A DNA stretch of 64,000 nt. Source: Chloroflexota bacterium. GTDB lineage: Bacteria; Chloroflexota; Anaerolineae; Anaerolineales; Anaerolineaceae. Numbering within the stretch: position 1 is the first letter of the stretch; every line of letters begins with the position of its first letter. The notes under the pieces were generated by a model. The model did no database searches and had not been told where the DNA came from. It worked only from the letters and a program-made list of their open reading frames with translations. The position numbers and the translations under genes are program-made. The stretch covers positions 62,001 to 126,000 of the forward strand of contig JAKPNN010000021.1 in assembly GCA_029548365.1 (NCBI GenBank), in the 5' to 3' direction. Shown here piece after piece: positions 1 through 64,000 of the stretch.

Positions 1-1
1 T

Positions 2-1795
2 TTTAAGGAAGTGGGCGGCGCCGGTGTTGAACTGGAAAAGGAATGCCTCCAGATTGCTCAGGGTTACCAGATGCGCCTGATTGGACCGAACTGTGTCGGC
101 ACGATGGATTTATACACCGGTCTTAATTCCACCTTCATCGAGGGCATGCCAGCCCGGGGCTCGATTGGCTTTGTTTCTCAATCCGGTGCAGTTTGCGGCG
201 GCGTGATCGACCTAATTGGAGAAAAGGGTATCGGTTTTTCCCATTTTGCCAGCCTGGGTAATGAGCTGGATGTGAATGAAACCGATGTCATCGCCTTTTT
301 TGGAGATCACCCGCAGGTGAAGGTGATCGCCGCTTATGTAGAAGCCATCGAACACGGTCAGCGCTTCATTGAGGTGGTGAGCCAGGTCTCAAAGGAAAAA
401 CCCATCGTCCTGCTGAAAGCCGGGCGTACGGATGCCGGAGCCAGAGCGGTCTCCTCGCATACCGGCTCGCTGGCAGGGAGCTACGCAGCCTACCAGGCTG
501 CCTTCAAACAAGCAGGGGTGATCGAGGTTGAGGATCTCAGCTCTTTGTTTGATGTTGCCTGGGCATTGAGCTGCCAGCCTTTGCCCGAGCACAATCGAGT
601 CGTCATCATGACCAACTCGGGCGGCCCAGCCGCGCTGGCATCAGATCTGCTGGCATCCCATGGTTTCAAGCTGGCAGAAATCAGCACTGAAAAACAGCGC
701 CAACTGGCAGAAAAACTCAACCCCAGCGCCCAGGTGTCCAACCCGGTTGACATGCTCGGTGGGGCTGAAGGCCACGATTTTGACCATTGCTTTAATGTGC
801 TCGCAGATCATCCCGATATCGACATCTTCCTGCCAATGCTGGTTCCGCAATCCCTGGTCGATCCAGCGGAAGTTGCCCGCGCCGTTGTCAATCAATCAAA
901 AACAATCAAAAAAACAATTTTAGCCTGTATGGTCGGAGATAAAAGTGTGGGGGAAGCTCGTGAAGTGTTTCATTCTAACGGGGTTCCGATGAGCGTTTAT
1001 CCCGAGGTGCCGGGAAGGGTTTTAGGAGCCATGCAATCCTATCGCCATTGGCTGGAAAAATCGAACACAACGCCCTTTGAATTCTCTGACCTGGAAAAAG
1101 CACGGGTAAGCGATTATTTACACCACACGGAACGCCTGGTGCTGGGTGAGGCAGATACCCGCCCCATCATGGCGGACTATGGGTTGAACCTAGTACCTGG
1201 CGACCTGGCAGCAGATCGCGATCAAGCCCTGGCTATCGCTGAAAAAGTGGGCTACCCGGTAGTGCTGAAAATCGTCTCCCCTCACATCCTGCACAAATCC
1301 GACCTGGGCGGAATCGCCCTCAACCTTGCTTCCGCTGAAAGTTTAGAGTCAGCCATGCAGCAAATGGTTGAAAGGATCAATGCTGCCGCTCCAGAAGCTG
1401 AAATCACCGGTTATTTGGTACAGAAAATGGCGCCGAAAGGAATGGAGGTCATCATTGGTATGAAGCGCGATCCGACTTTTGGACCCCTGATGATGTTTGG
1501 GCTGGGGGGCGTTTATGTGGAGTTGTTCAAAGACATCGGTTTTGGGGTCGCTCCGATGACTGTTGAGCAAGCTTACGAGATAATTTCTGCTACCAAGACC
1601 GGCCAATTGTTACAGGGCTTTCGCGGCGGGCCGACATATGACCTGCACGCCGTCGTGGACGCCATTGGTCGGTTGAGTCAACTGGCGCTGGATCACCCTG
1701 GAATTGACGAGGTTGAGATCAACCCGCTGCTTGTGCTGCCCGAAGGACAGGGTGCCATCGTGCTGGATGCACGCATGATTTTATCTGAAGCATAA
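2..1795 (+). CDS. ADP-forming acyl-CoA synthetase (acetate-CoA ligase type), 5' end cut by window
   Basis: Converts an acyl-CoA plus ADP and phosphate into the free acid, ATP and CoA, a substrate-level phosphorylation step in anaerobes. The frame is open to the window edge and reads FKEVGGAGVELE just before an internal GTG, so the true start lies upstream. Visible domains are the tail of the CoA-binding domain (PNCVG), a succinyl-CoA-ligase-like flavodoxin domain (GFVSQSGAVCG), the phospho-histidine motif SSHTGSLAG near residue 150, and a C-terminal ATP-grasp domain from about residue 380 (LQ/VQKMAPKGMEVIIGM, MFGLGG). Alpha and beta parts are fused in one chain, as in many bacterial members. 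The acyl substrate cannot be read from sequence; a protein acetyltransferase-type relative would also need a GNAT domain, which is not seen here. Confidence 0.9.
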   Translation, partial: FKEVGGAGVELEKECLQIAQGYQMRLIGPNCVGTMDLYTGLNSTFIEGMPARGSIGFVSQSGAVCGGVIDLIGEKGIGFSHFASLGNELDVNETDVIAFFGDHPQVKVIAAYVEAIEHGQRFIEVVSQVSKEKPIVLLKAGRTDAGARAVSSHTGSLAGSYAAYQAAFKQAGVIEVEDLSSLFDVAWALSCQPLPEHNRVVIMTNSGGPAALASDLLASHGFKLAEISTEKQRQLAEKLNPSAQVSNPVDMLGGAEGHDFDHCFNVLADHPDIDIFLPMLVPQSLVDPAEVARAVVNQSKTIKKTILACMVGDKSVGEAREVFHSNGVPMSVYPEVPGRVLGAMQSYRHWLEKSNTTPFEFSDLEKARVSDYLHHTERLVLGEADTRPIMADYGLNLVPGDLAADRDQALAIAEKVGYPVVLKIVSPHILHKSDLGGIALNLASAESLESAMQQMVERINAAAPEAEITGYLVQKMAPKGMEVIIGMKRDPTFGPLMMFGLGGVYVELFKDIGFGVAPMTVEQAYEIISATKTGQLLQGFRGGPTYDLHAVVDAIGRLSQLALDHPGIDEVEINPLLVLPEGQGAIVLDARMILSEA

Positions 1796-1807
1796 GGATC
1801 GGACGCT

Positions 1808-2593
1808 ATGGTATTGCTCAGTATTAGCATTGTCTTCGCCCTGCTGGTGACCATCGGTCTCCCCGTTGTGGCAGGCTTATGGCTTAACAAACGCCTGAAG
1901 GTTGCCTGGCAGGCAATCGCCTTGGGGGCTTTAGGATATTTCATCGTCCAGGCTCTCCTCACCCTGCTGTACAGCGCTTTCATCACCCTGGTGCAACCTG
2001 AAGGCACGCAAGTTCTGAATGAGACCAATGAGTTGATCCAGCTCGCGGTCAGCGTGATCCTCGCCGCGCTGCTGGGAGTGATCCTGCGCTGGGTCGGGAT
2101 GAAATTTTTCAAACTCCCCCTCACCAACCTCGAAGCAGCCTTTGGAATTGGCCTGGGCTTTGGCGGCGCTGAGAGTATTTCCCGGGTTGGGCTGCCCTTG
2201 TTGATGACGTTTATCACCATGTTGAGGTACAGCAACCCCCAAACCAGTGCCCTCGATCCTGAAATCATCGCGCAGCTCGAAACCCTCTGGCAGGTCTCAC
2301 CCTGGGTGCCTGCTGCCGGATCGGTTGAACGCATCCTGGCGTTGGTTTTGTACATCGCCATTACAGTCCTGGTGCTTCAAACCTTTACACGTAAAAATTT
2401 GCTCTGGTTAGCAGCCGCCATAGGACTGGAAGTCCTCGTCAATGGGATCATCCTCTGGCCTACCCTGGCTGGACTGGCTTATGGTTGGGTCATATTAATT
2501 GCCCTGGTTTTACTGGCTGGCATCCTGGCGTTGCTGAACCATTTACAAGCCTTCAACTTGACCCCTACGGAGAAGCCCAAACCTGGAGACTGA
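1808..2593 (+). CDS. YhfC-like polytopic membrane protein
   Basis: A 261-residue integral membrane protein with about seven hydrophobic segments starting at residue 3. The layout resembles the YhfC family, proposed intramembrane proteases: a hydrophobic N-terminus, a short basic loop (NKRLKVAW), then a long segment followed by a glycine-rich GIGLGFGGAESI stretch. The gene starts 12 bases after the acyl-CoA synthetase stop and is probably co-transcribed with it. The C-terminus is a short charged proline-rich tail. Family assignment rests on resemblance only, and no catalytic residue can be named with confidence. Confidence 0.6.
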   Translation: MVLLSISIVFALLVTIGLPVVAGLWLNKRLKVAWQAIALGALGYFIVQALLTLLYSAFITLVQPEGTQVLNETNELIQLAVSVILAALLGVILRWVGMKFFKLPLTNLEAAFGIGLGFGGAESISRVGLPLLMTFITMLRYSNPQTSALDPEIIAQLETLWQVSPWVPAAGSVERILALVLYIAITVLVLQTFTRKNLLWLAAAIGLEVLVNGIILWPTLAGLAYGWVILIALVLLAGILALLNHLQAFNLTPTEKPKPGD

Positions 2594-2750
2594 ATAAACA
2601 AGAACTTCGGCTTGCAGGGCCAAAATCCAGGCTCGATAATCTATACGAAAATGTTCGTCAACGCGGAATGATACCGTCACCAATCCTTGGGACGAAAGGA
2701 AAAGAATCACTCATTAATCGACTTAAGCATCAACAGGATGTACCGTTAAA

Positions 2751-2773
2751 TTAAAAACAGCTCAATGAGCTGT
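2751..2773 (-). terminator. Rho-independent terminator of the tRNA-Thr transcript
   Basis: A perfect 7-bp stem (ACAGCTC/GAGCTGT) with a 3-nt loop is followed on the minus strand by TTTTAATTT. It lies 17 bases past the 3' end of the minus-strand tRNA, as expected for its terminator. Confidence 0.75.
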
Positions 2774-2789
2774 CAGGTTTGAACAAAAA

Positions 2790-2860
2790 GCCAACGGAGG
2801 GAGTTGAACCCTCGACCGGGCGCTTACGAAGCGTCTGCTCTGCCACTGAGCTACGTTGGC
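2790..2860 (-). tRNA. tRNA-Thr (anticodon CGT)
   Basis: A 71-nt cloverleaf folds on the minus strand: 7-bp acceptor stem GCCAACG/CGTTGGC, D-arm GCTC..GAGC, anticodon stem GACGC/GCGTC with loop TTCGTAA, and T-arm GAGGG-TTCAACT-CCCTC. The anticodon CGT reads ACG (threonine). The 3' CCA is not encoded, so it must be added after transcription. Confidence 0.97.
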
Positions 2861-2920
2861 GTGCCAAACATTATACCAGCAACCCATGAACTTTGACAAT
2901 ATTTCACCCAGGAGCCTGAA

Positions 2921-4171
2921 TTGATCAACATCGCCATGCTTTCATACCATACCTGTCCACTGGCCATTCTGGGCGGGAAAAATACCGGCGGGATGAACAT
3001 CTATGTCCGGGAGTTGACCCGCTTTTTGGGTCAAGAGGGAGTCCATGCCGACGTCTTCACCCGCTCACAGGATGAACACGTCCCCTCGGTATCTCACGAT
3101 TTGGGATATTTCAACCGCGTCGTCCACATCCCTGCTGGGCCAGAATACAATCTGCCGAACGAACAGATTTGGGGTTACACCGATGAGTTTGCTGAAGGGA
3201 TCTTCGAATTTGCCAGAAAAAAGGGTATCCACTATGACCTGATCCACGCCCATTACTGGATGTCGGGCAGGGCTGGCGCCATTCTGAAAGCCCGATGGGA
3301 TGTCCCTATGCTGCAGATGTTCCACACCCTGGGGCTGATGAAACAGCAAATTGCCCGTTCCGCCGAAGAGTTCGAAGGAGATTATCGAATCGTCGGTGAA
3401 ACGGAGGTGATGTCCGCCGCAGACCGGATCATTGCTGCCACTGAAGCTGAATTTGATCAACTGAGGTCCCTGTATGGTGTAAAGCCTGAAAAAATCACCA
3501 TCATCCCACCTGGCGTTGATACACACCACTTCTATCCCATTCCCCAGGATGAAGCCAAAGAGGCCATCGGTATCCCGACCCAGGATCGCATGGCGTTGTT
3601 TGTGGGCAGGATCGAACCCCTGAAAGGACTCGACACCCTGGTCAGGGCGATGTCCATCGTAAAAAAAACCTGTAAGTCCTTTCGATGTCCCCATTACCTG
3701 GTCATCATTGGCGGCGATCCCGAAGAAGACCCCGCCGAAATGTCCGCTGAAATGGCACGCATCCAATCCCTGTGCCAAGACTTAGGCCTGAACGAAATGA
3801 TCCTCTTTTTGGGAAAGCGCGGGCAGGCGACCCTGCCCTACTATTATGCTGCCGCTGAAGTCGTTGTGATGCCCTCTCACTATGAGAGCTTTGGTATCGT
3901 CGCACTCGAGGCAATGGCTTGCGGGACGCCCGTGATTGCCTCACGGGTTGGCGGTCTCGCCCATCTGATTCAAGATGGCCAAACAGGCTACACCATCCCC
4001 ATGCAAGATCCAAACGCACTGGCAGAAAAACTTCGCCTGGTATTTGTCGATGCAGAATTGCGCGCTCGCCTGAGCGCCCAGGCAGCCAAATATGCCCAGG
4101 GGTTTCGCTGGGAGGCGATCACTCAACAGATCCACCAGGTTTATCAGGAAATGATTTCCCCCTCAGCCTAG
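2921..4171 (+). CDS. GT-B glycosyltransferase, family 4 (MshA/sucrose-phosphate-synthase-like)
   Basis: Transfers a sugar from a nucleotide-sugar donor to an unknown acceptor in the cytoplasm. The N-terminal half has the family-4 acceptor-domain signature GGKNTGGMNIYVREL and HAHYWMSG. The C-terminal half has the donor-binding motifs VGRIEPLKG and ESFGIVALEAMACGTPV (E-x7-E type). At 416 residues the length is normal. The start is a TTG with AGGAG about 8 bases upstream. MshA, which makes GlcNAc-inositol, and sucrose-phosphate synthases share this N-terminus, so the exact product is open. The gene stands alone, between a tRNA on one side and a convergent gene on the other. Confidence 0.88.
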   Translation: MINIAMLSYHTCPLAILGGKNTGGMNIYVRELTRFLGQEGVHADVFTRSQDEHVPSVSHDLGYFNRVVHIPAGPEYNLPNEQIWGYTDEFAEGIFEFARKKGIHYDLIHAHYWMSGRAGAILKARWDVPMLQMFHTLGLMKQQIARSAEEFEGDYRIVGETEVMSAADRIIAATEAEFDQLRSLYGVKPEKITIIPPGVDTHHFYPIPQDEAKEAIGIPTQDRMALFVGRIEPLKGLDTLVRAMSIVKKTCKSFRCPHYLVIIGGDPEEDPAEMSAEMARIQSLCQDLGLNEMILFLGKRGQATLPYYYAAAEVVVMPSHYESFGIVALEAMACGTPVIASRVGGLAHLIQDGQTGYTIPMQDPNALAEKLRLVFVDAELRARLSAQAAKYAQGFRWEAITQQIHQVYQEMISPSA

Positions 4172-4250
4172 TGTTTCTGATCGACTTGACCACAGAATAA
4201 GCAGGCTGCAGGTTGACCTGGACTGAAATTTTCTTTTTCTCCGGTCAGAT

Positions 4251-5027
4251 TTACGAAGAAGGCTTTCCTGGCATCCCAATACTGTAGCCGACTGTCGTGA
4301 ACAGAATCACCAGTATCAACAAAAACTCAACCATCGACAGCACCCAGCTATGGTACAGGCTGCTTACGGTCATTAACAACGAGAGGATGCTCAAGGCAAT
4401 TAACAAATTGCGCACCGTGTGATTTCTGTTCCGCGAGAATTGCAACCCATTCACCCACATCAAGATGCCGCCCACCTGGAGTACATGTCCTCCAACCAGA
4501 GCAAGCAATGTGATCGTATTCGCAGACATGCCCCATAAATCCACCACGAAGATCCCGCAATGTTTGGTGCGTGCCGGCGGATGGGCTTTCGTCAGGCGAA
4601 GGAAAACCCGTGCCTGGATTATCGGGCGGTTAATCACATTTTCAGAGCTCACCTGCCAGCTCAATTTCGAACTTTCTCCAGCTTCCAGGGGTACGCTGGC
4701 CAACTCCCGGATCATTCCTTCAGTTTCGCCCGGTTTGCTGATGTGTGCGCTGATCCAGGCTTCAATCGGGTAATTATTCGGGTTACGGACTTTCAGCTCT
4801 AAATGACCAACCTCGCCCGGCGTAATGATCATCGGGCAGGTCAATCTTGCCAGTCGCGCTTCTGCAGTCAGGCTTGAATCAAAGCTCAGGGCTTCAGGAT
4901 ATCCCCAAAAGGATTGCCCTTCCAGGTTTGCCCATAAAACGAGCACGTTAAATGTTAAACTGGCGACCATCCCCAGGATATAAACCAACAAGCCAATCAC
5001 CAACAGGTACTGATTATTACGTTTCAT
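4251..5027 (-). CDS. Membrane protein with extracytoplasmic beta domain, unknown function
   Basis: A 258-residue protein that I do not recognise. It has an N-terminal membrane segment (residues 8-30), then an extracytoplasmic region of about 120 residues. That region resembles bacterial immunoglobulin-like/NEW3-type domains (ITPGEVGHLELKVRNPNNYPIE). Three further membrane segments lie in the last third. It is convergent with the upstream glycosyltransferase and followed on the other side by dinB in the same orientation, about 70 bases away. No catalytic motif is visible. Confidence 0.7.
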   Translation of the reverse strand: MKRNNQYLLVIGLLVYILGMVASLTFNVLVLWANLEGQSFWGYPEALSFDSSLTAEARLARLTCPMIITPGEVGHLELKVRNPNNYPIEAWISAHISKPGETEGMIRELASVPLEAGESSKLSWQVSSENVINRPIIQARVFLRLTKAHPPARTKHCGIFVVDLWGMSANTITLLALVGGHVLQVGGILMWVNGLQFSRNRNHTVRNLLIALSILSLLMTVSSLYHSWVLSMVEFLLILVILFTTVGYSIGMPGKPSS

Positions 5028-5095
5028 ACATTTTGATCCTGATATTTTTAGCTTTTTATCATACCTGAATAAACCTGGGAGTGAAACCCGTTTAA

Positions 5096-6295
5096 TTAGT
5101 CTTTCTCGTCCAAACCGTCACGAACGTCCTTGTTGGTCTGCGGGACACGTTTGATAATATCTGTGCCAAAGCGTTCACGCAGTTGATCAACCGCCGACAG
5201 TAATTGGTGTTCTTTTTTCTGGTCGTCATCCCACAGGCTCAATTGACGCACAGGGGGATGCAGGTTGCTCACCCCAACCCCAATTAATCGAACCGGTCTA
5301 CCCCTGTGTTGATTGCTCTTGAAAAGCATCGCAGCCGTTTTGTAAATTTCATGGTCCAGGTTGCTCGGCGATGGTAAAGACTTCTGCCGGGTGATGGTTG
5401 TAAAATCCGACCAGCGTAATTTAATCTGCACAGTTGTGCCGGCTAAATCGGCCTTTCTCAAACGGCGCCCAACTTGTTCCGAAAGACTTCGAAAATGAGC
5501 CAGCAGCGCCTGTTCATCGGTCAGGTCTTCCGGGAAAGTGATCTCGTTGCTGATCGACTTGACGGTCTGTTCAACAACCACAGGCCGGTCATCAATTCCC
5601 AGCGCCCGTCGACGCAAATCCGGCCCAAACCTGCCAAACAGCATCTTCAGAGTCTCAGGCGGAGCCTGAGCCAAAGCGCCAATCGTATGGATACCAAGGC
5701 TTTCCAGTTTTTCTGCAGTCTTGGGGCCGATGCCCCACAACGCCTGCACGGGTAAAGGCGCCAGAAAGGCTGCTTCCTCTCCCGGAAGGATAACCGTGAT
5801 CGTGTTGGGCGGCTCAGGTCCAATTTTTTGTTTTTTGCCCCAATCATTCGCGATTTTCGCAACCAGTTTATTGGTTGCAGCGCCAATGGATACCGGCAAA
5901 TTAAGGTTTTGATTGATGCGGGTTTGAAGTGTTGTGGCAACCGTTTCGATCGAATCAGGCAGATCAGATACATCTACAAAAGCCTCGTCAATTGAGATCG
6001 GTTCCACAAGCGGCGTTATATCAATTAATGCCATCACCTGTTTTGAAACCGCACCGTAAACCCCATGCCGGGATGAGATCACAATCAGACCGGGGCACAA
6101 CCGCAGTGCCCGACCCATCGGCATGGCTGATCGGACACCGTATTGTCGGGCTGCATACGAGCAAGAGGCAACCACCCCGCGTTGATCGGACTTTCCGCCC
6201 ACAGCAAAGGGTTTTCCCTTTAAACTGGGGTTGTGAAGCTCTTCCACTGCACAAAAAAATGCATCCAGGTCGATATGTAAAATTTTCCGAACCAT
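5096..6295 (-). CDS. dinB: DNA polymerase IV (Y-family translesion polymerase)
   Basis: Error-prone polymerase that copies past DNA lesions. The palm carries the catalytic acidic motifs HIDLDAFF (residues 7-14) and SIDEAF (about 105), preceded by the YAAR motif SCSYAARQYGV. A helix-hairpin-helix segment (LWGIGPKTAEKLESLGI) and the little-finger domain follow. The start is placed at 6295, because an upstream in-frame ATG at 6310 would contain the probable -10 box (TATAAT at 6302-6307). The mRNA may therefore be leaderless. No C-terminal clamp motif is obvious. Confidence 0.95.
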   Translation of the reverse strand: MVRKILHIDLDAFFCAVEELHNPSLKGKPFAVGGKSDQRGVVASCSYAARQYGVRSAMPMGRALRLCPGLIVISSRHGVYGAVSKQVMALIDITPLVEPISIDEAFVDVSDLPDSIETVATTLQTRINQNLNLPVSIGAATNKLVAKIANDWGKKQKIGPEPPNTITVILPGEEAAFLAPLPVQALWGIGPKTAEKLESLGIHTIGALAQAPPETLKMLFGRFGPDLRRRALGIDDRPVVVEQTVKSISNEITFPEDLTDEQALLAHFRSLSEQVGRRLRKADLAGTTVQIKLRWSDFTTITRQKSLPSPSNLDHEIYKTAAMLFKSNQHRGRPVRLIGVGVSNLHPPVRQLSLWDDDQKKEHQLLSAVDQLRERFGTDIIKRVPQTNKDVRDGLDEKD

Positions 6296-6301
6296 AGGGT
6301 G

Positions 6302-6307
6302 ATTATA
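6302..6307 (-). promoter_or_regulatory. -10 box of dinB
   Basis: TATAAT on the minus strand lies 6 bases from the dinB ATG, with only a weak -35 (TTTCTG, 17-base spacer). Transcription would start at or next to the start codon. Confidence 0.45.
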
Positions 6308-6377
6308 CAATCAAATCGTCTGATCAGAAATGCGCGCGTAATCCAACCGGTCTACCGCCTGTAAATTAGCAGATCAT

Positions 6378-6406
6378 TTGTTAAAAATTCCCCCGCGTGC
6401 TATACT
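6378..6406 (+). promoter_or_regulatory. Promoter of the tat operon
   Basis: TTGTTA at 6378-6383 and TATACT at 6401-6406 with a 17-base spacer form a sigma-70-type promoter about 60 bases before tatC, with no gene between. Confidence 0.65.
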
Positions 6407-6464
6407 GATTAATCAAGCGCAGGGTCATAAATGATATCTTTTTTGACCTGGGCTCAGGTGTTTT

Positions 6465-7196
6465 ATGGCAAAAAAACATTTTGACATGGACCTCCCGATG
6501 CACCTGGACGAGCTGCGTAAGCGCCTCCTGTACGCCTTACTCGCAATCGTCGTCGGGGTGGTCTTCGCGATCATCTTTGCTGATTTTCTGCTCGAACTGC
6601 TGGCCAGGCCAATCGGCGGTTTTGATCGCCTGGTTTCAATCCAGGTCACCGAAAATTTTAGCTCCTATTTCAAGGTGACTTTGCTGGGCGGCTTTATCCT
6701 TGCCTTCCCCTTCCTTCTGCTCCAATTGTACTTATTCATCAGCCCGGGATTAAAGCAGCGCGAACGCCGTTGGATCCTGATTTCTGTTCCTTTGGCTTCC
6801 GCTTTGTTCATCGCTGGAGCGGCTTTTGCCTATTTGATCATGTTGCCAGCCGCGATCCCTTTTTTGACGCAGTTCCCCGGACCAACCGTGCTCCCGAAAT
6901 GGAATGATTACATCAAATTTATTACCAGCCTGATCTTTTGGATTGGCTTGAGCTTTGAGGTACCTCTGGTAATGTTTTTGTTGGCAAAAATTGGGCTGGT
7001 CACACCCAGGGGTTTGCTCAAAGCCTGGCGTTACGCCATCGTTATTATTGCCATTATTGCTGCAGTCGCAACCCCAACACCTGATCCAATCAATATGGGC
7101 CTGTTGATGCTGCCATTATTATTTTTATATTTTTTTGGTATACTGCTGGCAGTGTTTGCCCGCAAAAAAACGGATGAAAATCCAAAAAATCATTAA
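6465..7196 (+). CDS. tatC: Sec-independent protein translocase TatC
   Basis: Core receptor of the twin-arginine pathway, which exports folded proteins. The sequence shows the N-terminal HLDELRKRL motif (residues 13-21), six membrane segments, and the conserved loop FISPGLKQRERRW. Near 190 lies YAIVIIAIIAAVATPTPDP. The 243-residue length is typical. It is the first gene of a tatC-tatA-tatB-like unit. Confidence 0.95.
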   Translation: MAKKHFDMDLPMHLDELRKRLLYALLAIVVGVVFAIIFADFLLELLARPIGGFDRLVSIQVTENFSSYFKVTLLGGFILAFPFLLLQLYLFISPGLKQRERRWILISVPLASALFIAGAAFAYLIMLPAAIPFLTQFPGPTVLPKWNDYIKFITSLIFWIGLSFEVPLVMFLLAKIGLVTPRGLLKAWRYAIVIIAIIAAVATPTPDPINMGLLMLPLLFLYFFGILLAVFARKKTDENPKNH

Positions 7197-7206
7197 GGAG
7201 GCCCCT

Positions 7207-7404
7207 ATGTTTAAAACCGTTGGTCCGCTCGAGGTCATCGTTGTACTGGTAATCGTCTTACTGGTGTTTGGTGTGGGTCGGATTGGAAAACTGGGCGGGG
7301 AGCTTGGTAAAGGCATTCGTGCTTTTAAAGATGGATTGCAAGGAAAATCTTCTGAAGACCAGGATCCAGAGGAAAACACCGATAGCATAGATGACCCCTC
7401 CTAA
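7207..7404 (+). CDS. tatA: Twin-arginine translocase subunit TatA
   Basis: A 65-residue pore-forming Tat subunit with one N-terminal membrane helix, the hinge FGVGRIGKLGGELGKGI, an amphipathic helix and an acidic tail. The start at 7207 follows AAGGAG with an 8-base spacing and is 10 bases after the tatC stop. An in-frame upstream extension overlaps tatC and has no ribosome site. Confidence 0.93.
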   Translation: MFKTVGPLEVIVVLVIVLLVFGVGRIGKLGGELGKGIRAFKDGLQGKSSEDQDPEENTDSIDDPS

Positions 7405-7419
7405 AGTTGGGATTGCACG

Positions 7420-7788
7420 ATGCAAATTTTCAATGTCGGCATTGGAGAGCTCCTCTTCATCCTGGCCCTGGCGTTGATCGTGCTGGGGCCCGAAAAGGCG
7501 GTTGCGACCGCCAGGAAAATCGGTGTTTGGCTCAGAAACCTGATCACTTCACCCCTGTGGCGTGAGGCGATGAGCGCCTCGAACGAGGTACATGATTTGC
7601 CCCAGCACATCCTTGATGATGCTGAACTTCAAAGCCTGGTCGCCGAGCTTGACCTTTCTGCTCAGGAAATTAAAAACGTCCTCAACCGGGCCCATCTCGA
7701 GACCCAAGCCGAACTTTCTTCGCTTAACGATGCCTTCAATTCAGGTTTTCCAGTTGACCCTGAATTCGATGATCCATCGGGAAGATAA
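7420..7788 (+). CDS. tatB: TatB-like translocase subunit
   Basis: A 122-residue protein with a single N-terminal membrane helix (IGELLFILALALIVLGPEK). It ends in the Pro-Glu-Lys hinge typical of TatA/TatB, followed by an amphipathic helix and a long helical tail. It sits 15 bases after tatA. The longer tail and the LGPEK hinge fit TatB, but TatA and TatB are hard to separate outside Proteobacteria. Confidence 0.8.
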   Translation: MQIFNVGIGELLFILALALIVLGPEKAVATARKIGVWLRNLITSPLWREAMSASNEVHDLPQHILDDAELQSLVAELDLSAQEIKNVLNRAHLETQAELSSLNDAFNSGFPVDPEFDDPSGR

Positions 7789-7857
7789 TTGATAACTTAA
7801 GCTGTAAATACCCTGCGATAACCGTTCCCCCATCTTTTCAGGAGGTAACCAACCCGA

Positions 7858-8082
7858 ATGCCCATCTACGAATACACCTGTCAGGATTGCAATGCCCGAT
7901 TTGAAATCCTGCGTCCCATGCAAGAAGCCGATGCTTCCCTCACCTGTACACAATGCCAGGGACACCATCTCAAACGCAGTCTGTCCCTGTTTAATGCTTC
8001 CAGCGCTGGTCGCATCATTGCCGGAGGTGGGCAATGCAGCACCTGTTCCGGCGGCTCTTGCAGCTCCTGTGGGTCCCATTAG
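7858..8082 (+). CDS. FmdB-family zinc-ribbon protein
   Basis: A 74-residue protein beginning MPIYEYTCQDCNARFE, with paired CxxC motifs (CQDC, CTQC) that form a zinc ribbon. A Cys/Ser/Gly-rich tail (CSTCSGGSCSSCGSH) follows. AGGAGGTAA lies 12 bases upstream. Members often occur as small regulators or metal carriers; the role is not established. Confidence 0.88.
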   Translation: MPIYEYTCQDCNARFEILRPMQEADASLTCTQCQGHHLKRSLSLFNASSAGRIIAGGGQCSTCSGGSCSSCGSH

Positions 8083-8084
8083 CC

Positions 8085-8900
8085 TTGAATGCATACAAAC
8101 TGGCCCTGATCACTGGTGGTTCAAGCGGAATCGGGTTTGCGCTGGCAAAAGCGCTCGTTGCGCAAGGCAGCGATGTATGCCTGCTCGCCCGCAGCCAGGA
8201 CACCCTGGATGACGCAAAGCAAGCGCTCACAGAATCCCTTGTGCGAGAAGATCAACAGGTTCATCTTATTTCCAGCGATGTCACCGATTATAGTTCTTTA
8301 TCCCGGGTACTGAATCAATGGGTGCAGGTCTACGGATGTCCGGACCTGGTGATTAATTCCGCTGGGATCACCTATCCAGGCTATTTCAATGAATTAGATA
8401 TCGACGTCTTTCGCCGCTTGATGGATGTCAATTATTTTGGCACCCTGTATGTTTCAAAAATCCTCGTCCCGGGGATGATCGGGCGTGGTTCCGGGACCAT
8501 TGTCAACATTTCTTCGCAGGCAGGGTTTATCTCCATTTTTGGCTATTCTGGGTACAGCGCTTCAAAATTTGCGGTGCGGGCATTAAGCGAGGCCATGCGC
8601 GCCGAATTGAAGCAACATGGTATTCGCGTGGCAATTGTCTTCCCACCAGATACGCAAACGCCTCAGCTTGAGTTTGAAGAACCCCTGAAACCCATCGAAA
8701 CCAGGGCAATTTCCAGCCAATCGGGTGTGCTTACAGCAAAACAAGTTGCTGATTCAACATTAACAGGATTAAAAAAGGGGAATTTTATAATCCTGCCCGG
8801 GTTGGAAGGGAAGCTGTTTTACCGCCTTGTAAATTTATTCGGGAATTTACAATACCCTATCCTGGATTGGATGGTAAAAAGAGCGCGGAAAAAAGCTTAA
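8085..8900 (+). CDS. SDR oxidoreductase resembling 3-ketodihydrosphingosine reductase
   Basis: An NAD(P)H-dependent short-chain dehydrogenase with TGGSSGIG (cofactor loop), NSAG, catalytic Ser in NISSQAG and YSASK (Tyr/Lys). The segment after the active site, FPPDTQTPQ followed by KPIETRAIS, closely matches my recollection of the eukaryotic 3-ketodihydrosphingosine reductase (YPPDTDTPG...KPLETRLIS). That suggests a sphinganine-like or other long-chain keto substrate. The start is placed at TTG 8085, just past the fmdB-like stop; a longer in-frame ATG at 8034 overlaps that gene. The C-terminus is hydrophobic and basic and may touch the membrane. Confidence 0.85.
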   Translation: MNAYKLALITGGSSGIGFALAKALVAQGSDVCLLARSQDTLDDAKQALTESLVREDQQVHLISSDVTDYSSLSRVLNQWVQVYGCPDLVINSAGITYPGYFNELDIDVFRRLMDVNYFGTLYVSKILVPGMIGRGSGTIVNISSQAGFISIFGYSGYSASKFAVRALSEAMRAELKQHGIRVAIVFPPDTQTPQLEFEEPLKPIETRAISSQSGVLTAKQVADSTLTGLKKGNFIILPGLEGKLFYRLVNLFGNLQYPILDWMVKRARKKA

Positions 8901-10213
8901 TCTTGCGCTTTTTCTTCCAATCCTGATAGCCGCGTTTCAACCAGGCCTCGATAAGCCATGTGGCGGCGCAGTGTTTCGATATCCTTGTGAAGCACAAAGA
9001 ATAAGCCCAGTAACAGGCACAGACAAATCACCCATGATCCTGAACACATCCATAGAATCATATCTGCAATCGAAAATAAAGTTTGTCCATAGGAGAGCAA
9101 TGGAGGTGTGATCAAAAAGCTTAACGTTTGCGCAAGAAGGCCGATGGCAAATGCTGACGCCCTGATCTCGGGCAAGGTCACATCCATTATCGACGCGAAC
9201 AGGTTTGGCAGAGTCAGGGCCAGGAAGAAGCTCGTGATTAATAACCAAAAAAGAAATGGAGTGCCTCCAACATCGGTGAACCTGAGCGCAAAGATCAAGC
9301 TGATTGGGGGCACAATAAATCCTAACGAAGAGATCACTAAGCGACCCGTCTTATTGCCCCTAAAAAGCAAGTCTCCCAAAGCCCCGCCAACGGGGCCACC
9401 AAGCACAATCCCCAGCATGCCAGGGATGATTAAACTGAATAACTCAGTCCTTGAGAGGGCATGGACATCTTGTAAATAAACAGGTACCCCTTTCCACAAC
9501 ACGACCGCAGGCATCGTACCAAACAAGATCAGAAAATAAATCAAAACCAGGCTTGGTCTGGTGAGTAAAAGTTTAATATTTTCCAAATCAAGCCGATAGG
9601 TCCCCTTTAAAGGGATGTCAGTTAGCGCAGGCTCTTTCTCCCCGCGTTTAGGCTCATCTACTTTTAGTCGCACTGACAGGGTGATCAACAAGGCAATCAC
9701 ACCCATGAGAAATAAAAACTCTCGCCAATGCAATTCTAAGTTAATCACATCCTGAAAGATTGTGCCGATCACAATAGAAAATGGATGTGCCAGTAAAAGC
9801 AATGATAAAATCTTCCCGCGGTTGACCGGTTTGTAAAAATCACCTGTCAGTGCGTAAATTCCGCAGAAGCTAACCCGGCTTAATCCGTAAATGGCTTTTG
9901 AAACATTAAATGTCGCAAATGTGGGCGAGATGCCCATCAACAGGGCAGACACCCCCCACAGAAATCCACCCAGCACGATCAGGGGCTTGCGGAAATTACG
10001 ATCAAGCAAAATGCCCCCGGCTGGCAAGAAGAGCGCCATAACAATCAAATCCGTGGGAGTGATGATATCAAACCAGCGATCCGTCATCGAAGTGAACGCA
10101 CTGACCACTGTTGTGATGGGTTCAATAAAAAATCCCAAAACCTGTGAAAACAACAGAAACAGGGACAGGATCAACACAGTTACCCAGCGAGATCGGATTG
10201 TTCTCTTTTCCAT
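8897..10213 (-). CDS. MFS transporter
   Basis: A 12-segment major facilitator of about 438 residues from the ATG at 10213, which has GGGAGTG about 6 bases upstream on the minus strand; a longer frame to 10267 is less likely. It contains the loop-2 pattern PAGGILLDRNFRKPL and a central loop rich in charged residues. Its stop overlaps the convergent SDR stop by four bases. The substrate cannot be inferred. Confidence 0.85.
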   Translation of the reverse strand: MEKRTIRSRWVTVLILSLFLLFSQVLGFFIEPITTVVSAFTSMTDRWFDIITPTDLIVMALFLPAGGILLDRNFRKPLIVLGGFLWGVSALLMGISPTFATFNVSKAIYGLSRVSFCGIYALTGDFYKPVNRGKILSLLLLAHPFSIVIGTIFQDVINLELHWREFLFLMGVIALLITLSVRLKVDEPKRGEKEPALTDIPLKGTYRLDLENIKLLLTRPSLVLIYFLILFGTMPAVVLWKGVPVYLQDVHALSRTELFSLIIPGMLGIVLGGPVGGALGDLLFRGNKTGRLVISSLGFIVPPISLIFALRFTDVGGTPFLFWLLITSFFLALTLPNLFASIMDVTLPEIRASAFAIGLLAQTLSFLITPPLLSYGQTLFSIADMILWMCSGSWVICLCLLLGLFFVLHKDIETLRRHMAYRGLVETRLSGLEEKAQD

Positions 10214-10359
10214 GAAACACTCCCTTGCCATTGGTTGATAACACAAGTATATCCGGTTTGCGGACAACAGCCTTATCGATACTTGCCTTCGAACCCAAAC
10301 CTCTAGAAATAATCAAGTATTTGGATTATTATAAATAAAACAAATATTCGAAGAATCAG

Positions 10360-12879
10360 ATGAGTTCTCGCATCAAACGCCTCCTCAATCGCTGGCGCAG
10401 CCAGCCTGGCATCGCTGAAAACCTGGTCGAATGGCGCCTGCTGGCAGCCAAACCTGCTGATGATTGCCCATTTCCCGTCACGCTTGCACCGAGCCTGGTC
10501 TCTGCCTTAAAACGGCTCGGTATTGACAGCCTGTATCGCCACCAGGCCATGGCTTATGAAAAAGCTCGGGCTGGAGATAATATCGCCGTGGTCTCCGGCA
10601 CCGCCAGCGGAAAAACCCTGTGCTATAACCTGCCGGTCATCGACAGGATGATTCAACAGCCCACAGCCAGGGCGCTCTACGTTTATCCCACCAAAGCCCT
10701 GACGCAGGATCAGCTATCCAACCTGAGGAGAACCCTCTCACTTCTGGAAATCCCGGAGCGCAGCGCAAACATATACGATGGCGATACTCCCGTACACGCC
10801 CGCCCCACGCTGCGCCGGGAATCATCCATCATCCTCACCAACCCCGACATGCTGCACACGGGGATCCTCCCCCACCACACCGCCTGGAAGGATTTCTTCA
10901 AAGCCCTGAGCTTCATTGTCATCGATGAAATGCACACCTACCGCGGCGTATTTGGTTCGCATGTGGCCAATGTTTTGCGCCGCTTAAAGCGTGTTTGCCT
11001 GTTTTATGGCGCCCAGCCCCAATTTATCCTCACATCAGCCACGATTGCCAACCCCAAAAAACTGGCAGAAAGGTTGATTGAAAACCCGGTCACGGTCATC
11101 GACCAGGATGGCTCACCCCACGGCGAACGCCATTTTCTGATCTATAACCCGCCCTTCATCGACCAAAAGCTGGGCATCCGCCAGAGTTCTCTGATGGAAG
11201 GCACCTCTCTGGCAGGAGAATTGATCGATGAAGACATCCAAACCATTATTTTTGGGCGGACGCGGCGCGTTATCGAGCTGCTGCTCACTTACCTGCGGCA
11301 ACGTAATCCAGACGCCGATCCACAGCGTTTGCGCGGCTATCGCAGCGGTTATCTTTCCAGGGAACGCCGCGCCATTGAGGACGGCTTGCGCAGCGGGGAG
11401 GTGAAAGCCGTGGTGGCTACCAATGCCCTCGAATTGGGCATCGATATTGGCGGAATGGATGCCGCTGTGCTGATTGGATACCCGGGCAGCATCGCGGCTA
11501 CACTGCAACAGGCAGGACGCGCCGGCAGAAAACTGGCGCCCTCTCTGGCAGTGATGATCACCGCCGCCAACGCCATGGACCAGTACCTGGCCAGGCACCC
11601 GGAATACATTTTTGAACGATCACCCGAACAGGCATTGATTGAACCCAACAACCTCCTGATCCTTTTAGGGCACATTCGTTGTGCGGCTTTTGAGCTGCCC
11701 TTTGCGGCAGGTGAAGGCTTTGGCGCTATTCCAGCTGAAAATGTGCACGCTTTTCTGACTATGCTGGCTCAGCACGGTGATCTGCACCAGCAGGGCGAGC
11801 GCTTCTTCTGGATGGCGGATCAATATCCTGCTTCAGGCATCTCCCTCAGGAACGCCACCCCGGATAACATCTCACTGGTTCTCCAGGTCGGTCACAACCC
11901 GCAGACCATCGGGCAGGTTGACCTTTCCAGCGCCTACTGGATGGTGCACCCGCAGGCCATTTACCTGCATGAAGGCGCATCGTACCTGGTGGAAACACTG
12001 GATTTAGAGGCAGGCGTCGCCCATTTGCGTCAGGCTGCTGTGGATTACTACACCCAGGCCAACCAGAATGTCGAAATCGATCAGCAATCGCTGCTTAAGC
12101 AATCTCCGGTGCCCGCCGCGACCAAATCCTTCGGTGAGCTTCTCGTCACAACCCGGGTGACCGGCTTTCGCAAAATCCGTTGGTTCACCCATGAAATTCT
12201 CGGAAGCGGTGAGGTTGACCTGCCGCCAACCCTGCTCAACACCACAGGTTACTGGGTCTCACTCAACGAACAGACTGTAAAAGCGCTCAAGGATCAGATG
12301 TTATGGGGCGAAGGCGGCAATGATTACGGACCAGAATGGGATGCCCTCCGTAAGCGTGTTCTGCAACGAGATGAGCACACTTGCCAGGTCTGCAGATACC
12401 AGGGACGCGCACAACCCCTGCACGTGCATCACATTCAGCCCTTCCGCAGCTTTACCAGCCGGGAGGCAGCCAATCAACTGCACAACCTGGTCACACTCTG
12501 CCCAAGCTGTCATCGCCAGGCTGAAGCCAGCGTCCGAATTCGCAGCGGCATGGCCGGCATCAGTTACCTGCTGCACAACCTGGCGCCCCTGCTGCTGATG
12601 TGCGATTACGACGATATCGGCGTGCACTACGACCCTAACAGCGCCCTGGGCGACGGTCTGCCCACTGTAATTCTCTACGACAATATCCCCGGCGGATTGG
12701 GATTATCCGATAACCTATACGAAAGACATGCGGACCTCCTGCAGAGTGGTTACGAAACCGTCGCCCGCTGTGAATGCGCCGACGGCTGCCCCTCCTGTGT
12801 GGGACCAATCGGGGAGGAAGCCTCGGGAGGGAAAACGGAAGCCCTGGCCATCTTCAAGGCATTAACCGGAAATGACTGA
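10360..12879 (+). CDS. mrfA: MrfA/YprA-type DEAD/DEAH helicase with embedded HNH domain
   Basis: Superfamily 2 ATP-dependent DNA helicase; the Bacillus homologue MrfA works with exonuclease MrfB in DNA repair. Motifs: Walker A SGTASGKT (about residues 73-80), DEMH box (about 189), SAT (about 225), and motif VI QAGRAGR (about 385). The C-terminus has the four-Cys zinc cluster of the family (CECADGCPSC, about 805-815). Unusually, residues 655-720 contain a complete HNH nuclease motif (CQVC...HVHHI...N..LCPSCH) inside the C-terminal region. Family members I know lack this, so it is either a fused nuclease or a structural zinc module. The gene overlaps mrfB by 8 bases. Confidence 0.92.
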   Translation: MSSRIKRLLNRWRSQPGIAENLVEWRLLAAKPADDCPFPVTLAPSLVSALKRLGIDSLYRHQAMAYEKARAGDNIAVVSGTASGKTLCYNLPVIDRMIQQPTARALYVYPTKALTQDQLSNLRRTLSLLEIPERSANIYDGDTPVHARPTLRRESSIILTNPDMLHTGILPHHTAWKDFFKALSFIVIDEMHTYRGVFGSHVANVLRRLKRVCLFYGAQPQFILTSATIANPKKLAERLIENPVTVIDQDGSPHGERHFLIYNPPFIDQKLGIRQSSLMEGTSLAGELIDEDIQTIIFGRTRRVIELLLTYLRQRNPDADPQRLRGYRSGYLSRERRAIEDGLRSGEVKAVVATNALELGIDIGGMDAAVLIGYPGSIAATLQQAGRAGRKLAPSLAVMITAANAMDQYLARHPEYIFERSPEQALIEPNNLLILLGHIRCAAFELPFAAGEGFGAIPAENVHAFLTMLAQHGDLHQQGERFFWMADQYPASGISLRNATPDNISLVLQVGHNPQTIGQVDLSSAYWMVHPQAIYLHEGASYLVETLDLEAGVAHLRQAAVDYYTQANQNVEIDQQSLLKQSPVPAATKSFGELLVTTRVTGFRKIRWFTHEILGSGEVDLPPTLLNTTGYWVSLNEQTVKALKDQMLWGEGGNDYGPEWDALRKRVLQRDEHTCQVCRYQGRAQPLHVHHIQPFRSFTSREAANQLHNLVTLCPSCHRQAEASVRIRSGMAGISYLLHNLAPLLLMCDYDDIGVHYDPNSALGDGLPTVILYDNIPGGLGLSDNLYERHADLLQSGYETVARCECADGCPSCVGPIGEEASGGKTEALAIFKALTGND

Positions 12880-14107
12880 TTGGAAAGCCCTCACCAAACA
12901 ACTTAAAGCCCTGGGCGTCGAATTGGGCAAAGATCGACGTCCCAGCACGCCGCGCCAGCAGAAACACCCGATCGAATCCGTCGTTGAAGGTCGTTTCCTC
13001 GATCTGCACGCTGGACAGGTTTTTTGCCACGAAGAAAGTTATCCCAGGGACTACGTGCATGGCACCCGGGGAATCTGGCCGGCGCACCCTGTTAATGCGC
13101 TATGCCAGTGGGCCAATACAGCGCTTTTCACCCACACCGATTTCAAAGATATCATCTTCCTCGACACCGAAACGACCGGCCTGGCTGGTGGCACCGGCAC
13201 TTATGCCTTTCAAATCGGCGCCGCCCGTTTCACCGATGACGGCTTCCACCTGGCACAATTTTTCATGCGCCATCCCGGTGAAGAACCTGCCCTGCTAACA
13301 GGCCTCTCAACCTTCATCGACGGTATGCAGGCTGTGGTCACCTATAATGGCAAGGCTTTTGATCTCCCCTTACTCAACACACGTTACACACTGATGGGAT
13401 TGTCCAACCCCTTTGAAGGTGTAGATCATTTTGATCTCCTGCCCCTCGCCCGCCGCTTATGGCGCATCCGCCTGGAAAGCCGCACCCTGGGCAATGTTGA
13501 GAATCATATTCTGGGCGTTTCGCGCGGCGTTGAAGAAGTTCCGGGATATTTGATCCCCGAGATGTATTTCGAGTACCTGCGCACTAGGGACGCCCGCCCC
13601 CTGGAAGGTGTCTTTTACCATAATGCCGTCGACATCCTCAGCCTGGCAGGGCTTTTCTCCCATATGGCTTTTTTACTGAACGAACCGGGCTCTGAAGACG
13701 TTCAGTATGCTGAGGATGTGGTATCTTTGGGCCGCTTTTTTGAAGCCCTGGGCGATCACCACCAGGCAGAAGCCCTTTACAATAAGGCATTGACGGAAAA
13801 ATTGCCCGTAGAATTACTTCGGGATACCCGCTCACGGCTTTCCTTTTTGCTGAAGCGTAAGGGAGATTGGAACGCCGCTGGCGCATTGTGGGAGCAGGCC
13901 GCACAAGATCAGGAGCTGTATGCTTTCGAGGAGCTGGCAAAATACTACGAACACCACGCCAGAGATCTGGAAGCTGCTCATTATTGGGCGTCAGGCGCGA
14001 AGACGGCGCTTGAATGCAGCTCGTTATCACACATTGAGCGTGACCGCTGGCAAAACAGCCTGGATCATCGCCTGCAACGCCTTGCCCGAAAAATGGCTTT
14101 GTCGTAG
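12872..14107 (+). CDS. mrfB: MrfB/YprB-type RNase-H-fold exonuclease
   Basis: A DnaQ-like exonuclease: IFLDTETTGLAGGTG (DxE, about residues 89-103), VTYNGKAFDLPLLN, and the later acidic motif YHNAVDILSL (about 250). The C-terminal third (about 270-411) is helical with tetratricopeptide character. Overlap with the helicase gene implies translational coupling and a two-protein repair complex, as in Bacillus. Confidence 0.9.
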   Translation: MTDWKALTKQLKALGVELGKDRRPSTPRQQKHPIESVVEGRFLDLHAGQVFCHEESYPRDYVHGTRGIWPAHPVNALCQWANTALFTHTDFKDIIFLDTETTGLAGGTGTYAFQIGAARFTDDGFHLAQFFMRHPGEEPALLTGLSTFIDGMQAVVTYNGKAFDLPLLNTRYTLMGLSNPFEGVDHFDLLPLARRLWRIRLESRTLGNVENHILGVSRGVEEVPGYLIPEMYFEYLRTRDARPLEGVFYHNAVDILSLAGLFSHMAFLLNEPGSEDVQYAEDVVSLGRFFEALGDHHQAEALYNKALTEKLPVELLRDTRSRLSFLLKRKGDWNAAGALWEQAAQDQELYAFEELAKYYEHHARDLEAAHYWASGAKTALECSSLSHIERDRWQNSLDHRLQRLARKMALS

Positions 14108-14177
14108 CAAATTTTCAATGATGACTACCTCAATCCGCACATAAGAAAAATTTTTATCTTCACGTCAAGGTCTGGTA

Positions 14178-14186
14178 TGATATAAT
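14178..14186 (+). promoter_or_regulatory. Extended -10 element upstream of yebC
   Basis: TGATATAAT (TGnTATAAT) about 58 bases before the yebC start, in the gap after mrfB. The matching -35 is weak, which is usual for extended -10 promoters. Confidence 0.55.
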
Positions 14187-14243
14187 TCTGTCGATGTTTA
14201 TTTTTTATATGAAGGTTTTTATTATTGTCAGGAGGTCGTAATT

Positions 14244-14999
14244 ATGTCTGGGCATTCACACTGGTCGACCATTAAACGCAAGAAGAGCGCAGCAGATGCA
14301 AAGAAAGGTAAGATATTCACCCGGGTTGCCCGCGAAATTGTGATTGCCGCGCGCGAGGGCGGCGGCGACCCCAACATGAATGTGCGCTTGGGCTTGGCGA
14401 TTGAAAAAGCAAAAGCTGCCAACATGCCCAAGGAAAGCATCGATCGCGCCATTAAGCGCGGCACAGGTGAAGATAAAGACGGCGCTAATTTTGAAGAGAT
14501 CCTCTATGAGGGTTTTGCGCCCAATGGAATCGCTTTGATGATCGAGTGTGTGACCGAAAACCGCAACCGCACGGTCGCTGAACTTCGGCATGCCCTTAAT
14601 CGCGCGGGCGGCGGCCTGGGAGACCCGGGATCGGTCGGCTGGCAATTTGATCGCATGAGTTATTTTGCCCTGCTCAGCGAAGAGCATGATCTTGATGCCA
14701 TTTTCGAGCTGGCAGTCGAAGCCGGCGCAGATGATATCCAGCATGATGACGAGCTGATCGAGATCTATGCTGCGCCCAACGCTTTTAAATCCATTGCTGA
14801 TCAACTCACAAAAGCAGACATCACGCCCGAGGAATCTGGAGTTCGTTACGTCCCCAAACAGGAGGTCTCCCTGGATGTTGAAGCGACCATCAAGGTGATG
14901 AAAGCGATCGAGGCTATCGAAGACCTGGATGATGTGCAAAACGTGTATGCCAACCTGGACATCAGCGCAGAAGCAATCCAGATCCTTGAAAACGAATAG
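14244..14999 (+). CDS. yebC: YebC/PmpR family regulator or translation factor
   Basis: A 251-residue protein with the family N-terminus MSGHSHWSTIKRKKSA and the signature IECVTENRNRT. AGGAGG lies 10 bases upstream. Family members act as transcription regulators or in relieving ribosome stalling at proline runs. It heads a unit continuing with ruvC, an rRNA methylase and ruvA, all within a few bases of one another. Confidence 0.95.
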   Translation: MSGHSHWSTIKRKKSAADAKKGKIFTRVAREIVIAAREGGGDPNMNVRLGLAIEKAKAANMPKESIDRAIKRGTGEDKDGANFEEILYEGFAPNGIALMIECVTENRNRTVAELRHALNRAGGGLGDPGSVGWQFDRMSYFALLSEEHDLDAIFELAVEAGADDIQHDDELIEIYAAPNAFKSIADQLTKADITPEESGVRYVPKQEVSLDVEATIKVMKAIEAIEDLDDVQNVYANLDISAEAIQILENE

Positions 15000-15005
15000 T
15001 CTACG

Positions 15006-15512
15006 ATGCGCATCCTTGGCATTGATCCCGGGCTAGCCACCACCGGCTATGGACTCATCCAGGCTGACGCTCAGTCTCAGTATCAATGCATTGAATTTGG
15101 TATCATCTCCACCCCTCCAGGTCAGGCAGACGCGGATCGACTCAAAACCCTGCATGCCGAACTGACCGCGTTAATTCAACGCCACCAACCTCAAACCAGC
15201 GCGGTGGAAAAGCTCTATTTCCAGAAGAACGTCAAAACAGCCCTCGCTGTCGGGCAAGCGCGCGGTGTCGTCCTGTTGTCGCTTGCGCAGGCGGGTGTGC
15301 CCATCTTTGAATACAACCCGAACGAAGTGAAGCAAACCGTATGCGGTTATGGTAACGCCACTAAAAACCAGGTTCAACACATGGTTCAGACCCTGCTCAA
15401 CCTGGATGATTTACCCAGGCCGGATGACGCCGCTGACGCCCTGGCCATCGCCATCTGTCACTTGCACCACCAGGCGTTTAATGATGCCGTTCAGCGCTCA
15501 CAACAGGAATGA
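15006..15512 (+). CDS. ruvC: Holliday junction resolvase RuvC
   Basis: Endonuclease that resolves Holliday junctions. Catalytic acids appear in RILGIDPGLATTGYG (first Asp) and VEKLYFQKN (Glu), with the paired Asp near the end in RPDDAADALAIA. The 168-residue length is normal. It starts 6 bases after yebC and overlaps the next gene by 4 bases. Confidence 0.96.
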   Translation: MRILGIDPGLATTGYGLIQADAQSQYQCIEFGIISTPPGQADADRLKTLHAELTALIQRHQPQTSAVEKLYFQKNVKTALAVGQARGVVLLSLAQAGVPIFEYNPNEVKQTVCGYGNATKNQVQHMVQTLLNLDDLPRPDDAADALAIAICHLHHQAFNDAVQRSQQE

Positions 15513-16321
15513 TGATCACCAGCTTTTCCAACCCCAAAATCAAAGCAATTCGAAAGCTTGAGGAGAAAAAAGCCCGCCAGGGGACGGGTTTATTTTTCAT
15601 CGAGGGCTTACGCACCGTGGGCGAAGCAATCCAGACCGGTGCGCCGATTGAAACCCTCGTGGTTGCCCCGCAATTATTGATCAGCGCATTCGGTCAATCT
15701 CTCCTGGCACACCCTGCGGTTCAGGCGGTTGAAACAATCACCGTCAGCAGTGAGGTCTTCGAAAGAATCGCCCATAAAGACGGCCCCCAGGGGATTGGCG
15801 CCGTTGTTCGCCAGCGCTGGCATGCTCTGGATGCGTTACCGATCAGCAGCACCGCTGTGTGGGTTGCCCTCGACCGGATCGCTGACCCCGGTAACCTGGG
15901 AACCATCATGCGCACAGCCGATGCCACCGGCTGCCAGGGCATCATCCTGCTGGGCGCCTGCGCAGATCCCCACGACCCCACCGCAGTCAAGGCCAGCATG
16001 GGTTCAATCTTTTCGCTCAAATTGGTGGCGTCCGATTGGGAATCACTCCTCAACTGGCGAGCCGGGAACCCGGTTGCGCTGATCGGCACCTCGGATAAGG
16101 CCTGTACCGATTACCAGGGCATCTCCTACCCGCGTCCCCTGGCGTTATTGATGGGCAGTGAGCGGCATGGCCTGCCCGCCGAGGCGATTGCCGCTTGCGA
16201 TGCGCTTGTGCGCATTCCCATGCAGGGCCGGGCTGATTCGCTTAATTTGTCGGTCGCCACCGGGATTGTTCTGTATGAAATTTACAACCAATCCAAAAAA
16301 CTTGATACAATAGAACCATGA
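15509..16321 (+). CDS. SpoU/TrmH-family rRNA 2'-O-methyltransferase
   Basis: A SAM-dependent RNA ribose methylase with the SPOUT knot motifs: ALDRIADPGNLGTIMRTADATG (motif 1 region), LLMGSERHGLP (motif 2) and IPMQGRADSLNLSVA (motif 3). An N-terminal substrate-binding domain covers residues 1-110. It overlaps ruvC by 4 bases and ruvA by 4 bases. The target nucleotide is unknown; RlmB/TsnR-type proteins are closest. Confidence 0.9.
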   Translation: MMITSFSNPKIKAIRKLEEKKARQGTGLFFIEGLRTVGEAIQTGAPIETLVVAPQLLISAFGQSLLAHPAVQAVETITVSSEVFERIAHKDGPQGIGAVVRQRWHALDALPISSTAVWVALDRIADPGNLGTIMRTADATGCQGIILLGACADPHDPTAVKASMGSIFSLKLVASDWESLLNWRAGNPVALIGTSDKACTDYQGISYPRPLALLMGSERHGLPAEAIAACDALVRIPMQGRADSLNLSVATGIVLYEIYNQSKKLDTIEP

Positions 16322-16896
16322 TAGCCAGCATTAGCGGAGAGATTACCCATGTCCTGGAAAGGCAGGTCGTTGTCAATGTGGGCGGCGTTGGATTGCTCGT
16401 CAACCTGACTGAAGCGACCTGCATCGCCTGCCATCCCGGCATGAAACGGGCTTTTCACACGTTCCTGGTCGTCAGGGAAGATCAGCTTGCACTGTACGGC
16501 TTTGAAACCCTCGAAGAGCGTGAACTGTTCGTCCACCTGATTGGCGTCAGCGGCATCGGGCCTAGAATTGCCATGGCAACCCTTTCAGCCCTTTCCCCGG
16601 ATACCATCCGCCGTGCGATCACTGCGGATCTGCCCGAAATCTTTGCCAAAGTGCCGGGCATCGGGAAAAAGACCGCCCAAAAGATCATCCTGGACCTGCA
16701 GGGCAAGATCCAGCCGCTGGAACCCCTCGAAGCAGTCTCCAGGATGGATGAGATCGATGCCGAGATTTTGGAAGCCCTCACCGCCCTGGGCTATTCTGTT
16801 GTAGAAGCCCAAACAGCCCTGCAATCCCTGTCCAAAGAAGATCAACATGCAGATGCAGAAACACGCTTGCGCAAAGCATTACAGTTTTTTGGGTGA
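16318..16896 (+). CDS. ruvA: Holliday junction branch migration subunit RuvA
   Basis: DNA-binding subunit that loads RuvB on Holliday junctions. Sequence signs are MIASISGEITH, two helix-hairpin-helix motifs (GVSGIGPRIAMATLS and VPGIGKKTAQKIILDL), and a C-terminal UBA-like domain (ALTALGYSVVEAQTAL). ruvB is not adjacent in this window. Confidence 0.95.
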   Translation: MIASISGEITHVLERQVVVNVGGVGLLVNLTEATCIACHPGMKRAFHTFLVVREDQLALYGFETLEERELFVHLIGVSGIGPRIAMATLSALSPDTIRRAITADLPEIFAKVPGIGKKTAQKIILDLQGKIQPLEPLEAVSRMDEIDAEILEALTALGYSVVEAQTALQSLSKEDQHADAETRLRKALQFFG

Positions 16897-16998
16897 CGCA
16901 CTTTCTCCATTGGAATTGATCAAGTCTTTATCACACCCCCAGGATAATTCGGTTTTCGGATGCCTGCTCCAAGCCGTAAAGATCACTCAAGGCAAAAT

Positions 16999-17664
16999 TC
17001 ATTGCTGATTATGAGATAATATATCAGGCAAAGCCTGCGTTAATTCCACCAGTGACGAGAAAATATGTGTCGCATCCGAGAAGTTCGCACCTTTGATGTG
17101 CTGGTTTGGAATCACCGCACAGAACATGCCGGCGCTCAATGCAGCAATCATTCCTACGGGCGAATCCTCCAGCGCCAGGCAGTTTTCAGGGTCTGCCTCC
17201 AGGCATTGAGCAGCCAGTAAATAAATATCCGGCGCTGGTTTGCCCTGCTCAACATCTTCAGCAGTGATGACACAGGCAAAAGAATCAATGACATCCAGGG
17301 ATTCCAGCGCCAGCGTCACGTACTTTTTAAAGCTGTTCGAAGCCACACCTAACTTAATACCAGAGCCCGTCAACATGTCAATCAATTCTAATAAGCCAGG
17401 ATTAGGTTTGACCATCTGCGGCAATAATTCAATCAGGTTCTCAAGTGTCTGATTAAGATACGCGTCAACGCTCAGCGGCAGGTGAGCATTTCTGATCACA
17501 AATTCAGCACACTCGTAGTTGTCCAGACCGATCATCGGGGCAAACCAGTCTTCGGGAGCGCTTTTGCCATATTTTTTCATCAACCGTTTCAGGGCATCAA
17601 AGTGAAATCGCTCACTATCAATCATCAAATCATCCAAATCAAAAATTACAGCTTCAATCGTCAT
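16999..17664 (-). CDS. HAD-superfamily hydrolase, beta-phosphoglucomutase/phosphatase type
   Basis: A sugar-phosphate phosphatase or mutase of HAD subfamily IA. It has the intact motif FDLDDLMIDSE with both catalytic Asp, the motif II serine in VASNSFK, and the motif III/IV region VEQGKPAPDIY...ALEDSPVG. The start is placed at 17664; an upstream in-frame TTG at 17691 is possible. It differs from the HAD genes at 41-58 kb by keeping the second Asp. Confidence 0.85.
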   Translation of the reverse strand: MTIEAVIFDLDDLMIDSERFHFDALKRLMKKYGKSAPEDWFAPMIGLDNYECAEFVIRNAHLPLSVDAYLNQTLENLIELLPQMVKPNPGLLELIDMLTGSGIKLGVASNSFKKYVTLALESLDVIDSFACVITAEDVEQGKPAPDIYLLAAQCLEADPENCLALEDSPVGMIAALSAGMFCAVIPNQHIKGANFSDATHIFSSLVELTQALPDILSHNQQ

Positions 17665-17980
17665 TTTGTTGCGTTCATTAACCCTTTTCAAAATTATTTT
17701 AAATAACCGAAACGTTCCTTAATTTAAAATCACATCCAATCATATCATCAAATGGGCACTAACAACTCAAATCTTGATGCTACGCCAAGATTGAGATAAC
17801 CATCAGAAGGATATTAATATAGTATTAATTCTCTGCCTGCGGGAAAAGACTTCCGGGGGTAAATGCAAGCTGAAACTCGGGTTAATCCATGGTTCTCATG
17901 CCTCATGTGATCATCCTTTTGATTTATGTCCTTCACAGGTAAAATGGTGTGCAGGTTAATGAATGCCTTTTGGAGATAAT

Positions 17981-20764
17981 TTGGCAAGTACGGTTCAGGG
18001 GAGCTTATATACCTGGCAGATCGGTGATCGCCCGATTGGCAGCGGTGACGCTGGTGAAGTGTATGCCGTGGTGTGCCTTGAGCATCCCGAACTGAGCGGT
18101 GTGTTGAAAAAACCCGCCAGGGTGGCGACTGCCGGAACCATCCAGCGCCAGGCCGTCCAGATTGCACAGGAGGCACAGGCTCTTATCCTTCTGGACGGCC
18201 TTCCAGGCGGAAAAGCCCATCCTCCCCGCTTGTTAGACCAGGCGCCCGAGTACACCAGGGGCACTGCCAATTATTTTATGGTCAGTGAAACCGCTTCCGG
18301 CGAAGCTCTGACCACAATGCTCACAAAGGCTCACAAGGCCGGGAAGCCCTTTCCTCGGCGGGTGATTATCACGGTTTTAGACGCCCTGTTTGACATGTTT
18401 TCCGGAGCTCATCAAGCTGGCGTGTTGTGGAATGACGTTAAGCTGGAACACATCTACTGGGATAACCCAAGCGAGTCAGTCAGCGTGATTGATTGGGGTA
18501 ATGCGATCTTCCTTGACGACCAGCACCTCAGGACACACCCCCGCTGGCAGGATTATCAACAGATGGTGGAAGCCCTGGGCAGTTTTCTCCAAAGCACCGC
18601 CCCTGACCTGTTTGAAGACCTCGGTTGGGACGAATTTCACAACAAAACCCTTGATGCTTCCCTGGTTTCCACGCTTGCCAGGCGGATTTCCTATCAACAG
18701 CAGGTGGTCGCCCTGCAGGTGATGGAGTACCAATCGCTCATTCGAGTGATCCTTAACAATAAACCCGCCCTCGAAGGCTTGCGAAAGATCCGAGAATATC
18801 TTCAAATACTCGAAATGACGGGTGCACCCTGGGAGCGTGAGGAAATCCTCCAGTACAGCCAGTCACTGGTTGAAAACAGCCTGGGGGAAGAAAAAAGTTC
18901 TCAAACCACGGTCAGTGTCACAGCCCTGGTGTGGGAGATCTTCGGCGACTCACTCGACCTTCCCTGGCATTTGCTGCGCGAATACTGCCGCCATATCGAC
19001 ATCCTCACCCACTCAGCCTTTCCTGACCTGGTCAAGCACACTCTGAACGCCAGGTGGCAGCATACATTGTGGACAGCAGGGACAATCGCCAGGCAGAACC
19101 CGGTGCCTATCTGGTGGGATGCGTTGATTCCGGTAATGCGCCAGGAAGCCCTTCAAACCCAGTTTATCTCCCCATACCAGGCCTGTCGGGCGCTGCATAC
19201 CTGGGCAAAAGAAAGCCGCAAACAGGACCTGCTCGACCAGTTAGAGCCGATTCTGGTCGGATGGCGGGTCACGGACGATAAGGCGGGCGTCAACCCATTT
19301 GACGATAAGTTTCTGGAGATGGTGCGCAACAATCCCGATCTTCCAGGTCGGTTATTATCTGAAGCCAGGCAGAGTTATGCACTGGGTGAAGAGGCCCTTC
19401 GGGAACTGATCAATGCCTGGCGAGAAGCAAATTGGGAGGACCTGTCCAAAGCCTTACAACACCTGTTCAGTTGGGACCCGGACCGTTGGAGCGTCATTCC
19501 ACTTGACGATCAGGTTGATAGCCTGAAGGATTGGCTTAAATACCTGTACGAAGGTCCGCAAACCCCGAACAGTGTGCAGGAATTTTTAGATGAAATGTTC
19601 GCCACTCGCCCTGCCGTTGAACGTGTATTGGGTCCAACCCCCTGGCTTTCTGCCCTGAACGATTCGCTCAACGCCATTTTACAGGGAGCACTCATCTCAA
19701 GTCATAAAGAAGTCGTGACCGTTTATTGTCCTTGGTTGCTGCAATATGCCGACATTCGCAGCGCTGATTTCAGCCCGCCAGAGGTCGAAAACAGTGTTCT
19801 GAACACACTGTTGACCAGGTTCCTAACGAGCCTGAAAAACTGGCAAGGGATGGATACCTGCTTGCATGCGATCCAGGCGCAAGCCCCGTCAATCTATCCC
19901 CTGTGTCAGCGGTTGCTCGATCAATTTCAACAAGTCTTCTCTTTGAACGCCTTCCCCGCAAAGGATCGGTCAGTATACCTGTGGTCAATTCCCGAAGCAT
20001 TACTGGAGGTCAACAATGCCCTGCAAGCGCTAAATAAATGGCGACAATGTCTCACTGAACAAAACCTCTCTGAAGGCAGCCAGTGCCTGGAACCCTTTGA
20101 ACGCCAGGGGTGGCTCCTCGCCTCACAGGCACGCCAGGTGACACTGCGCTGGCAGCAGACAATTATCCCTGTTTTAGAAGCGATTCACGCCTTTACATCC
20201 ATGGCTGAAATCAAGCCTTACCCAACGGATTCGGATGCTCTCACACTTTCTAATATTTATCAAAGCTGCCAGGTACTTAAAAAAGTGTGGGACCAGGTTT
20301 ACAGCTCCGGCATTTTTGTCAATCTGCTCGAAGCGCTTGAAGCCAATATCGAATCCGCTCGCTCAAGTTTTCTTGATTGGCGTGTTACTCTGGAATATTC
20401 ATCAGACCCGGTTGAGCGCCTGGTTTACCTGAGCCAGCTCGATAAGATACGCCAAATATCAAATTGTTTAATGCGTGCAGCCCATCACAACTACCAGGCA
20501 AAGCTCAACTTTTCTCTGTTTGCAGACGACGGCCCGGTTAGCATCGAGTTACAAAAAAAGAACATCAAAAACATTCTTTATCACCTGGCTTCCCTCGAAG
20601 CTGAGCTGATCACCGATCCTGATTGCCAAAGGTTTACCGGTTATCAGGTCGCCTTCGATCAAATTGCAGATGCTGCCACCGCCGAAGCTCGCCACGCATT
20701 AATTGCCGTATTGGCAGAGGATCACCCATTTTATGCCTGGCTGGTAAAATCAACATTTGCATAA
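17981..20764 (+). CDS. Large atypical protein kinase with helical C-terminal region
   Basis: About 927 residues. The N-terminal 250 residues form a protein-kinase-like domain: glycine loop GSGDAGEV, lysine in GVLKKP, catalytic loop WNDVKLEHI in place of HRDLKPENI, and IDWGN in place of DFG. The catalytic Asp and Lys are kept, while the metal-binding Asn of the loop is His. The remaining 680 residues are helical, rich in W, L and Q, and match nothing I recognise. The start is taken as TTG 17981, preceded by GGAGAT; an ATG at 17963 is in frame but has no ribosome site. First gene of a three-gene operon. Confidence 0.75.
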   Translation: MASTVQGSLYTWQIGDRPIGSGDAGEVYAVVCLEHPELSGVLKKPARVATAGTIQRQAVQIAQEAQALILLDGLPGGKAHPPRLLDQAPEYTRGTANYFMVSETASGEALTTMLTKAHKAGKPFPRRVIITVLDALFDMFSGAHQAGVLWNDVKLEHIYWDNPSESVSVIDWGNAIFLDDQHLRTHPRWQDYQQMVEALGSFLQSTAPDLFEDLGWDEFHNKTLDASLVSTLARRISYQQQVVALQVMEYQSLIRVILNNKPALEGLRKIREYLQILEMTGAPWEREEILQYSQSLVENSLGEEKSSQTTVSVTALVWEIFGDSLDLPWHLLREYCRHIDILTHSAFPDLVKHTLNARWQHTLWTAGTIARQNPVPIWWDALIPVMRQEALQTQFISPYQACRALHTWAKESRKQDLLDQLEPILVGWRVTDDKAGVNPFDDKFLEMVRNNPDLPGRLLSEARQSYALGEEALRELINAWREANWEDLSKALQHLFSWDPDRWSVIPLDDQVDSLKDWLKYLYEGPQTPNSVQEFLDEMFATRPAVERVLGPTPWLSALNDSLNAILQGALISSHKEVVTVYCPWLLQYADIRSADFSPPEVENSVLNTLLTRFLTSLKNWQGMDTCLHAIQAQAPSIYPLCQRLLDQFQQVFSLNAFPAKDRSVYLWSIPEALLEVNNALQALNKWRQCLTEQNLSEGSQCLEPFERQGWLLASQARQVTLRWQQTIIPVLEAIHAFTSMAEIKPYPTDSDALTLSNIYQSCQVLKKVWDQVYSSGIFVNLLEALEANIESARSSFLDWRVTLEYSSDPVERLVYLSQLDKIRQISNCLMRAAHHNYQAKLNFSLFADDGPVSIELQKKNIKNILYHLASLEAELITDPDCQRFTGYQVAFDQIADAATAEARHALIAVLAEDHPFYAWLVKSTFA

Positions 20765-20796
20765 AGTACCTTTTCTATGTAGGATTATGAAGCACT

Positions 20797-21813
20797 ATGG
20801 AAACCAATACGTTTGGGCCCGATCATCCGATTAAATTAACCGAACCGCTGGATACCTGGCTGTCTGCCGGGCTGCGCGATTTTGCAGTCCCTGAAGCAGC
20901 CGGTTCATCAGCCCGGGTTTTCCTTTTAGAATATGACCCCTTCGCCGGTGATTATGCCGATTATCCCGCCATCAAGGTCATGCGCCCGGATAAACTTCAA
21001 TATGCCCTGCCCTTATTTCGAAATGAAGTCCGCATTTTAGATCTCATGCGAGATGTGCCGGGCATCACACCCATGTTAGCATTGGGTTTTCTGAAAGTGG
21101 AAGGCGGAACCTGGCCGGAAGAGATCGCCCCGCTGACCACATCGCTTAAAAACCGGGGCTCGGCTCTTCAGCTTCAAGGCACATTGGATCTTTACACTCC
21201 GGAAGAGACTGACGACTTCCTTTCACACCTGGATACCCGGGTATCCGCTGGATGGTTGACCTTTATCGTCTTACCACGCCGCTGGGAGGACAACCTCTAC
21301 CTGCGCTGTGATGCTGGTTATACACGCGGCGAATTCCACCGCACCTTCCCGGTCAGCCAGGCGCTCCAGGCTTCATATCAAATTTGCCAGATCATCCAGG
21401 CTGCTCACGAACGGGGCATCGTCTACCTGGATCACAAGGTTTTACACTATTACTGGAATGACCCTCGCCAGCAGGTCTTCGCCCTGGATTGGAACATTGG
21501 TCGTCTGGTTGCCGATGAAAACAACCACGAGGTCTTTGAATTTGATATTCTCCAGTTCAGTGCCCGTGCCCTGCATCACCTGCTGACCGGACGCCAGGCG
21601 CCGGGATCAGTCAAGGTTGGAGCCAACAAACCCGAGGAAATCCAAAATTCCCCGCATCAATATGAACCGGTATGGACCTATGACGATCAAAAACGGTTGA
21701 CCGAGGATGAGCTGGCGCTGCTGGGCAAAGCCATCCAGGGTGAATATCCTACGGCGCAGGCTTTAGGGCACGATCTGCACACCCTTCTGGTAGAACGTCA
21801 ATCACAGGCTTGA
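20797..21813 (+). CDS. Second atypical protein kinase
   Basis: A 338-residue kinase-fold protein. The lysine is in AIKVMRP, the catalytic loop reads YLDHKVLHYYWND and the DFG region reads ALDWNIG. The catalytic Asp and Lys remain and, as in the upstream kinase, the loop Asn is His. It lies 32 bases after the first kinase and 25 before the third gene. A regulator-receptor pair of kinases is possible; pseudokinase activity cannot be excluded. Confidence 0.75.
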   Translation: METNTFGPDHPIKLTEPLDTWLSAGLRDFAVPEAAGSSARVFLLEYDPFAGDYADYPAIKVMRPDKLQYALPLFRNEVRILDLMRDVPGITPMLALGFLKVEGGTWPEEIAPLTTSLKNRGSALQLQGTLDLYTPEETDDFLSHLDTRVSAGWLTFIVLPRRWEDNLYLRCDAGYTRGEFHRTFPVSQALQASYQICQIIQAAHERGIVYLDHKVLHYYWNDPRQQVFALDWNIGRLVADENNHEVFEFDILQFSARALHHLLTGRQAPGSVKVGANKPEEIQNSPHQYEPVWTYDDQKRLTEDELALLGKAIQGEYPTAQALGHDLHTLLVERQSQA

Positions 21814-21838
21814 AACAATCCTTTGAGAAAGGAACTTC

Positions 21839-23656
21839 ATGTTAACGGATCTGATCATCACAGCAAAAGAAGTCCTCAGCCAGGACCGTCCTTCAGACCA
21901 GGCCTTACTGGAGGTTGAAAATGCGCTCAGCGCCTATCTTGAAGCGCTGGCTACAGAGCGGGTTTCTGCGCCGATCGATTACTCAGAATTAGAACATGCT
22001 AACCGCTTGTTGCGAGAAGTTCGCCGCGAGCGTTCTCGGCGCCTGGCAGATTCACAAACCCAGGCTGCATCCAATGTTTTCGAGCAAAAACCACAGGACA
22101 GCATTCCGCTGGAAGGTGATACGCCCAGCATCTCCCCCCAGATGGGCGAAGACGATGTTTACGATCCACTCCGGAAATTTCTCACCTCCAGCCATGACCC
22201 CGAAGCTGAAGCTCTGATGGATTCAGCAGAGGAAGCCTTCTACGGCGGCAATTACCAGAAGGCGATTCCCTTGTATGAAAAAGTTCTGGTGATCGAACCT
22301 TCCTGGTCGCGCGCCCAGGAACATCGCGATGAAGCAGAAGAATTCTTGCGTTCCGGGAATATCCCCTCTGTCGCCCTGCCCCCTGAGGCTGGAAAAGCCT
22401 TTGGTAAAGCCCAATCTGCTGCCCGGGTTTTTCGCTATCAGACCGCACTGGGTTACCTGGACGAGGCTTTTTCCAGCCTGAAAGAGGCCGGCATCAACCG
22501 CTGGAGGGAAGGCGAAGAGCTCCGCCAGGACCTGGAAAACCAGATGCAAGCCCATGAAGTCTACCAGGAAGGCCAGTTGCTGCTGGACCAGGGGGACCTT
22601 CAGGGGGGACTCTCCAAAATTCAGGCCGCTGCCAGTGCAGTCGCGCTGCCTGAATACATCGATAAAGCGGTTGAAATTCGAAACGACCTTGCCACGCTCG
22701 ATGAAATTGGAGATGTGGTCCACCTGAGCGGATCAATCTCACCCGAAAAATTAGCCGAAGCTCGCCAAAAATTGGATCGCCTGTCTATCAAATACGGAGA
22801 CATTCCCCGCATCTCGCGGCTTCGCAATCGGCTGGAGGTGATCCTTCCAAACGCGCTTGCTTCTCTGCTGGAAGATATCCACCGGCAGATTCGTCTGGCA
22901 GAATCTGCCAGCACCCTTGAAGCAGCCAAAGATGCTTATGCAGAATCCGAACAGGGCCTGGAGGTCTTGCAGGTACTCCAACCGGACCACCCCAATCACC
23001 GACACCTGCAAGCTGACATCCAGGATGCCCTGGCTGAACTGGAAAACCTGGAAAATAGCCTTGACCACGCTGGAAAATCAGTCCATCAAGAAAACCGGCT
23101 CTTTCCTCGTAACGCCTATCTGATCAGTAAAGCTATCCGCAAGCGTTTCCCTCATGATCCGGAAGTTTTAGCGCTTAAGCGGCGCCTGCGCTGGTACTAT
23201 GTGTCTGTTTATGGCGGTGGCGCCATTGTGAGTATCCTGATCATCCTGGTGTTGTGGTTCGGCGGGCGGGGAATCTCCGGCGTTATTCGCGCACAGCAGC
23301 TTGCCCGCACTCCATCCCCCACCATGACAGCCAGCATCACAACGACCAGCACCATCACCCTCACCCCCACTGAGACCGCCACCCCAGAGCCCTCACCAAC
23401 AGAAACTCCCTTCTACACGCAAACCCCCACGCCCATCATCACGGGAACCGTTCTGCGAAACCTCTTCACCCGCCAGTCCTGCTATGAAGCGTTTCCCGCC
23501 ACCGGCCGTCTCCCTGAGGGCGCTGTGGTGACCCTGATCTCACTGCCCAACCGGGTTTTTGATGACCTCAACCGGGAATGTGTTCTGGTTGAATACCGAA
23601 CAGAAGAAACCAATGTAATCGGGTACATCTTACTTATGGATTTGAGTTTTCCTTAA
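21839..23656 (+). CDS. Membrane-anchored tetratricopeptide-like protein
   Basis: A 605-residue protein starting after AAAGGAA. Residues 1-445 are helical and include TPR-like repeats (EEAFYGGNYQKAIPLYEKVL, QAHEVYQEGQLLLDQGDLQGG). One membrane segment lies at about 455-478 (GGAIVSILIILVLWFGG). A Thr/Pro-rich linker at about 490-535 and a small extracytoplasmic beta domain, possibly SH3-like, follow. The topology is cytoplasmic repeat domain, one helix, external sensor domain. With two kinases upstream it looks like a signalling or scaffold module. Confidence 0.75.
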   Translation: MLTDLIITAKEVLSQDRPSDQALLEVENALSAYLEALATERVSAPIDYSELEHANRLLREVRRERSRRLADSQTQAASNVFEQKPQDSIPLEGDTPSISPQMGEDDVYDPLRKFLTSSHDPEAEALMDSAEEAFYGGNYQKAIPLYEKVLVIEPSWSRAQEHRDEAEEFLRSGNIPSVALPPEAGKAFGKAQSAARVFRYQTALGYLDEAFSSLKEAGINRWREGEELRQDLENQMQAHEVYQEGQLLLDQGDLQGGLSKIQAAASAVALPEYIDKAVEIRNDLATLDEIGDVVHLSGSISPEKLAEARQKLDRLSIKYGDIPRISRLRNRLEVILPNALASLLEDIHRQIRLAESASTLEAAKDAYAESEQGLEVLQVLQPDHPNHRHLQADIQDALAELENLENSLDHAGKSVHQENRLFPRNAYLISKAIRKRFPHDPEVLALKRRLRWYYVSVYGGGAIVSILIILVLWFGGRGISGVIRAQQLARTPSPTMTASITTTSTITLTPTETATPEPSPTETPFYTQTPTPIITGTVLRNLFTRQSCYEAFPATGRLPEGAVVTLISLPNRVFDDLNRECVLVEYRTEETNVIGYILLMDLSFP

Positions 23657-23666
23657 ATGAGAAACG

Positions 23667-23697
23667 AAAAGTGGCTGATTTTTCAGCCACTTTTTAA
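23667..23697 (+). terminator. Rho-independent terminator of the kinase operon
   Basis: AAAAGTGGCTGA, a TTTT loop and TCAGCCACTTTTT form a perfect stem ending in a T-run, 11 bases after the stop of the third gene. Confidence 0.93.
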
Positions 23698-23777
23698 TTT
23701 CCACTTCAGGTTTCTCTCTGCCCGGGGAAGCCTAACCGCAAACTTTCTAAATTGAAAAGCTCATCTCCAGTCAAAGA

Positions 23778-24515
23778 CTACTGATCAAACACGCCCAGTT
23801 CAATATAATAATACTGCTCGCCTTTGAGTGCATAAAAGGCAACCATCTTTTCCGCCGGAAGGGGATTAAACGACCCGGCACTGCAGCAAAAATAATGAGG
23901 GATGCCCGTGTATTCAAATTCCGTTTCATGACCGTTGTATGAAAACCCCGTCACGCCACCTCTGTCAAAAAAGTAAAAGGGCTTGCCGTCCAGGATCTGG
24001 AAGCTGAAAGCTTCATCATACCCGTGCCTTTCGTTGAGCGATTCACCATCTGCAAAGATCTCACCCCATATGATCAAAGCAGCGTTGGGGTCCTCTGGGT
24101 TTTCTTCTACGTGTGCCACTTCTAAAAACCATTGATCATCGACAACCCATAAACCCCGAAAATTATTGATCGGGCTGATCACCCCGGCATCAATCGTCAT
24201 CACATGCAGATCGTTGCTGGTAATGTCCACCGCAGCCTGTTTGCCTGTGAAAACTTCAATGGCGTTGATCGGATCCCCTCCCACTTTTACCGGGGGTGTG
24301 AAAAAGATCGCTGGTCGAGCTCTTTCCGCAGCACGCCTGGCCAGGATCGCTTCCCGGGCGCCCTCAAGCGGTTTAAAAATGAGGCTTTCACCTACCCAAT
24401 CCATCGACTGGATGGCATATGCTTCAATCTCCAATTCGGGTTTTGATGAACAGGCAGCCAGGATGACCGACAACATCCCGACTAACAATATTAGAAACCC
24501 GTGTTTTTTATTCAT
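23778..24515 (-). CDS. Predicted lipoprotein of unknown function
   Basis: A 245-residue exported protein with a type II signal peptide ending in the lipobox LAAC (ILAACSSKP). The mature part is mixed alpha/beta with repeated aromatic segments (WFLEVAHVEENPEDP, FYFFDRGGVTGFSYNG) and contains CCS. No family recognised. ATG 24515 is preferred over an in-frame GTG at 24524. The gene is convergent with the kinase operon. Confidence 0.75.
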   Translation of the reverse strand: MNKKHGFLILLVGMLSVILAACSSKPELEIEAYAIQSMDWVGESLIFKPLEGAREAILARRAAERARPAIFFTPPVKVGGDPINAIEVFTGKQAAVDITSNDLHVMTIDAGVISPINNFRGLWVVDDQWFLEVAHVEENPEDPNAALIIWGEIFADGESLNERHGYDEAFSFQILDGKPFYFFDRGGVTGFSYNGHETEFEYTGIPHYFCCSAGSFNPLPAEKMVAFYALKGEQYYYIELGVFDQ

Positions 24516-24649
24516 GGTGCTCACTTTGTGATCAACAACATCGATTGAGATTTTGAAAATTATGCCAACAATTTTATCACGATTTCTACAGTTTTTCTCT
24601 CAAATTTGGGTCGTACAGCAATTGTACATTTTCCTTTAGCCGATTATTT

Positions 24650-25160
24650 ATCAGCCAATTCATGCTAACACATGATACAGGGCTCTTTCCCTGCGGTGAT
24701 ACTCTGAACACCACGCAGCGGTTTTGCTCACCTCGATTTCCCCTGATACGAAGAATACAACAAGCGCTCAACAGGGTTGATACGACATCAAGCAATGCAC
24801 CATCAGGAAATGTTCACGGGCCTTGGGGAGCAGGTGGAAAAAGGGGGGTTGATCGGTTACACTGCGAAGACGATACCCCTCCAAATTGTAAAACAGTGCC
24901 AGGGCATCATGGAACCAGGCTGGGTGGAAACCACCAGCAGCGGACCCGAAGTCGAAACGTGCTCAGCCCCATACACCCGCCCGCCATGACAGAAATGAGT
25001 AGCGCCCTTGCACTGGCAGCCGGTAAGCTTTCAGATTCAACAACCTGGTCAAATGAAGCGCTCAAGCTTGCCAGGCGATCCGCCACCGGGTGGAAGAGGC
25101 GCCAAAAAGCTGATTCAGCATACCTGTCCGAGGCATCCTCGTGGCGTATTTCATAACCCA
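24650..25160. other. Structured segment without a convincing gene (possible ncRNA)
   Basis: About 510 bases between the lipoprotein gene and serC. The sequence holds many short hairpins: CTGCGGTGA with its partner near 24710-24718, GGTGG-AAA-CCACC near 24923-24935, GCTG-ATT-CAGC near 25109-25119 and GAGG-CAT-CCTC near 25129-25139. Plus-strand transcription would end at the strong terminator at 25161-25193, which suits a non-coding RNA. I compared it by eye with RNase P RNA, tmRNA and T-box leaders and found no decisive match. A decayed minus-strand reading frame (24907-25161) is the alternative. Confidence 0.4.
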
Positions 25161-25193
25161 AAGAAGGACACCCGGTTGGTGTCCTTCTTTTTT
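25161..25193 (+). terminator. Strong terminator between the unassigned segment and serC
   Basis: A 12-bp perfect stem (AAGAAGGACACC/GGTGTCCTTCTT) with a 5-base loop is followed by a six-T run on the plus strand. It lies 46 bases past the convergent serC stop and, with a shorter T-run on the minus strand, may serve both directions. Confidence 0.9.
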
Positions 25194-25239
25194 GTCGATA
25201 GAATTTTCAATATTTTCGATTTCGCAGCGGTTGAAATGA

Positions 25240-26331
25240 CTATTTGCCGTAATTCTCCTCAAAATCCTTCAGGAAATCGACCAGCGCCTCCACGCCTTCC
25301 TTTGGCATGGCGTTATAGATGGAAGCCCGTAAACCACCCACGCTCCGGTGCCCTTTTAAGTTTTCAAAGCCAGCTGTTTTCGTCGCTGCCACAACTTCTG
25401 CATCAAGTTCCTTGCTTTCGGTGACAAATGGAACGTTCATCACAGAGCGATCCTTCTTTTCTACAGTCCCCTTAAACATTTTGCTGTTGTCAAGGAATTC
25501 GTAAAGGATCGCGGCTTTGTCTTCGTTAATTTTTTGCATCGCATCAAGCCCGCCGAGATTGAGCAAATATTTGAAAACTTTTCCACATACGTAAATCGCC
25601 CAACAGTTGGGTGTGTTATACATTGAACCGTTTTCAGAGAAGATGTCGTATCGCAGGTACGTCGGCGTTTTTAAATCCAGGTCAGGATTAATCAGGTCTT
25701 CTCGGATAATGACAATTGCCAATCCAGCAGGCCCAACATTCTTCTGCACACCAGCGAAAATCAAACCATAATCCGCAACATTGCAGGGTTTTGATAGGAA
25801 CATTGAGGATTGATCCGAGACGAGCACTTTGCCTTTCGTATTTGGCAAAGCCTGGTAAGTCGTTCCGTGGATGGTCTCATTCTCGCAGATATAGACATAG
25901 TCTGCATTTTCTGAGATCGGCAGGTCAGAAACATCGGGAATGTAGCTGTAGTTTTTATCCTTGCTGGATACGAGCAGGTTTATCTCTCCAAATTTCAATG
26001 CTTCTTTGTATGCTTTATCAGACCAGCTTCCCGTGACAATATAATCCGCCACCCCGTTTTTCATGAGATTCATAGGGATCATGCTGAATTGAAGCGTAGC
26101 TCCGCCCTGGATAAATAATACCCTGTAATTATCCGGGATTCCCATCAGAGTTCGCAGATCTGCTTCAGCCTCATCAACGATGGTTTGGAAAACTTTGCTG
26201 CGATGGCTCATTTCCATCACACACATACCAGAGCCCCGATAGTTCAGCAGTTCCTCCTGAATTTCTTCAAGAACTGGTACAGGGAGCATACTGGGTCCTG
26301 CAGAAAAATTGTAGATTCGTCCGTACTGCAT
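25240..26331 (-). CDS. serC: Phosphoserine aminotransferase
   Basis: PLP enzyme that converts 3-phosphohydroxypyruvate to phosphoserine in serine synthesis. Signs are IYNFSAGPSMLP, EMSHRS, FIQGGATLQF, and the PLP lysine in FAGVQKNVGPAG. The C-terminus has KGHRSVGGLRASIYNA. At 363 residues the length is normal. AAGGAG lies 8 bases upstream. It is monocistronic here. Confidence 0.96.
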   Translation of the reverse strand: MQYGRIYNFSAGPSMLPVPVLEEIQEELLNYRGSGMCVMEMSHRSKVFQTIVDEAEADLRTLMGIPDNYRVLFIQGGATLQFSMIPMNLMKNGVADYIVTGSWSDKAYKEALKFGEINLLVSSKDKNYSYIPDVSDLPISENADYVYICENETIHGTTYQALPNTKGKVLVSDQSSMFLSKPCNVADYGLIFAGVQKNVGPAGLAIVIIREDLINPDLDLKTPTYLRYDIFSENGSMYNTPNCWAIYVCGKVFKYLLNLGGLDAMQKINEDKAAILYEFLDNSKMFKGTVEKKDRSVMNVPFVTESKELDAEVVAATKTAGFENLKGHRSVGGLRASIYNAMPKEGVEALVDFLKDFEENYGK

Positions 26332-26421
26332 GATTTACTCCTTTTCTCTATTTAGGTGAGGATTAGAAATTAAATCCATAATCCTTTCAGAATTATTCGA
26401 CACTGGTTCTCGTATATATCT

Positions 26422-26427
26422 ATTATA
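26422..26427 (-). promoter_or_regulatory. -10 element upstream of serC
   Basis: TATAAT on the minus strand in an AT-rich stretch about 90 bases before serC; no good -35 at ideal spacing was found. Confidence 0.35.
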
Positions 26428-26604
26428 ATATAGAAATCAGTAAGCAAGGGGGCCGATTTGCCTGGATCTTTTACTACACAATCCAATCAGCAAGCAATAC
26501 CTCCGCTTCATGTGTTCATTGCGGTCCCTGTTGTGTATTTTGTGAAGAAATACCGCCCTGATCCTTAAAAAAGTCACAGCCACAAATTTATTGTCAACAC
26601 AAGA

Positions 26605-27123
26605 TTAAGGAAAGAACGCGTTGATCAATCCCTTTGCAACCTGGAACATCAAAAACAGGCTGGTGGCGAGCAACACAAGCCCACCGATGATGCCGCCGAT
26701 AAAACTGCGCATAGTTTGCGAGAGAACAGCATCAGATGGGTCCTCGGGATTGTAATAAACCATGATAGCACGATCTTTTGGGTACGCAGCCAGGAACGCC
26801 TCGGCTTTTCTGTGCGAACTAAAACTGGGTTCACTGCCAAATGCGATCCGTTGCCCTTGAAAGGATAGGCCTTCAACTGTGTATTCGAAAACAACTTCGG
26901 GTGTGTAGCTAATATGGACGCCGTCTTCGTCGTGCACTTCGGACCGGCTTACCCTCTGCTCCATGATCTTCCCTTCGACGGATGGCCAGCTCAGGCTTGC
27001 TTGAGCTTTTTGCTTGTCACGTATAATGTTAACAAATAAGAGGATTGATAAAAAGAAAAAAACAAACCCAGCCAGACCACCACAAATCATTCCTGCCAGG
27101 CTACCACTCAATGAAAAGGACAT
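26605..27123 (-). CDS. DUF3592-type membrane protein
   Basis: A 172-residue protein with N- and C-terminal membrane helices and a central extracytoplasmic domain. Typical motifs are WPSVEGKIMEQRV, YTPEVVFEYTVEG and VYYNPEDPSDAVL. The function of the family is unknown. It stands alone beside the repeat array. Confidence 0.8.
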   Translation of the reverse strand: MSFSLSGSLAGMICGGLAGFVFFFLSILLFVNIIRDKQKAQASLSWPSVEGKIMEQRVSRSEVHDEDGVHISYTPEVVFEYTVEGLSFQGQRIAFGSEPSFSSHRKAEAFLAAYPKDRAIMVYYNPEDPSDAVLSQTMRSFIGGIIGGLVLLATSLFLMFQVAKGLINAFFP

Positions 27124-27364
27124 GTTTTACCTCCCGGGTATATGTTTATGATTTTGCATTAATAATTTGCCTTAATAAAAGCCAAATGCCATCGCAATTT
27201 CTTGTTTCATTAACCATTAAAAGGCTTTATGTGGACTTTGTCAAGGTAGACAGATCATACGGTTTCTGTCAACAATTTCCACATCTCTGCCCGCTCTCGT
27301 CATTCTTGATTACACCGAAGCGAAGCGGAGAGGGACCAGACCAGCAGAGTGAATTTGACCGATG

Positions 27365-28259
27365 AAACATCATATTGGTCAACCTTCTAACAAAGATCCC
27401 CGGGGTTTATGTTGGATTTTCACCAGGCATGCGATCAAACCCCGGGGGTCTGAGAAGAGTAAATGGATTGCAATTGAAACATCACATTGCTCAACCGTCA
27501 CACAAAAACCCCCGGGGGTTATGTCGGATTTCCACCAACCATGCGATCAAACCCCGGGCGTCTGAGGAGTGAAAGTGGATTGCAATTGAAACATCATATT
27601 GATTAACCTTCAGACAAAGACCCCCGGCGGTTCTGTCGAAGCTTCACCAGCTATACATTCAAACCCCGGGGATCTGAGGAGTGAAAATGGATTGCAATTG
27701 AAACAACATATTGTTCAACCTTCAAACAAAGACCCCCGGGGTTTATGTCAAATTTTCACCAGCTTTGTATTCTAACCCCGGTGGTCTGAGGAGCGAAAGT
27801 AGATTGCAATTGAAACATCATATTGCTCAACCTTCAACAAACACTCCCGGGGGTTATGTCGGATTTCCACCAGCTTTGCATTCAAACCTCGGGGGTCTGA
27901 GGAGTGAAAATGGATTGCAATTGAAACATCACATTGGTCAACCCTCAAACAAAGACCCCCGGGGGTTCTGTCGGGTTTTCATCAGCCATTCGATCAAACC
28001 CCGGGGATCTGAGGAGTGAAAATGGGATGCAAATGCAAAATCACATTGCTCAACCCTCAAACATAGACCCCCGGGGGTTATGTCGAAGCTTCACCATCTA
28101 TTCAATCAAACCACGGGGGTCTGAGGAGTGAAAGAGGATTGCAAATAAAAAATCACATTGCTCAACCCTCAAACATAGACCCTCGGGGTTTCTGTCGGGT
28201 TTTCGCCAGCCATTCGATCAACCCCCGGGGGTCTGAGGAGTGAAAAGTGCTGCCTTGAT
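27365..28259. repeat. Eight tandem copies of a 112-bp unit with hairpin arms
   Basis: Copies begin at about 27365, 27477, 27589, 27701, 27813, 27924, 28036 and 28148, so the unit is 112 bp (once 111). Each holds two GC palindromes about 30 bases apart, GACCCCCGGGGGTT and AACCCCGGGGGTC. These are self-complementary and also complementary to each other, so each unit can fold into a hairpin or cruciform. Units end with GTCTGAGGAGTGAAA and are separated by an AT-rich stretch containing TTGCAATTGAAACATCA. Copies differ by scattered substitutions, so the array is not newly amplified. A 112-bp unit shifts frame each copy, so the open frames across it are not protein genes. Confidence 0.95.
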
Positions 28260-28350
28260 AGCAGCTCCACATTTTGTGAAGGTACTTTCGTCTTTCGTCT
28301 ATTGTCATATTGTCTTGTTCCGACATCGCTAGCTCCAGTAACATTATCAT
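28255..28350 (-). pseudogene. N-terminal remnant of a transposase
   Basis: The minus-strand frame reads MSEQDNMTIDERRKYLHKM and then runs into the repeat array. MTIDERRKYL resembles, as I recall it, the N-terminus of DDE-type transposases common in Chloroflexota and other anaerobes. Only about 32 codons survive; the remainder is missing. Confidence 0.45.
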
Positions 28351-28395
28351 TTGAGCTAACGATTCTACTTTGGTAACATTTTAGATGAGCTAACG
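28338..28395. repeat. Two direct repeats next to the transposase remnant
   Basis: GTAACAT-TATCATTTGAGCTAACG (28338-28361) and GTAACATTTTAGATGAGCTAACG (28373-28395) are near-identical and in the same orientation. Their position at the transposase start fits terminal transposase-binding repeats of an insertion sequence. Confidence 0.55.
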
Positions 28396-28559
28396 CGTTG
28401 TCTTGTTTAATTGATCATGATATGGTAGGGTAGAAAACATCTTCCGCGCGGAGCATCTATCAGACGAAAATTACTGGTTTAAAAAATCTGCTCTTAGCCC
28501 TCGAGTTTGACAAAAAGTATATAGAAGCAGAACAAAACACGGGTAGAAAGTGGCCATCT

Positions 28560-31500
28560 TTGCGTAATTACTCAACTTTGCAGCTGATCGAATTAGTAAA
28601 AAAACATCTAAGGTCAGGGGATCACACCAGGGCTCGAAAAGTTGCCCTGTACCTGACAGCTGAGCATCCGACTGTACTCGAAGGTTGGTTGTTTCTGTCC
28701 GGTCTATGTGAGCCTAACAAACGATTGGTTTATCTTGCCAAAGCTGCTGAACTTGCCCCTGAAGACCCGCGGGTGATCAAAGCGATAGCCTGGGCAAAAA
28801 AAGATGTGGCTGAGAGATCACAAAAAGCCGCAACCGGTCAAAATGACATTGAAAGCCCCCCTCTCTCACCCATCATCACATCGGAGGCTGTTTCGCGAAC
28901 AGAAACATTAACAAGGGACACCTCTTGGCTAACCCGGCTCAATCAAAACGGGTTTTTCCGCGGCTTCCTCCACATGGGCAAGAAGGCCATCCTGATCGCG
29001 CTGACCATCTTTATCGGCACTTTCATCACCATCCAGATTATGAACCGTGATGTTGTGACCGGTCCTGGTACTGTTCCTGCTCAACTGGATGCTTTGATGG
29101 AACGACAGGTTGAGCAAGCGGTGAGAGAATTTAAGCGTGAGAATAAGGACGTCTTGAGCTTGTCCACCGATGAACACAATGCCATTATTGATGGTTTTAG
29201 AGAAGAAATCATCGCTGAAGCTGGTTTGAACCTGCCACCGCTCCAACGTCACTTCAAATGGACGCTTAACGCTCTAACCTTCAATTGGGGGCGCCTCAGG
29301 CAAGAAGAATATAGTCCAACTCAGAGCTTGTGGAGCCAGCAAAGAAACCTGAACTTGAACGAGATCATTTTACAATCCCTGCCCAACACCCTGCTGCTGG
29401 TGACCACTGCTTACCTGCTTGTTTTTTTGATGGGCATTCCTTTAGCTTTGAGTATGTCTCGCAATTATGGTAAATGGTATGACAAACTCTTTTCCTTCTT
29501 TGCAGCACTGTCTTCCATTCCCAGCTGGGTGTACGGCATTATCCTGATTGCGATTTTCGCCTTAGAGTTCCGCTTGCTTCCAGCCGGACGCATGGTTGGC
29601 AATATTCCACCGGACACAAGATGGGGTTATATTCCAATCGTCGCCCAGCACATGATCCTTCCAGTTGCGGCCATTTTTCTGAGTATTTTCTTCAACCTCG
29701 TTTATTCATGGCGTACATACTTTGTCGCCTTTTCGTCGGAAGATTATGTCGACCTGGGCAAAGCTGTTGGTATGACCGATCGCAAGCTTCAAAGAAATTA
29801 CATCCTTAAACCCTCATGGCCGTACGTCATCACCAGTTTTTCACTTATGTTTGCCACATTCTGGCAGATGACCATGGCTTTAGAGGTTGTTTTTAATTGG
29901 CCAGGGCTCGGCTGGTTATATATCACCCGAGGTCTGCCAAACCTGTGGGGGGAAAGCCTTTACCCCGGCGACCTGGTTATTTCAATCTCACTGGTGGTCA
30001 TGTTCGGCTACTTAATGGGGTTTATTGTCTTGCTTCTTGATCTGGTATACGTCATTGTTGACCCACGTATTCGACTTTCCAAAGGTAGCCAAACACTTAA
30101 TCTCAATAAACAAAAAATCAGCCCAATTAAGAGGATGGAAAAGTTACTGCGAGGAGTGAAAGAACCGCGAAATGGGGAGCCACCTTCCTGGTCAAAAAAA
30201 CGTACGGAAATCAGAAGCAGACGAGTATGTATAAGCCAACAAAAACAAGCGTCGTCGGATTCAGCCCTGAGTTTTAAAAAATTTCGTTTTTGGTCCTGGC
30301 TCAAAAGAGCGACGACTGAAATTAAACGCTACCCCTCGGCTATTATCGGGATCAGCATTATCAGCCTGTTGATAATTGGCTCGCTCTATGCGGTAATGTT
30401 CTTGCCGTACGAGAAGATTGGTGATGATTGGTCCGCATCATACCTGGTAGGACGCCCAACAGTCCCTAAGTTAGCCAAACCCACCTGGACCAATCTTTTC
30501 TATCAGGATAACTATCTTTCATCCATAATCCTTGACAGCAAAGCAGGTGATGCGATATATGAAGTTGTCCCGATTTCTGAAGATACAAACCAGGTGCTGG
30601 TCACTTTCGACTTTGAGTACAACTATGCGACTTTCCCCAGTGAAATGTTTCTGTACATCTCCAGCAATCACGAAATAAAACGGCCCTTTGTTTCGATGCT
30701 GTGGCGAACACCTGACGGTCGCGAATTGGCATTGAAGAATGTCGATATTCCGCAAGATATTAAATATGATTTCGATAATGGAATCGCTTATCGCCGCTGG
30801 GTGAACGACAATCCGAAGTGGGGTAGTTGGTTCAACACAGAAGATACGTCGCAGAATCCACCGTATTATCTGCTCTTTGCCGATCCTGATTTAGATACGC
30901 CACAAATTGTTCAGGGCAAATATGAATTGCTCATCGATGGATTTACTTTCGAAGAGAACAGTGACATTCAGGCTGAGTTAGTCATGCTCGGGCAGGTTTA
31001 CGGCGCAGCAGGGACGGATTTTTATCGCCGGGATCTGATCGTACCTCTGCTGTGGGGGATGCCTTATGCCCTTTTGATCGGCTTGGGCGGTGCGTTGTTC
31101 ACCACGATAATCTCAATGGTGCTATCTGCAACCGGCGTCTGGTTTGGTGGTTGGGTTGATAACCTCGTCCAGCGGTTGATCGATATCAACCTGGTCCTGC
31201 CTATTCTGGCTATTGCGGTAATGGCTTATGCGTTTCTGGGAATCAGTGTGTGGACGATCTTGATCGTATATGTGTTCTTAAGTGCGTTTGGCACACCCAC
31301 CAAGAACTTCAGGGCTGCTTTTTTGCAGATCAAAAATGCACCTTACATCGAAGCCGCAAAAGCCTATGGCGCCAAAAATAGCCGTGTCATCTTTAAGTAC
31401 ATGGTTCCCCGGCTGATCCCGGTGCTGGCGCCACAATTGGTCATATTAATTCCGGCTTTTGTATTCCTGGAAGCAACATTGGGGTTTTTCAATATCCGCA

Positions 31501-31676
31501 TGCTGCACCCCACCTGGGGCACTGTGATCTACGAGGCTTCCATGCGGGGCGGTTTGTACGGCTCCCGTTTCTGGATATTGCAACCGATCGCGCTATTGTT
31601 GCTGACCGGCTTGGGCTTTGCTTTGTTTGGTTTGGCTTTAGAGCGGATTCTTAACCCACGCTTGAGCGAGGATTAA
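28560..31676 (+). CDS. Fused OppB-OppC-type ABC transporter permease with N-terminal helical extension
   Basis: A 1038-residue protein in one uninterrupted frame from TTG 28560. Residues 1-75 are helical and TPR-like. About 138-510 is an OppB/DppB-type permease with the coupling loop DLGKAVGMTDRKLQRNYIL. About 590-1030 is an OppC/DppC-type permease with EAAKAYGAKNSRVIFKYMVP and a large external insertion at about 620-800. These two subunits are normally separate proteins that pair in the membrane. No ATPase or binding protein gene is adjacent, so this is an orphan or is served in trans. Codon use looks like that of its neighbours. Confidence 0.88.
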   Translation: MRNYSTLQLIELVKKHLRSGDHTRARKVALYLTAEHPTVLEGWLFLSGLCEPNKRLVYLAKAAELAPEDPRVIKAIAWAKKDVAERSQKAATGQNDIESPPLSPIITSEAVSRTETLTRDTSWLTRLNQNGFFRGFLHMGKKAILIALTIFIGTFITIQIMNRDVVTGPGTVPAQLDALMERQVEQAVREFKRENKDVLSLSTDEHNAIIDGFREEIIAEAGLNLPPLQRHFKWTLNALTFNWGRLRQEEYSPTQSLWSQQRNLNLNEIILQSLPNTLLLVTTAYLLVFLMGIPLALSMSRNYGKWYDKLFSFFAALSSIPSWVYGIILIAIFALEFRLLPAGRMVGNIPPDTRWGYIPIVAQHMILPVAAIFLSIFFNLVYSWRTYFVAFSSEDYVDLGKAVGMTDRKLQRNYILKPSWPYVITSFSLMFATFWQMTMALEVVFNWPGLGWLYITRGLPNLWGESLYPGDLVISISLVVMFGYLMGFIVLLLDLVYVIVDPRIRLSKGSQTLNLNKQKISPIKRMEKLLRGVKEPRNGEPPSWSKKRTEIRSRRVCISQQKQASSDSALSFKKFRFWSWLKRATTEIKRYPSAIIGISIISLLIIGSLYAVMFLPYEKIGDDWSASYLVGRPTVPKLAKPTWTNLFYQDNYLSSIILDSKAGDAIYEVVPISEDTNQVLVTFDFEYNYATFPSEMFLYISSNHEIKRPFVSMLWRTPDGRELALKNVDIPQDIKYDFDNGIAYRRWVNDNPKWGSWFNTEDTSQNPPYYLLFADPDLDTPQIVQGKYELLIDGFTFEENSDIQAELVMLGQVYGAAGTDFYRRDLIVPLLWGMPYALLIGLGGALFTTIISMVLSATGVWFGGWVDNLVQRLIDINLVLPILAIAVMAYAFLGISVWTILIVYVFLSAFGTPTKNFRAAFLQIKNAPYIEAAKAYGAKNSRVIFKYMVPRLIPVLAPQLVILIPAFVFLEATLGFFNIRMLHPTWGTVIYEASMRGGLYGSRFWILQPIALLLLTGLGFALFGLALERILNPRLSED

Positions 31677-31752
31677 GGGAAGCCGAAGACAGTCTCCTGA
31701 CTGTGCGAGGGGCTTGGCCGATAGGTCTCCATTGGAATAATAGGCAGAGTTG

Positions 31753-31850
31753 CATCAACTCCAGCTTCGGGCGGTACTGCAGCCCCTGCGCCAAATGCAC
31801 CTGGGTGATTCCCTCTGAACCCGCCAGATCCGCAATCCTCTGGCTCCGTC
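31753..31850 (-). pseudogene. Decayed copy of the yifB 3' end
   Basis: About 95 bases closely match the 3' end of yifB at 32576-32670, including CTCCAGCTTCGGGCGGTACT and CACCTGGGTGATTCCCT. In translation, IADLAGSEGITQVHLAQGLQYRPKLELM corresponds to IADLAGSKGITQVHLAEALQYRPKLELM. Upstream the similarity stops. The two copies flank the toxin-antitoxin pair. Confidence 0.8.
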
Positions 31851-31922
31851 CACAGCTGCGTCTTGAAATGACCGTCGGTGGTCGCCGATGGTCAATCATA
31901 GGACTACACAATTACGTTTATT

Positions 31923-32261
31923 TTAAAAACCCAGAACAACTTTAACAGCCTCAAGAATCGTTGAAAGCGTTTCCGTGTCAACATTTCCAAGGCTGTGAAT
32001 AAAGCGCTCAACAGACAGGGGCCGGATCTGAAACGCATCTGCTGCAGAGGTCTGATCAAGTCCATTTTGTCCCGTTGGATGGAGCTTAACCAACCAGGGT
32101 GCCTGTGAATAACGCTCTTTCCACGTTGTTATGGGAACTATCACCCGCAAGGGAAGCACGCCAACCTCATCCACATTGATAATCACAGCAGGCCGTGATT
32201 TCTTGATTTCAGCGCCTACGGTGGGGTCCAGGTTGATTAACCAAATTTCTCCCCTATGCAT
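31923..32261 (-). CDS. MazF/PemK-family toxin
   Basis: Predicted ribosome-independent mRNA endonuclease of about 112 residues. Family motifs are MHRGEIWLINLDPTVGAEIKKSRPAVI, the VPITT strand, and a C-terminal helix. The start is taken at 32261, inside the end of the antitoxin gene; an in-frame ATG at 32276 is less likely. Co-translated with the antitoxin. Confidence 0.88.
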   Translation of the reverse strand: MHRGEIWLINLDPTVGAEIKKSRPAVIINVDEVGVLPLRVIVPITTWKERYSQAPWLVKLHPTGQNGLDQTSAADAFQIRPLSVERFIHSLGNVDTETLSTILEAVKVVLGF

Positions 32262-32487
32262 TGAAGTCGTCCCCATCCACAGCAGTAAAAGCAGTCAACT
32301 CTTTATCTGTCTCATAATCAACATGTAATGCCTGTGCAGCAGCAGCCAGTTGTGATCTGAGATGTTTATTGATTTGCTCATCCAGCATGTTTCTCACAAT
32401 CTCCGAAAAATTCCGCTTTTCTTGTTTGGCAATTTTTTTTAATATTTGTTTCTGCTCAGGATCAAGCAAAATCTGAACCCGTTCCAT
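32254..32487 (-). CDS. Ribbon-helix-helix antitoxin of the MazF-like toxin
   Basis: A 77-residue protein from ATG 32487 (MERVQILLDPEQKQILKKIA) with CopG-like ribbon-helix-helix features (QILLD strand, then two helices). An acidic C-terminus (VDGDDFNA) would bind the toxin. A longer frame to 32535 has no support. It ends within the toxin start, the usual antitoxin-toxin overlap. Confidence 0.8.
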   Translation of the reverse strand: MERVQILLDPEQKQILKKIAKQEKRNFSEIVRNMLDEQINKHLRSQLAAAAQALHVDYETDKELTAFTAVDGDDFNA

Positions 32488-32572
32488 TTGACACCTCAAA
32501 GTTGCGTTTCTTTTTTGTGTATAAATTGTACACAATATTTATGCGTTTATCAAATACCAATTTATGGTAAAT

Positions 32573-34093
32573 CTACATCAACTCCAGCTTCGGGCGGTAC
32601 TGCAGCGCTTCCGCCAGGTGCACCTGGGTGATTCCCTTTGAACCCGCTAAATCCGCTATCGTGCGGCTGAGCTTCAGCACCCGGTGATATGCTCGCGCGG
32701 TGAGCTGCAACTGGCGCATGGCGGTTTTCATCAGCGCCTGGCAGGCATCATCCAGCTCGCAATACTTACGAATTTGCCCCGGGTACATGTCGGCATTACT
32801 GGCTATTGACATCCCCGTAAAGCGCTCGCGTTGCCGCTCACGGGCTCCCTCCACCCGCGTACGGACTTCTGCAGAAGATTCTCCCGCTTTCAAATCACGC
32901 AGTTTGGCATATTCCACGCGCGGCACCTGCATGTGGATGTCGATGCGGTCTATCAACGGACCGGAGATGCGTTTTTGATAGCGCGTCACCGTCATCGATG
33001 AGCAGGTGCACGGCCGGGTCGGGTCGCCAAAGTAGCCACACGGGCAGGGATTCATCGCCGCAGCTAACTGAAAATTAGCCGGAAAAGTCAGCGAGCCCTG
33101 GGCGCGGCTGATCGTCACCACTTTGTCCTCCAGCGGCTGGCGCAGCACTTCCAGCACCTTCGAGCTGAACTCTGGCAGCTCATCCAGGAACAGCACGCCG
33201 CGATGCGCCAGGCTGATCTCGCCCGGGTGCGGCCAGTTACCCCCACCCACCAGCCCGGCATGGCTGATGGTGTGGTGTGGCGCACGGAAGGGACGCGCGC
33301 GGATCAATGGCACATCTGAAGGCAGCATATCCGCCACACTGTAAATACGGGTTACATCCAGCTCCTCATCGATCGTCATTGCCGGCAAAATCGACGGAAG
33401 CGCCCGCGCCATCAGCGTCTTTCCCGAGCCGGGCGGGCCGATCATCAGCAGGTTATGCCCGCCCGCGGCTGCCACCTCCAACGCACGTTTGACATGCTCC
33501 TGCCCTTTGATCTCGCTGAAGTCGGTATCAACCAAAATCTCTTCGGGGTCATGTTCTGGCGGAACAGCAGGAGAAAGCGGCGCACCACCCCTCAAATGGT
33601 CATACAGGGCGTTGAGTGTTGGCGCGGGAATCACGGTGATACCCGGGATCAATGCTGCCTCCGGGGCGTCCACTTCGGGAACCACCACGGTGCGGTATCC
33701 TGCCTGCCTGGCCAGGGCGGCCATCGGCAGCACGCCCTTGACATGGCGCACTCCCCCATCTAAAGAAAGCTCACCGATGATGAGCGTGTTTTCTACAGTC
33801 TGCGGATCGAGCTGATTGGTGGCAATCAACACTCCTATCGCAATCGGCAAGTCGTAAGCCGGCCCCTCCTTACGCACCGATGCCGGCGCCAGGTTGACTG
33901 TTACCCGCCGGCGCGGATAGTAAAACCCGGCATTCTTCACCGCCGACTGCACCCGCTCGCGGCTTTCCTGTACAGCTGTATCCGGCAAGCCAACGATTAC
34001 CATTTTTGGTAGCCCGCCGCCGGTGTCGACTTCGACTTCAACGACAACGCCGTCCAGGCCGATTACTGCGCATGAATACACACGTGCCAGCAT
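32573..34093 (-). CDS. yifB: YifB/ComM-type Mg-chelatase-like AAA ATPase
   Basis: A hexameric branch-migration helicase; ComM acts on natural-transformation intermediates. It has the N-terminal Lon-like domain (VVVEVEVDTGGGLPKMVIVGLPD), Walker A IGPPGSGKT (about residue 215), Walker B VLFLDELPEFS, and the zinc-like segment MNPCPCGYFGDPTRPC. The C-terminal domain ends LQYRPKLELM. The start is placed at 34093 (MLARVYSCAVIG). Its last 95 bases are duplicated on the far side of the toxin-antitoxin pair. Confidence 0.93.
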   Translation of the reverse strand: MLARVYSCAVIGLDGVVVEVEVDTGGGLPKMVIVGLPDTAVQESRERVQSAVKNAGFYYPRRRVTVNLAPASVRKEGPAYDLPIAIGVLIATNQLDPQTVENTLIIGELSLDGGVRHVKGVLPMAALARQAGYRTVVVPEVDAPEAALIPGITVIPAPTLNALYDHLRGGAPLSPAVPPEHDPEEILVDTDFSEIKGQEHVKRALEVAAAGGHNLLMIGPPGSGKTLMARALPSILPAMTIDEELDVTRIYSVADMLPSDVPLIRARPFRAPHHTISHAGLVGGGNWPHPGEISLAHRGVLFLDELPEFSSKVLEVLRQPLEDKVVTISRAQGSLTFPANFQLAAAMNPCPCGYFGDPTRPCTCSSMTVTRYQKRISGPLIDRIDIHMQVPRVEYAKLRDLKAGESSAEVRTRVEGARERQRERFTGMSIASNADMYPGQIRKYCELDDACQALMKTAMRQLQLTARAYHRVLKLSRTIADLAGSKGITQVHLAEALQYRPKLELM

Positions 34094-34270
34094 AAACACC
34101 CCAGTTCTGTGATCCAATCAATAGGTCAATTTTAACATGAAATGCTCAGTATCTGAAAAGTGATCACAGCGACGACAGCGATAAACACGCGCAATCCAGT
34201 CATCGTTTTTCACCAGTTTTCCAAATGATTGACAATATTTATCACGCAAACTCGTAATAAGCGCGCAAGC

Positions 34271-35287
34271 TTAACCACAATTGGCTATTGATGCGTAATC
34301 CAGGTCGCAATAAGGCGCGGCTGTGATGATCTTCTCGCGCCGTCTGTCCATGAAGCTGGCACACCAGCGATCTAACTTAGTCATGTCCATGCTCCTGTGG
34401 ATCAAAAAATACAGGTCAATTTCGCGCAAACGCAGGAAAAGTGGGATGTGTTCCAGCCATGAGGGCGCCAGTTCGTTTTCCACAAGGTATCCCGACCAGA
34501 AACCAGACAAAAAAGTCCTCGCCTTTTCCAGCTCAATCTCATGGGTGCAGTCATGTGAAATCACATAGAACAAAGCCATAGCGATATCGTAGACAAACCA
34601 GGCGTACTGGCAGTCATCAAAGTCAAATAGCGTGATGACGCCATCATCGGTGATAAAGAAATTCCCCCCATGGAAATCAGCATGGCACAGGCCATAACTC
34701 TCATGATCCTGCGGCAACTGCTGGATAGCTGCGACCGTGTCCCGGTAAGCCTGGAGCACCGGCCCATCGTGAGCATGAAGAACACTTAAGCCGATATGCT
34801 CCACTTCAACAAAATCTTCAGCAATAGAAAACCGTTTAAAACGCGGCAAACTGGGGCTAAATTCCTTGCTTAACCTGTGCAGCTTGCCCATGAACTGCCC
34901 CATCGATTGAGCCAAAGCTGGTGTCCAGTCCTCACCAGCGGGATGATGTCCGGGCGCTTTTTCAAACAGCGTGGCCAGGAAGCTCGAACCATCCTGAGCC
35001 TCGATCGACTCGACCAGCAGTTGATTGGCTGAAGGCAACACTTGAGGCACTGAGAGCCCGGCCCCGCGCAGGTGAGTGACAAACTCCACCTCACCCTGGA
35101 TCAGGTCCGGGTTTCGCCTGGAACTGTGCCCGATGCGCAGGATGAAATCGCAATCGTCTCGCCGTACGTTGAAGATAAAACTTTCAAATCCATCAAGAAT
35201 TTTCGCATCCGTCAGCGGGATGCAATACCGATTAAGGGCAGCCTCCAAAATGTCCTGCTTGAATAAGTCTCGAATTGTTTTCTCCAT
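34271..35287 (-). CDS. Aminoglycoside-phosphotransferase-fold small-molecule kinase
   Basis: A 338-residue member of the APH/choline kinase/homoserine kinase II group. The catalytic loop is LCHADFHGGNFFI (HxDxxxxN) and the metal motif is LFDFDDC; the lysine-bearing strand is DCDFILRIGH, in which Arg rather than Lys stands near the usual position. It phosphorylates an unknown small molecule. Monocistronic. Confidence 0.82.
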   Translation of the reverse strand: MEKTIRDLFKQDILEAALNRYCIPLTDAKILDGFESFIFNVRRDDCDFILRIGHSSRRNPDLIQGEVEFVTHLRGAGLSVPQVLPSANQLLVESIEAQDGSSFLATLFEKAPGHHPAGEDWTPALAQSMGQFMGKLHRLSKEFSPSLPRFKRFSIAEDFVEVEHIGLSVLHAHDGPVLQAYRDTVAAIQQLPQDHESYGLCHADFHGGNFFITDDGVITLFDFDDCQYAWFVYDIAMALFYVISHDCTHEIELEKARTFLSGFWSGYLVENELAPSWLEHIPLFLRLREIDLYFLIHRSMDMTKLDRWCASFMDRRREKIITAAPYCDLDYASIANCG

Positions 35288-35667
35288 GATCGCTTTCGTG
35301 TGGTTCTCTTTAATAATATGATGATACGCAGCTTTGCACGCACCGCAGATTTGTGGCCTAGTAAAGAAATTATTTTAACATGAAATGACCGCTATCCAGG
35401 TTTGATTCGTTACCCATATCGAGAAATGCAGTCCCAAATACAACCTGCTGCAATTCTATCCACCCTCCCTTTTTTAAACCGCAAGGAGTTGTTAATTTCG
35501 AATCCGAATTCGGATCTCCCTTTAATTTCATCTTAAAAAGGACCTGTTAATACAGGCTTCTCAAAATCGAAGACAGCTTCTCTTGATGGAGCCAGATCCT
35601 GTATCACAACATGGATGCCACAGCCACACCCTCAGAGCATTAACCGCATTCATGGTAAAATTCACCC
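35288..35667. other. Intergenic region with no gene found
   Basis: 380 bases between divergent genes. Only short AT-rich tracts and a GGTAAAATT near 35653, possibly a -10 for the downstream gene, are visible. Confidence 0.5.
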
Positions 35668-37272
35668 ATGAAAAAGAAACCCGACTGGATTCGCATCTCA
35701 CTGGTTGCCATCTCAATTGCCTCCTTCATCATCCTGGCTATCCCTAACGCCAAAGCCTCTGAAAACATCGCCATGGTTTCGATGTTTGAGCCGGATGAGG
35801 GTGTTATGATCCCGGTTATAAAAAGCATGGTCGCCCCAAAAGAATCAGTCAAAGATTTTCTCTATTATTTCCTTTTCTATGGATATTATTTCTACGGTTT
35901 TCCATTTTTTGCTTCATCAGCGTTAGTGACCTTCCCTTTCCAATGGTTGAACCAGATCAACAATATTCAGTGGCTCATGTTCGCTTTACGGCAGGTCATC
36001 AGTGTATTGCCGATGATTCTGGCGCTGTTGTTGCTGGTTTACATGCATGACCGTTTTAAAACAGGTCGATCGATCATCTTATATCTATTTTTATTCCTGG
36101 TTCCTGCTATTATCCGCAATGGATTCTGGTGGCACCCGGATGGGATCGTCCTGTTGCTCGCCGTCATTGTGCTGTTTTTTCTGTACACCGACGCTCACAA
36201 ACTTGGCTGGCGGTTCCTTTTGGCTGCCTTTTTCTGCGGGATATTGACCGCCACAAAGCTGGTCGGTGCATATTTTTTCCTGGCTGTCGCCTTAGCAATC
36301 ATTTGGGGCCTGGTAAAAAAGGATGTCACCTGGAAGAAAGCCATCCTCATGTCCGCGGCATTCATTGGAATCATGTTCGCAACTTTCATCGTCTCCAATC
36401 CTTTTTTGCTGTTTAAATCTCATCGAACGCTGTATATCAACACCTTTCGCAAACAAACGGGGTTGCTGGCATTGGGGTATGGCATCATCTACAACCGGGG
36501 TTTGAGGGCATCCTGGCCGCTCATGCACCAGTACTACGGGGAAGCGGTTTTCCTGATCGCCACACTGGGTATCAGCATCTGGAACATCATCAAAAAAGAA
36601 ACCCGATTTCTGCACGCCCTGATCCTGGCATGGTTTATTCCCTTAACGATTTCCGTCGTGACCTTTTCCCATTTCAAATACCAGTACTGGCTGCCGGTAG
36701 CGATTCCGCTCTTTGCCAATTGGCACACGATTCTTCCTGATAAATTCAAACTCAATCTTAGAAATATTTCGTTTTGCCAGGTCGTAAAAGTGATCTTGCT
36801 GTTTCTATTCCTTATCCAATTAATCCTGTTTGGCGTTCAATCCACCCGCATGCTGGTCGAGCGCACCCTCCGCAAAGAAAGCAGCGCCGAAGTCATCTTT
36901 TATGACCTTGCCATGAAACAGCTTGAGCCCCTCGAAAGTCAGTCGGTCTTTGCCTATTATGATTACCGCCTGTACATGCCTCCAAAGGACAATTGGGCAA
37001 CGGAAACCTCCTTTGAGCTGCTGGATTACGATTTTATCCAATCTCGCAATTTTGACGTTCTATTCCTCTTGCAGCAGCGCATCCGGGACTACCTCAATCC
37101 AAATGCCGTTGGTGTCGACCCGGAATCCTTTGCCCGTTCCCAGGCGTTCTACCAGGATGCCAAAGACGGCACGATTGAAGGTTATTACCTGATCTTTGCT
37201 CATGAGACCGCTCTGCTATATCTTCGGCAAGATGTCTGCCAGCGCGACTTTGACCCCGGCATCTGCCAGTAA
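35668..37272 (+). CDS. GT-C fold membrane glycosyltransferase (PMT/ArnT-like)
   Basis: A 534-residue polytopic protein with about ten membrane helices. The first external loop carries SMFEPDEGVMIP, the Asp/Glu catalytic pattern of polyprenyl-phosphate-sugar-dependent GT-C enzymes. A soluble C-terminal domain of about 120 residues follows (PPKDNWATETSFELLDYDF). It would glycosylate a lipid, protein or polymer on the outer face of the membrane. Acceptor and sugar are unknown. Confidence 0.8.
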   Translation: MKKKPDWIRISLVAISIASFIILAIPNAKASENIAMVSMFEPDEGVMIPVIKSMVAPKESVKDFLYYFLFYGYYFYGFPFFASSALVTFPFQWLNQINNIQWLMFALRQVISVLPMILALLLLVYMHDRFKTGRSIILYLFLFLVPAIIRNGFWWHPDGIVLLLAVIVLFFLYTDAHKLGWRFLLAAFFCGILTATKLVGAYFFLAVALAIIWGLVKKDVTWKKAILMSAAFIGIMFATFIVSNPFLLFKSHRTLYINTFRKQTGLLALGYGIIYNRGLRASWPLMHQYYGEAVFLIATLGISIWNIIKKETRFLHALILAWFIPLTISVVTFSHFKYQYWLPVAIPLFANWHTILPDKFKLNLRNISFCQVVKVILLFLFLIQLILFGVQSTRMLVERTLRKESSAEVIFYDLAMKQLEPLESQSVFAYYDYRLYMPPKDNWATETSFELLDYDFIQSRNFDVLFLLQQRIRDYLNPNAVGVDPESFARSQAFYQDAKDGTIEGYYLIFAHETALLYLRQDVCQRDFDPGICQ

Positions 37273-37591
37273 TCTCAGCTGCAAGCGCGCGACAAATTCT
37301 GAAATTTTAAGCGGACCATGTGGGCTCCGACCTTCATCTACCTCCAGAAGTACTCAAAGAGGGGCGGTTGAAGTTAAACCGCCCGGTTATCGTATGGATG
37401 CTGCTATTGCTACCCTGGTGAATATGCATAATGGCTTTAACCCTGTTAACAGCGCAATTTTCAGATTAACCGGGTCTCACCCGGGTTGGATCACAGATCT
37501 TGAGTGAAATCCAAATGTACAATATGGTTTTTTCGATAGTGATGATAATGGGTCAGCATTTTGCATGGATAACTTCGGAGGAATGCCTACA
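37273..37591. other. Intergenic region with two hairpins
   Basis: GGGCGGTT-GAAGTT-AAACCGCCC near 37363-37385 and AACCGGGT-CTC-ACCCGGGTT near 37468-37487 are strong inverted repeats without T-runs. They may be processing or stabilising structures after the glycosyltransferase gene. No gene is supported. Confidence 0.5.
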
Positions 37592-38251
37592 ATGAAACGT
37601 ACATTGCTTACAGACCTGCTGTGGATACTGGTTTTACTGCTGATCACAGCTTTCCTGGTCATCCCATACACCCGCCAAATTTTTATCCAATTAACAAATA
37701 ATCACCCTTATGGAATGGGGTTCATCAAATTTGCCATCCTGGCGAGCATGGGTGAATTATTGGCGCTGAGGTTGGCTGCTCGCACCTGGGAAAAGCCAGT
37801 CGGGTTCGTTTTCAAGATTATCGTGTGGGGCGTGATCGGTGCGCTGATAACCTTTATGTTTTCATTCTATTCTGCTGGCGTGACGGCAATACTGCAACCC
37901 GGCACGCCTTCCAGAGGTTTTTTGTCAACACTCCTGCCCGCGTTTCTAACCAGCGCATTGATGAACCTCACCTTTGGCATCGTGTTCATGGCTGCTCACA
38001 GGATCAGCGATGCCTATATCGAACAAAGGCTTCACCACAAAAAACCATCATTTCATGATCTCGTCCAGACCATTGATTGGAACACGTTTATCACCTTCGT
38101 TGTTGGCAAAACCATCCCGCTGTTCTGGATTCCCGCCCATACCATCGTCTTTATGCTGCCCAATTACTTGCGGGTGATCGTTGCTGCCTATCTCTCCATC
38201 GCACTGGGGATGATCCTGGCTTACTCAAAAGACAGAAAAGAAACCGCTTAA
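37592..38251 (+). CDS. Membrane protein of unknown function
   Basis: A 219-residue protein with five or six membrane segments, starting at ATG 37592 with GGAGG about 10 bases upstream; in-frame ATGs at 37565 and 37583 lack this spacing. The C-terminal part (WNTFITFVVGKTIPLFWIP, YLRVIVAAYLSIALGMILA) loosely recalls Mpv17-like membrane proteins, but I do not claim that family. Confidence 0.65.
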   Translation: MKRTLLTDLLWILVLLLITAFLVIPYTRQIFIQLTNNHPYGMGFIKFAILASMGELLALRLAARTWEKPVGFVFKIIVWGVIGALITFMFSFYSAGVTAILQPGTPSRGFLSTLLPAFLTSALMNLTFGIVFMAAHRISDAYIEQRLHHKKPSFHDLVQTIDWNTFITFVVGKTIPLFWIPAHTIVFMLPNYLRVIVAAYLSIALGMILAYSKDRKETA

Positions 38252-38374
38252 TCAATACCTTCATCAAACAAAAACATGGATGACCATCCATATGAAAAAC
38301 ACTCATGCACACCAAAAGTTGGTGATTACAGGAATATCGTCAGCACGAAACCAAATGTCTCCCTGCGATAGAGT

Positions 38375-39187
38375 ATGATTAAAAACATGATGCAAACAAA
38401 CCAAGCTCGTATCGTATATTTCTCCCATGGCGGCGGTCCGCTGCCCCTTTTGGGTGACCCCGGGCACCAGGCTATGATCGACTTCATGACCGAGCTGCCA
38501 GATCTCTTGCCGAGACCTCAGGCAATCCTGGTGATCAGCGCGCACTGGGAAGAAGCGCTGCCAACATTGCTGGGCGCCGCCAATCCGCCCATGTTCTATG
38601 ACTATTACGGTTTTCCAGATGCCGCCTACCAGATCGACTACCCGGCCAGCGGTCATCCCGAATTGGCAGCCCGGATCAGCAAAACGCTGGAAGGCGCTGG
38701 GATTCCTGCCCACATCGACGATCAACGCGGCTTTGATCACGGCCTGTTTATTCCGCTCAACCTGATGTATCCCCGGGCGGACATCCCGGCGTTGCAACTC
38801 TCGTTGCAATGGGGGCTTTCTCCGGATGCCCACATTGCCATCGGTGAAGCGCTGCGAGATCTGCAAGCTGACAGACTGTTGGTGATCGGGTCGGGCTTTT
38901 CCTTCCACAACATGTCCGCCTTTTTTCATCACGATCCGGGTATCATCGCCTCGCGCAACAATGCCTTCCAGGATTGGTTGATCGACGTCATCACAGACGA
39001 TATCGACCAGCAAGAACGCAAAGCCCGCCTGGTGAAATGGAAACAAGCGCCCCATGCGCATTATTGCCACCCGCGTGAAGAGCACCTGCTGCCGCTGCAT
39101 GTTTGTGTTGGGATGGCCGGGCGGGCCGGCGAATTGATCTTCGATGATCAAATTATGGGGGTACGCTGCGTGGCCTTTATGTGGTAA
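38375..39187 (+). CDS. DODA-type extradiol dioxygenase family protein (YgiD-like)
   Basis: A 270-residue member of the LigB/DODA superfamily, non-haem Fe(II) or zinc enzymes that open aromatic rings. Metal-ligand motifs are YFSHGGGPLPLL, ISAHWEE, GFDHGLFIPL and the distal CHPREEHLLPLHV. Substrates of bacterial YgiD-like proteins are mostly unknown. ATGs at 38387 and 38390 are alternative starts. Confidence 0.87.
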   Translation: MIKNMMQTNQARIVYFSHGGGPLPLLGDPGHQAMIDFMTELPDLLPRPQAILVISAHWEEALPTLLGAANPPMFYDYYGFPDAAYQIDYPASGHPELAARISKTLEGAGIPAHIDDQRGFDHGLFIPLNLMYPRADIPALQLSLQWGLSPDAHIAIGEALRDLQADRLLVIGSGFSFHNMSAFFHHDPGIIASRNNAFQDWLIDVITDDIDQQERKARLVKWKQAPHAHYCHPREEHLLPLHVCVGMAGRAGELIFDDQIMGVRCVAFMW

Positions 39188-39294
39188 ACAAGACTTTCCC
39201 CGGAACCTCAAACCTCACCCAATCGACTGTTGAAGCCCTGCTTGATTGGCTTAACCATAAATCAGGCTCAAGTTTTTAAATAGGGGCCACCTCT

Positions 39295-40152
39295 TCAGAG
39301 AATAATCTTTTCCCCCGTCAACGCAGGATTAATTCCCATCCCAGGTGCTAGTTTTTTCATTAGCTCCTGGACCATTCGGAAATGCTCCATCGTCCACATA
39401 TTTTTTTCATCGCGTCCATACTCATACATGTGGGCAATGAAAGTAACTTGTGCATCAAAAGCAGTAAAAAAGCGACAGAATTCTTCCAAAAAGAGTGGTT
39501 CGGACTCCAGAGCAGCACCCTTTCCCAGCCATAAATGTGCAAACACCCCATCCAGCGGCCCGAAATCAGGCAGCAGAGAAAAATCATAATTACGCGTATC
39601 ACCGGGGAATAGCCAGCGTCCGCCCGGATATTCCACAAGGTAGCCCAATTCAGGGACACCTGATTTACCCCTGATATGCAAAGCATTAAATGGAGTGATT
39701 GTCATCGTTTTGAACTGAATGGGCTGACCCCCACGTCCAATAATGACCCGGTCTGCATCCAGGGGAAAGAGCGTCGTCACCATCTCCAGCATAAACTCCG
39801 GGACAACCCAGGTCAGTGGGGATGCGCTCAGTTCAGTCAGTAAATGGGTGTCAAAATGATCCGCGTGCCAATGTGAAAGCAATACCAGGTCCAGCGGCGC
39901 CAGGTCAGCCCGATAATCGAGCGAGCTGGCGCCATCTGCACGTGTAAACAAGGAAAAAGGGTCCAATGCCCAGCGGACTCCCGCAGAGCGAGCCAGGTAG
40001 CTGGCGGCGTACAGCATCCAAAGCGCGTTTTCTTGCTGGTCCGACTGCCAATCCCGGATCATCCGCCGCCAGAGCTGTGGATACGCATTTACGGCAGTCT
40101 GCTTCCGGTGATTCCGCTGAGCGAAATCACCCGGCTGAGATTTATTCGGCAT
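39295..40152 (-). CDS. Metallo-beta-lactamase-fold hydrolase, UlaG-like
   Basis: A 286-residue MBL-fold protein with the metal motif LLSHWHADHFD and further ligands in FPGDTRNYD. The UlaG type opens lactones of phosphorylated sugar acids. The start at 40152 overlaps the end of the PfkB gene. It is the last gene of the long minus-strand operon, where a lactonase or phosphodiesterase role on a sugar-acid intermediate would fit. Confidence 0.75.
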   Translation of the reverse strand: MPNKSQPGDFAQRNHRKQTAVNAYPQLWRRMIRDWQSDQQENALWMLYAASYLARSAGVRWALDPFSLFTRADGASSLDYRADLAPLDLVLLSHWHADHFDTHLLTELSASPLTWVVPEFMLEMVTTLFPLDADRVIIGRGGQPIQFKTMTITPFNALHIRGKSGVPELGYLVEYPGGRWLFPGDTRNYDFSLLPDFGPLDGVFAHLWLGKGAALESEPLFLEEFCRFFTAFDAQVTFIAHMYEYGRDEKNMWTMEHFRMVQELMKKLAPGMGINPALTGEKIIL

Positions 40153-41026
40153 AATGGTGGGCAATAAAAGCCTCAACCTCAGCTACAGTGCGGTTGAAAT
40201 ATCCCACGCGCTCCATTTTCAAGCTTGTCGCAGCAGCAGACCACTTCGCTGCCTCGCGCGGCGGTAGGCTCAAGCGTTTGGAAACATAGGAACCCACGCT
40301 GGTATCGCCGCGTCCACTTCGACCTACCATGGAGCTTCCTTTAAAAGCAAAGTGATGATACTCACCCTCTGCGTACACCAGAATGCCTTCCCGATGTGTG
40401 AGCAAAACTTCACCTGCGCCATATTCAGCGAACCTTTTTGCTGCCCGTTCGATGTCCGCTTCGCCCGTCAGATATTCTGCTTCAACCGCATCTGTTTTCA
40501 AGATGTCGAGGTTCTGCAACACCAATTCCATATCAGGCCATGGTTGATAGACAAGCGATTCACCCTGCCTCACCCGCACAAATCCCTGCACATCAGCCGA
40601 TATTAACACCCCATCCCGCTTTCGAAGGGTCGTAAAGAAAGCCGGCTCAACTTCTCCCCGCAGGCTGGGGCTGACCACAATAGCTCTGGTTTCGAGACCG
40701 TCCAGGTGTTCCGGAAGGATGGTACCGGCGATGGTTTTTACGTATAAATTTCGCTCGTCAACATTGCGGGTTTTATATTCCAGTGTCATCACTGTGGATG
40801 TGGGTGAATAAAAAGGATAGCAATCAATACCATCGGCGCGGATATTGTCAACAACATGCTGGTCTTCCTCTGCCAAACGTGTCACTACAGCAGTCCGCAT
40901 CCCGAGCAGATGCGCCACATGGGCAGCATAATTCATCCCGCCCCCATCCACATAATCCACGCCATCCAGGGTAATCAAGGTATCCTTGGTGTAATTTCCA
41001 GCGCATACGATATCGTAATGTTTCAT
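40142..41026 (-). CDS. PfkB-family carbohydrate kinase
   Basis: A ribokinase-like kinase of about 294 residues. It has the N-terminal glycine motif DGGGMNYAAHVAHLLG and the C-terminal catalytic signature GRSGRGDTSVGSYV, in which Asp is the base and GRGD replaces the common GAGD. The start is taken at ATG 41026 (MKHYDIVCAGN). Substrate unknown; it would phosphorylate a sugar or sugar acid for the neighbouring enzymes. Confidence 0.85.
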   Translation of the reverse strand: MKHYDIVCAGNYTKDTLITLDGVDYVDGGGMNYAAHVAHLLGMRTAVVTRLAEEDQHVVDNIRADGIDCYPFYSPTSTVMTLEYKTRNVDERNLYVKTIAGTILPEHLDGLETRAIVVSPSLRGEVEPAFFTTLRKRDGVLISADVQGFVRVRQGESLVYQPWPDMELVLQNLDILKTDAVEAEYLTGEADIERAAKRFAEYGAGEVLLTHREGILVYAEGEYHHFAFKGSSMVGRSGRGDTSVGSYVSKRLSLPPREAAKWSAAATSLKMERVGYFNRTVAEVEAFIAHHYAE

Positions 41027-41062
41027 CTTTATTGTCACTCCATTCTTTGAAATTTAGATCAT

Positions 41063-42742
41063 TTAAAGCCGGGTTATACAGCCTGTGTCTTCCAAAACAG
41101 GAAGCCCAGCCCTGATTTCTTGTGTTGATACAAACGGTTTCACCTCAACAGTGACCTGCGTGAATGGCTGAAGCCTGGGACCAACAACTGAAAAATCGAT
41201 TTTCCCATCACCTGGAGCAAAATGGTCATCAATTCCGTTTACATCATGCAGATGAATACCCACCATCCGTTTGTCGAAAGCATCCAGCCAGTTTGAAAAT
41301 GACTCCAATCCAAGGTTCGCCATAATTTCTAAATGTCCGACATCAAAATGCCACCCGATCCAGGGTTGATCAAAGGTTTCCAGCAATACCCGGGTTTCCT
41401 CAAAGGTGGGGAATTCGTAATAGTACATCAGGTTCTCAATCCCTAACAGGAGATTGGTTCCATCAGCAAAGCCAACGATTTCAGACAGACTTCTGACCAG
41501 CGCCTCAAGGTGTGGCTTGCCGCGTTCCTTACGGTCAGCAATCATCCGTGCTCTAAGCACGCTGAATTCATGGGTGTTTTGTTTGCCCGCCCTGAACAAT
41601 TTCCGGAGTTCAAGATCCATACTTTGATCCCCAATCACCCTGCCAGAGTGAATCACAATGTTTCGTGCGCCTAAACGGTACGCATGCTCGATTGTATTTT
41701 TCAGAACATCAACCCCTGCTTGTCGCAACTTTTCGTCCAGTGAGGTCAGGATTTTGTCTTCCTTTTCAAGTTTTTTCATGTGCTGAATAGCAGGGCAGGG
41801 ATTATGTAAACTGGAAATATAATAGCGATTGAAATCGATCTGTTCGTAAACCTCAAGCGGGATCTTGTGATTTAATTCAAACCGGGCGAAACCCAGTTCA
41901 CGCCCAATTTCAAAAAATTCATTGATTGATATGCGTTCTCGATCCCAATTAATGGTTGAAAGCGCAGCATCGAACAATACGGGCGAAACCTTCAACGCCT
42001 CGCGATGTGTTTTAGACCCATTTAACGGCGGATAGTAATCCAACAATTCGATCATATCGCTAACCACCGCGTCTGCCTGCATGGGGCAAGGTGTTTTGTC
42101 TTCCGTAGTGTATTGATTTTTAAGAAGGATCACTTCCCTAAGCCCCGCCACGCGAGAGCCAATTACATCTCGGGAGGGGCGGTCGCCAATATAGGCACAC
42201 TCATCTGGAGAGAGATTGCATTGTGCGGCAGCCGCCAGTAAAAGACTTGAATGAGGTTGATTCGCGTTCTTATTGTTGGGTCGAACCCGTACACAAAACA
42301 GGTCAGTAAAGGTTTCATCCTGAAGAAGTTTTAACGAATTGCGGCTGATCGTTGCCAGGGTATAACCTCGATCTGAGAGCTCCTGCAATGTGTTTACCAC
42401 ACCTTCAGCTAGCTGCCACCCAGCCTGTGATTCGCACCAAAGTTTTTCAAGCGCGTGTGCGTGTTCCCGAATCAATTCCTTCGGAAAGTTGCTGAGAAGA
42501 AACCGCGACCACTTCTCCTCCGGCGTCAGATCAACAAAATACTTTTCACGCCAGATTTGATATTCACTTTCACCTTTGATCAATTTTTGGGCAAAATCAA
42601 CCGGTTGACAATCGACACCCAGCAAATCGATCATCCGCAAGGTCACATCCTGACCGCTTTCAAGATCTTTCTGTTGATAGGCTAAAGTGCCCTCAATTTT
42701 AAAAAACAGGGCTCTAATCGGGTTATTTTCAATCATGCTCAT
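41063..42742 (-). CDS. HAD domain (degenerate) fused to TIM-barrel sugar isomerase/epimerase
   Basis: 559 residues in two domains. Residues 1-240 are HAD-like, but the nucleophile motif DxDGT reads FKIEGT, so the catalytic Asp is Lys and the motif III Lys-Pro pair is lost. A later acidic motif (GDRPSRD) remains. Residues 255-559 are an AP-endonuclease-2/xylose-isomerase-like barrel with metal ligands in GIENL, FDVGH, HLHDV and VTVEV. The barrel looks active and the HAD part looks dead or regulatory. It is 25 bases downstream of its paralogue. Confidence 0.82.
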   Translation of the reverse strand: MSMIENNPIRALFFKIEGTLAYQQKDLESGQDVTLRMIDLLGVDCQPVDFAQKLIKGESEYQIWREKYFVDLTPEEKWSRFLLSNFPKELIREHAHALEKLWCESQAGWQLAEGVVNTLQELSDRGYTLATISRNSLKLLQDETFTDLFCVRVRPNNKNANQPHSSLLLAAAAQCNLSPDECAYIGDRPSRDVIGSRVAGLREVILLKNQYTTEDKTPCPMQADAVVSDMIELLDYYPPLNGSKTHREALKVSPVLFDAALSTINWDRERISINEFFEIGRELGFARFELNHKIPLEVYEQIDFNRYYISSLHNPCPAIQHMKKLEKEDKILTSLDEKLRQAGVDVLKNTIEHAYRLGARNIVIHSGRVIGDQSMDLELRKLFRAGKQNTHEFSVLRARMIADRKERGKPHLEALVRSLSEIVGFADGTNLLLGIENLMYYYEFPTFEETRVLLETFDQPWIGWHFDVGHLEIMANLGLESFSNWLDAFDKRMVGIHLHDVNGIDDHFAPGDGKIDFSVVGPRLQPFTQVTVEVKPFVSTQEIRAGLPVLEDTGCITRL

Positions 42743-42767
42743 ACCTGGGTGAGAATCCTGAAGGAAG

Positions 42768-44462
42768 TTAAATCCGTTCTATGCAGCCGTGATCTGCCAA
42801 TCGCTGTAAACCCTCGACCAGGTCAGTTAAGCTCGCTTTGGGTCCGATTTCAAGCGTGAGCTGAGCTGAGTCGGGTATGTAACGAGATATCGCAGTGAAG
42901 TCCACGTCGCCCTGTCCGGGCACTTGATGATCGGTAATACCAATCACATCATGAAAGTGCACGCCAACCATCCGACTAGAAAATCTTTCCAACCATTCAA
43001 AATGCGATACCATACCAAGGACATCCAATGTATGTGCATGTCCAACATCGTATTGAAAACCATACCAGTTTGCATCACAAAGCGCTAAAAGTTGTTCCAT
43101 CTCATCCAACAAGGGGATGTCATAATAGCGATAACGATTCTCAAGCCCCAGGCTGATGCCACTACCCGTTGAGAAACGGATAATTTCCTGCATGCTTATC
43201 AGTACCCGCTCGAAATGTGGCTGCACCAGCGTTTCCCGGTGAGCAATCACGTCTTCCAATAAAGCCTGGTATTCAGAGGTGTGCCGGTGCCCTTGCCTGT
43301 AAAGCGCCCGCAACCGGTCATCACGCCATCGATCACAGGTAATCGCGCCCGGGTGGATCACCACCAGGCGAGCGCCCAATTTAACTGCCGTGTCGATTGA
43401 ACGTTTGATATCATCAACCGCACGAACCCGTATGGTTTCTTCCAAATTGGAAATGGTGATATCCATCTGTTTTCTGTCTTCGTAGCTAATCGTTGTCGGA
43501 CAGGGTTCGTGCACCGATGCAATGTAAAACTGGTCGTGGTCAAATTGTTCAATTAGTTTAGTGGTCACCCTGTGGTTAAGTTCAAAGCGTGCGAAACCAG
43601 CCTTTCTTCCATCAATAAAAGTTTGGTTAAAAGGACAGGGTTGTCCCACACCCCACATTGTGGAAAGGGCAGCGTCATAGAGCGGCTGTTCATCCCATTT
43701 TGGGGCAGTTTGACCATTCAGCGGCGGGAAAATTTCCAGCAATTGCGGCAGTGAGCTGATCCAGGCGTCTGGCTGCATGCCGATGCTTTCTTGCTGATTG
43801 ATATCTTTATCCAGATCATCATCAAAGCTGCCGTCCGTATTAATCAGAATCGCTCCTCCAAGCCCCGCCTGGCGAGCGCCCACCAGGTCTCTGGCTGGAT
43901 CGTTTCCAACATAAACACAATTTACCGGGTCGATGACCATCTGCCTGGCCGCTGACATAAACAATGAAGGATGCGGCTTTCGCCATCCAAAGGTGGTTGA
44001 GAGAATCACCCCTTCAAATAAATCCACGAGCCCGGTTTTTGCCAGCAGATTCGGCGTTTCAATGGGTGAAGTGGTATTGCTGATCACAAATAACCGGTAC
44101 CCGCGGTCATACAGGGTATGCAGGGTTTCCACAGCGCCGGGCAGCAAGACAGGTTCGCGACCGCTCCGCCACAGTTTATTAAAAGCATGTGCGTGCCGGG
44201 TGACGAAATCTTGAGGGTAATCCGGCAGCAGGAATCTAACCCACAGATCTTCTTCGCTCAACTCATACAGAGTACTGATGCACCATTCCCGGTAAGACTG
44301 GTAACGCGAACTGATCAATTGATCAAAATCTTCAACACTGCCCTGAAAATTCAACGACTCCATTAATTCAAGGATTGCTGCCCGCCGAACTTCAGGGCTC
44401 CTCCGGGTAACTTTCAGGGTGCCACCAATATCAAACCAGATTGCATAAATAGGGTTTTTCAT
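42768..44462 (-). CDS. HAD domain fused to TIM-barrel sugar isomerase/epimerase
   Basis: 564 residues, a paralogue of the next gene with the same two-domain order. The HAD part has WFDIGGTL (nucleophile Asp kept, second Asp replaced by Gly), VISNTTS and WRKPHPSLF, with NDPARDLVGARQAG. The barrel has GLENR, YDVGH, HFHDV and LTLEI as probable metal sites. An isomerase or epimerase and a phosphatase or phosphate-binding domain in one chain suggest sequential action on a sugar phosphate. Starts 3 bases after the upstream gene. Confidence 0.84.
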   Translation of the reverse strand: MKNPIYAIWFDIGGTLKVTRRSPEVRRAAILELMESLNFQGSVEDFDQLISSRYQSYREWCISTLYELSEEDLWVRFLLPDYPQDFVTRHAHAFNKLWRSGREPVLLPGAVETLHTLYDRGYRLFVISNTTSPIETPNLLAKTGLVDLFEGVILSTTFGWRKPHPSLFMSAARQMVIDPVNCVYVGNDPARDLVGARQAGLGGAILINTDGSFDDDLDKDINQQESIGMQPDAWISSLPQLLEIFPPLNGQTAPKWDEQPLYDAALSTMWGVGQPCPFNQTFIDGRKAGFARFELNHRVTTKLIEQFDHDQFYIASVHEPCPTTISYEDRKQMDITISNLEETIRVRAVDDIKRSIDTAVKLGARLVVIHPGAITCDRWRDDRLRALYRQGHRHTSEYQALLEDVIAHRETLVQPHFERVLISMQEIIRFSTGSGISLGLENRYRYYDIPLLDEMEQLLALCDANWYGFQYDVGHAHTLDVLGMVSHFEWLERFSSRMVGVHFHDVIGITDHQVPGQGDVDFTAISRYIPDSAQLTLEIGPKASLTDLVEGLQRLADHGCIERI

Positions 44463-44465
44463 GAT

Positions 44466-45911
44466 TTACCTGTTTGTGTAACGGGGTTGTAAACAATCCA
44501 AAGTCAATAATTCTCGGATTTCTTTGAGGTAATAATCAGCTGGTGCATCGGGATCATTGTTACAGGCTGCGATTTTCATTCCCACAGATCTCGCACCGAT
44601 CAGTTCACTGGTTTTATGACCAACAAACATCGCCTGCGCTGGGCACACATTGGCCTGGTTAAGCGCTAACTGGTACATGATTGCTTCCGGCTTGCGAGCC
44701 CCAATTTCTCGTGAGCTGATAACCACATCCCAAATATCGCCAAAGCCATGCGCTTCAAACCACCTGAGTTTGTTCGAAAAGGGCATGGATGTGTCGGTAA
44801 TGATCCCAAGGATGAAACCGCGTTTTTTCAGTTCTAATAGCGTCTCTGCAACGCCATCATAGATGGCAACGGTATCGCTATCCTCAGCCAGGGCACGCAC
44901 GCCCTCAGCGATCTCAACCGAGTCCTCAATGCCATATAAACGGATGACTTCGGCATAATAATCATGACGCTTCATTTTTCCCACAAAAGCAAGTTCTTTA
45001 AAGCGGGCTATCTCCTTTTCGATATCAGGTGCCGGGTTGAGTTTTTTTCCAGCTAAAAATCGATTCAAATGCTCGTTTCTTCGGTGTCGGTAATAAAGAA
45101 TATCACCGGCATCGAAAAAAAGCGCTTTGATCTCACCGATGTTGCCTCCGACCACAAACTGCTTATCTCGTTCAAGTTCTGCTTCGATAAGCGGAATAAG
45201 TTCAGTCATATCATTAAGGACAGCATCCGGAACTGCGCCCTCGTCAATTTCATCTGCACCGTAAACATGGCTTATTTGAAGCGAAAGACGATATCCCGCC
45301 CGTTTAGACCCCAACACATCCCGATTGATCTTGTCACCGATATAGATACAGGCTTTAGTAGAAACATTTGCTAATCGCGCGGCATAGAAAAAGATCGCCG
45401 GGTCAGGTTTTCGGCGTCCGTAAACAGACGATAACACAACAGGATCAAAATATGAGCTGATGCCATACTTCTTCAGGGTATAAGGCACCTGAGATGTGCT
45501 CTGAGTATTGCTGATGACACCGATAATTAGCCCAAGTTGCTTGATCTGCTCAAGCACATCTGGAATTTCGGGGCGCATCTCTCGAATAAACAATTCAGTT
45601 TCATAGAGGAAAGACAGTTCTTCAGCCACAGGCTGCAGTACCTGCGGGTCAATCGACAGGTCTTTCAGGTAAAAACGGGACCAAATTTCAGCCGGAGGTA
45701 GCTCGATATGAGTTTGCATATTCCAGCGGGTGTATTCAGCAGCGCCCCGTGTTATGCTTTCCGCCAGTTTTTCATTTGTTATGGGTAACGAAATACCGCC
45801 ACGCGACAAACAATCCACAATCACAGCACTGCGTTCAACGCGAATTTCCGGTGTGAAATAAAACGTCTCAATCGTCCCACCCATATCAAAGAAGACAGCT
45901 TTTAACTTCAT
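44466..45911 (-). CDS. Tandem double-HAD protein
   Basis: 481 residues with two HAD domains. The first (1-235) has FFDMGGTIE, VISNTQST, GRRKPDPAIF and GDKINRDVLG. The second (245-481) has FFDAGDIL, IITDTSM, GARKPEAIM and GHKTSELIGA. Both lack the second Asp of DxDxT. No cap insertion typical of a known phosphatase was recognised. It follows the binding-protein gene across a 118-base gap with a large hairpin. Confidence 0.82.
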   Translation of the reverse strand: MKLKAVFFDMGGTIETFYFTPEIRVERSAVIVDCLSRGGISLPITNEKLAESITRGAAEYTRWNMQTHIELPPAEIWSRFYLKDLSIDPQVLQPVAEELSFLYETELFIREMRPEIPDVLEQIKQLGLIIGVISNTQSTSQVPYTLKKYGISSYFDPVVLSSVYGRRKPDPAIFFYAARLANVSTKACIYIGDKINRDVLGSKRAGYRLSLQISHVYGADEIDEGAVPDAVLNDMTELIPLIEAELERDKQFVVGGNIGEIKALFFDAGDILYYRHRRNEHLNRFLAGKKLNPAPDIEKEIARFKELAFVGKMKRHDYYAEVIRLYGIEDSVEIAEGVRALAEDSDTVAIYDGVAETLLELKKRGFILGIITDTSMPFSNKLRWFEAHGFGDIWDVVISSREIGARKPEAIMYQLALNQANVCPAQAMFVGHKTSELIGARSVGMKIAACNNDPDAPADYYLKEIRELLTLDCLQPRYTNR

Positions 45912-45967
45912 TCAGTTTCTCCCATTTTTTTCTACATGTTTAACCATGCACAGGTCCATCTATAGTT

Positions 45968-46004
45968 CCAGGCACGGTCAGGAAAAATCCTGATCCGTGC
46001 CTGG
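45968..46004 (-). promoter_or_regulatory. Large intergenic hairpin after the binding-protein gene
   Basis: CCAGGCACGGTCAGGA, an AAAA loop and TCCTGATCCGTGCCTGG form a nearly perfect 16-bp stem with no following T-run. It is probably an mRNA-stabilising structure that raises binding-protein expression over that of the genes downstream, rather than a full terminator. Confidence 0.6.
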
Positions 46005-46029
46005 TGATTGCGTTTACGAAATTATTCGA

Positions 46030-47337
46030 TTATCTACCCAAATTGATCAGGTAAAAATCACGAGCCTGGATAATGTTGTCCCATACGAAACCATCATCAA
46101 ATGGCCAGGTAGAGCCAATAACAATATCGAAAGGCAGTGAATCCTTCGGTGGATCATATGTGGGGTTGGGCAGGTAAGTACCCATCTTGTACCACGGTTT
46201 AGAGCCTTCCAGGGTGGTGATGAATTTAATCCACAATTTGGCTGCATTTGGATGGCGAGCCTGGTTGAGGATCCCAATATAGGATTGTGTGGCTACACCA
46301 GCAACCGGTTCAAGGTCCCAGCACAGTTCGAAAGCCAGATCTCCATCGAGAACTGCAGGGTATTTACCATAAGACCCAAAAGCAAGATAGTTTTCGGTCA
46401 TGCCAGGTGTTGCAAAAGCATTGTTGACTTCGTCACCGCCAGGTTGCGGAATGGGATTGTTCTGCGCCAAGCGTTTAAACCACAGCCAGCCAGCATCAGG
46501 GGTATCGTCATCCAGAACCGGATCGGTACCATAAAATTCTTTGTACGATTCTGCCATTTCATCCGCATGGTAAACGAAGGTCATCAGTTTACCAAGGGTT
46601 GACGCATCATTTAATGGATCTTCAATGAAAATCTTGCTGTGCCATTGGGGTTCGGTTAATTCCCATATGTTGGTAATCGGGCAAGTGTCATTCAGTTCGC
46701 TGTTATAAGCCCAAGTCTGGCTACCCAATCTTGCAACCAGGATTGGATCTTGGAAATAATCAGGAATATCATCAGCCACAGTGTCAGGGACGAATTTCCA
46801 GACATAGCCATTCGGGACAAATTCACCTTTAAGTACAGGGCCGCCACTGCTGTGCCAGACATCGCCTGTGAAAGCGCCGGCTTTTTGTTCTTCCCGGGTC
46901 TTTAACGTGACGTCATCTCCACCGAGGTCAAATGCCTGAACTTCAATCTCAGGATACAACTCCATAAAGGCCTCGGCAGCGCTGGGTGTTTTGGATGAGT
47001 TGGCATATACCAGCAGCAAACCCTCAGCTTTTGCAGCCGCCTCAATCGCATCCCAATCCTGCTCACCGGTATCGTAAGGGCCAAGTTGGTTAACCCTTAA
47101 CCATTCATCCTTGGCATCATCATAGCCGGAAAGGTTCTCAACAACTTCCTCAGCAGGTTCTTCAACTACGGGCTCTTCAACCACAGGCTCTTCAACCACA
47201 GGTTCTTCAACCACGGGCTCTTCAACCACAGGTTCTTCAACCACAGGTTCCACAACATCTGGCACTGCGGGTTGTGCACAGGCTGCCAGCATGCTGATGG
47301 CAATAATTATCAGTAAAAATAGTGAGATTTTTCTCAT
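46030..47337 (-). CDS. ABC transporter substrate-binding lipoprotein (FbpA/AfuA-type)
   Basis: A 435-residue exported binding protein with lipobox LAACAQ (Cys20). A low-complexity VVEEP linker (about residues 28-66) precedes a family-1-type periplasmic-binding fold. That fold has LLVYANSSKTPSAAEAF, a hinge near TWAYN and a C-terminal WIKFITTLEG. Such proteins are usually annotated as iron-binding, but relatives such as AfuA bind hexose phosphates, which fits the HAD and kinase genes around it. AAGGAGG precedes the start. Confidence 0.85.
   Translation of the reverse strand: MRKISLFLLIIIAISMLAACAQPAVPDVVEPVVEEPVVEEPVVEEPVVEEPVVEEPVVEEPAEEVVENLSGYDDAKDEWLRVNQLGPYDTGEQDWDAIEAAAKAEGLLLVYANSSKTPSAAEAFMELYPEIEVQAFDLGGDDVTLKTREEQKAGAFTGDVWHSSGGPVLKGEFVPNGYVWKFVPDTVADDIPDYFQDPILVARLGSQTWAYNSELNDTCPITNIWELTEPQWHSKIFIEDPLNDASTLGKLMTFVYHADEMAESYKEFYGTDPVLDDDTPDAGWLWFKRLAQNNPIPQPGGDEVNNAFATPGMTENYLAFGSYGKYPAVLDGDLAFELCWDLEPVAGVATQSYIGILNQARHPNAAKLWIKFITTLEGSKPWYKMGTYLPNPTYDPPKDSLPFDIVIGSTWPFDDGFVWDNIIQARDFYLINLGR
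47155..47256 (-). repeat. 15-bp tandem repeat encoding VVEEP
   Basis: Six to seven 15-bp units inside the binding-protein gene encode Val-Val-Glu-Glu-Pro. They make an acidic, extended tether between the lipid anchor and the binding fold. Such tracts can change length by slippage. Confidence 0.85.
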
Positions 47338-47449
47338 CGGATGTGCCTCCTTATTTTATTTGGATCGATTTTTTGTAGACAACTTGATTGCATATTGATT
47401 TAATCCCATTCACCTCCATTCGTTAATAATTACCATTGGTGATAAAAGC

Positions 47450-48538
47450 TTACCCGGCATTGATCAAATTCTCTGTCTGTTTGTCATAGAGGTTAATGGT
47501 ATCCTTTCTGAAACATAACCATATTTTTTGATCCATTTCAATACTGCTGACGCCAATCTCTTTCACAGAAAGCTCAAATTCTCCCTGGCGGGCAATAATT
47601 GTTGTATCTGCCCCGGAAGGCAAAACCGAATAAGCGATAAATTCTTCACCATGCTCAACAGGTTCAAGGCTGATTTCAATATCCTCCGGGCGAATACCCA
47701 GCACCACTTCGCCACTGGCGTCTTTGGTGTTAACCGGCACATGAAATTTTCCGACCTGAACCAGGTCCTTACCTGAAACTCGGCCCTCAAGCAGGTTGAT
47801 TTTTGGATTGCCAATGAAATCTGCAACGAAAAGCTTCGAGGGATAATGGTAAACCTGATTGGGTGTGTCAAATTGCTGAACCACACCCAGTTTCATGACA
47901 GCAATTTTCGTCGACATGGTCATCGCTTCAAGCTGGTCATGCGTTACGTAAACCGTTGTTGCTTTAGAATCGTGATGCAGGCGTTTGAGTTCCGTGCGCA
48001 TGTCAATTCGCAGGCGGGCATCCAGGTTTGAGAGCGGTTCATCAAGCAGAAATACACTCGGTCGGTAAGCCAGCATACGCGCCAGGGCAATTCGCTGCTG
48101 CTGACCGCCACTCATCTCTCGCGGGTAGCGTTCTTCATATCCATCCATTTGTACTTGTGCCAACGATTCCTTGACGCGTTGATCCATATCTTCCTTTGAC
48201 ATCTTCTGGATTTCAAGGGCAAAGGTAATATTTTTGTAGACGGTCATATGCGGCCACAGAGCATAGTTCTGGAACACCAACCCCAGGTCACGTTGACCAG
48301 GCGGCAGCGAGATTCCTTTTTTACGCGAAAAAACAATTTTATCCGCTATGACGATTTCACCATTGTCTGGTTCTTCCAGGCCGGAAATGCAGCGCAACAG
48401 CGTTGTTTTCCCACAACCGGAAGGTCCCAACAAAGTTATGAATTGGCCGGAGTCAATTTCCAGGCTGAGGTCATCGACCGCGACGACATCGCCAAAGGTT
48501 TTTGTGACATTTTCAATAATGATGGTTGGTTTAGGCAT
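47450..48538 (-). CDS. ABC transporter ATPase (FbpC/PotA-type)
   Basis: A 362-residue nucleotide-binding subunit: Walker A GPSGCGKTT, Q-loop VFQNYALWPH, signature MSGGQQQRIALARML, Walker B VFLLDEP, and switch His in VTHDQLEA. A C-terminal TOBE domain follows (VVLGIRPEDIEI). It lies between permease and binding-protein genes, with GAGGAG before the start. Confidence 0.93.
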   Translation of the reverse strand: MPKPTIIIENVTKTFGDVVAVDDLSLEIDSGQFITLLGPSGCGKTTLLRCISGLEEPDNGEIVIADKIVFSRKKGISLPPGQRDLGLVFQNYALWPHMTVYKNITFALEIQKMSKEDMDQRVKESLAQVQMDGYEERYPREMSGGQQQRIALARMLAYRPSVFLLDEPLSNLDARLRIDMRTELKRLHHDSKATTVYVTHDQLEAMTMSTKIAVMKLGVVQQFDTPNQVYHYPSKLFVADFIGNPKINLLEGRVSGKDLVQVGKFHVPVNTKDASGEVVLGIRPEDIEISLEPVEHGEEFIAYSVLPSGADTTIIARQGEFELSVKEIGVSSIEMDQKIWLCFRKDTINLYDKQTENLINAG

Positions 48539-48548
48539 GAGCTCCTCT

Positions 48549-50390
48549 TTATTTTGATGATTCGAGACCTTTTTTCAGGCTGCCACCCCTGAAACGGCTG
48601 ATGATTGCATTTCCAATCAGTACTAAAACAATTAAGACAATGATGACAGCGTTGGCTTGCTGTTCGTTTCCATTCTCAATATAACGCATAGTCATGCTGG
48701 AGAGCACAGCTGTAGCAGGCGTCACTAACAGGATAATCAATGATAGTTCACGCATGGTGGTGATGAAATTCAGCAGGAATGCCGAGACAAACCCTGGGCT
48801 GGTCAGCGGAAAGATGATGCGTTTGAATCTCTGCCAGGCATTCGCTCCTGAAATGGCTGCTGCCTCTTCCAACTCCGAGCCGACTTGCATCATGGATGAT
48901 ACACCTGTCCGTGAGGAGTGGGGAATATGTTTGGCAACCGAGACCACCACCAGCAGGGCAAAAGTACCATATAATGGAGGTAAACCAAAAAAGCTTTTTG
49001 TGAACATCGAGATATAAACCGCCCCAAAAGCAATGCCCGGAATCAAATAGGGAATAAAAGCAAGCTGTTCCACAATTTTTGAAAGGCGTGTCCCGCGTCC
49101 TTTAACAATGGCATAACCGAGGATCACCCCGATAACCCCGCCGATGAAAGATGCCCACAAAGAAAGGCGGATTGAATTCCAGGCCGCCCGGTAGATTGCC
49201 TTATTAAGTAAAATGCCGGGGTCGCCTTGGTTAATACTCAAATCACTTTGTCCAATCCAGTGGTGCAGGGTGAAGTTGCTCAGACTGTAATTTCCAGACC
49301 TTAACATAAACGTGCTGTAGATTAAAACAGCCAGGGGCAAGATGGCGATGGAAAACTGAACGATCACAATCAACACGATAAATACCGGGCGCCAGCCGCG
49401 CAATTTCATTTTCTGCGCCATAAAACCACGCCCGCCAATAGTTTCATAACTGCGACGTGTCCCAATTAGCTTTTGATTGATCATAACCGTCGTCATTGAA
49501 AACAGGATTAGCACTATAGCAGTCACGAAGCCATCGCCATAATTTCCAATCCCCATATTCGAGCGTAACATGGTCGAGAGCGTATAATATCCGACAGGAA
49601 CACCCAGAACGTTGGGGCCTCCAAAAGTTCCCATGGTTTTTGAAAAGGTCATGATGAAACCCGAGGCAATTGCTGGCAGTACCAATGGGAAGGTGATCTT
49701 TCTCAAGATGCGTCCACGACTGGCTCCAGCCAGATCACCTGCTTCTTCCAGGGATGAATCGATTGAAAGCAAAGCTGCAGATACGAACAAGAAGTAAAAG
49801 GTATAGTAATGCAGACCGCAGGCAATGATGATCGGTAAAGCGCCGTTTGATAACCAGATTGGCGGCGCTATTCCGGTAAAGAATTGAAGCAAACCGGGCA
49901 CTCCCCCTGATACCGACGTGCTTTTGAAAATCACTTTCCAGGCCAGGGATATTGTCCACGAGGGCATAATATAGGGCACCGTAGCCAGCATGTGAATAAT
50001 TTCTTTTCCAGGTATATCCGTGCGTACGACCAGCCAGGCCATACCTCCGCCCATAATGAGCGCCAGAAAGGTGGCTCCCAGGGAGATCACCAGGGAGTTG
50101 ACCAGGGGTTCATAAGTCATGATCTTCGCGATTTGCCCGATCAGCATCCGTCTCCAGTGATACGAGGTCATATCTCCAAGAGAAGCTTCCGGAATGACGC
50201 GTAAATCAAGTTCCGACACAGTGATCGTTGTCACGAACATGGACCAGAGCGGAATGATCACCAAATAGAACATCACCACAACCATGATCAAAGACAAAAA
50301 TACGTACGGCGTTGTCAGCCAGCGGAAAAACCGCCGCAGTCTAGCTAACCATAATGAATCCTGTGCTTCGGCCAGAGAATAAGTTGACAT
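48549..50390 (-). CDS. ABC transporter permease, duplicated FbpB/AfuB-type
   Basis: A 613-residue permease with 12 or so membrane segments. It carries two copies of the permease domain, each with a coupling loop: EEAGDLAGASRGRILRKITFP and EEAAAISGANAWQRFKRIIFP. Single-chain double permeases are normal for ferric- and hexose-phosphate-type importers. Starts after AAGGAGC. Confidence 0.92.
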   Translation of the reverse strand: MSTYSLAEAQDSLWLARLRRFFRWLTTPYVFLSLIMVVVMFYLVIIPLWSMFVTTITVSELDLRVIPEASLGDMTSYHWRRMLIGQIAKIMTYEPLVNSLVISLGATFLALIMGGGMAWLVVRTDIPGKEIIHMLATVPYIMPSWTISLAWKVIFKSTSVSGGVPGLLQFFTGIAPPIWLSNGALPIIIACGLHYYTFYFLFVSAALLSIDSSLEEAGDLAGASRGRILRKITFPLVLPAIASGFIMTFSKTMGTFGGPNVLGVPVGYYTLSTMLRSNMGIGNYGDGFVTAIVLILFSMTTVMINQKLIGTRRSYETIGGRGFMAQKMKLRGWRPVFIVLIVIVQFSIAILPLAVLIYSTFMLRSGNYSLSNFTLHHWIGQSDLSINQGDPGILLNKAIYRAAWNSIRLSLWASFIGGVIGVILGYAIVKGRGTRLSKIVEQLAFIPYLIPGIAFGAVYISMFTKSFFGLPPLYGTFALLVVVSVAKHIPHSSRTGVSSMMQVGSELEEAAAISGANAWQRFKRIIFPLTSPGFVSAFLLNFITTMRELSLIILLVTPATAVLSSMTMRYIENGNEQQANAVIIVLIVLVLIGNAIISRFRGGSLKKGLESSK

Positions 50391-50484
50391 TAGGGTAAGC
50401 TCCTTGCTATGTTAATTAAAGATTTCATCTCGACGTCTGAGAGATGATTAAAGAATGAAATAAAGTGGTTAAAAATCAACATAA

Positions 50485-51372
50485 TTATCCATTACGTTTA
50501 CTGGTAAAGCGATTTAGTTTTTCACGTAACGCATCCAGTTTATCCAACAAAGGCATAATCTGATCCTGCTCTTCACTGGCATAAGTGAGCAGCAGGGCGT
50601 TGATTACAGTCATCGGCACAACCAGGGAGTGAAATTCACCCACAGGGCCCCGTTGTGCTGCCAGGACCACATCCACGCAGTCATCCAAAATAGATCCCAA
50701 CGTATCGGTCACTATGATGGTCTTGCAGCCGGCCTGCCGACTGTAATCTAACAACAACTGCAAAGCCGGGTTTTGATCAAAAAAGCAGATCACAAAAACC
50801 AGGTCGGTTGATTGTAAAGTAATCAGGGATTCAATTAATTCGCGGCCCGAGCTGATGAGTGGAATGATGTCCTTACCAAAACGCCGTAAACGCAACTCCA
50901 TCAAGCCAACCAGGGGAATCGATGGCCCTAAACCAAACACAAAAATCCGTTGATGCTGACGCAGCAGGTCAACAGCCTGTTTCATTTCATTTCTGTCGAT
51001 GGAAAGAACTGCCTGCGAAAGATAATCAATTTCCGTCGCCGTCAACCGTTCCAGGATGTCGCCGTCAGAGACCATATCCTGCAATCGGTCACGCAGGCGG
51101 GAAGAGTGAGTCACACGTCGGCGAAAGTTATCCTGCAGTGCAGCCCGCATGGCAGGGAAACTTTCAAAATCAAGTTTACGCGCAAATCGCACAATGGTGG
51201 CTTCACTTAGATTCAAGCGTTCTGAAATTTCCCCCGCAGAGAGGAAGGCTGCCTCCTCCTGGTTCTTCCTGATGAAGTTAGCTATAATTTTTTCGCTCTT
51301 CGTGAGCTCAGAATAACGATCACTTATTAATTGATTGAGATTAAAGCCCTGCGCACCATTGGCTTTATTCAT
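50485..51372 (-). CDS. RpiR/MurR-family transcriptional regulator
   Basis: A 295-residue regulator with an N-terminal helix-turn-helix (LSAGEISERLNLSEATIVRFARKLDFESFP) and a C-terminal SIS domain (IFVFGLGPSIPLVGLM, IPLISSGRELIES) that binds phosphosugars. This predicts that the operon responds to a sugar phosphate. GAGGAGATAAG precedes the start. Its promoter carries a GTGAAATTTC site that also occurs at the head of the operon. Confidence 0.92.
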   Translation of the reverse strand: MNKANGAQGFNLNQLISDRYSELTKSEKIIANFIRKNQEEAAFLSAGEISERLNLSEATIVRFARKLDFESFPAMRAALQDNFRRRVTHSSRLRDRLQDMVSDGDILERLTATEIDYLSQAVLSIDRNEMKQAVDLLRQHQRIFVFGLGPSIPLVGLMELRLRRFGKDIIPLISSGRELIESLITLQSTDLVFVICFFDQNPALQLLLDYSRQAGCKTIIVTDTLGSILDDCVDVVLAAQRGPVGEFHSLVVPMTVINALLLTYASEEQDQIMPLLDKLDALREKLNRFTSKRNG

Positions 51373-51423
51373 CTTATCTCCTCAAGAAAAATTTAGTTTC
51401 GTGAACCCAACATTTATTCGGTT

Positions 51424-51434
51424 TGTGAAATTTC
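51424..51434. promoter_or_regulatory. Probable RpiR operator at the rpiR promoter
   Basis: TGTGAAATTTC, with the 8-bp palindrome GAAATTTC at 51427-51434, lies just past the predicted start of transcription of the regulator gene. It matches TGTGAAAGTTTC at 58231-58242. Confidence 0.5.
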
Positions 51435-51449
51435 TCTTGCATTTGTGAT

Positions 51450-51479
51450 AGTATACACCAATTGCCAAGTTTCTTGCAA
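51450..51479 (-). promoter_or_regulatory. Promoter of the RpiR regulator gene
   Basis: On the minus strand TTGCAA (51474-51479) and TATACT (51450-51455) with an 18-base spacer; transcription would start near 51443. Confidence 0.55.
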
Positions 51480-51500
51480 GTCCATTTTCATTTTTTAAGG

Positions 51501-52691
51501 TTAAATTCTGCCATTTAGCTTGTTTTGTATAGCAGGAATCGCCCACAGGGTTGCTGCTGTTGTGTCAACCAGTAGATCGCAATGGGCCATTTGCGGACGG
51601 TAAACCTGTTCCAGCATGATAAATTGTTCTCTAAAATAGCGGTTCAAGAAATAAGTCCTTTCATATTTCTTGCGATAGTCCATATCTCTCCGCCACTTGC
51701 GCTTCAGCCTGATATCATCATCGGTCAGGTACATGGCTTTAATCCCAATCAGTTTGGCGACTTCAGCATCAATAAAAGGGAAATTCCCTTCCATAAAGAT
51801 GATTTCAGCGGGCTCAATGACCTGTTCCTGAGACCCGGGTCTGCGTCTTCCCATTTCGTCATGACTGGACATAGCTGAAATAAAATCATAGCTCGGCGTG
51901 TTGACACTTCTGCCCAGTAGAACCTCCTGCAAACAGGCTTTAAACAGCTCACCGTGCAGGGCTTTCATTCCAAGGGAGTCGATGCCCCGTGCTTCGCGAT
52001 AGTCCCTGTCCAGCAAGAAATGATCGATTTCAACCGTTGTCACCCGCTGTCCCGCAGAGACAAAATACTCGGTTAATCGCGCAGTGATTTCAGTTTTGCC
52101 AGCGCCAGTCTGCCCGGCAATCGCAATGATGACCGGTCGACCTAAAATGTCCACCAATGTCATCACCAGGTCCATAAAACAACGATCAATATCGGCATTG
52201 GCTTCCATAAATTCCCTGTAGTTGACCGCGTGTCGTGCTTCAAACAACTTCTGTTTGGGCTCAAATTGCCGATAAGGCGCGCCACCCAGGCGAGATATGA
52301 TCTCATCCGTGTAATGATGGGTCCGCACAAAAAAGTAAAACCCACGAACATCAAAAGTAAAATGCTGCCGAACCCATTCGGGGGTATAAAATCCAGTTAC
52401 CAGTCCAGCCATCAGGGTTTGGGTCAGGGCGCGCACCTGCGCGTCCATAACTGGTTTTCCATCCACCATGGGCCTGAGTGCAATACTGTGAAAAAATGCG
52501 CTGTCCTTGATCCTGCGCTCGATATCAACACATGGTTCCCGGGCTACCGACTGCCATCCACCCTCAGGCTCCAGGGTTTCAAGTCCATAGCCGAACTCGA
52601 AAACTTCCATTTCAGCAATAGCAGCGTTGACAGCCAGCATGCGTTGATAAAGAAGGTCAACAAAGGATTGATCGGTGTGTTGATTGTCCAT
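51501..52691 (-). CDS. P-loop small-molecule kinase with N-terminal extension (copy B)
   Basis: 396 residues. Residues 1-185 are a helical extension of unknown role. Residues 188-396 are a uridine-kinase/phosphoribulokinase-like fold with Walker A IAGQTGAGKTE, VEIDHFLLDRDYRE, MEGNFPF (Walker B region) and the lid LKRKWRRDMDYRKKY. Members phosphorylate nucleosides, pentoses, pantothenate or glycerate. It is 3 bases downstream of an archaeal-type mutase gene, a layout repeated by its paralogue. Confidence 0.82.
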   Translation of the reverse strand: MDNQHTDQSFVDLLYQRMLAVNAAIAEMEVFEFGYGLETLEPEGGWQSVAREPCVDIERRIKDSAFFHSIALRPMVDGKPVMDAQVRALTQTLMAGLVTGFYTPEWVRQHFTFDVRGFYFFVRTHHYTDEIISRLGGAPYRQFEPKQKLFEARHAVNYREFMEANADIDRCFMDLVMTLVDILGRPVIIAIAGQTGAGKTEITARLTEYFVSAGQRVTTVEIDHFLLDRDYREARGIDSLGMKALHGELFKACLQEVLLGRSVNTPSYDFISAMSSHDEMGRRRPGSQEQVIEPAEIIFMEGNFPFIDAEVAKLIGIKAMYLTDDDIRLKRKWRRDMDYRKKYERTYFLNRYFREQFIMLEQVYRPQMAHCDLLVDTTAATLWAIPAIQNKLNGRI

Positions 52692-52694
52692 AAC

Positions 52695-53897
52695 TCAGGC
52701 TCCAAATTTCTCAAAACGGTCAGCATGGGCGATTGCCAGGGGCATCACCTGCACTGCGGGAATGGTTCCCAGGCTGCCTGCAGCACAGGCGCGTTCACCA
52801 AATTCACGCCTGCCATCCGGCCGGCAGTTAGCAGCATACAAAAGCAGCGGCACCGGGTGCCAGGAGTGCGATTTCATTACTGCCGGCGAAGAGTGATCGC
52901 CTCCAATCAGCACCACATCCGGATTCAAAGCCAGCAGCCGGGGGAGTAAAAGATCGAATTCTTCAATAGCTCGCACTTTACCGTCAAAGTCACCGGCTTC
53001 GCCACAGGTATCCGTCTTTTTAAAATGAAGGTAGAAAAAGTCGAAGGCATCCCAGGCTGCCTCAAGCGTCGAGAATTCATCCGCCAGGCTGATTCCGTTT
53101 ACATCCAGCACCTGCATGCCTGCCAGCCGTGCGACGCCGCGATACATGCCATTGACGGCAATGGCTGCTGCATTTACACCAAACCTTTCTTTAAAAGAAG
53201 GGATAACCGGCGTCAGTGCGAATCCACGTAGCATGATTCCATTAGCGGGTTGTTCGTCCTCTAACACCTGGTGCGCTCGAGCAATGAATGCATTGACCAA
53301 TTCAGCCGCCTGTTCCGAATCCTCCGTCAGCGCCCTGACCGCTAAGGGATGGACACCTGTGATTAGCGGATCCGAACCGCTCAGGTTAGCGCCCAGCCCG
53401 GCTTTGCGCATGACGAAAACAAAACGATGTTCTTTGACCAGTTCAATGAAAATTTCCACCCCTGGAATCTCGATTTCTCGCAGGCGCTCAACCAGCCTGG
53501 CACTTTTCTCACTGGCTAACCGACCTGCCCGTCGATCCAGGATGGTGCCATCTTTATCCAGTGTGCAAAAATTTCCCCGGGCAGCAATATCATCTGATCC
53601 CAGGGCAAAATCGACGCCCAACGCTTCCAAAGCGCCGCGCCCAATTGCATTTTCAAGCGGGTCATATCCAAATATGGCCAGGTGTCCAGGGCCGCTGCCG
53701 ACGGTAACGCCCGGGGCAAGGGGGACCGTCAGCCCAAGGGAAGAGCGCTCAGCCAATTCATCCAAATTGGGCGTATGGGCTTGTTCAAGTTCGGTTTTCC
53801 CACCCGGGAAGCGCGGCAAACCGCCCAACCCATCTAAAACGATCAGGACAATCTTGGTGGTATTTTTCCGGTTCAAATCCTGATAAAAGCTTTTCAT
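52695..53897 (-). CDS. Archaeal-type cofactor-independent phosphoglycerate mutase family (ApgM)
   Basis: A 400-residue alkaline-phosphatase-superfamily enzyme. Metal and nucleophile motifs are VLIVLDGLGG, GSGPGHLAIFGYDP (catalytic Ser), FDFFYLHFKKTD and VVLIGGDHSSPA. In its family it moves phosphate between C2 and C3 of glycerate, though some relatives act on other phospho-sugars. It sits between two P-loop kinases. Confidence 0.87.
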   Translation of the reverse strand: MKSFYQDLNRKNTTKIVLIVLDGLGGLPRFPGGKTELEQAHTPNLDELAERSSLGLTVPLAPGVTVGSGPGHLAIFGYDPLENAIGRGALEALGVDFALGSDDIAARGNFCTLDKDGTILDRRAGRLASEKSARLVERLREIEIPGVEIFIELVKEHRFVFVMRKAGLGANLSGSDPLITGVHPLAVRALTEDSEQAAELVNAFIARAHQVLEDEQPANGIMLRGFALTPVIPSFKERFGVNAAAIAVNGMYRGVARLAGMQVLDVNGISLADEFSTLEAAWDAFDFFYLHFKKTDTCGEAGDFDGKVRAIEEFDLLLPRLLALNPDVVLIGGDHSSPAVMKSHSWHPVPLLLYAANCRPDGRREFGERACAAGSLGTIPAVQVMPLAIAHADRFEKFGA

Positions 53898-53900
53898 CTT

Positions 53901-55094
53901 CTATTTCCGAATACCGGCCAGCATGGATTGATGTTCAGGCAGTACCCACACAGCAGCTTGGCTCGTGTCAATGAACAGGTCACAGGCTTGCGTCAACGGA
54001 AGATACAGTTCAACGGCGCGGATAAACTGGGTGCGAAAATAGCGGTTGACAAAATAGGTCGAATCGTATTTTTTGCGCAAATCAATATCTCTGCGCCATT
54101 TGCGTTTTAACCGAATGTCATCATGGGTCATATAAACAATCTTCATCCCCACCAGCTCAGCAACCTCATCCTCATGGAACGGATAATTTCCTTCTAAAAA
54201 GATGATGTCCGCCGGGTGGATGGTAAGCGATTGCTTCCCGGGTCTGAGTTGACTGTTGAGATCATGGGAGGATGTCGTGTTTAGAAAATCATACCTGGGA
54301 ATTTCTGCTGACTTTCCTGCACGAATCGCCTGCATGGCTTTGATAAAAAGATCGTAATGGATCAAGTTCTTGTCAAGCTTTTTTCCCTCACGAAAAGCGC
54401 CGTCTTTGTAAAAATTGTCCATTTCGATCGTCTCCACGTGCAAGCCTTTGGCTGACAGATGCTCTCGAATGCGGGAGATGATCTCTGTTTTGCCTGCACC
54501 TGTTGGGCCGATTATGGTTAAGAACAGCGGAGGCGAAAGCTGCCGCGTGAACGTCTCCACAATTTCCATCAAAGCGGTGTCAACGTCTTTGTTCGCACGG
54601 CTGAATTCTCGATAACCGATCTCGTGCAAAACTTCCAACGCGTGTTGTTTTTGTTCAAATTGCAGAAAGGGTTGCCCACCAAAGCGGTCTTTCAGCTCCG
54701 GAAGGTAATTGACCGAGCGCGCAAAAAAGACAAAGGCACGAAGATCAAAATAGAAATTCTGATTGACCCAATCGGGTAAATAATCGCCCAGCGCCAGCCC
54801 AACCAGCAGCATCCGGGTTAAGTGCAATACCTGCCTATCGAGCTGAATGCTGCCATGCTTAACCGGCTTAAATTCGATCTTCTTGTAAAAGTTCAGGTCC
54901 TCGATCTGCGCTTCAACGGCAGAGGTGGGTGATAATTCCACGCTGCCCCATCCATCGCCGGGAATCAGGTTATTCAGGCAATATTGGAATTCATATAACG
55001 CTAGGGTTTTAACCCCGGGGTAAATGTCTCCCATTCGTTGATAAAGCGTTTCTGAAAATTTTTCTTGATCTTCAAGATTCATCGCACTCACCAT
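53901..55094 (-). CDS. P-loop small-molecule kinase with N-terminal extension (copy A)
   Basis: 397 residues and a clear paralogue of copy B in both domains. It has Walker A IIGPTGAGKTE, EMDNFYKDGAFREGK, FLEGNYPFHEDE and LKRKWRRDIDLRKKY. The start overlaps the stop of the permuted mutase by one base, so the two are probably made together. Substrate unknown. Confidence 0.82.
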   Translation of the reverse strand: MVSAMNLEDQEKFSETLYQRMGDIYPGVKTLALYEFQYCLNNLIPGDGWGSVELSPTSAVEAQIEDLNFYKKIEFKPVKHGSIQLDRQVLHLTRMLLVGLALGDYLPDWVNQNFYFDLRAFVFFARSVNYLPELKDRFGGQPFLQFEQKQHALEVLHEIGYREFSRANKDVDTALMEIVETFTRQLSPPLFLTIIGPTGAGKTEIISRIREHLSAKGLHVETIEMDNFYKDGAFREGKKLDKNLIHYDLFIKAMQAIRAGKSAEIPRYDFLNTTSSHDLNSQLRPGKQSLTIHPADIIFLEGNYPFHEDEVAELVGMKIVYMTHDDIRLKRKWRRDIDLRKKYDSTYFVNRYFRTQFIRAVELYLPLTQACDLFIDTSQAAVWVLPEHQSMLAGIRK

Positions 55095-56674
55095 CAGGCA
55101 TATACCGTCCCAATCCCATTGACCATGGCTTCATAAGCCATCTGCACCTTACCATAATTGCCATCCCGGTCAAGCGCCAGCCCTCGCCCAACCCCGGTAA
55201 CAATTTGACCCAATCCAATCCTGCGCAGTTCGTCATCCAATTTTTTTAGCATTAAGGGTGCACTGCCGGGTTCTGTACTGCGTCCATCAAAAATCAGGTG
55301 CAAGTAGACTTCATTTAATTGCTGTTCCTTTGCCATTTTAATCAGCGCCAGGGGGTAGTCAATCGAGCCGTGGGAGCTCTTTTCGCTCAACAATCCGATC
55401 AAATGCAGCGCAGAACCCCGAGCTTTGACCTTCTGGATGGCTTTCAGGAAAACTGGATTGCTGGAAAAAGAGCCATTCCGCAAAGCCAGGTCCAGGCGGG
55501 TGTCATCCTGCAGCACCACCCTCCCTGCGCCAATGTTGCTGTGACCCGCCTCAGAATTGCCCGGCTTGCCAGCTTGCAGACCCACAGCTTCCCCCGATGC
55601 AGACAGGTTTGAAGACGGATATTGACTCATCAGCTCATCCCAAAAAGGAGTGTCTGCAAGATGAATGGGGTTGGTCTCATCTTTGCTGCCCAGGCCCCAA
55701 CCATCGAGGATGATCAACATTACCTGCCGGTCCGGTCCCCATACATGCCCCGGCAGAAGGTTTTTCCCCGTCATTTCGGCAGCCGGGTCCAGGCCAAGCA
55801 TCGCCAGGATCGTCGGCGCCAGGTCTGAAAGGCGACCATCCTTCGGGACAAGCCCCGTATCCGAATTTTTATCAAGCACGATCAACGGCACGAGATTGGT
55901 GGTATGAGCCACGTGTGCTTTGCCCGCGTCCGTGCGCATCAATTCAAGGTTGCCATGGTCAGCGGTGATGATCACCACCATATCCTCAGCCAGGGCAGCA
56001 GTCACCACCCGGTTAAGGTGATGATCAACGATCTCAGCACACTCAATTTTCGCTGCATCGTTGGATGTGTGCCCAATCACATCCCCATTGGCAAAATTGG
56101 TCACAATCAGCCTGTACGGGCCGCTAACGCTCCGGATCAGTTCATCTGCCACTTCTGCCAGGCTCAGTCCTGGGACCTGGTCAAAGGCCACGCCTTTAGG
56201 GGAAGGGAACCGCTTACGGGTTTCGCCTGGAAACGGTTCATTACGTCCGCCATTAAGGAAAACAGTGATATGGGCAAATTTCTCCGATTCGGAACACCGC
56301 AATTGCTGCATTCCTACCTGGCTGACCAGCTCACCCAACGTGTTTGAAACCGCGTCGGGCGCAAAGGCCACTGGTAGATGAAGGAATTTGTCATGATAGA
56401 GCGTTAAGATCACAAAATCAGATAAGTTTAACGGGACGCGTTGAAAATGCGAAAACCCATCTTCGGTAAAAGCCTCCGTTAGCTCAATTTCGCGTTCGCC
56501 ACGGCGGCAGCAGAAGATAACCCCATCCCCATCTTTCACCAACCCCACAGGTTCGCCATTATCATCAACCCGTACCAGGGGTTCCATCGAATAATCGATC
56601 TGCCCGCGGCTGTAGGCTTCCTGTACAGCGGCAGCCATTGATAGGCCTCCGAAAAAACTGTGTTCGTTATCCAT
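55094..56674 (-). CDS. Circularly permuted cofactor-independent phosphoglycerate mutase (GpmI-like)
   Basis: 526 residues whose two halves are in swapped order relative to GpmI. Residues 14-305 match the C-terminal half: GVIFCCRRGER, ANGDVIGH, ITADHGN, AHTTN and the end MTGKNLLPG. Residues 318-526 match the N-terminal half: MLIILDGWG, GKPGNSEAGHSNIGAGR, SSHGSIDY and DGRSTEP. All metal ligands are present: D198, H202, D239, H240, H257, D324 and the catalytic Ser374. Substrate-site changes are visible (DGRD to DGRS, HSH to HGS). The reading frame is unbroken. It heads the kinase-mutase block. Confidence 0.85.
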   Translation of the reverse strand: MDNEHSFFGGLSMAAAVQEAYSRGQIDYSMEPLVRVDDNGEPVGLVKDGDGVIFCCRRGEREIELTEAFTEDGFSHFQRVPLNLSDFVILTLYHDKFLHLPVAFAPDAVSNTLGELVSQVGMQQLRCSESEKFAHITVFLNGGRNEPFPGETRKRFPSPKGVAFDQVPGLSLAEVADELIRSVSGPYRLIVTNFANGDVIGHTSNDAAKIECAEIVDHHLNRVVTAALAEDMVVIITADHGNLELMRTDAGKAHVAHTTNLVPLIVLDKNSDTGLVPKDGRLSDLAPTILAMLGLDPAAEMTGKNLLPGHVWGPDRQVMLIILDGWGLGSKDETNPIHLADTPFWDELMSQYPSSNLSASGEAVGLQAGKPGNSEAGHSNIGAGRVVLQDDTRLDLALRNGSFSSNPVFLKAIQKVKARGSALHLIGLLSEKSSHGSIDYPLALIKMAKEQQLNEVYLHLIFDGRSTEPGSAPLMLKKLDDELRRIGLGQIVTGVGRGLALDRDGNYGKVQMAYEAMVNGIGTVYA

Positions 56675-56698
56675 AGTATTTATTTTCTTTTTTAAACC

Positions 56699-57454
56699 CT
56701 ATTCGTCTAAGCCGTCCAGATTGATGTGGGGGCTTTCTGGAAAGAGTGTCAGTAAATCCTCAAAGTTGTGCAGGACAACATTGGGCTGGTTATCTTCAGT
56801 GACCTCAATCTGGGCCAGTTTTTCAGGTTGATTGATGATCACCGAAAGACCAAAACCTGCCGCATGAGTACCGGTCACATCCCTGTTCAGGTTGTCACCA
56901 ATGTAAGCGCAGTTCTCCGGGCTGACACCGATTTCCCTGGCCGCATGGTCATAAATAGCAGGGTCGGGTTTACGTATTCCTAAAACCGAGGATAAGACCA
57001 CCGATTTGAAATATTGTGCCAGCCCATCTTTTTCAAGCCATTCGGGAATTTCCCGTGTGCCGATTAAATTGCTGATGATGCCCAGGATATAGCCGCGTTG
57101 GTGTAATGTTTTGATCACCGCTTCCATACCCTGCCCTAAAACGCGGTTTCCACCGGCTTGCCGGTATTGGTAGGTCAGTTCTTCGCCGAGAGGAGCGATT
57201 TTTTCTGCGGGAAGCTCCGGCACCAACCAGCGTGTCCATAATTCAGCATCCGGAGCTTCGCGCATGGTTTCAAACGCCCAGTCTCGATAGCCTTGATAGC
57301 GTTCATTTAACTGGGCGTAAACAGTGTCTGGGTCTTCATCCGCACCGATCAGCTCCGCAATCCGCTGTTTGGCAGCCAACTGGTGGGCTTCATCCTTGAC
57401 CACAAATCGAAGGGTGTTGCCAAGGTCAAAAAAGACCGCAGAAATTTCAGGCAT
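56699..57454 (-). CDS. HAD-superfamily protein with DxGNT motif
   Basis: A 251-residue single-domain HAD protein: FFDLGNTLRF (nucleophile Asp kept, second Asp Gly), IISNLIG, GIRKPDPAIY, and GDNLNRDVTGTHAAG. Similar to the gene before it and to the HAD parts of the fusions. The start overlaps the upstream HAD gene by 8 bases. Confidence 0.85.
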   Translation of the reverse strand: MPEISAVFFDLGNTLRFVVKDEAHQLAAKQRIAELIGADEDPDTVYAQLNERYQGYRDWAFETMREAPDAELWTRWLVPELPAEKIAPLGEELTYQYRQAGGNRVLGQGMEAVIKTLHQRGYILGIISNLIGTREIPEWLEKDGLAQYFKSVVLSSVLGIRKPDPAIYDHAAREIGVSPENCAYIGDNLNRDVTGTHAAGFGLSVIINQPEKLAQIEVTEDNQPNVVLHNFEDLLTLFPESPHINLDGLDE

Positions 57455-58187
57455 CCTGGTTCCTCGGCGGGAAGATGTCCAAAAGTTCGTCGATCCTGGT
57501 AATGGTCCGGTCGGGATTAATCAATACATCCTCCGGCATTTTCCTCAAGGTATCCGGCTCTTCAATCAAGATCATCAGCCCATATCCAGCCTCCCGCGTG
57601 CCCTGGATATCCCGTAAGGGATTGTCGCCCAGATAAGCGCATTTGGCAGGGTCAACACCAATTTCCCGGGACGCCAGTAAGAATATTTCAGGATTGGGTT
57701 TCCGAAGTGCAACAATGGAGGAAAGTATCACTGTTGAAAAATATTCCCTGACCTCATCTTCCTCCATCCAGTCCGGGATCTCTGTTTCGGTAATGGTGTT
57801 GGCAATAAGCCCCAATTTATATCCACGGCGATGAAGTTCAATGATGGTTTCCTTAACACCTTCTCGCGGCACCCGTCGGCCTTTAATATCCCGCCAATGG
57901 CGGGTAAGTTTGCTTGCCTGTGGAGCGATCAATTCTTCAGGATAATCAGGCAGCATCCACTTTGACCATAATTCAGTTTCTCTCACGTCCAACAGGATGG
58001 TTTTAGCCCGTTTTCGATAGACCTTATAACGATCTTTAAGCATTGAAATAAACTCATCCAGGGGCTGTTCTGCACCGACTGCAGTATGCAGATCTTCTGC
58101 AGCCTTTTGAGAAAACTCAGGATCTTTAATCACAATGCGCAAAGTGTTTCCGACATCCAAAAAAATGGCTTCAATATTGGGATTCAT
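57447..58187 (-). CDS. HAD-superfamily protein, first gene of the minus-strand operon
   Basis: About 246 residues from ATG 58187 (MNPNIEAIFLDVGNTL), with GGAGG 6 bases upstream; a longer frame to 58289 includes the promoter and is rejected. Motifs are LDVGNTL, IANTITE, ALRKPNPEIF and GDNPLRDIQGTREAG. As in the other HAD genes of this operon, the second Asp of DxDxT is absent. Confidence 0.86.
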   Translation of the reverse strand: MNPNIEAIFLDVGNTLRIVIKDPEFSQKAAEDLHTAVGAEQPLDEFISMLKDRYKVYRKRAKTILLDVRETELWSKWMLPDYPEELIAPQASKLTRHWRDIKGRRVPREGVKETIIELHRRGYKLGLIANTITETEIPDWMEEDEVREYFSTVILSSIVALRKPNPEIFLLASREIGVDPAKCAYLGDNPLRDIQGTREAGYGLMILIEEPDTLRKMPEDVLINPDRTITRIDELLDIFPPRNQDA

Positions 58188-58230
58188 GTTACCTCCGTTT
58201 GATTTAAGATGACTTTCAAAAGGTTGACGT

Positions 58231-58248
58231 TGTGAAAGTTTCCTTTCA
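58231..58248. promoter_or_regulatory. Probable operator of the minus-strand operon (RpiR-type)
   Basis: TGTGAAAGTTTCCTTTCA contains the inverted repeat TGAAAG-TTTC-CTTTCA (58233-58248), lying at the predicted transcription start of the minus-strand operon. Its first 12 bases match the site at the rpiR promoter. Confidence 0.55.
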
Positions 58249-58255
58249 TTTGTCG

Positions 58256-58284
58256 ATTTTACACCAGATTTTGGTTTTTTGCAA
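58256..58284 (-). promoter_or_regulatory. Promoter of the minus-strand operon
   Basis: On the minus strand TTGCAA (58279-58284) and TAAAAT (58256-58261) with a 17-base spacer; the start of transcription would fall near 58249. Confidence 0.6.
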
Positions 58285-58303
58285 GGCAATTTTCAAAATG
58301 GTA

Positions 58304-58332
58304 TTGACAAAGCATCCATTCTTGTGTAAACT
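58304..58332 (+). promoter_or_regulatory. Promoter of the lacI-uxaE operon
   Basis: Perfect -35 TTGACA (58304-58309), a 17-base spacer and -10 TAAACT (58327-58332); the transcript would begin at about 58339. Confidence 0.72.
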
Positions 58333-58340
58333 TATAGTCA

Positions 58341-58356
58341 TTGCACACGTGTGCAA
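58341..58356. promoter_or_regulatory. LacI-type operator, 16-bp perfect palindrome
   Basis: TTGCACACGTGTGCAA is a perfect palindrome with a central CG, the shape bound by LacI-family dimers. It covers the first transcribed bases of the plus operon and ends next to the ribosome site of the LacI gene, so autoregulation is likely. Confidence 0.85.
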
Positions 58357-58365
58357 AGGAAAAAA

Positions 58366-59400
58366 ATGGCAACTACCATAAAAACCATCGCAAAAATAAC
58401 CGGCGTGTCCCATTCTACGGTCTCCAGAGCCCTCAGAGGCAGCCCCCTGGTCGCAGATGTCACTGCCGAACGCATCCGGATAGCCGCAGAGCAACTGGAC
58501 TATCTGCCCAGCGCAGCCGCCCGCAGCTTGAAGACCAAGCGGACTCATGTTTTGGGTGTTATCCTCAGTGGCATTGCGGATCCTTTCTTCAGCGAGGTAT
58601 TAAATGGTATCGAAGGCGCCGCCCATGCTGCCGGTTACAGCCTGTTTATCGGCTCTTCCAATCATGACGCAGACAAAGAAGCGCGAATTGTCCAGACCAT
58701 GCTCGAGCAGCGCATCGATGGTGGCATCATTTGCTCCACGCCGGTGAGCATTGAGCGCTGGCGGCAATTCCCAACCGATCGATTTCCAATCGTAGTGATC
58801 AATAACCAGGCTGCTGATCATTACAATTTCTCCATTTACCACGATGATATCGATGGCAGCCGCCAGCTCGCGCGCCACTTGATTGAGCTCGGCCACAGAA
58901 AAATTGCCTATCTGGGTAATTCACATTCAGGGAAAACCACCCTCGACCGTTTGAGCGGCCTGCAAGAAGAAATGGAATTCCAGGGGCTGTCTGTTGCCCC
59001 TGATCAAATTCACCATGCACCTGGCGGATCTCTGCAGATGGGCGCCGAAGGCATGAACTACTTTCTCAACCTGCCCCATCCACCGACCGCGGTGATGTGC
59101 TTCAACGATTTGCTCGCCATTGGCGCGTTAAAAGCCTGCCGCCAGGCTGGCGTTCGCGTTCCGGATGAGATCTCAGTCACCGGCTTTGACAATATCGCCT
59201 TCTCTGAATTCTCAGTGCCTCCGTTGACAACCCTCGATCAGCCAAAATATGAGATTGGGCGTCAAGCTGCACAATTGCTGTTGAGTTTGCTTTCAGAAGA
59301 GTCCGGCCTCCACAGTCACACACAGGGCGTCAAGGTACTTAAAGGAAGGTTGTTGGTCAGAGCTACTACTGCAAAGCCAAGGAAAAAGGAAACGCTGTGA
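58366..59400 (+). CDS. LacI-family transcriptional regulator
   Basis: About 344 residues from ATG 58366 (AAAGGA upstream); an in-frame GTG at 58351 lies inside the operator. It has an N-terminal helix-turn-helix (TIKTIAKITGVSHSTVSRAL) with the hinge SAAARSLKTKRT. A sugar-binding-protein-like effector domain follows (VMCFNDLLAIGALKACR, SVTGFDNIAFSE). It is expected to repress the operon it heads until a sugar acid or polyol is present. It overlaps the next gene by 4 bases. Confidence 0.93.
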   Translation: MATTIKTIAKITGVSHSTVSRALRGSPLVADVTAERIRIAAEQLDYLPSAAARSLKTKRTHVLGVILSGIADPFFSEVLNGIEGAAHAAGYSLFIGSSNHDADKEARIVQTMLEQRIDGGIICSTPVSIERWRQFPTDRFPIVVINNQAADHYNFSIYHDDIDGSRQLARHLIELGHRKIAYLGNSHSGKTTLDRLSGLQEEMEFQGLSVAPDQIHHAPGGSLQMGAEGMNYFLNLPHPPTAVMCFNDLLAIGALKACRQAGVRVPDEISVTGFDNIAFSEFSVPPLTTLDQPKYEIGRQAAQLLLSLLSEESGLHSHTQGVKVLKGRLLVRATTAKPRKKETL

Positions 59401-60857
59401 GAAACGACTTCGAAGATCTGAAGATCATTGAAAGCTCCCTGGTCGCTGATAAGGATGCAGCTTATGCACTTTTGCATGATGATGGTGAGTTCAAGTTAGC
59501 CATTCTCGAAACAGGCGTGGGTGACTGGCAGGGAGAACGCACCCCAAAAAACACGCATTACCTGGTGATTGCCCCCAAAACCCCGCATAATACAGCGCTT
59601 CTGAGAAAAAGACTTCCCTGGCTAAATCCCGGTTTATTGGGACTGCGCACCTCAGCCGGAATGGGCGACCGTCTGGGCTGGGCAACGCCCGGGCACATCC
59701 GTGCTGTGCGGCGAGTAGGCGGCAAAATTTCCCCGATTTTTGCTCAGCAATCCATCCGCGAGATGAGCCGCACCAGCCGGACCGCCCAGCAGGTCATCGA
59801 TGATGCCGTTTGGGGCGTCTTCCAAGAATCCTGGCAGGATGGGTTTGGCGCTGATGCCGACCACCTGAAAACTGAAGCGGATATCGACACTTGCCTGCAA
59901 GCGGGGTTCACCTTTTACACCATCGACCCCGGCGAACATGTCGACAATCGCGCTGAAGGCGCCTCGCGATCCACATTACGTGAATTAGCCGCCCTATTAA
60001 ATGAAGACATCAGCCCTAAAGCGAGCGGTTTACTGGATAAATCCATCAATATCGAAGGTCACGAACTGGTCTTTGATGAAGCGCGACTGCTCAAAGCTGT
60101 GGTGAAATACGGAAAAGCCGTGGCGCATGTAGCCAGGATGTACCACCACCTCATCGATCGCGCGGGCAGCCACCCTGTTGAATTGGAAGTCTCTGTTGAT
60201 GAAACCGCGCAACCCACAAGCATGCTCGAACATGCCTATATCGCCAGCGAACTGAAGCGATTGGGCGTTAACTGGGTCAGCCTGGCACCCCGTTATTGCG
60301 GTCATTTCCCCAAAGGCGTGGATTATATCGGGGACCCTCAAGCTTTTGAAGCTGATATCGCCCGCCATGCAGCTGTCGCCCGCCACTTTGGTCCTTACAA
60401 ACTCAGCTTACATTCAGGGTCAGACAAGTTCAGCGTTTACGAAGCAGCCATGCGGCAGACACACGGCCTGGTCCACCTGAAAACAGCCGGCACAAGTTAC
60501 CTGGAAGCGCTGCGCACCATTGCAGAGCAGGATGTCAATTTCTTCAAAGAAATTTATAGCTTTGCCCGAGAGCGTTACACGGTCGATCGGGTTAGCTATG
60601 ACGTGTTCGGTGAGCTTGAGAACGCGCCTCACCCCGAGCAGGTCACAGATTGGCCCGCACTATTAGATCAATTTGATGCGCGTCAGATATTACATGTCAC
60701 CTTTGGCTCAGTTCTGAACGAACGCAACCCGGAAGGCCATTTTCGCTTTTATACCGATTTTGCCAGGATCATCAAATCCAACCGGGAGCTGTATGCCTTA
60801 AATTTGGAAAAGCATTTTATCAAACATTTGCAACCTTTTGCTAATCCCTTAGCTTAA
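59397..60857 (+). CDS. uxaE: Tagaturonate epimerase (UxaE) family protein
   Basis: A 486-residue TIM-barrel epimerase that interconverts D-tagaturonate and D-fructuronate in Thermotoga and relatives. The segment QQVIDDAVWGVFQESW followed by GFGADADHLKT is characteristic as I recall the family. Later motifs include LEVSVDETAQPT and LSLHSGSDKFSVY. GTG start within the lacI stop (GTGA overlap). It would link inositol or hexuronate degradation to the fructuronate branch. Confidence 0.85.
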   Translation: MRNDFEDLKIIESSLVADKDAAYALLHDDGEFKLAILETGVGDWQGERTPKNTHYLVIAPKTPHNTALLRKRLPWLNPGLLGLRTSAGMGDRLGWATPGHIRAVRRVGGKISPIFAQQSIREMSRTSRTAQQVIDDAVWGVFQESWQDGFGADADHLKTEADIDTCLQAGFTFYTIDPGEHVDNRAEGASRSTLRELAALLNEDISPKASGLLDKSINIEGHELVFDEARLLKAVVKYGKAVAHVARMYHHLIDRAGSHPVELEVSVDETAQPTSMLEHAYIASELKRLGVNWVSLAPRYCGHFPKGVDYIGDPQAFEADIARHAAVARHFGPYKLSLHSGSDKFSVYEAAMRQTHGLVHLKTAGTSYLEALRTIAEQDVNFFKEIYSFARERYTVDRVSYDVFGELENAPHPEQVTDWPALLDQFDARQILHVTFGSVLNERNPEGHFRFYTDFARIIKSNRELYALNLEKHFIKHLQPFANPLA

Positions 60858-60896
60858 TTGGTCAACAAAAAATATTTTAGATAAAGGAGAATTATC

Positions 60897-61940
60897 ATGG
60901 AAAAAATGAAAGCACTTGTATTGAAAGACGTTGGAAAACTGGTCTTTGAAGACCGGCCTATTCCCCAGGTTAAAGACCCTGATGATGTTGTTCTGAAAAT
61001 TAAAGCCGTGGGTATCTGCGGAACAGACCTGAAAATTGTGGAAGGCAAGCACCACTACAAACTCGACACCGTCCTTGGTCACGAATTTTGTGGAGAGGTC
61101 GTGGATATTGGTACTCACGTACATCATATCAAAGTCGGTGACCGCGTGGCTGTTGACAATAACATTCGCTGTGGTTTTTGTGAATTTTGCCGGATGGGAC
61201 TCACCAGCCAGTGTGTTGACATCAAAACCAGCGCCCTGGGCGTGATGCGTGATGGCGGTTATGCTGAATACACCATCGTCCCGGAAAAACAATGCTACGT
61301 TCTGCCTGATGAAATTGACGACGTCGCTGGCACCCAGGTGGAAACCCTGGCAACCGTCGTTAATGGCATGAATGCTCTGCAGATGCTGCCCTACGATTAC
61401 GTGCATGTGATTGGTTTTGGGCCCATCGGTTACCTTTTTGCCCAATTTGCTAAAAACATTGCCGTCAAAGTCTCTGTATCCGAGATTGACCCCTTCCGGC
61501 TTGACCTGGCGCACAAATGTGGGCTGACTGCCTGGAACCCACACGAAGTCGACCTGGTAGAGAAGGTCAACGAGTTCACCTATGGCAGCAAAGCTGACAT
61601 TGTCATCGAAGCGACCGGCAACGGTTTTGAAGAAGCTTTGAAGATCGTCACCCCGGGCGGAACAATTTTACCCTTCGGCATGGATTCCAGTATCACCACC
61701 ACCATTGTCCCTAACCAGATTACCCGCTGGGCAACCAAGATCATCGGCCTGTACCTGGGTCAGAACACCATGCTGCCTTCCGTTCGTATTTTCCGGGAAA
61801 ACACCCTGGATATGAGCCAGTTCTACACCAAAGTCATTCCTCTTGAGGAAGGTCCCAGTGCTTTCAAAGACCTCGGCCTGGATCTCGACACGCTTACCCG
61901 CGGACCCAAGAGCGCCATGAAAATCGTCATGATTCCTTAA
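60897..61940 (+). CDS. Zinc-dependent polyol/sugar dehydrogenase (MDR family)
   Basis: A 347-residue medium-chain dehydrogenase. The catalytic zinc site is GICGTDLK and GHEFCGEV; the structural zinc Cys residues are in RCGFCEFCRMGLTSQC. The cofactor-binding region has VIGFGPIGYL. AAAGGAGA precedes the start. By context it oxidises inositol or an inositol-derived polyol, but sorbitol- and threonine-type dehydrogenases look similar. Confidence 0.88.
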   Translation: MEKMKALVLKDVGKLVFEDRPIPQVKDPDDVVLKIKAVGICGTDLKIVEGKHHYKLDTVLGHEFCGEVVDIGTHVHHIKVGDRVAVDNNIRCGFCEFCRMGLTSQCVDIKTSALGVMRDGGYAEYTIVPEKQCYVLPDEIDDVAGTQVETLATVVNGMNALQMLPYDYVHVIGFGPIGYLFAQFAKNIAVKVSVSEIDPFRLDLAHKCGLTAWNPHEVDLVEKVNEFTYGSKADIVIEATGNGFEEALKIVTPGGTILPFGMDSSITTTIVPNQITRWATKIIGLYLGQNTMLPSVRIFRENTLDMSQFYTKVIPLEEGPSAFKDLGLDLDTLTRGPKSAMKIVMIP

Positions 61941-62008
61941 TCTCCGTCCTTAATCACTTGGGATGAACGATGAAGAATTCATGAACGAAGAAAAAAAGGA
62001 GCACCATA

Positions 62009-63133
62009 ATGCCTGATAAACCAATCCCTCAAGGATTATTACCCACCAGCGAACCTGACCTGTTTTTTGAAGACAATCCTGTCGGGCGCTTGAAAAAATC
62101 GGTTTGGGAAGCCAGCGATGCCGAAATCGACGCAATTTTGGAAGATTACGGTATCCCATCTCCCGTCGAGTGGGCAAAACCTGGCTCGTATATTCAAACC
62201 ACCACCCGCTGGCAGGTGGAAGCCAACCGTAAGAAAAATGACGTTGTCTTCATTCCCGTTGGCTGCACCGAGCTGCACGGACAGCATCTGCCCAGCGCGG
62301 CTGACACCCTGTACGTCAGCGCCATCTGCGAAGGTGTGCGCCGGTTCACCGCCAAACGCGGCGCCCCGGTCAACCTGGCTTTGCCGCCGCTCAACTATGG
62401 CGGACATCCCTACCACCACTTGGGCATGCCCGGCACGGTCATCGTGCGGGAACACGTGGTGCGCGAGATGATGATCGATGTCATGTTGGGCTTGTGGAAT
62501 GATGGTTTCCGGAAGCAGTTAATCGTCAATAACCATGGCCAGCTGTGGATGCTTGAATCCGCTGTGCAGGAATTCCAAAAACGCTACCAGTTGCCGGGTA
62601 TCTTCCGTGTAATCGACTGGCACCGCGGCGTGCGTGAATTTTTCCGCTCCGATGACCGCGGCGGCACCATGAGTACGAACTTTGTCCACGCTGACGAATC
62701 AGAAACATCGTTGAGCCTGCTGCTACACCCCGAAATGGTAGACATGGACTATGCCGTGGATACCGAGGGCATCAGCTACCTGCCAGAAGGTCATTTCGAC
62801 AAATCCGTCGACCCCTTTGGTCGGCCCAGCCGCTGGTCTGAAGGCGAAGGTCACTTTGCAATTGAAATTGCAGCCACACCCGAAGGCGTTGTGGGTAAGG
62901 CTAAATCTGGCGCTGCCCAAAAAGCCAAGCGGCCGATGGCAGCCATCCTCAAATACTTAACCCTGTGGCACGATGATGTTTTGGATGCCTTCCCGGCAGG
63001 CGAGGTTCCCCCGGTAGAAAAAGTGACCCTGCGCACAGAAAAGGACATGGAGCCCTACTTGCGTGAACCCCTGAGCGAAGGTTGGAAGACAGTCTACGGT
63101 ATCCCGCGCATTGGTCAGGGCACCGAAGTCTGA
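62009..63133 (+). CDS. Creatininase-fold hydrolase, IolN-like
   Basis: A 374-residue member of the creatininase superfamily: PVGCTELHGQHLPSAAD (metal ligands), YGGHPYHHLGMPGT, NNHGQLWML and HADESETSLSLL. In Thermotoga the family member IolN hydrolyses a diketo-inositol ring to 5-keto-L-gluconate. The flanking dehydrogenases support that role here over creatinine hydrolysis. AAGGAG lies 9 bases before the start. Confidence 0.84.
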   Translation: MPDKPIPQGLLPTSEPDLFFEDNPVGRLKKSVWEASDAEIDAILEDYGIPSPVEWAKPGSYIQTTTRWQVEANRKKNDVVFIPVGCTELHGQHLPSAADTLYVSAICEGVRRFTAKRGAPVNLALPPLNYGGHPYHHLGMPGTVIVREHVVREMMIDVMLGLWNDGFRKQLIVNNHGQLWMLESAVQEFQKRYQLPGIFRVIDWHRGVREFFRSDDRGGTMSTNFVHADESETSLSLLLHPEMVDMDYAVDTEGISYLPEGHFDKSVDPFGRPSRWSEGEGHFAIEIAATPEGVVGKAKSGAAQKAKRPMAAILKYLTLWHDDVLDAFPAGEVPPVEKVTLRTEKDMEPYLREPLSEGWKTVYGIPRIGQGTEV

Positions 63134-63166
63134 TAATCGCCCTGATTAGAATGAAGGAGACTGATA

Positions 63167-64000
63167 ATGAAAGACAAAATGCAAGGCGTGACCCTGGTAG
63201 CAGATTGGGACCCGAAACCAGGTTTTAAACTGGGCCCCAAAGATATTGAAGGACGCCAGACTTACCTGGGCAGCCAGGTATGGCGCAACCCCAGAATTGA
63301 AATCCGCGAATACGATATTCCCGTTCCCGGCGATGAAGAGGTTTTAATCGAAGTTAAAGCCTGCGGTATCTGCGGTTCTGATGTCCACATGGCGCAGGCT
63401 GAAGCCGATGGCTACATCTTTTACCCTGGCCTGACGGGCTTCCCCAGCATCCTGGGGCACGAGCTTTCCGGCGTGGTGGTCGAGGCGGGCAAAAATGCCT
63501 ACGACAAAAACACCAACAAGCCCTATAAGGGCGGCGAAGAAGTGACCACCGAAGAAATGTTGTGGTGCGGTTCCTGTAAGCCCTGTGCTGATGGCTGGCC
63601 CAACCACTGTGAGCGCCTGGACGAGATCGGCTTTAACGTTCACGGTGCCTTTACCAAATACCTGGTTGTGCCTGCCCGCACCCTGTGGAGCCTGGAACCC
63701 CTCAAAGAGCACTACCCCGAAGATAAGCTCTTCTTAGCCGGCAGCCTTGTGGAGCCCACCTGCGTGGCTTACAATGCTGTTATTGAACGCGGCGGGGGCA
63801 TCCGCCCCGGCGACCGTGTGGTGGTCCTGGGCGGCGGCCCGGTTGGTTTAGCTGCCTGTGCCATTCTCAAACGCGCTGGAGCCTCCAAGGTGATCATTTC
63901 CGAAACCCAGGAAGATCGCGGTAAGATGGCCCTCAAACTCGGCGCAGATTACCACATCAACCCTCTGAATGAAGATTTCGCTGAGACCGTCCTGGAATTA
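63167..64000 (+). CDS. Zinc-dependent dehydrogenase, scyllo-inosose 3-dehydrogenase (IolM)-like, 3' end cut by window
   Basis: The first 278 residues of a medium-chain dehydrogenase with an unusual N-terminal extension (VTLVADWDPKPG, VWRNPRIEIREYD). Zinc sites are CGICGSDVHM, ILGHELSG and MLWCGSCKPCADGWPNHC; the cofactor-binding region has VVLGGGPVGLAA. This arrangement matches IolM-type enzymes, as I recall them, that oxidise scyllo-inosose to the diketone that IolN cleaves. AAGGAGA precedes the ATG. The gene continues past 64000. Confidence 0.87.
   Translation, partial: MKDKMQGVTLVADWDPKPGFKLGPKDIEGRQTYLGSQVWRNPRIEIREYDIPVPGDEEVLIEVKACGICGSDVHMAQAEADGYIFYPGLTGFPSILGHELSGVVVEAGKNAYDKNTNKPYKGGEEVTTEEMLWCGSCKPCADGWPNHCERLDEIGFNVHGAFTKYLVVPARTLWSLEPLKEHYPEDKLFLAGSLVEPTCVAYNAVIERGGGIRPGDRVVVLGGGPVGLAACAILKRAGASKVIISETQEDRGKMALKLGADYHINPLNEDFAETVLEL

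Follow-up and report, generated by a model that had tools for sequence, protein, structure and literature searches.

A circularly permuted relative of cofactor-independent phosphoglycerate mutase linked to inositol genes in Chloroflexota and Bacillota

The locus listed in Table 1 lies in a stretch of 64,000 nucleotides (the window, meaning that whole stretch), and its core is an ORF of 526 aa which, as the sequence-only reading had stated, is intact and has no internal stop. The surrounding minus-strand cluster comprises kinases, HAD enzymes, an ABC system and a mutase of the ApgM type; a divergent operon begins on the plus strand. All the ApgM ORFs (21/21) and PRK-like ORFs (24/24) identified outside the window are from Chloroflexota loci. 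The solute-binding protein resembles MctA modestly (TM 0.52-0.59 by query), and its counterparts in Bacillota and rumen Chloroflexota loci are 21-27% identical to it. An ATPase resembling PhnT and a DxG motif among the HAD enzymes hinted at phosphonate/2-AEP catabolism; DxG also occurs in YihX, a protein found among the PDB matches for one HAD enzyme of the cluster.

Table 1. Features of the window around the permuted gene, in order of position
Feature	Coordinates	Strand	Basis
PfkB kinase, TM0415 type (PPi-dependent inositol kinase); equivalents of K171, R229, R232, F221 and M266 present	40142..41038	-	search, motif reading
HAD-TIM barrel fusion; HAD motif I without nucleophile Asp (FFKIEGT)	41063..42742	-	profile, motif
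HAD fused to xylose-isomerase-like TIM barrel	42768..44462	-	profile
Tandem HAD protein	44466..45911	-	profile
Solute-binding protein; nearest fold MctA (Mg-citrate), then IbpS, STM0429, MotA, VcA0625 (G6P), FutA, AfuA (G6P), others	46030..47337	-	fold search
ABC ATPase, UgpC/PhnT2-like, under their cut-offs	47450..48538	-	profiles
ABC permease, two BPD_transp_1 stretches in a single chain	48549..50390	-	profile
RpiR-family regulator with SIS domain	50485..51372	-	profile
Second PRK-like kinase	51501..52691	-	profiles
ApgM-type iPGM	52695..53897	-	PRK04135, 551.5 bits (cut-off 468)
PRK/uridine-kinase-like kinase, N-terminal extension of ~185 aa; ATG overlaps stop of permuted gene	53901..55094	-	profiles
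Whole gene of the circularly permuted iPGM (526 aa)	55094..56674	-	TIGR01307, phmmer, AF2
iPGM N-terminal half, now C-terminal; residues 316-525 = 1EJJ 4-213; D324, catalytic S374, D154 replaced by S466	55100..55729	-	phmmer, alignment
Linker of ~8 residues (308-315), joins old C- and N-termini	55730..55753	-	phmmer
iPGM C-terminal half, now N-terminal; residues 16-307 = 1EJJ 219-509; metal ligands D198, H202, D239, H240, H257	55754..56629	-	phmmer, alignment
HAD-family enzyme, motif I DLGNT	56699..57454	-	profile, motif
HAD-family enzyme, motif I DVGNT	57447..58190	-	profile, motif
LacI-family regulator, start of divergent operon	58351..59400	+	profile
Tagaturonate epimerase UxaE	59397..60857	+	PF16257, 485.1 bits
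Zn dehydrogenase; IolM is top NCBIfam match, under cut-off (171.6 of 450)	60897..61940	+	NCBIfam
IolN, 3-dehydro-scyllo-inosose hydrolase	62009..63133	+	308.8 bits (cut-off 245)
IolM-like, scyllo-inosose 3-dehydrogenase; runs off window	63167..64000	+	391.8 bits (cut-off 450), 273 of 389 positions

The ORF encodes a genuine circular permutant of the cofactor-independent phosphoglycerate mutase (iPGM/GpmI). Two stretches of the protein match TIGR01307 with a sum of 474.9 bits (cut-off 330.65), so both halves are homologous to GpmI; the best one places residues 13-307 on profile positions 213-504. By phmmer, the C-terminal part corresponds to 1EJJ 4-213 (174.9 bits) and the N-terminal part to 1EJJ 219-509 (214.7 bits), with 91/210 and 123/287 identical aligned positions in the two halves. 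Since these segments map to 1EJJ in reverse order the halves are swapped, as had been read from the sequence alone, and the canonical arrangement, with the transferase domain inserted between an N- and a C-segment of the phosphatase, is absent. The linker, expected near residues 306-318, was located at 308-315, and the new termini (1EJJ 213/219) do open within the transferase domain. The Metalloenzyme domain PF01676 (205.6 bits, gathering cut-off 24.3) places the protein in the alkaline phosphatase superfamily. Structure prediction, proposed earlier as a check, gave a confident AlphaFold2 model (pLDDT 92.4, pTM 0.83; 95 and 92 in blocks 301-310 and 311-320 of the linker region) whose PDB fold matches at E<=0.001 were iPGM in 22/22; a complete two-domain iPGM fold may be present, and Foldseek, whose alignment is sequential and not permutation-aware, gave TM 0.46 over 277 columns to 1EJJ with about half aligned, as expected of a permutant.

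A scan identified 80 related loci, 79 of them from Chloroflexota or Bacillota; one of the 80 comes from the isolate Levilinea saccharolytica (L047, 8780-10369) and is permuted. ORF calling in these loci was mechanical and antisense ORFs were kept; only families backed by profiles or by window homologs were used. The same permuted order, whose search in other genomes had been suggested, is present in 69 of 69 loci where order was readable, and the permuted rows form one side of a tree branch with support of 100. A misassembly, frameshift or chimera might be suspected from the state of the window's genome (70.7% complete, 48 contigs) and from 15 genomes of the same genus in which no full-length match was found; however, because all 69 readable loci agree, the isolate included, this explanation, named earlier as a possible refutation, is excluded for practical purposes. 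The permuted enzymes make up a widespread family, divided into subfamily A and a divergent subfamily B. In the class, 63 genomes gave a match, and regions from 20 of them comprised four permuted of type A, eight permuted of type B and eight canonical with DGRD; among these 20 no unpermuted ancestor with the type-A pocket was found.

The catalytic core is conserved and the substrate pocket is altered, in agreement with what had been noticed in the single sequence. The metal ligands and the catalytic Ser (D12, S62, D403, H407, D444, H445 and H462 in 1EJJ numbering) are kept in 68/68 permuted rows of subfamily A, as are H123, R153, R185, R191, R261, R264 and K336. Asp154, present in 23/23 canonical relatives, is Ser in all 68 rows and Gly in 8/8 sequences of subfamily B. 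Other uniform changes in the 68 rows are YNF to CCR and GGV to KSS (one exception each) and Y186 to G. Residue roles follow PMC5382265 and the general background on iPGM. Within an explanation that as a whole we hold with somewhat better than even confidence, two-metal, Ser-linked phosphoryl-transfer chemistry would be retained in a remodelled pocket.

Inositol genes accompany the permuted gene. IolD or IolN was identified in 38 of the 40 carrier genomes, IolD in 26 (25 above cut-off) and IolN in 14, against three and one, respectively, of 14 named control genomes. One or the other lies within 30 kb of the permuted gene in 21/40 genomes (0.92 expected); the P value of this linkage is no proof of function, because the carriers are related to one another and the count took in carriers and named controls but no relatives without the gene. 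Two different inositol pathways are found divergent to the same cluster, a Thermotoga-type one in the window and an IolB/D/E/G-type one in locus L058. In locus L067 a PTP-like phytase (best PDB match 3f41, E 1.3e-103) is flanked on either side by a HAD gene of the cluster; this family, the only phytase family searched, was identified in 4/40 genomes and near the permuted gene in 1/80 loci, and was rejected as a regular partner. Of the two loci profiled for GDPD and glycerate kinase candidates, L101 carries one of each adjoining the permuted gene, and L085 has a GDPD; neither IolD nor IolN was found in the L101 genome. No inositol cluster was seen at seven subfamily-B loci. Altogether the gene context points to inositol phosphates more than to phosphoglycerate, and the operon probably lets carriers use phosphorylated inositol.

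The TM0415-like kinase was identified in 17 Bacillota loci and in the window, the only Chloroflexota locus with one in the flanks examined (E against TM0415 of 2.3e-44 in locus L117 and 9.9e-40 in the window). By motif positions, the three basic PPi-binding residues K171, R229 and R232, together with M266, are present in 18/18 of these kinases; F221 is kept in the window and is Val in the other 17. According to PMC5931981, TM0415 uses PPi to form Ins(1)P, and the natural acceptor of PPi-dependent inositol kinases is there left open.

On balance, the permuted enzyme would be an inositol-phosphate mutase or phosphotransferase of an inositol-phosphate utilisation locus rather than of glycolysis, with the substrate suggested by its neighbours. 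The ABC system may import phosphorylated inositol (inositol phosphate or glycerophosphoinositol), and the HAD enzymes could strip or shift phosphates. The permuted enzyme would load a phosphate onto Ser374, the inositol would turn inside the closed pocket, and the phosphate would return to a different hydroxyl, presumably a mutase step more than a phosphatase one. The TM0415-like enzyme might then interconvert inositol monophosphate and Pi with inositol and PPi, and the inositol would enter the adjacent iol pathway. The G6P binders among the fold matches of the solute-binding protein favour this reading. Against it, the conserved pocket arginines also suit phosphoglycerate, and the model leaves the ApgM enzyme and both PRK-like kinases unaccounted for; the Mg-citrate ligand of the nearest solute-binding fold, the scarcity of the PTP-like phytase, the near restriction of the TM0415-like kinase to Bacillota, the L101 genome and the seven subfamily-B loci likewise count against it. 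A bolder version, doubtful as it is, makes the mutase part of an undescribed anaerobic route in which inositol phosphates would be trimmed and turned into the isomer that the TM0415-like enzyme accepts, this enzyme would run in reverse (InsP + Pi to inositol + PPi) and a neighbouring H+-pyrophosphatase would turn PPi into ion motive force.

The permuted enzyme is probably not the housekeeping phosphoglycerate mutase, since 38 of the 40 carrier genomes hold another one: a canonical-order GpmI in 21, a dPGM in 14 and an ApgM on another contig in three. This count, the loss of Asp154 and the catabolic look of an operon with an ABC importer make it quite unlikely that an ordinary glycolytic enzyme was permuted by chance, although the TIGR01307 sum, the intact metal ligands and Ser and the conserved substrate-binding Arg, His and Lys would all fit one. 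An ApgM-type mutase is encoded in the same operon, and it is the only other one found in the window's incomplete genome (G000); in G114 and G136 no other mutase was found.

A phosphatase, or a phosphotransferase for sugar-acid phosphates, in which the change at Asp154 uncoupled back-transfer, is unlikely. Asp154 is lost in both subfamilies and in three subfamily-B loci the next gene downstream is histidine-phosphatase-like (profile run on one), but several HAD enzymes are already in the cluster and the remaining pocket residues are kept. No less improbable than chance permutation is a role in which imported glycerol compounds such as glycerophosphoinositol release phosphoglycerate or glycerate phosphate for the enzyme to handle, the inositol part going to iol. 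The GDPD genes, the glycerate kinase, the kinase and mutase pairs of the operon and the conserved arginines agree with it; the loss of Asp154 and the profiling of such candidates in two loci only speak against it, and glycerophosphodiesters yield glycerol phosphate, not glycerate.

To our knowledge, natural circular permutations that open an inner domain of a multi-domain metabolic enzyme are rare. Here one has become fixed across a clade that includes members of two phyla, accompanied by the loss of a pocket Asp and apparently by a shift to another pathway, so the family offers a natural experiment on whether permutation aids new function. Because both halves together exceed the TIGR01307 cut-off, automated annotation would probably label these genes as glycolytic GpmI. 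The cluster around them hints at how anaerobes of gut, rumen and digesters exploit phosphorylated inositol, and opens the role of PPi-dependent inositol kinases to testing. If the inositol reading in its bolder form is true, an old fold with swapped halves performs an activity without a description in the literature searched, and the phosphate-ester bond of imported inositol phosphates is harvested as pyrophosphate. The earlier remark that no described permuted member is known holds across that literature, where neither a permuted iPGM nor an inositol-phosphate mutase appeared; it included PMC5382265, PMC2964296 and PMC5931981, covered subscription journals thinly and had bioRxiv outside its scope.

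Among known systems, GpmI/iPGM (TIGR01307; 1EJJ, 1O98) shares both halves and all the conserved residues listed above, and differs in the order of the halves, at Asp154, YNF, GGV and Y186, and in lacking the inositol-linked context. ApgM (PRK04135, the archaeal-type iPGM) belongs to the same superfamily and operon but has canonical order and the insert PF10143 instead of PF06415. The Thermotoga maritima cluster TM0411-TM0416, as described in PMC5931981, has in common with the window IolN, an IolM-like protein, UxaE and the TM0415-like kinase, whereas the window adds the permuted iPGM, the ABC importer and the HAD set; among the control genomes, T. maritima gave no TIGR01307 match at E<=0.001 and one at E<=10. 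Finally, sugar-phosphate importers of the AfuABC and VcA0625 type share the fold of the solute-binding protein and the families of ATPase and permease, although the best fold match of the window protein is MctA, which binds Mg-citrate.

The permuted gene encodes a 526-aa protein matching TIGR01307 (GpmI) in the profile search with 474.9 bits summed over two stretches (cut-off 330.65), the strongest placing profile positions 213-504 at residues 13-307. By phmmer, residues 316-525 correspond to positions 4-213 of the reference iPGM structure 1EJJ (91 of 210 aligned positions identical) and residues 16-307 to positions 219-509 (123 of 287), so the two halves are swapped, as the sequence-only reading had it. 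The old termini are joined by a linker of about 8 residues (308-315) and the new ones were opened at 1EJJ 213/219, within the transferase domain. An AlphaFold2 model from 68 permuted sequences presented a mean pLDDT of 92.4 and a pTM of 0.83, with pLDDT 95 and 92 in the blocks flanking the linker. Foldseek identified 22 PDB matches of this model at E<=0.001, all iPGM, with the longest alignment covering at most 322 columns and 1EJJ reaching TM 0.46 over 277 columns; such half-length alignments are expected because, with a permutant, a sequential method reaches just one of the halves.

Matches at E<=0.001 were identified in 27 of 101 genomes (the window's own and 100 relatives). Besides the window's own genome, the permuted form is present in six from five genera of the same family (identity 58-62%), in one of them split across two contig ends, and nothing beyond a weak match was found in 15 genomes of the same genus; the distribution is therefore patchy. 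Scanning 84,980 species genomes with a pattern gave 89 confirmed relatives of the transferase half; the best 80 of these comprise 48 Bacillota, 31 Chloroflexota and one MAG labelled Deltaproteobacteria, and the isolate Levilinea saccharolytica KIBI-1 is among them. Seventy-three of the 80 loci were parsed and the order of halves was readable in 69, all permuted; an artefact is ruled out by these 69 loci and by the presence of the isolate. In a quick, unrooted tree of 33 permuted rows with 23 canonical ones, a branch with support 100 set the permuted rows apart on one side; L012, L014 and L138 drew long-branch warnings. Genome G131 contains two permuted copies (contigs C8 and C102; locus L100).

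Features of the window and of related loci (L numbers)
Feature	Position	Strand	Remarks
Circularly permuted iPGM relative, 526 aa	window 55094-56674	minus	no internal stop across ORF
PRK-like kinases	window 53901-55094 and 51501-52691		N-terminal extension of ~185 aa without Pfam match
HAD-TIM barrel fusion	window 41063-42742		nucleophile Asp gone from HAD motif I
534-aa ORF	window 35668-37272		no match to any Pfam model
PTP-like phytase, 330 aa	L067:5481-6473 (genome G117)		within the permuted-iPGM cluster, with one of its HAD genes on either side
Membrane H+-pyrophosphatase near permuted gene	L064:11296-13380		PF03030, 891 bits
NUDIX domain fused to TM0415-like PfkB kinase	L081:11075-12382		adjoins MgtC-family gene
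Glycerate kinase and GDPD	L101:7501-8718 and 6812-7549		directly upstream of permuted iPGM; MAG labelled Deltaproteobacteria

The metal site was assigned from the C. elegans iPGM description and the list of 2-PG contacts in PMC5382265. The seven metal/Ser residues are conserved in all 68 permuted rows, as are H123, R153, R185, R191, R261, R264 and K336 (1EJJ numbering). Equally invariant are the replacements D154 to Ser, Y258-N259 to CC, G121-V122 to SS, S124 to G, A265 to E and Y186 to G, while F260 became R in 67 rows (K in one) and G120 became K in 67 (R in one). DGRD is intact in the 23 canonical relatives read at the D154 site. The roles of the remaining residues are presumed. The residues point to unchanged iPGM chemistry in a pocket that would be larger and more basic.

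A second, divergent permuted subfamily (type B) was identified in a class-wide scan of 298 genomes, with matches in 63; the 20 regions fetched comprise four window-like, type A loci (L158-L161), eight type B (L143-L146, L148, L149, L153 and L154, from other Chloroflexota families) and eight canonical. Type B presents the motifs FYSSHG (FYSSHGSV) and GRRGE, with D154 replaced by Gly in all eight. By BLAST, the inositol cluster was not seen at seven type B loci, where matches were weak only (an ABC ATPase in L168, an IolD-like protein at 28% in L169). A histidine-phosphatase-like gene follows the permuted gene in three type B loci and a CysQ/IMPase-like gene, below every cut-off, is present in one. 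ApgM was above cut-off in all eight type B genomes and dPGM in none.

The permuted enzyme is probably not the housekeeping phosphoglycerate mutase (PGM). Canonical-order GpmI was also above cut-off in 21 of 40 carrier genomes (G101-G140); among the other 19, dPGM was above cut-off in 14 and ApgM lay on a separate contig in three (G103, G108 and G109), and in G114 and G136 the GpmI, ApgM and dPGM profiles found no further PGM. In the window's own genome (70.7% complete) the operon's ApgM was the only other PGM found.

Neighbours were counted as BLAST families in the 80 loci plus the window, many loci ending early. HAD-type ORFs were identified in 60 loci, the ABC ATPase in 37, a solute-binding protein (SBP) in 31, a fused permease in 27, ApgM in 22, PRK-like kinases in 18, TM0415-like PfkB in 18 (the window and 17 Bacillota), the H+-pyrophosphatase family in 10 and MgtC in nine (profile match shown for one locus in each of the last two); LacI and RpiR regulators were also conserved. 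PRK-like kinases and ApgM occurred in Chloroflexota loci only. HAD motif I was recognised in 128 of 151 ORFs (1-5 per locus), with Gly at D+2 in 126, Ala in two and Asp in none (DxG, not DxD); the 23 without it are mostly partial or misframed. The SBP model (pLDDT 88.2, pTM 0.78) is closest in fold to MctA (Mg-citrate), then IbpS, STM0429, MotA, VcA0625 (G6P), FutA and AfuA (G6P), at query TM of about 0.5-0.6.

The window's divergent operon contains UxaE, an IolM-like dehydrogenase and IolN (308.8 bits, cut-off 245), together with an incomplete IolM-like gene, and reads as the Thermotoga-type inositol pathway. Locus L058 presented IolB, IolD and IolG above cut-offs and IolE below (215.8 of 290); it also encodes a transaldolase-like protein. 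Across 40 genomes (G000, the window's own, and G101-G139), IolD was identified in 26 (25 above cut-off), IolN in 14 (all above) and one or both in 38, the exceptions being G132 and G133. In 21 of 40 genomes vs 0.92 expected, either gene shared a contig with the permuted gene at a distance of no more than 30 kb (P ~8e-25 under random placement, overstated because carriers are kin and the counts cover carriers alone). Fourteen named control genomes gave IolD matches in three and IolN in one. PTP-like phytase (PF14566) was identified in 4 of 40 genomes; the one in L067 (85.5 bits, cut-off 27) has the phytase 3f41 as top PDB match (E 1.3e-103), also resembles 1u24, and had no tblastn relatives in the other 79 of 80 loci.

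Among PDB entries, TM0415 is matched by the cluster PfkB kinase at E 2.3e-44 (L117) and 9.9e-40 (window), the window kinase's top match being 7e4l, a PfkB protein (E 1.4e-40). According to PMC5931981, TM0415 is a PPi-dependent kinase of the T. maritima inositol cluster producing Ins(1)P, for which the authors suggested a different natural acceptor because the inositol Km is 12 mM. Its three PPi-binding basic residues and M266 are kept in all 18 cluster PfkB kinases; F221 is F in the window kinase and V in the other 17.

The best-supported proposal is an iPGM-like ping-pong phosphoryl transfer via Ser374 (permuted numbering) that would act on an inositol phosphate, the product of which would supply the TM0415-like enzyme and then the iol pathway. 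We infer all three of the inositol-phosphate substrate, mutase versus phosphatase activity and which way the PPi step runs. Against this mechanism count the PRK-like kinases and ApgM, which it leaves without explanation, L101 with its glycerate kinase in a genome that showed neither IolD nor IolN, type B without inositol context, and the SBP, whose best fold match binds Mg-citrate. Among the papers listed in the literature searches, no description of a permuted iPGM or of an inositol-phosphate mutase came up. Judged by its sequence, the 526-aa protein is an iPGM homolog that departs from GpmI in two of its defining features, the order of the halves and D154.
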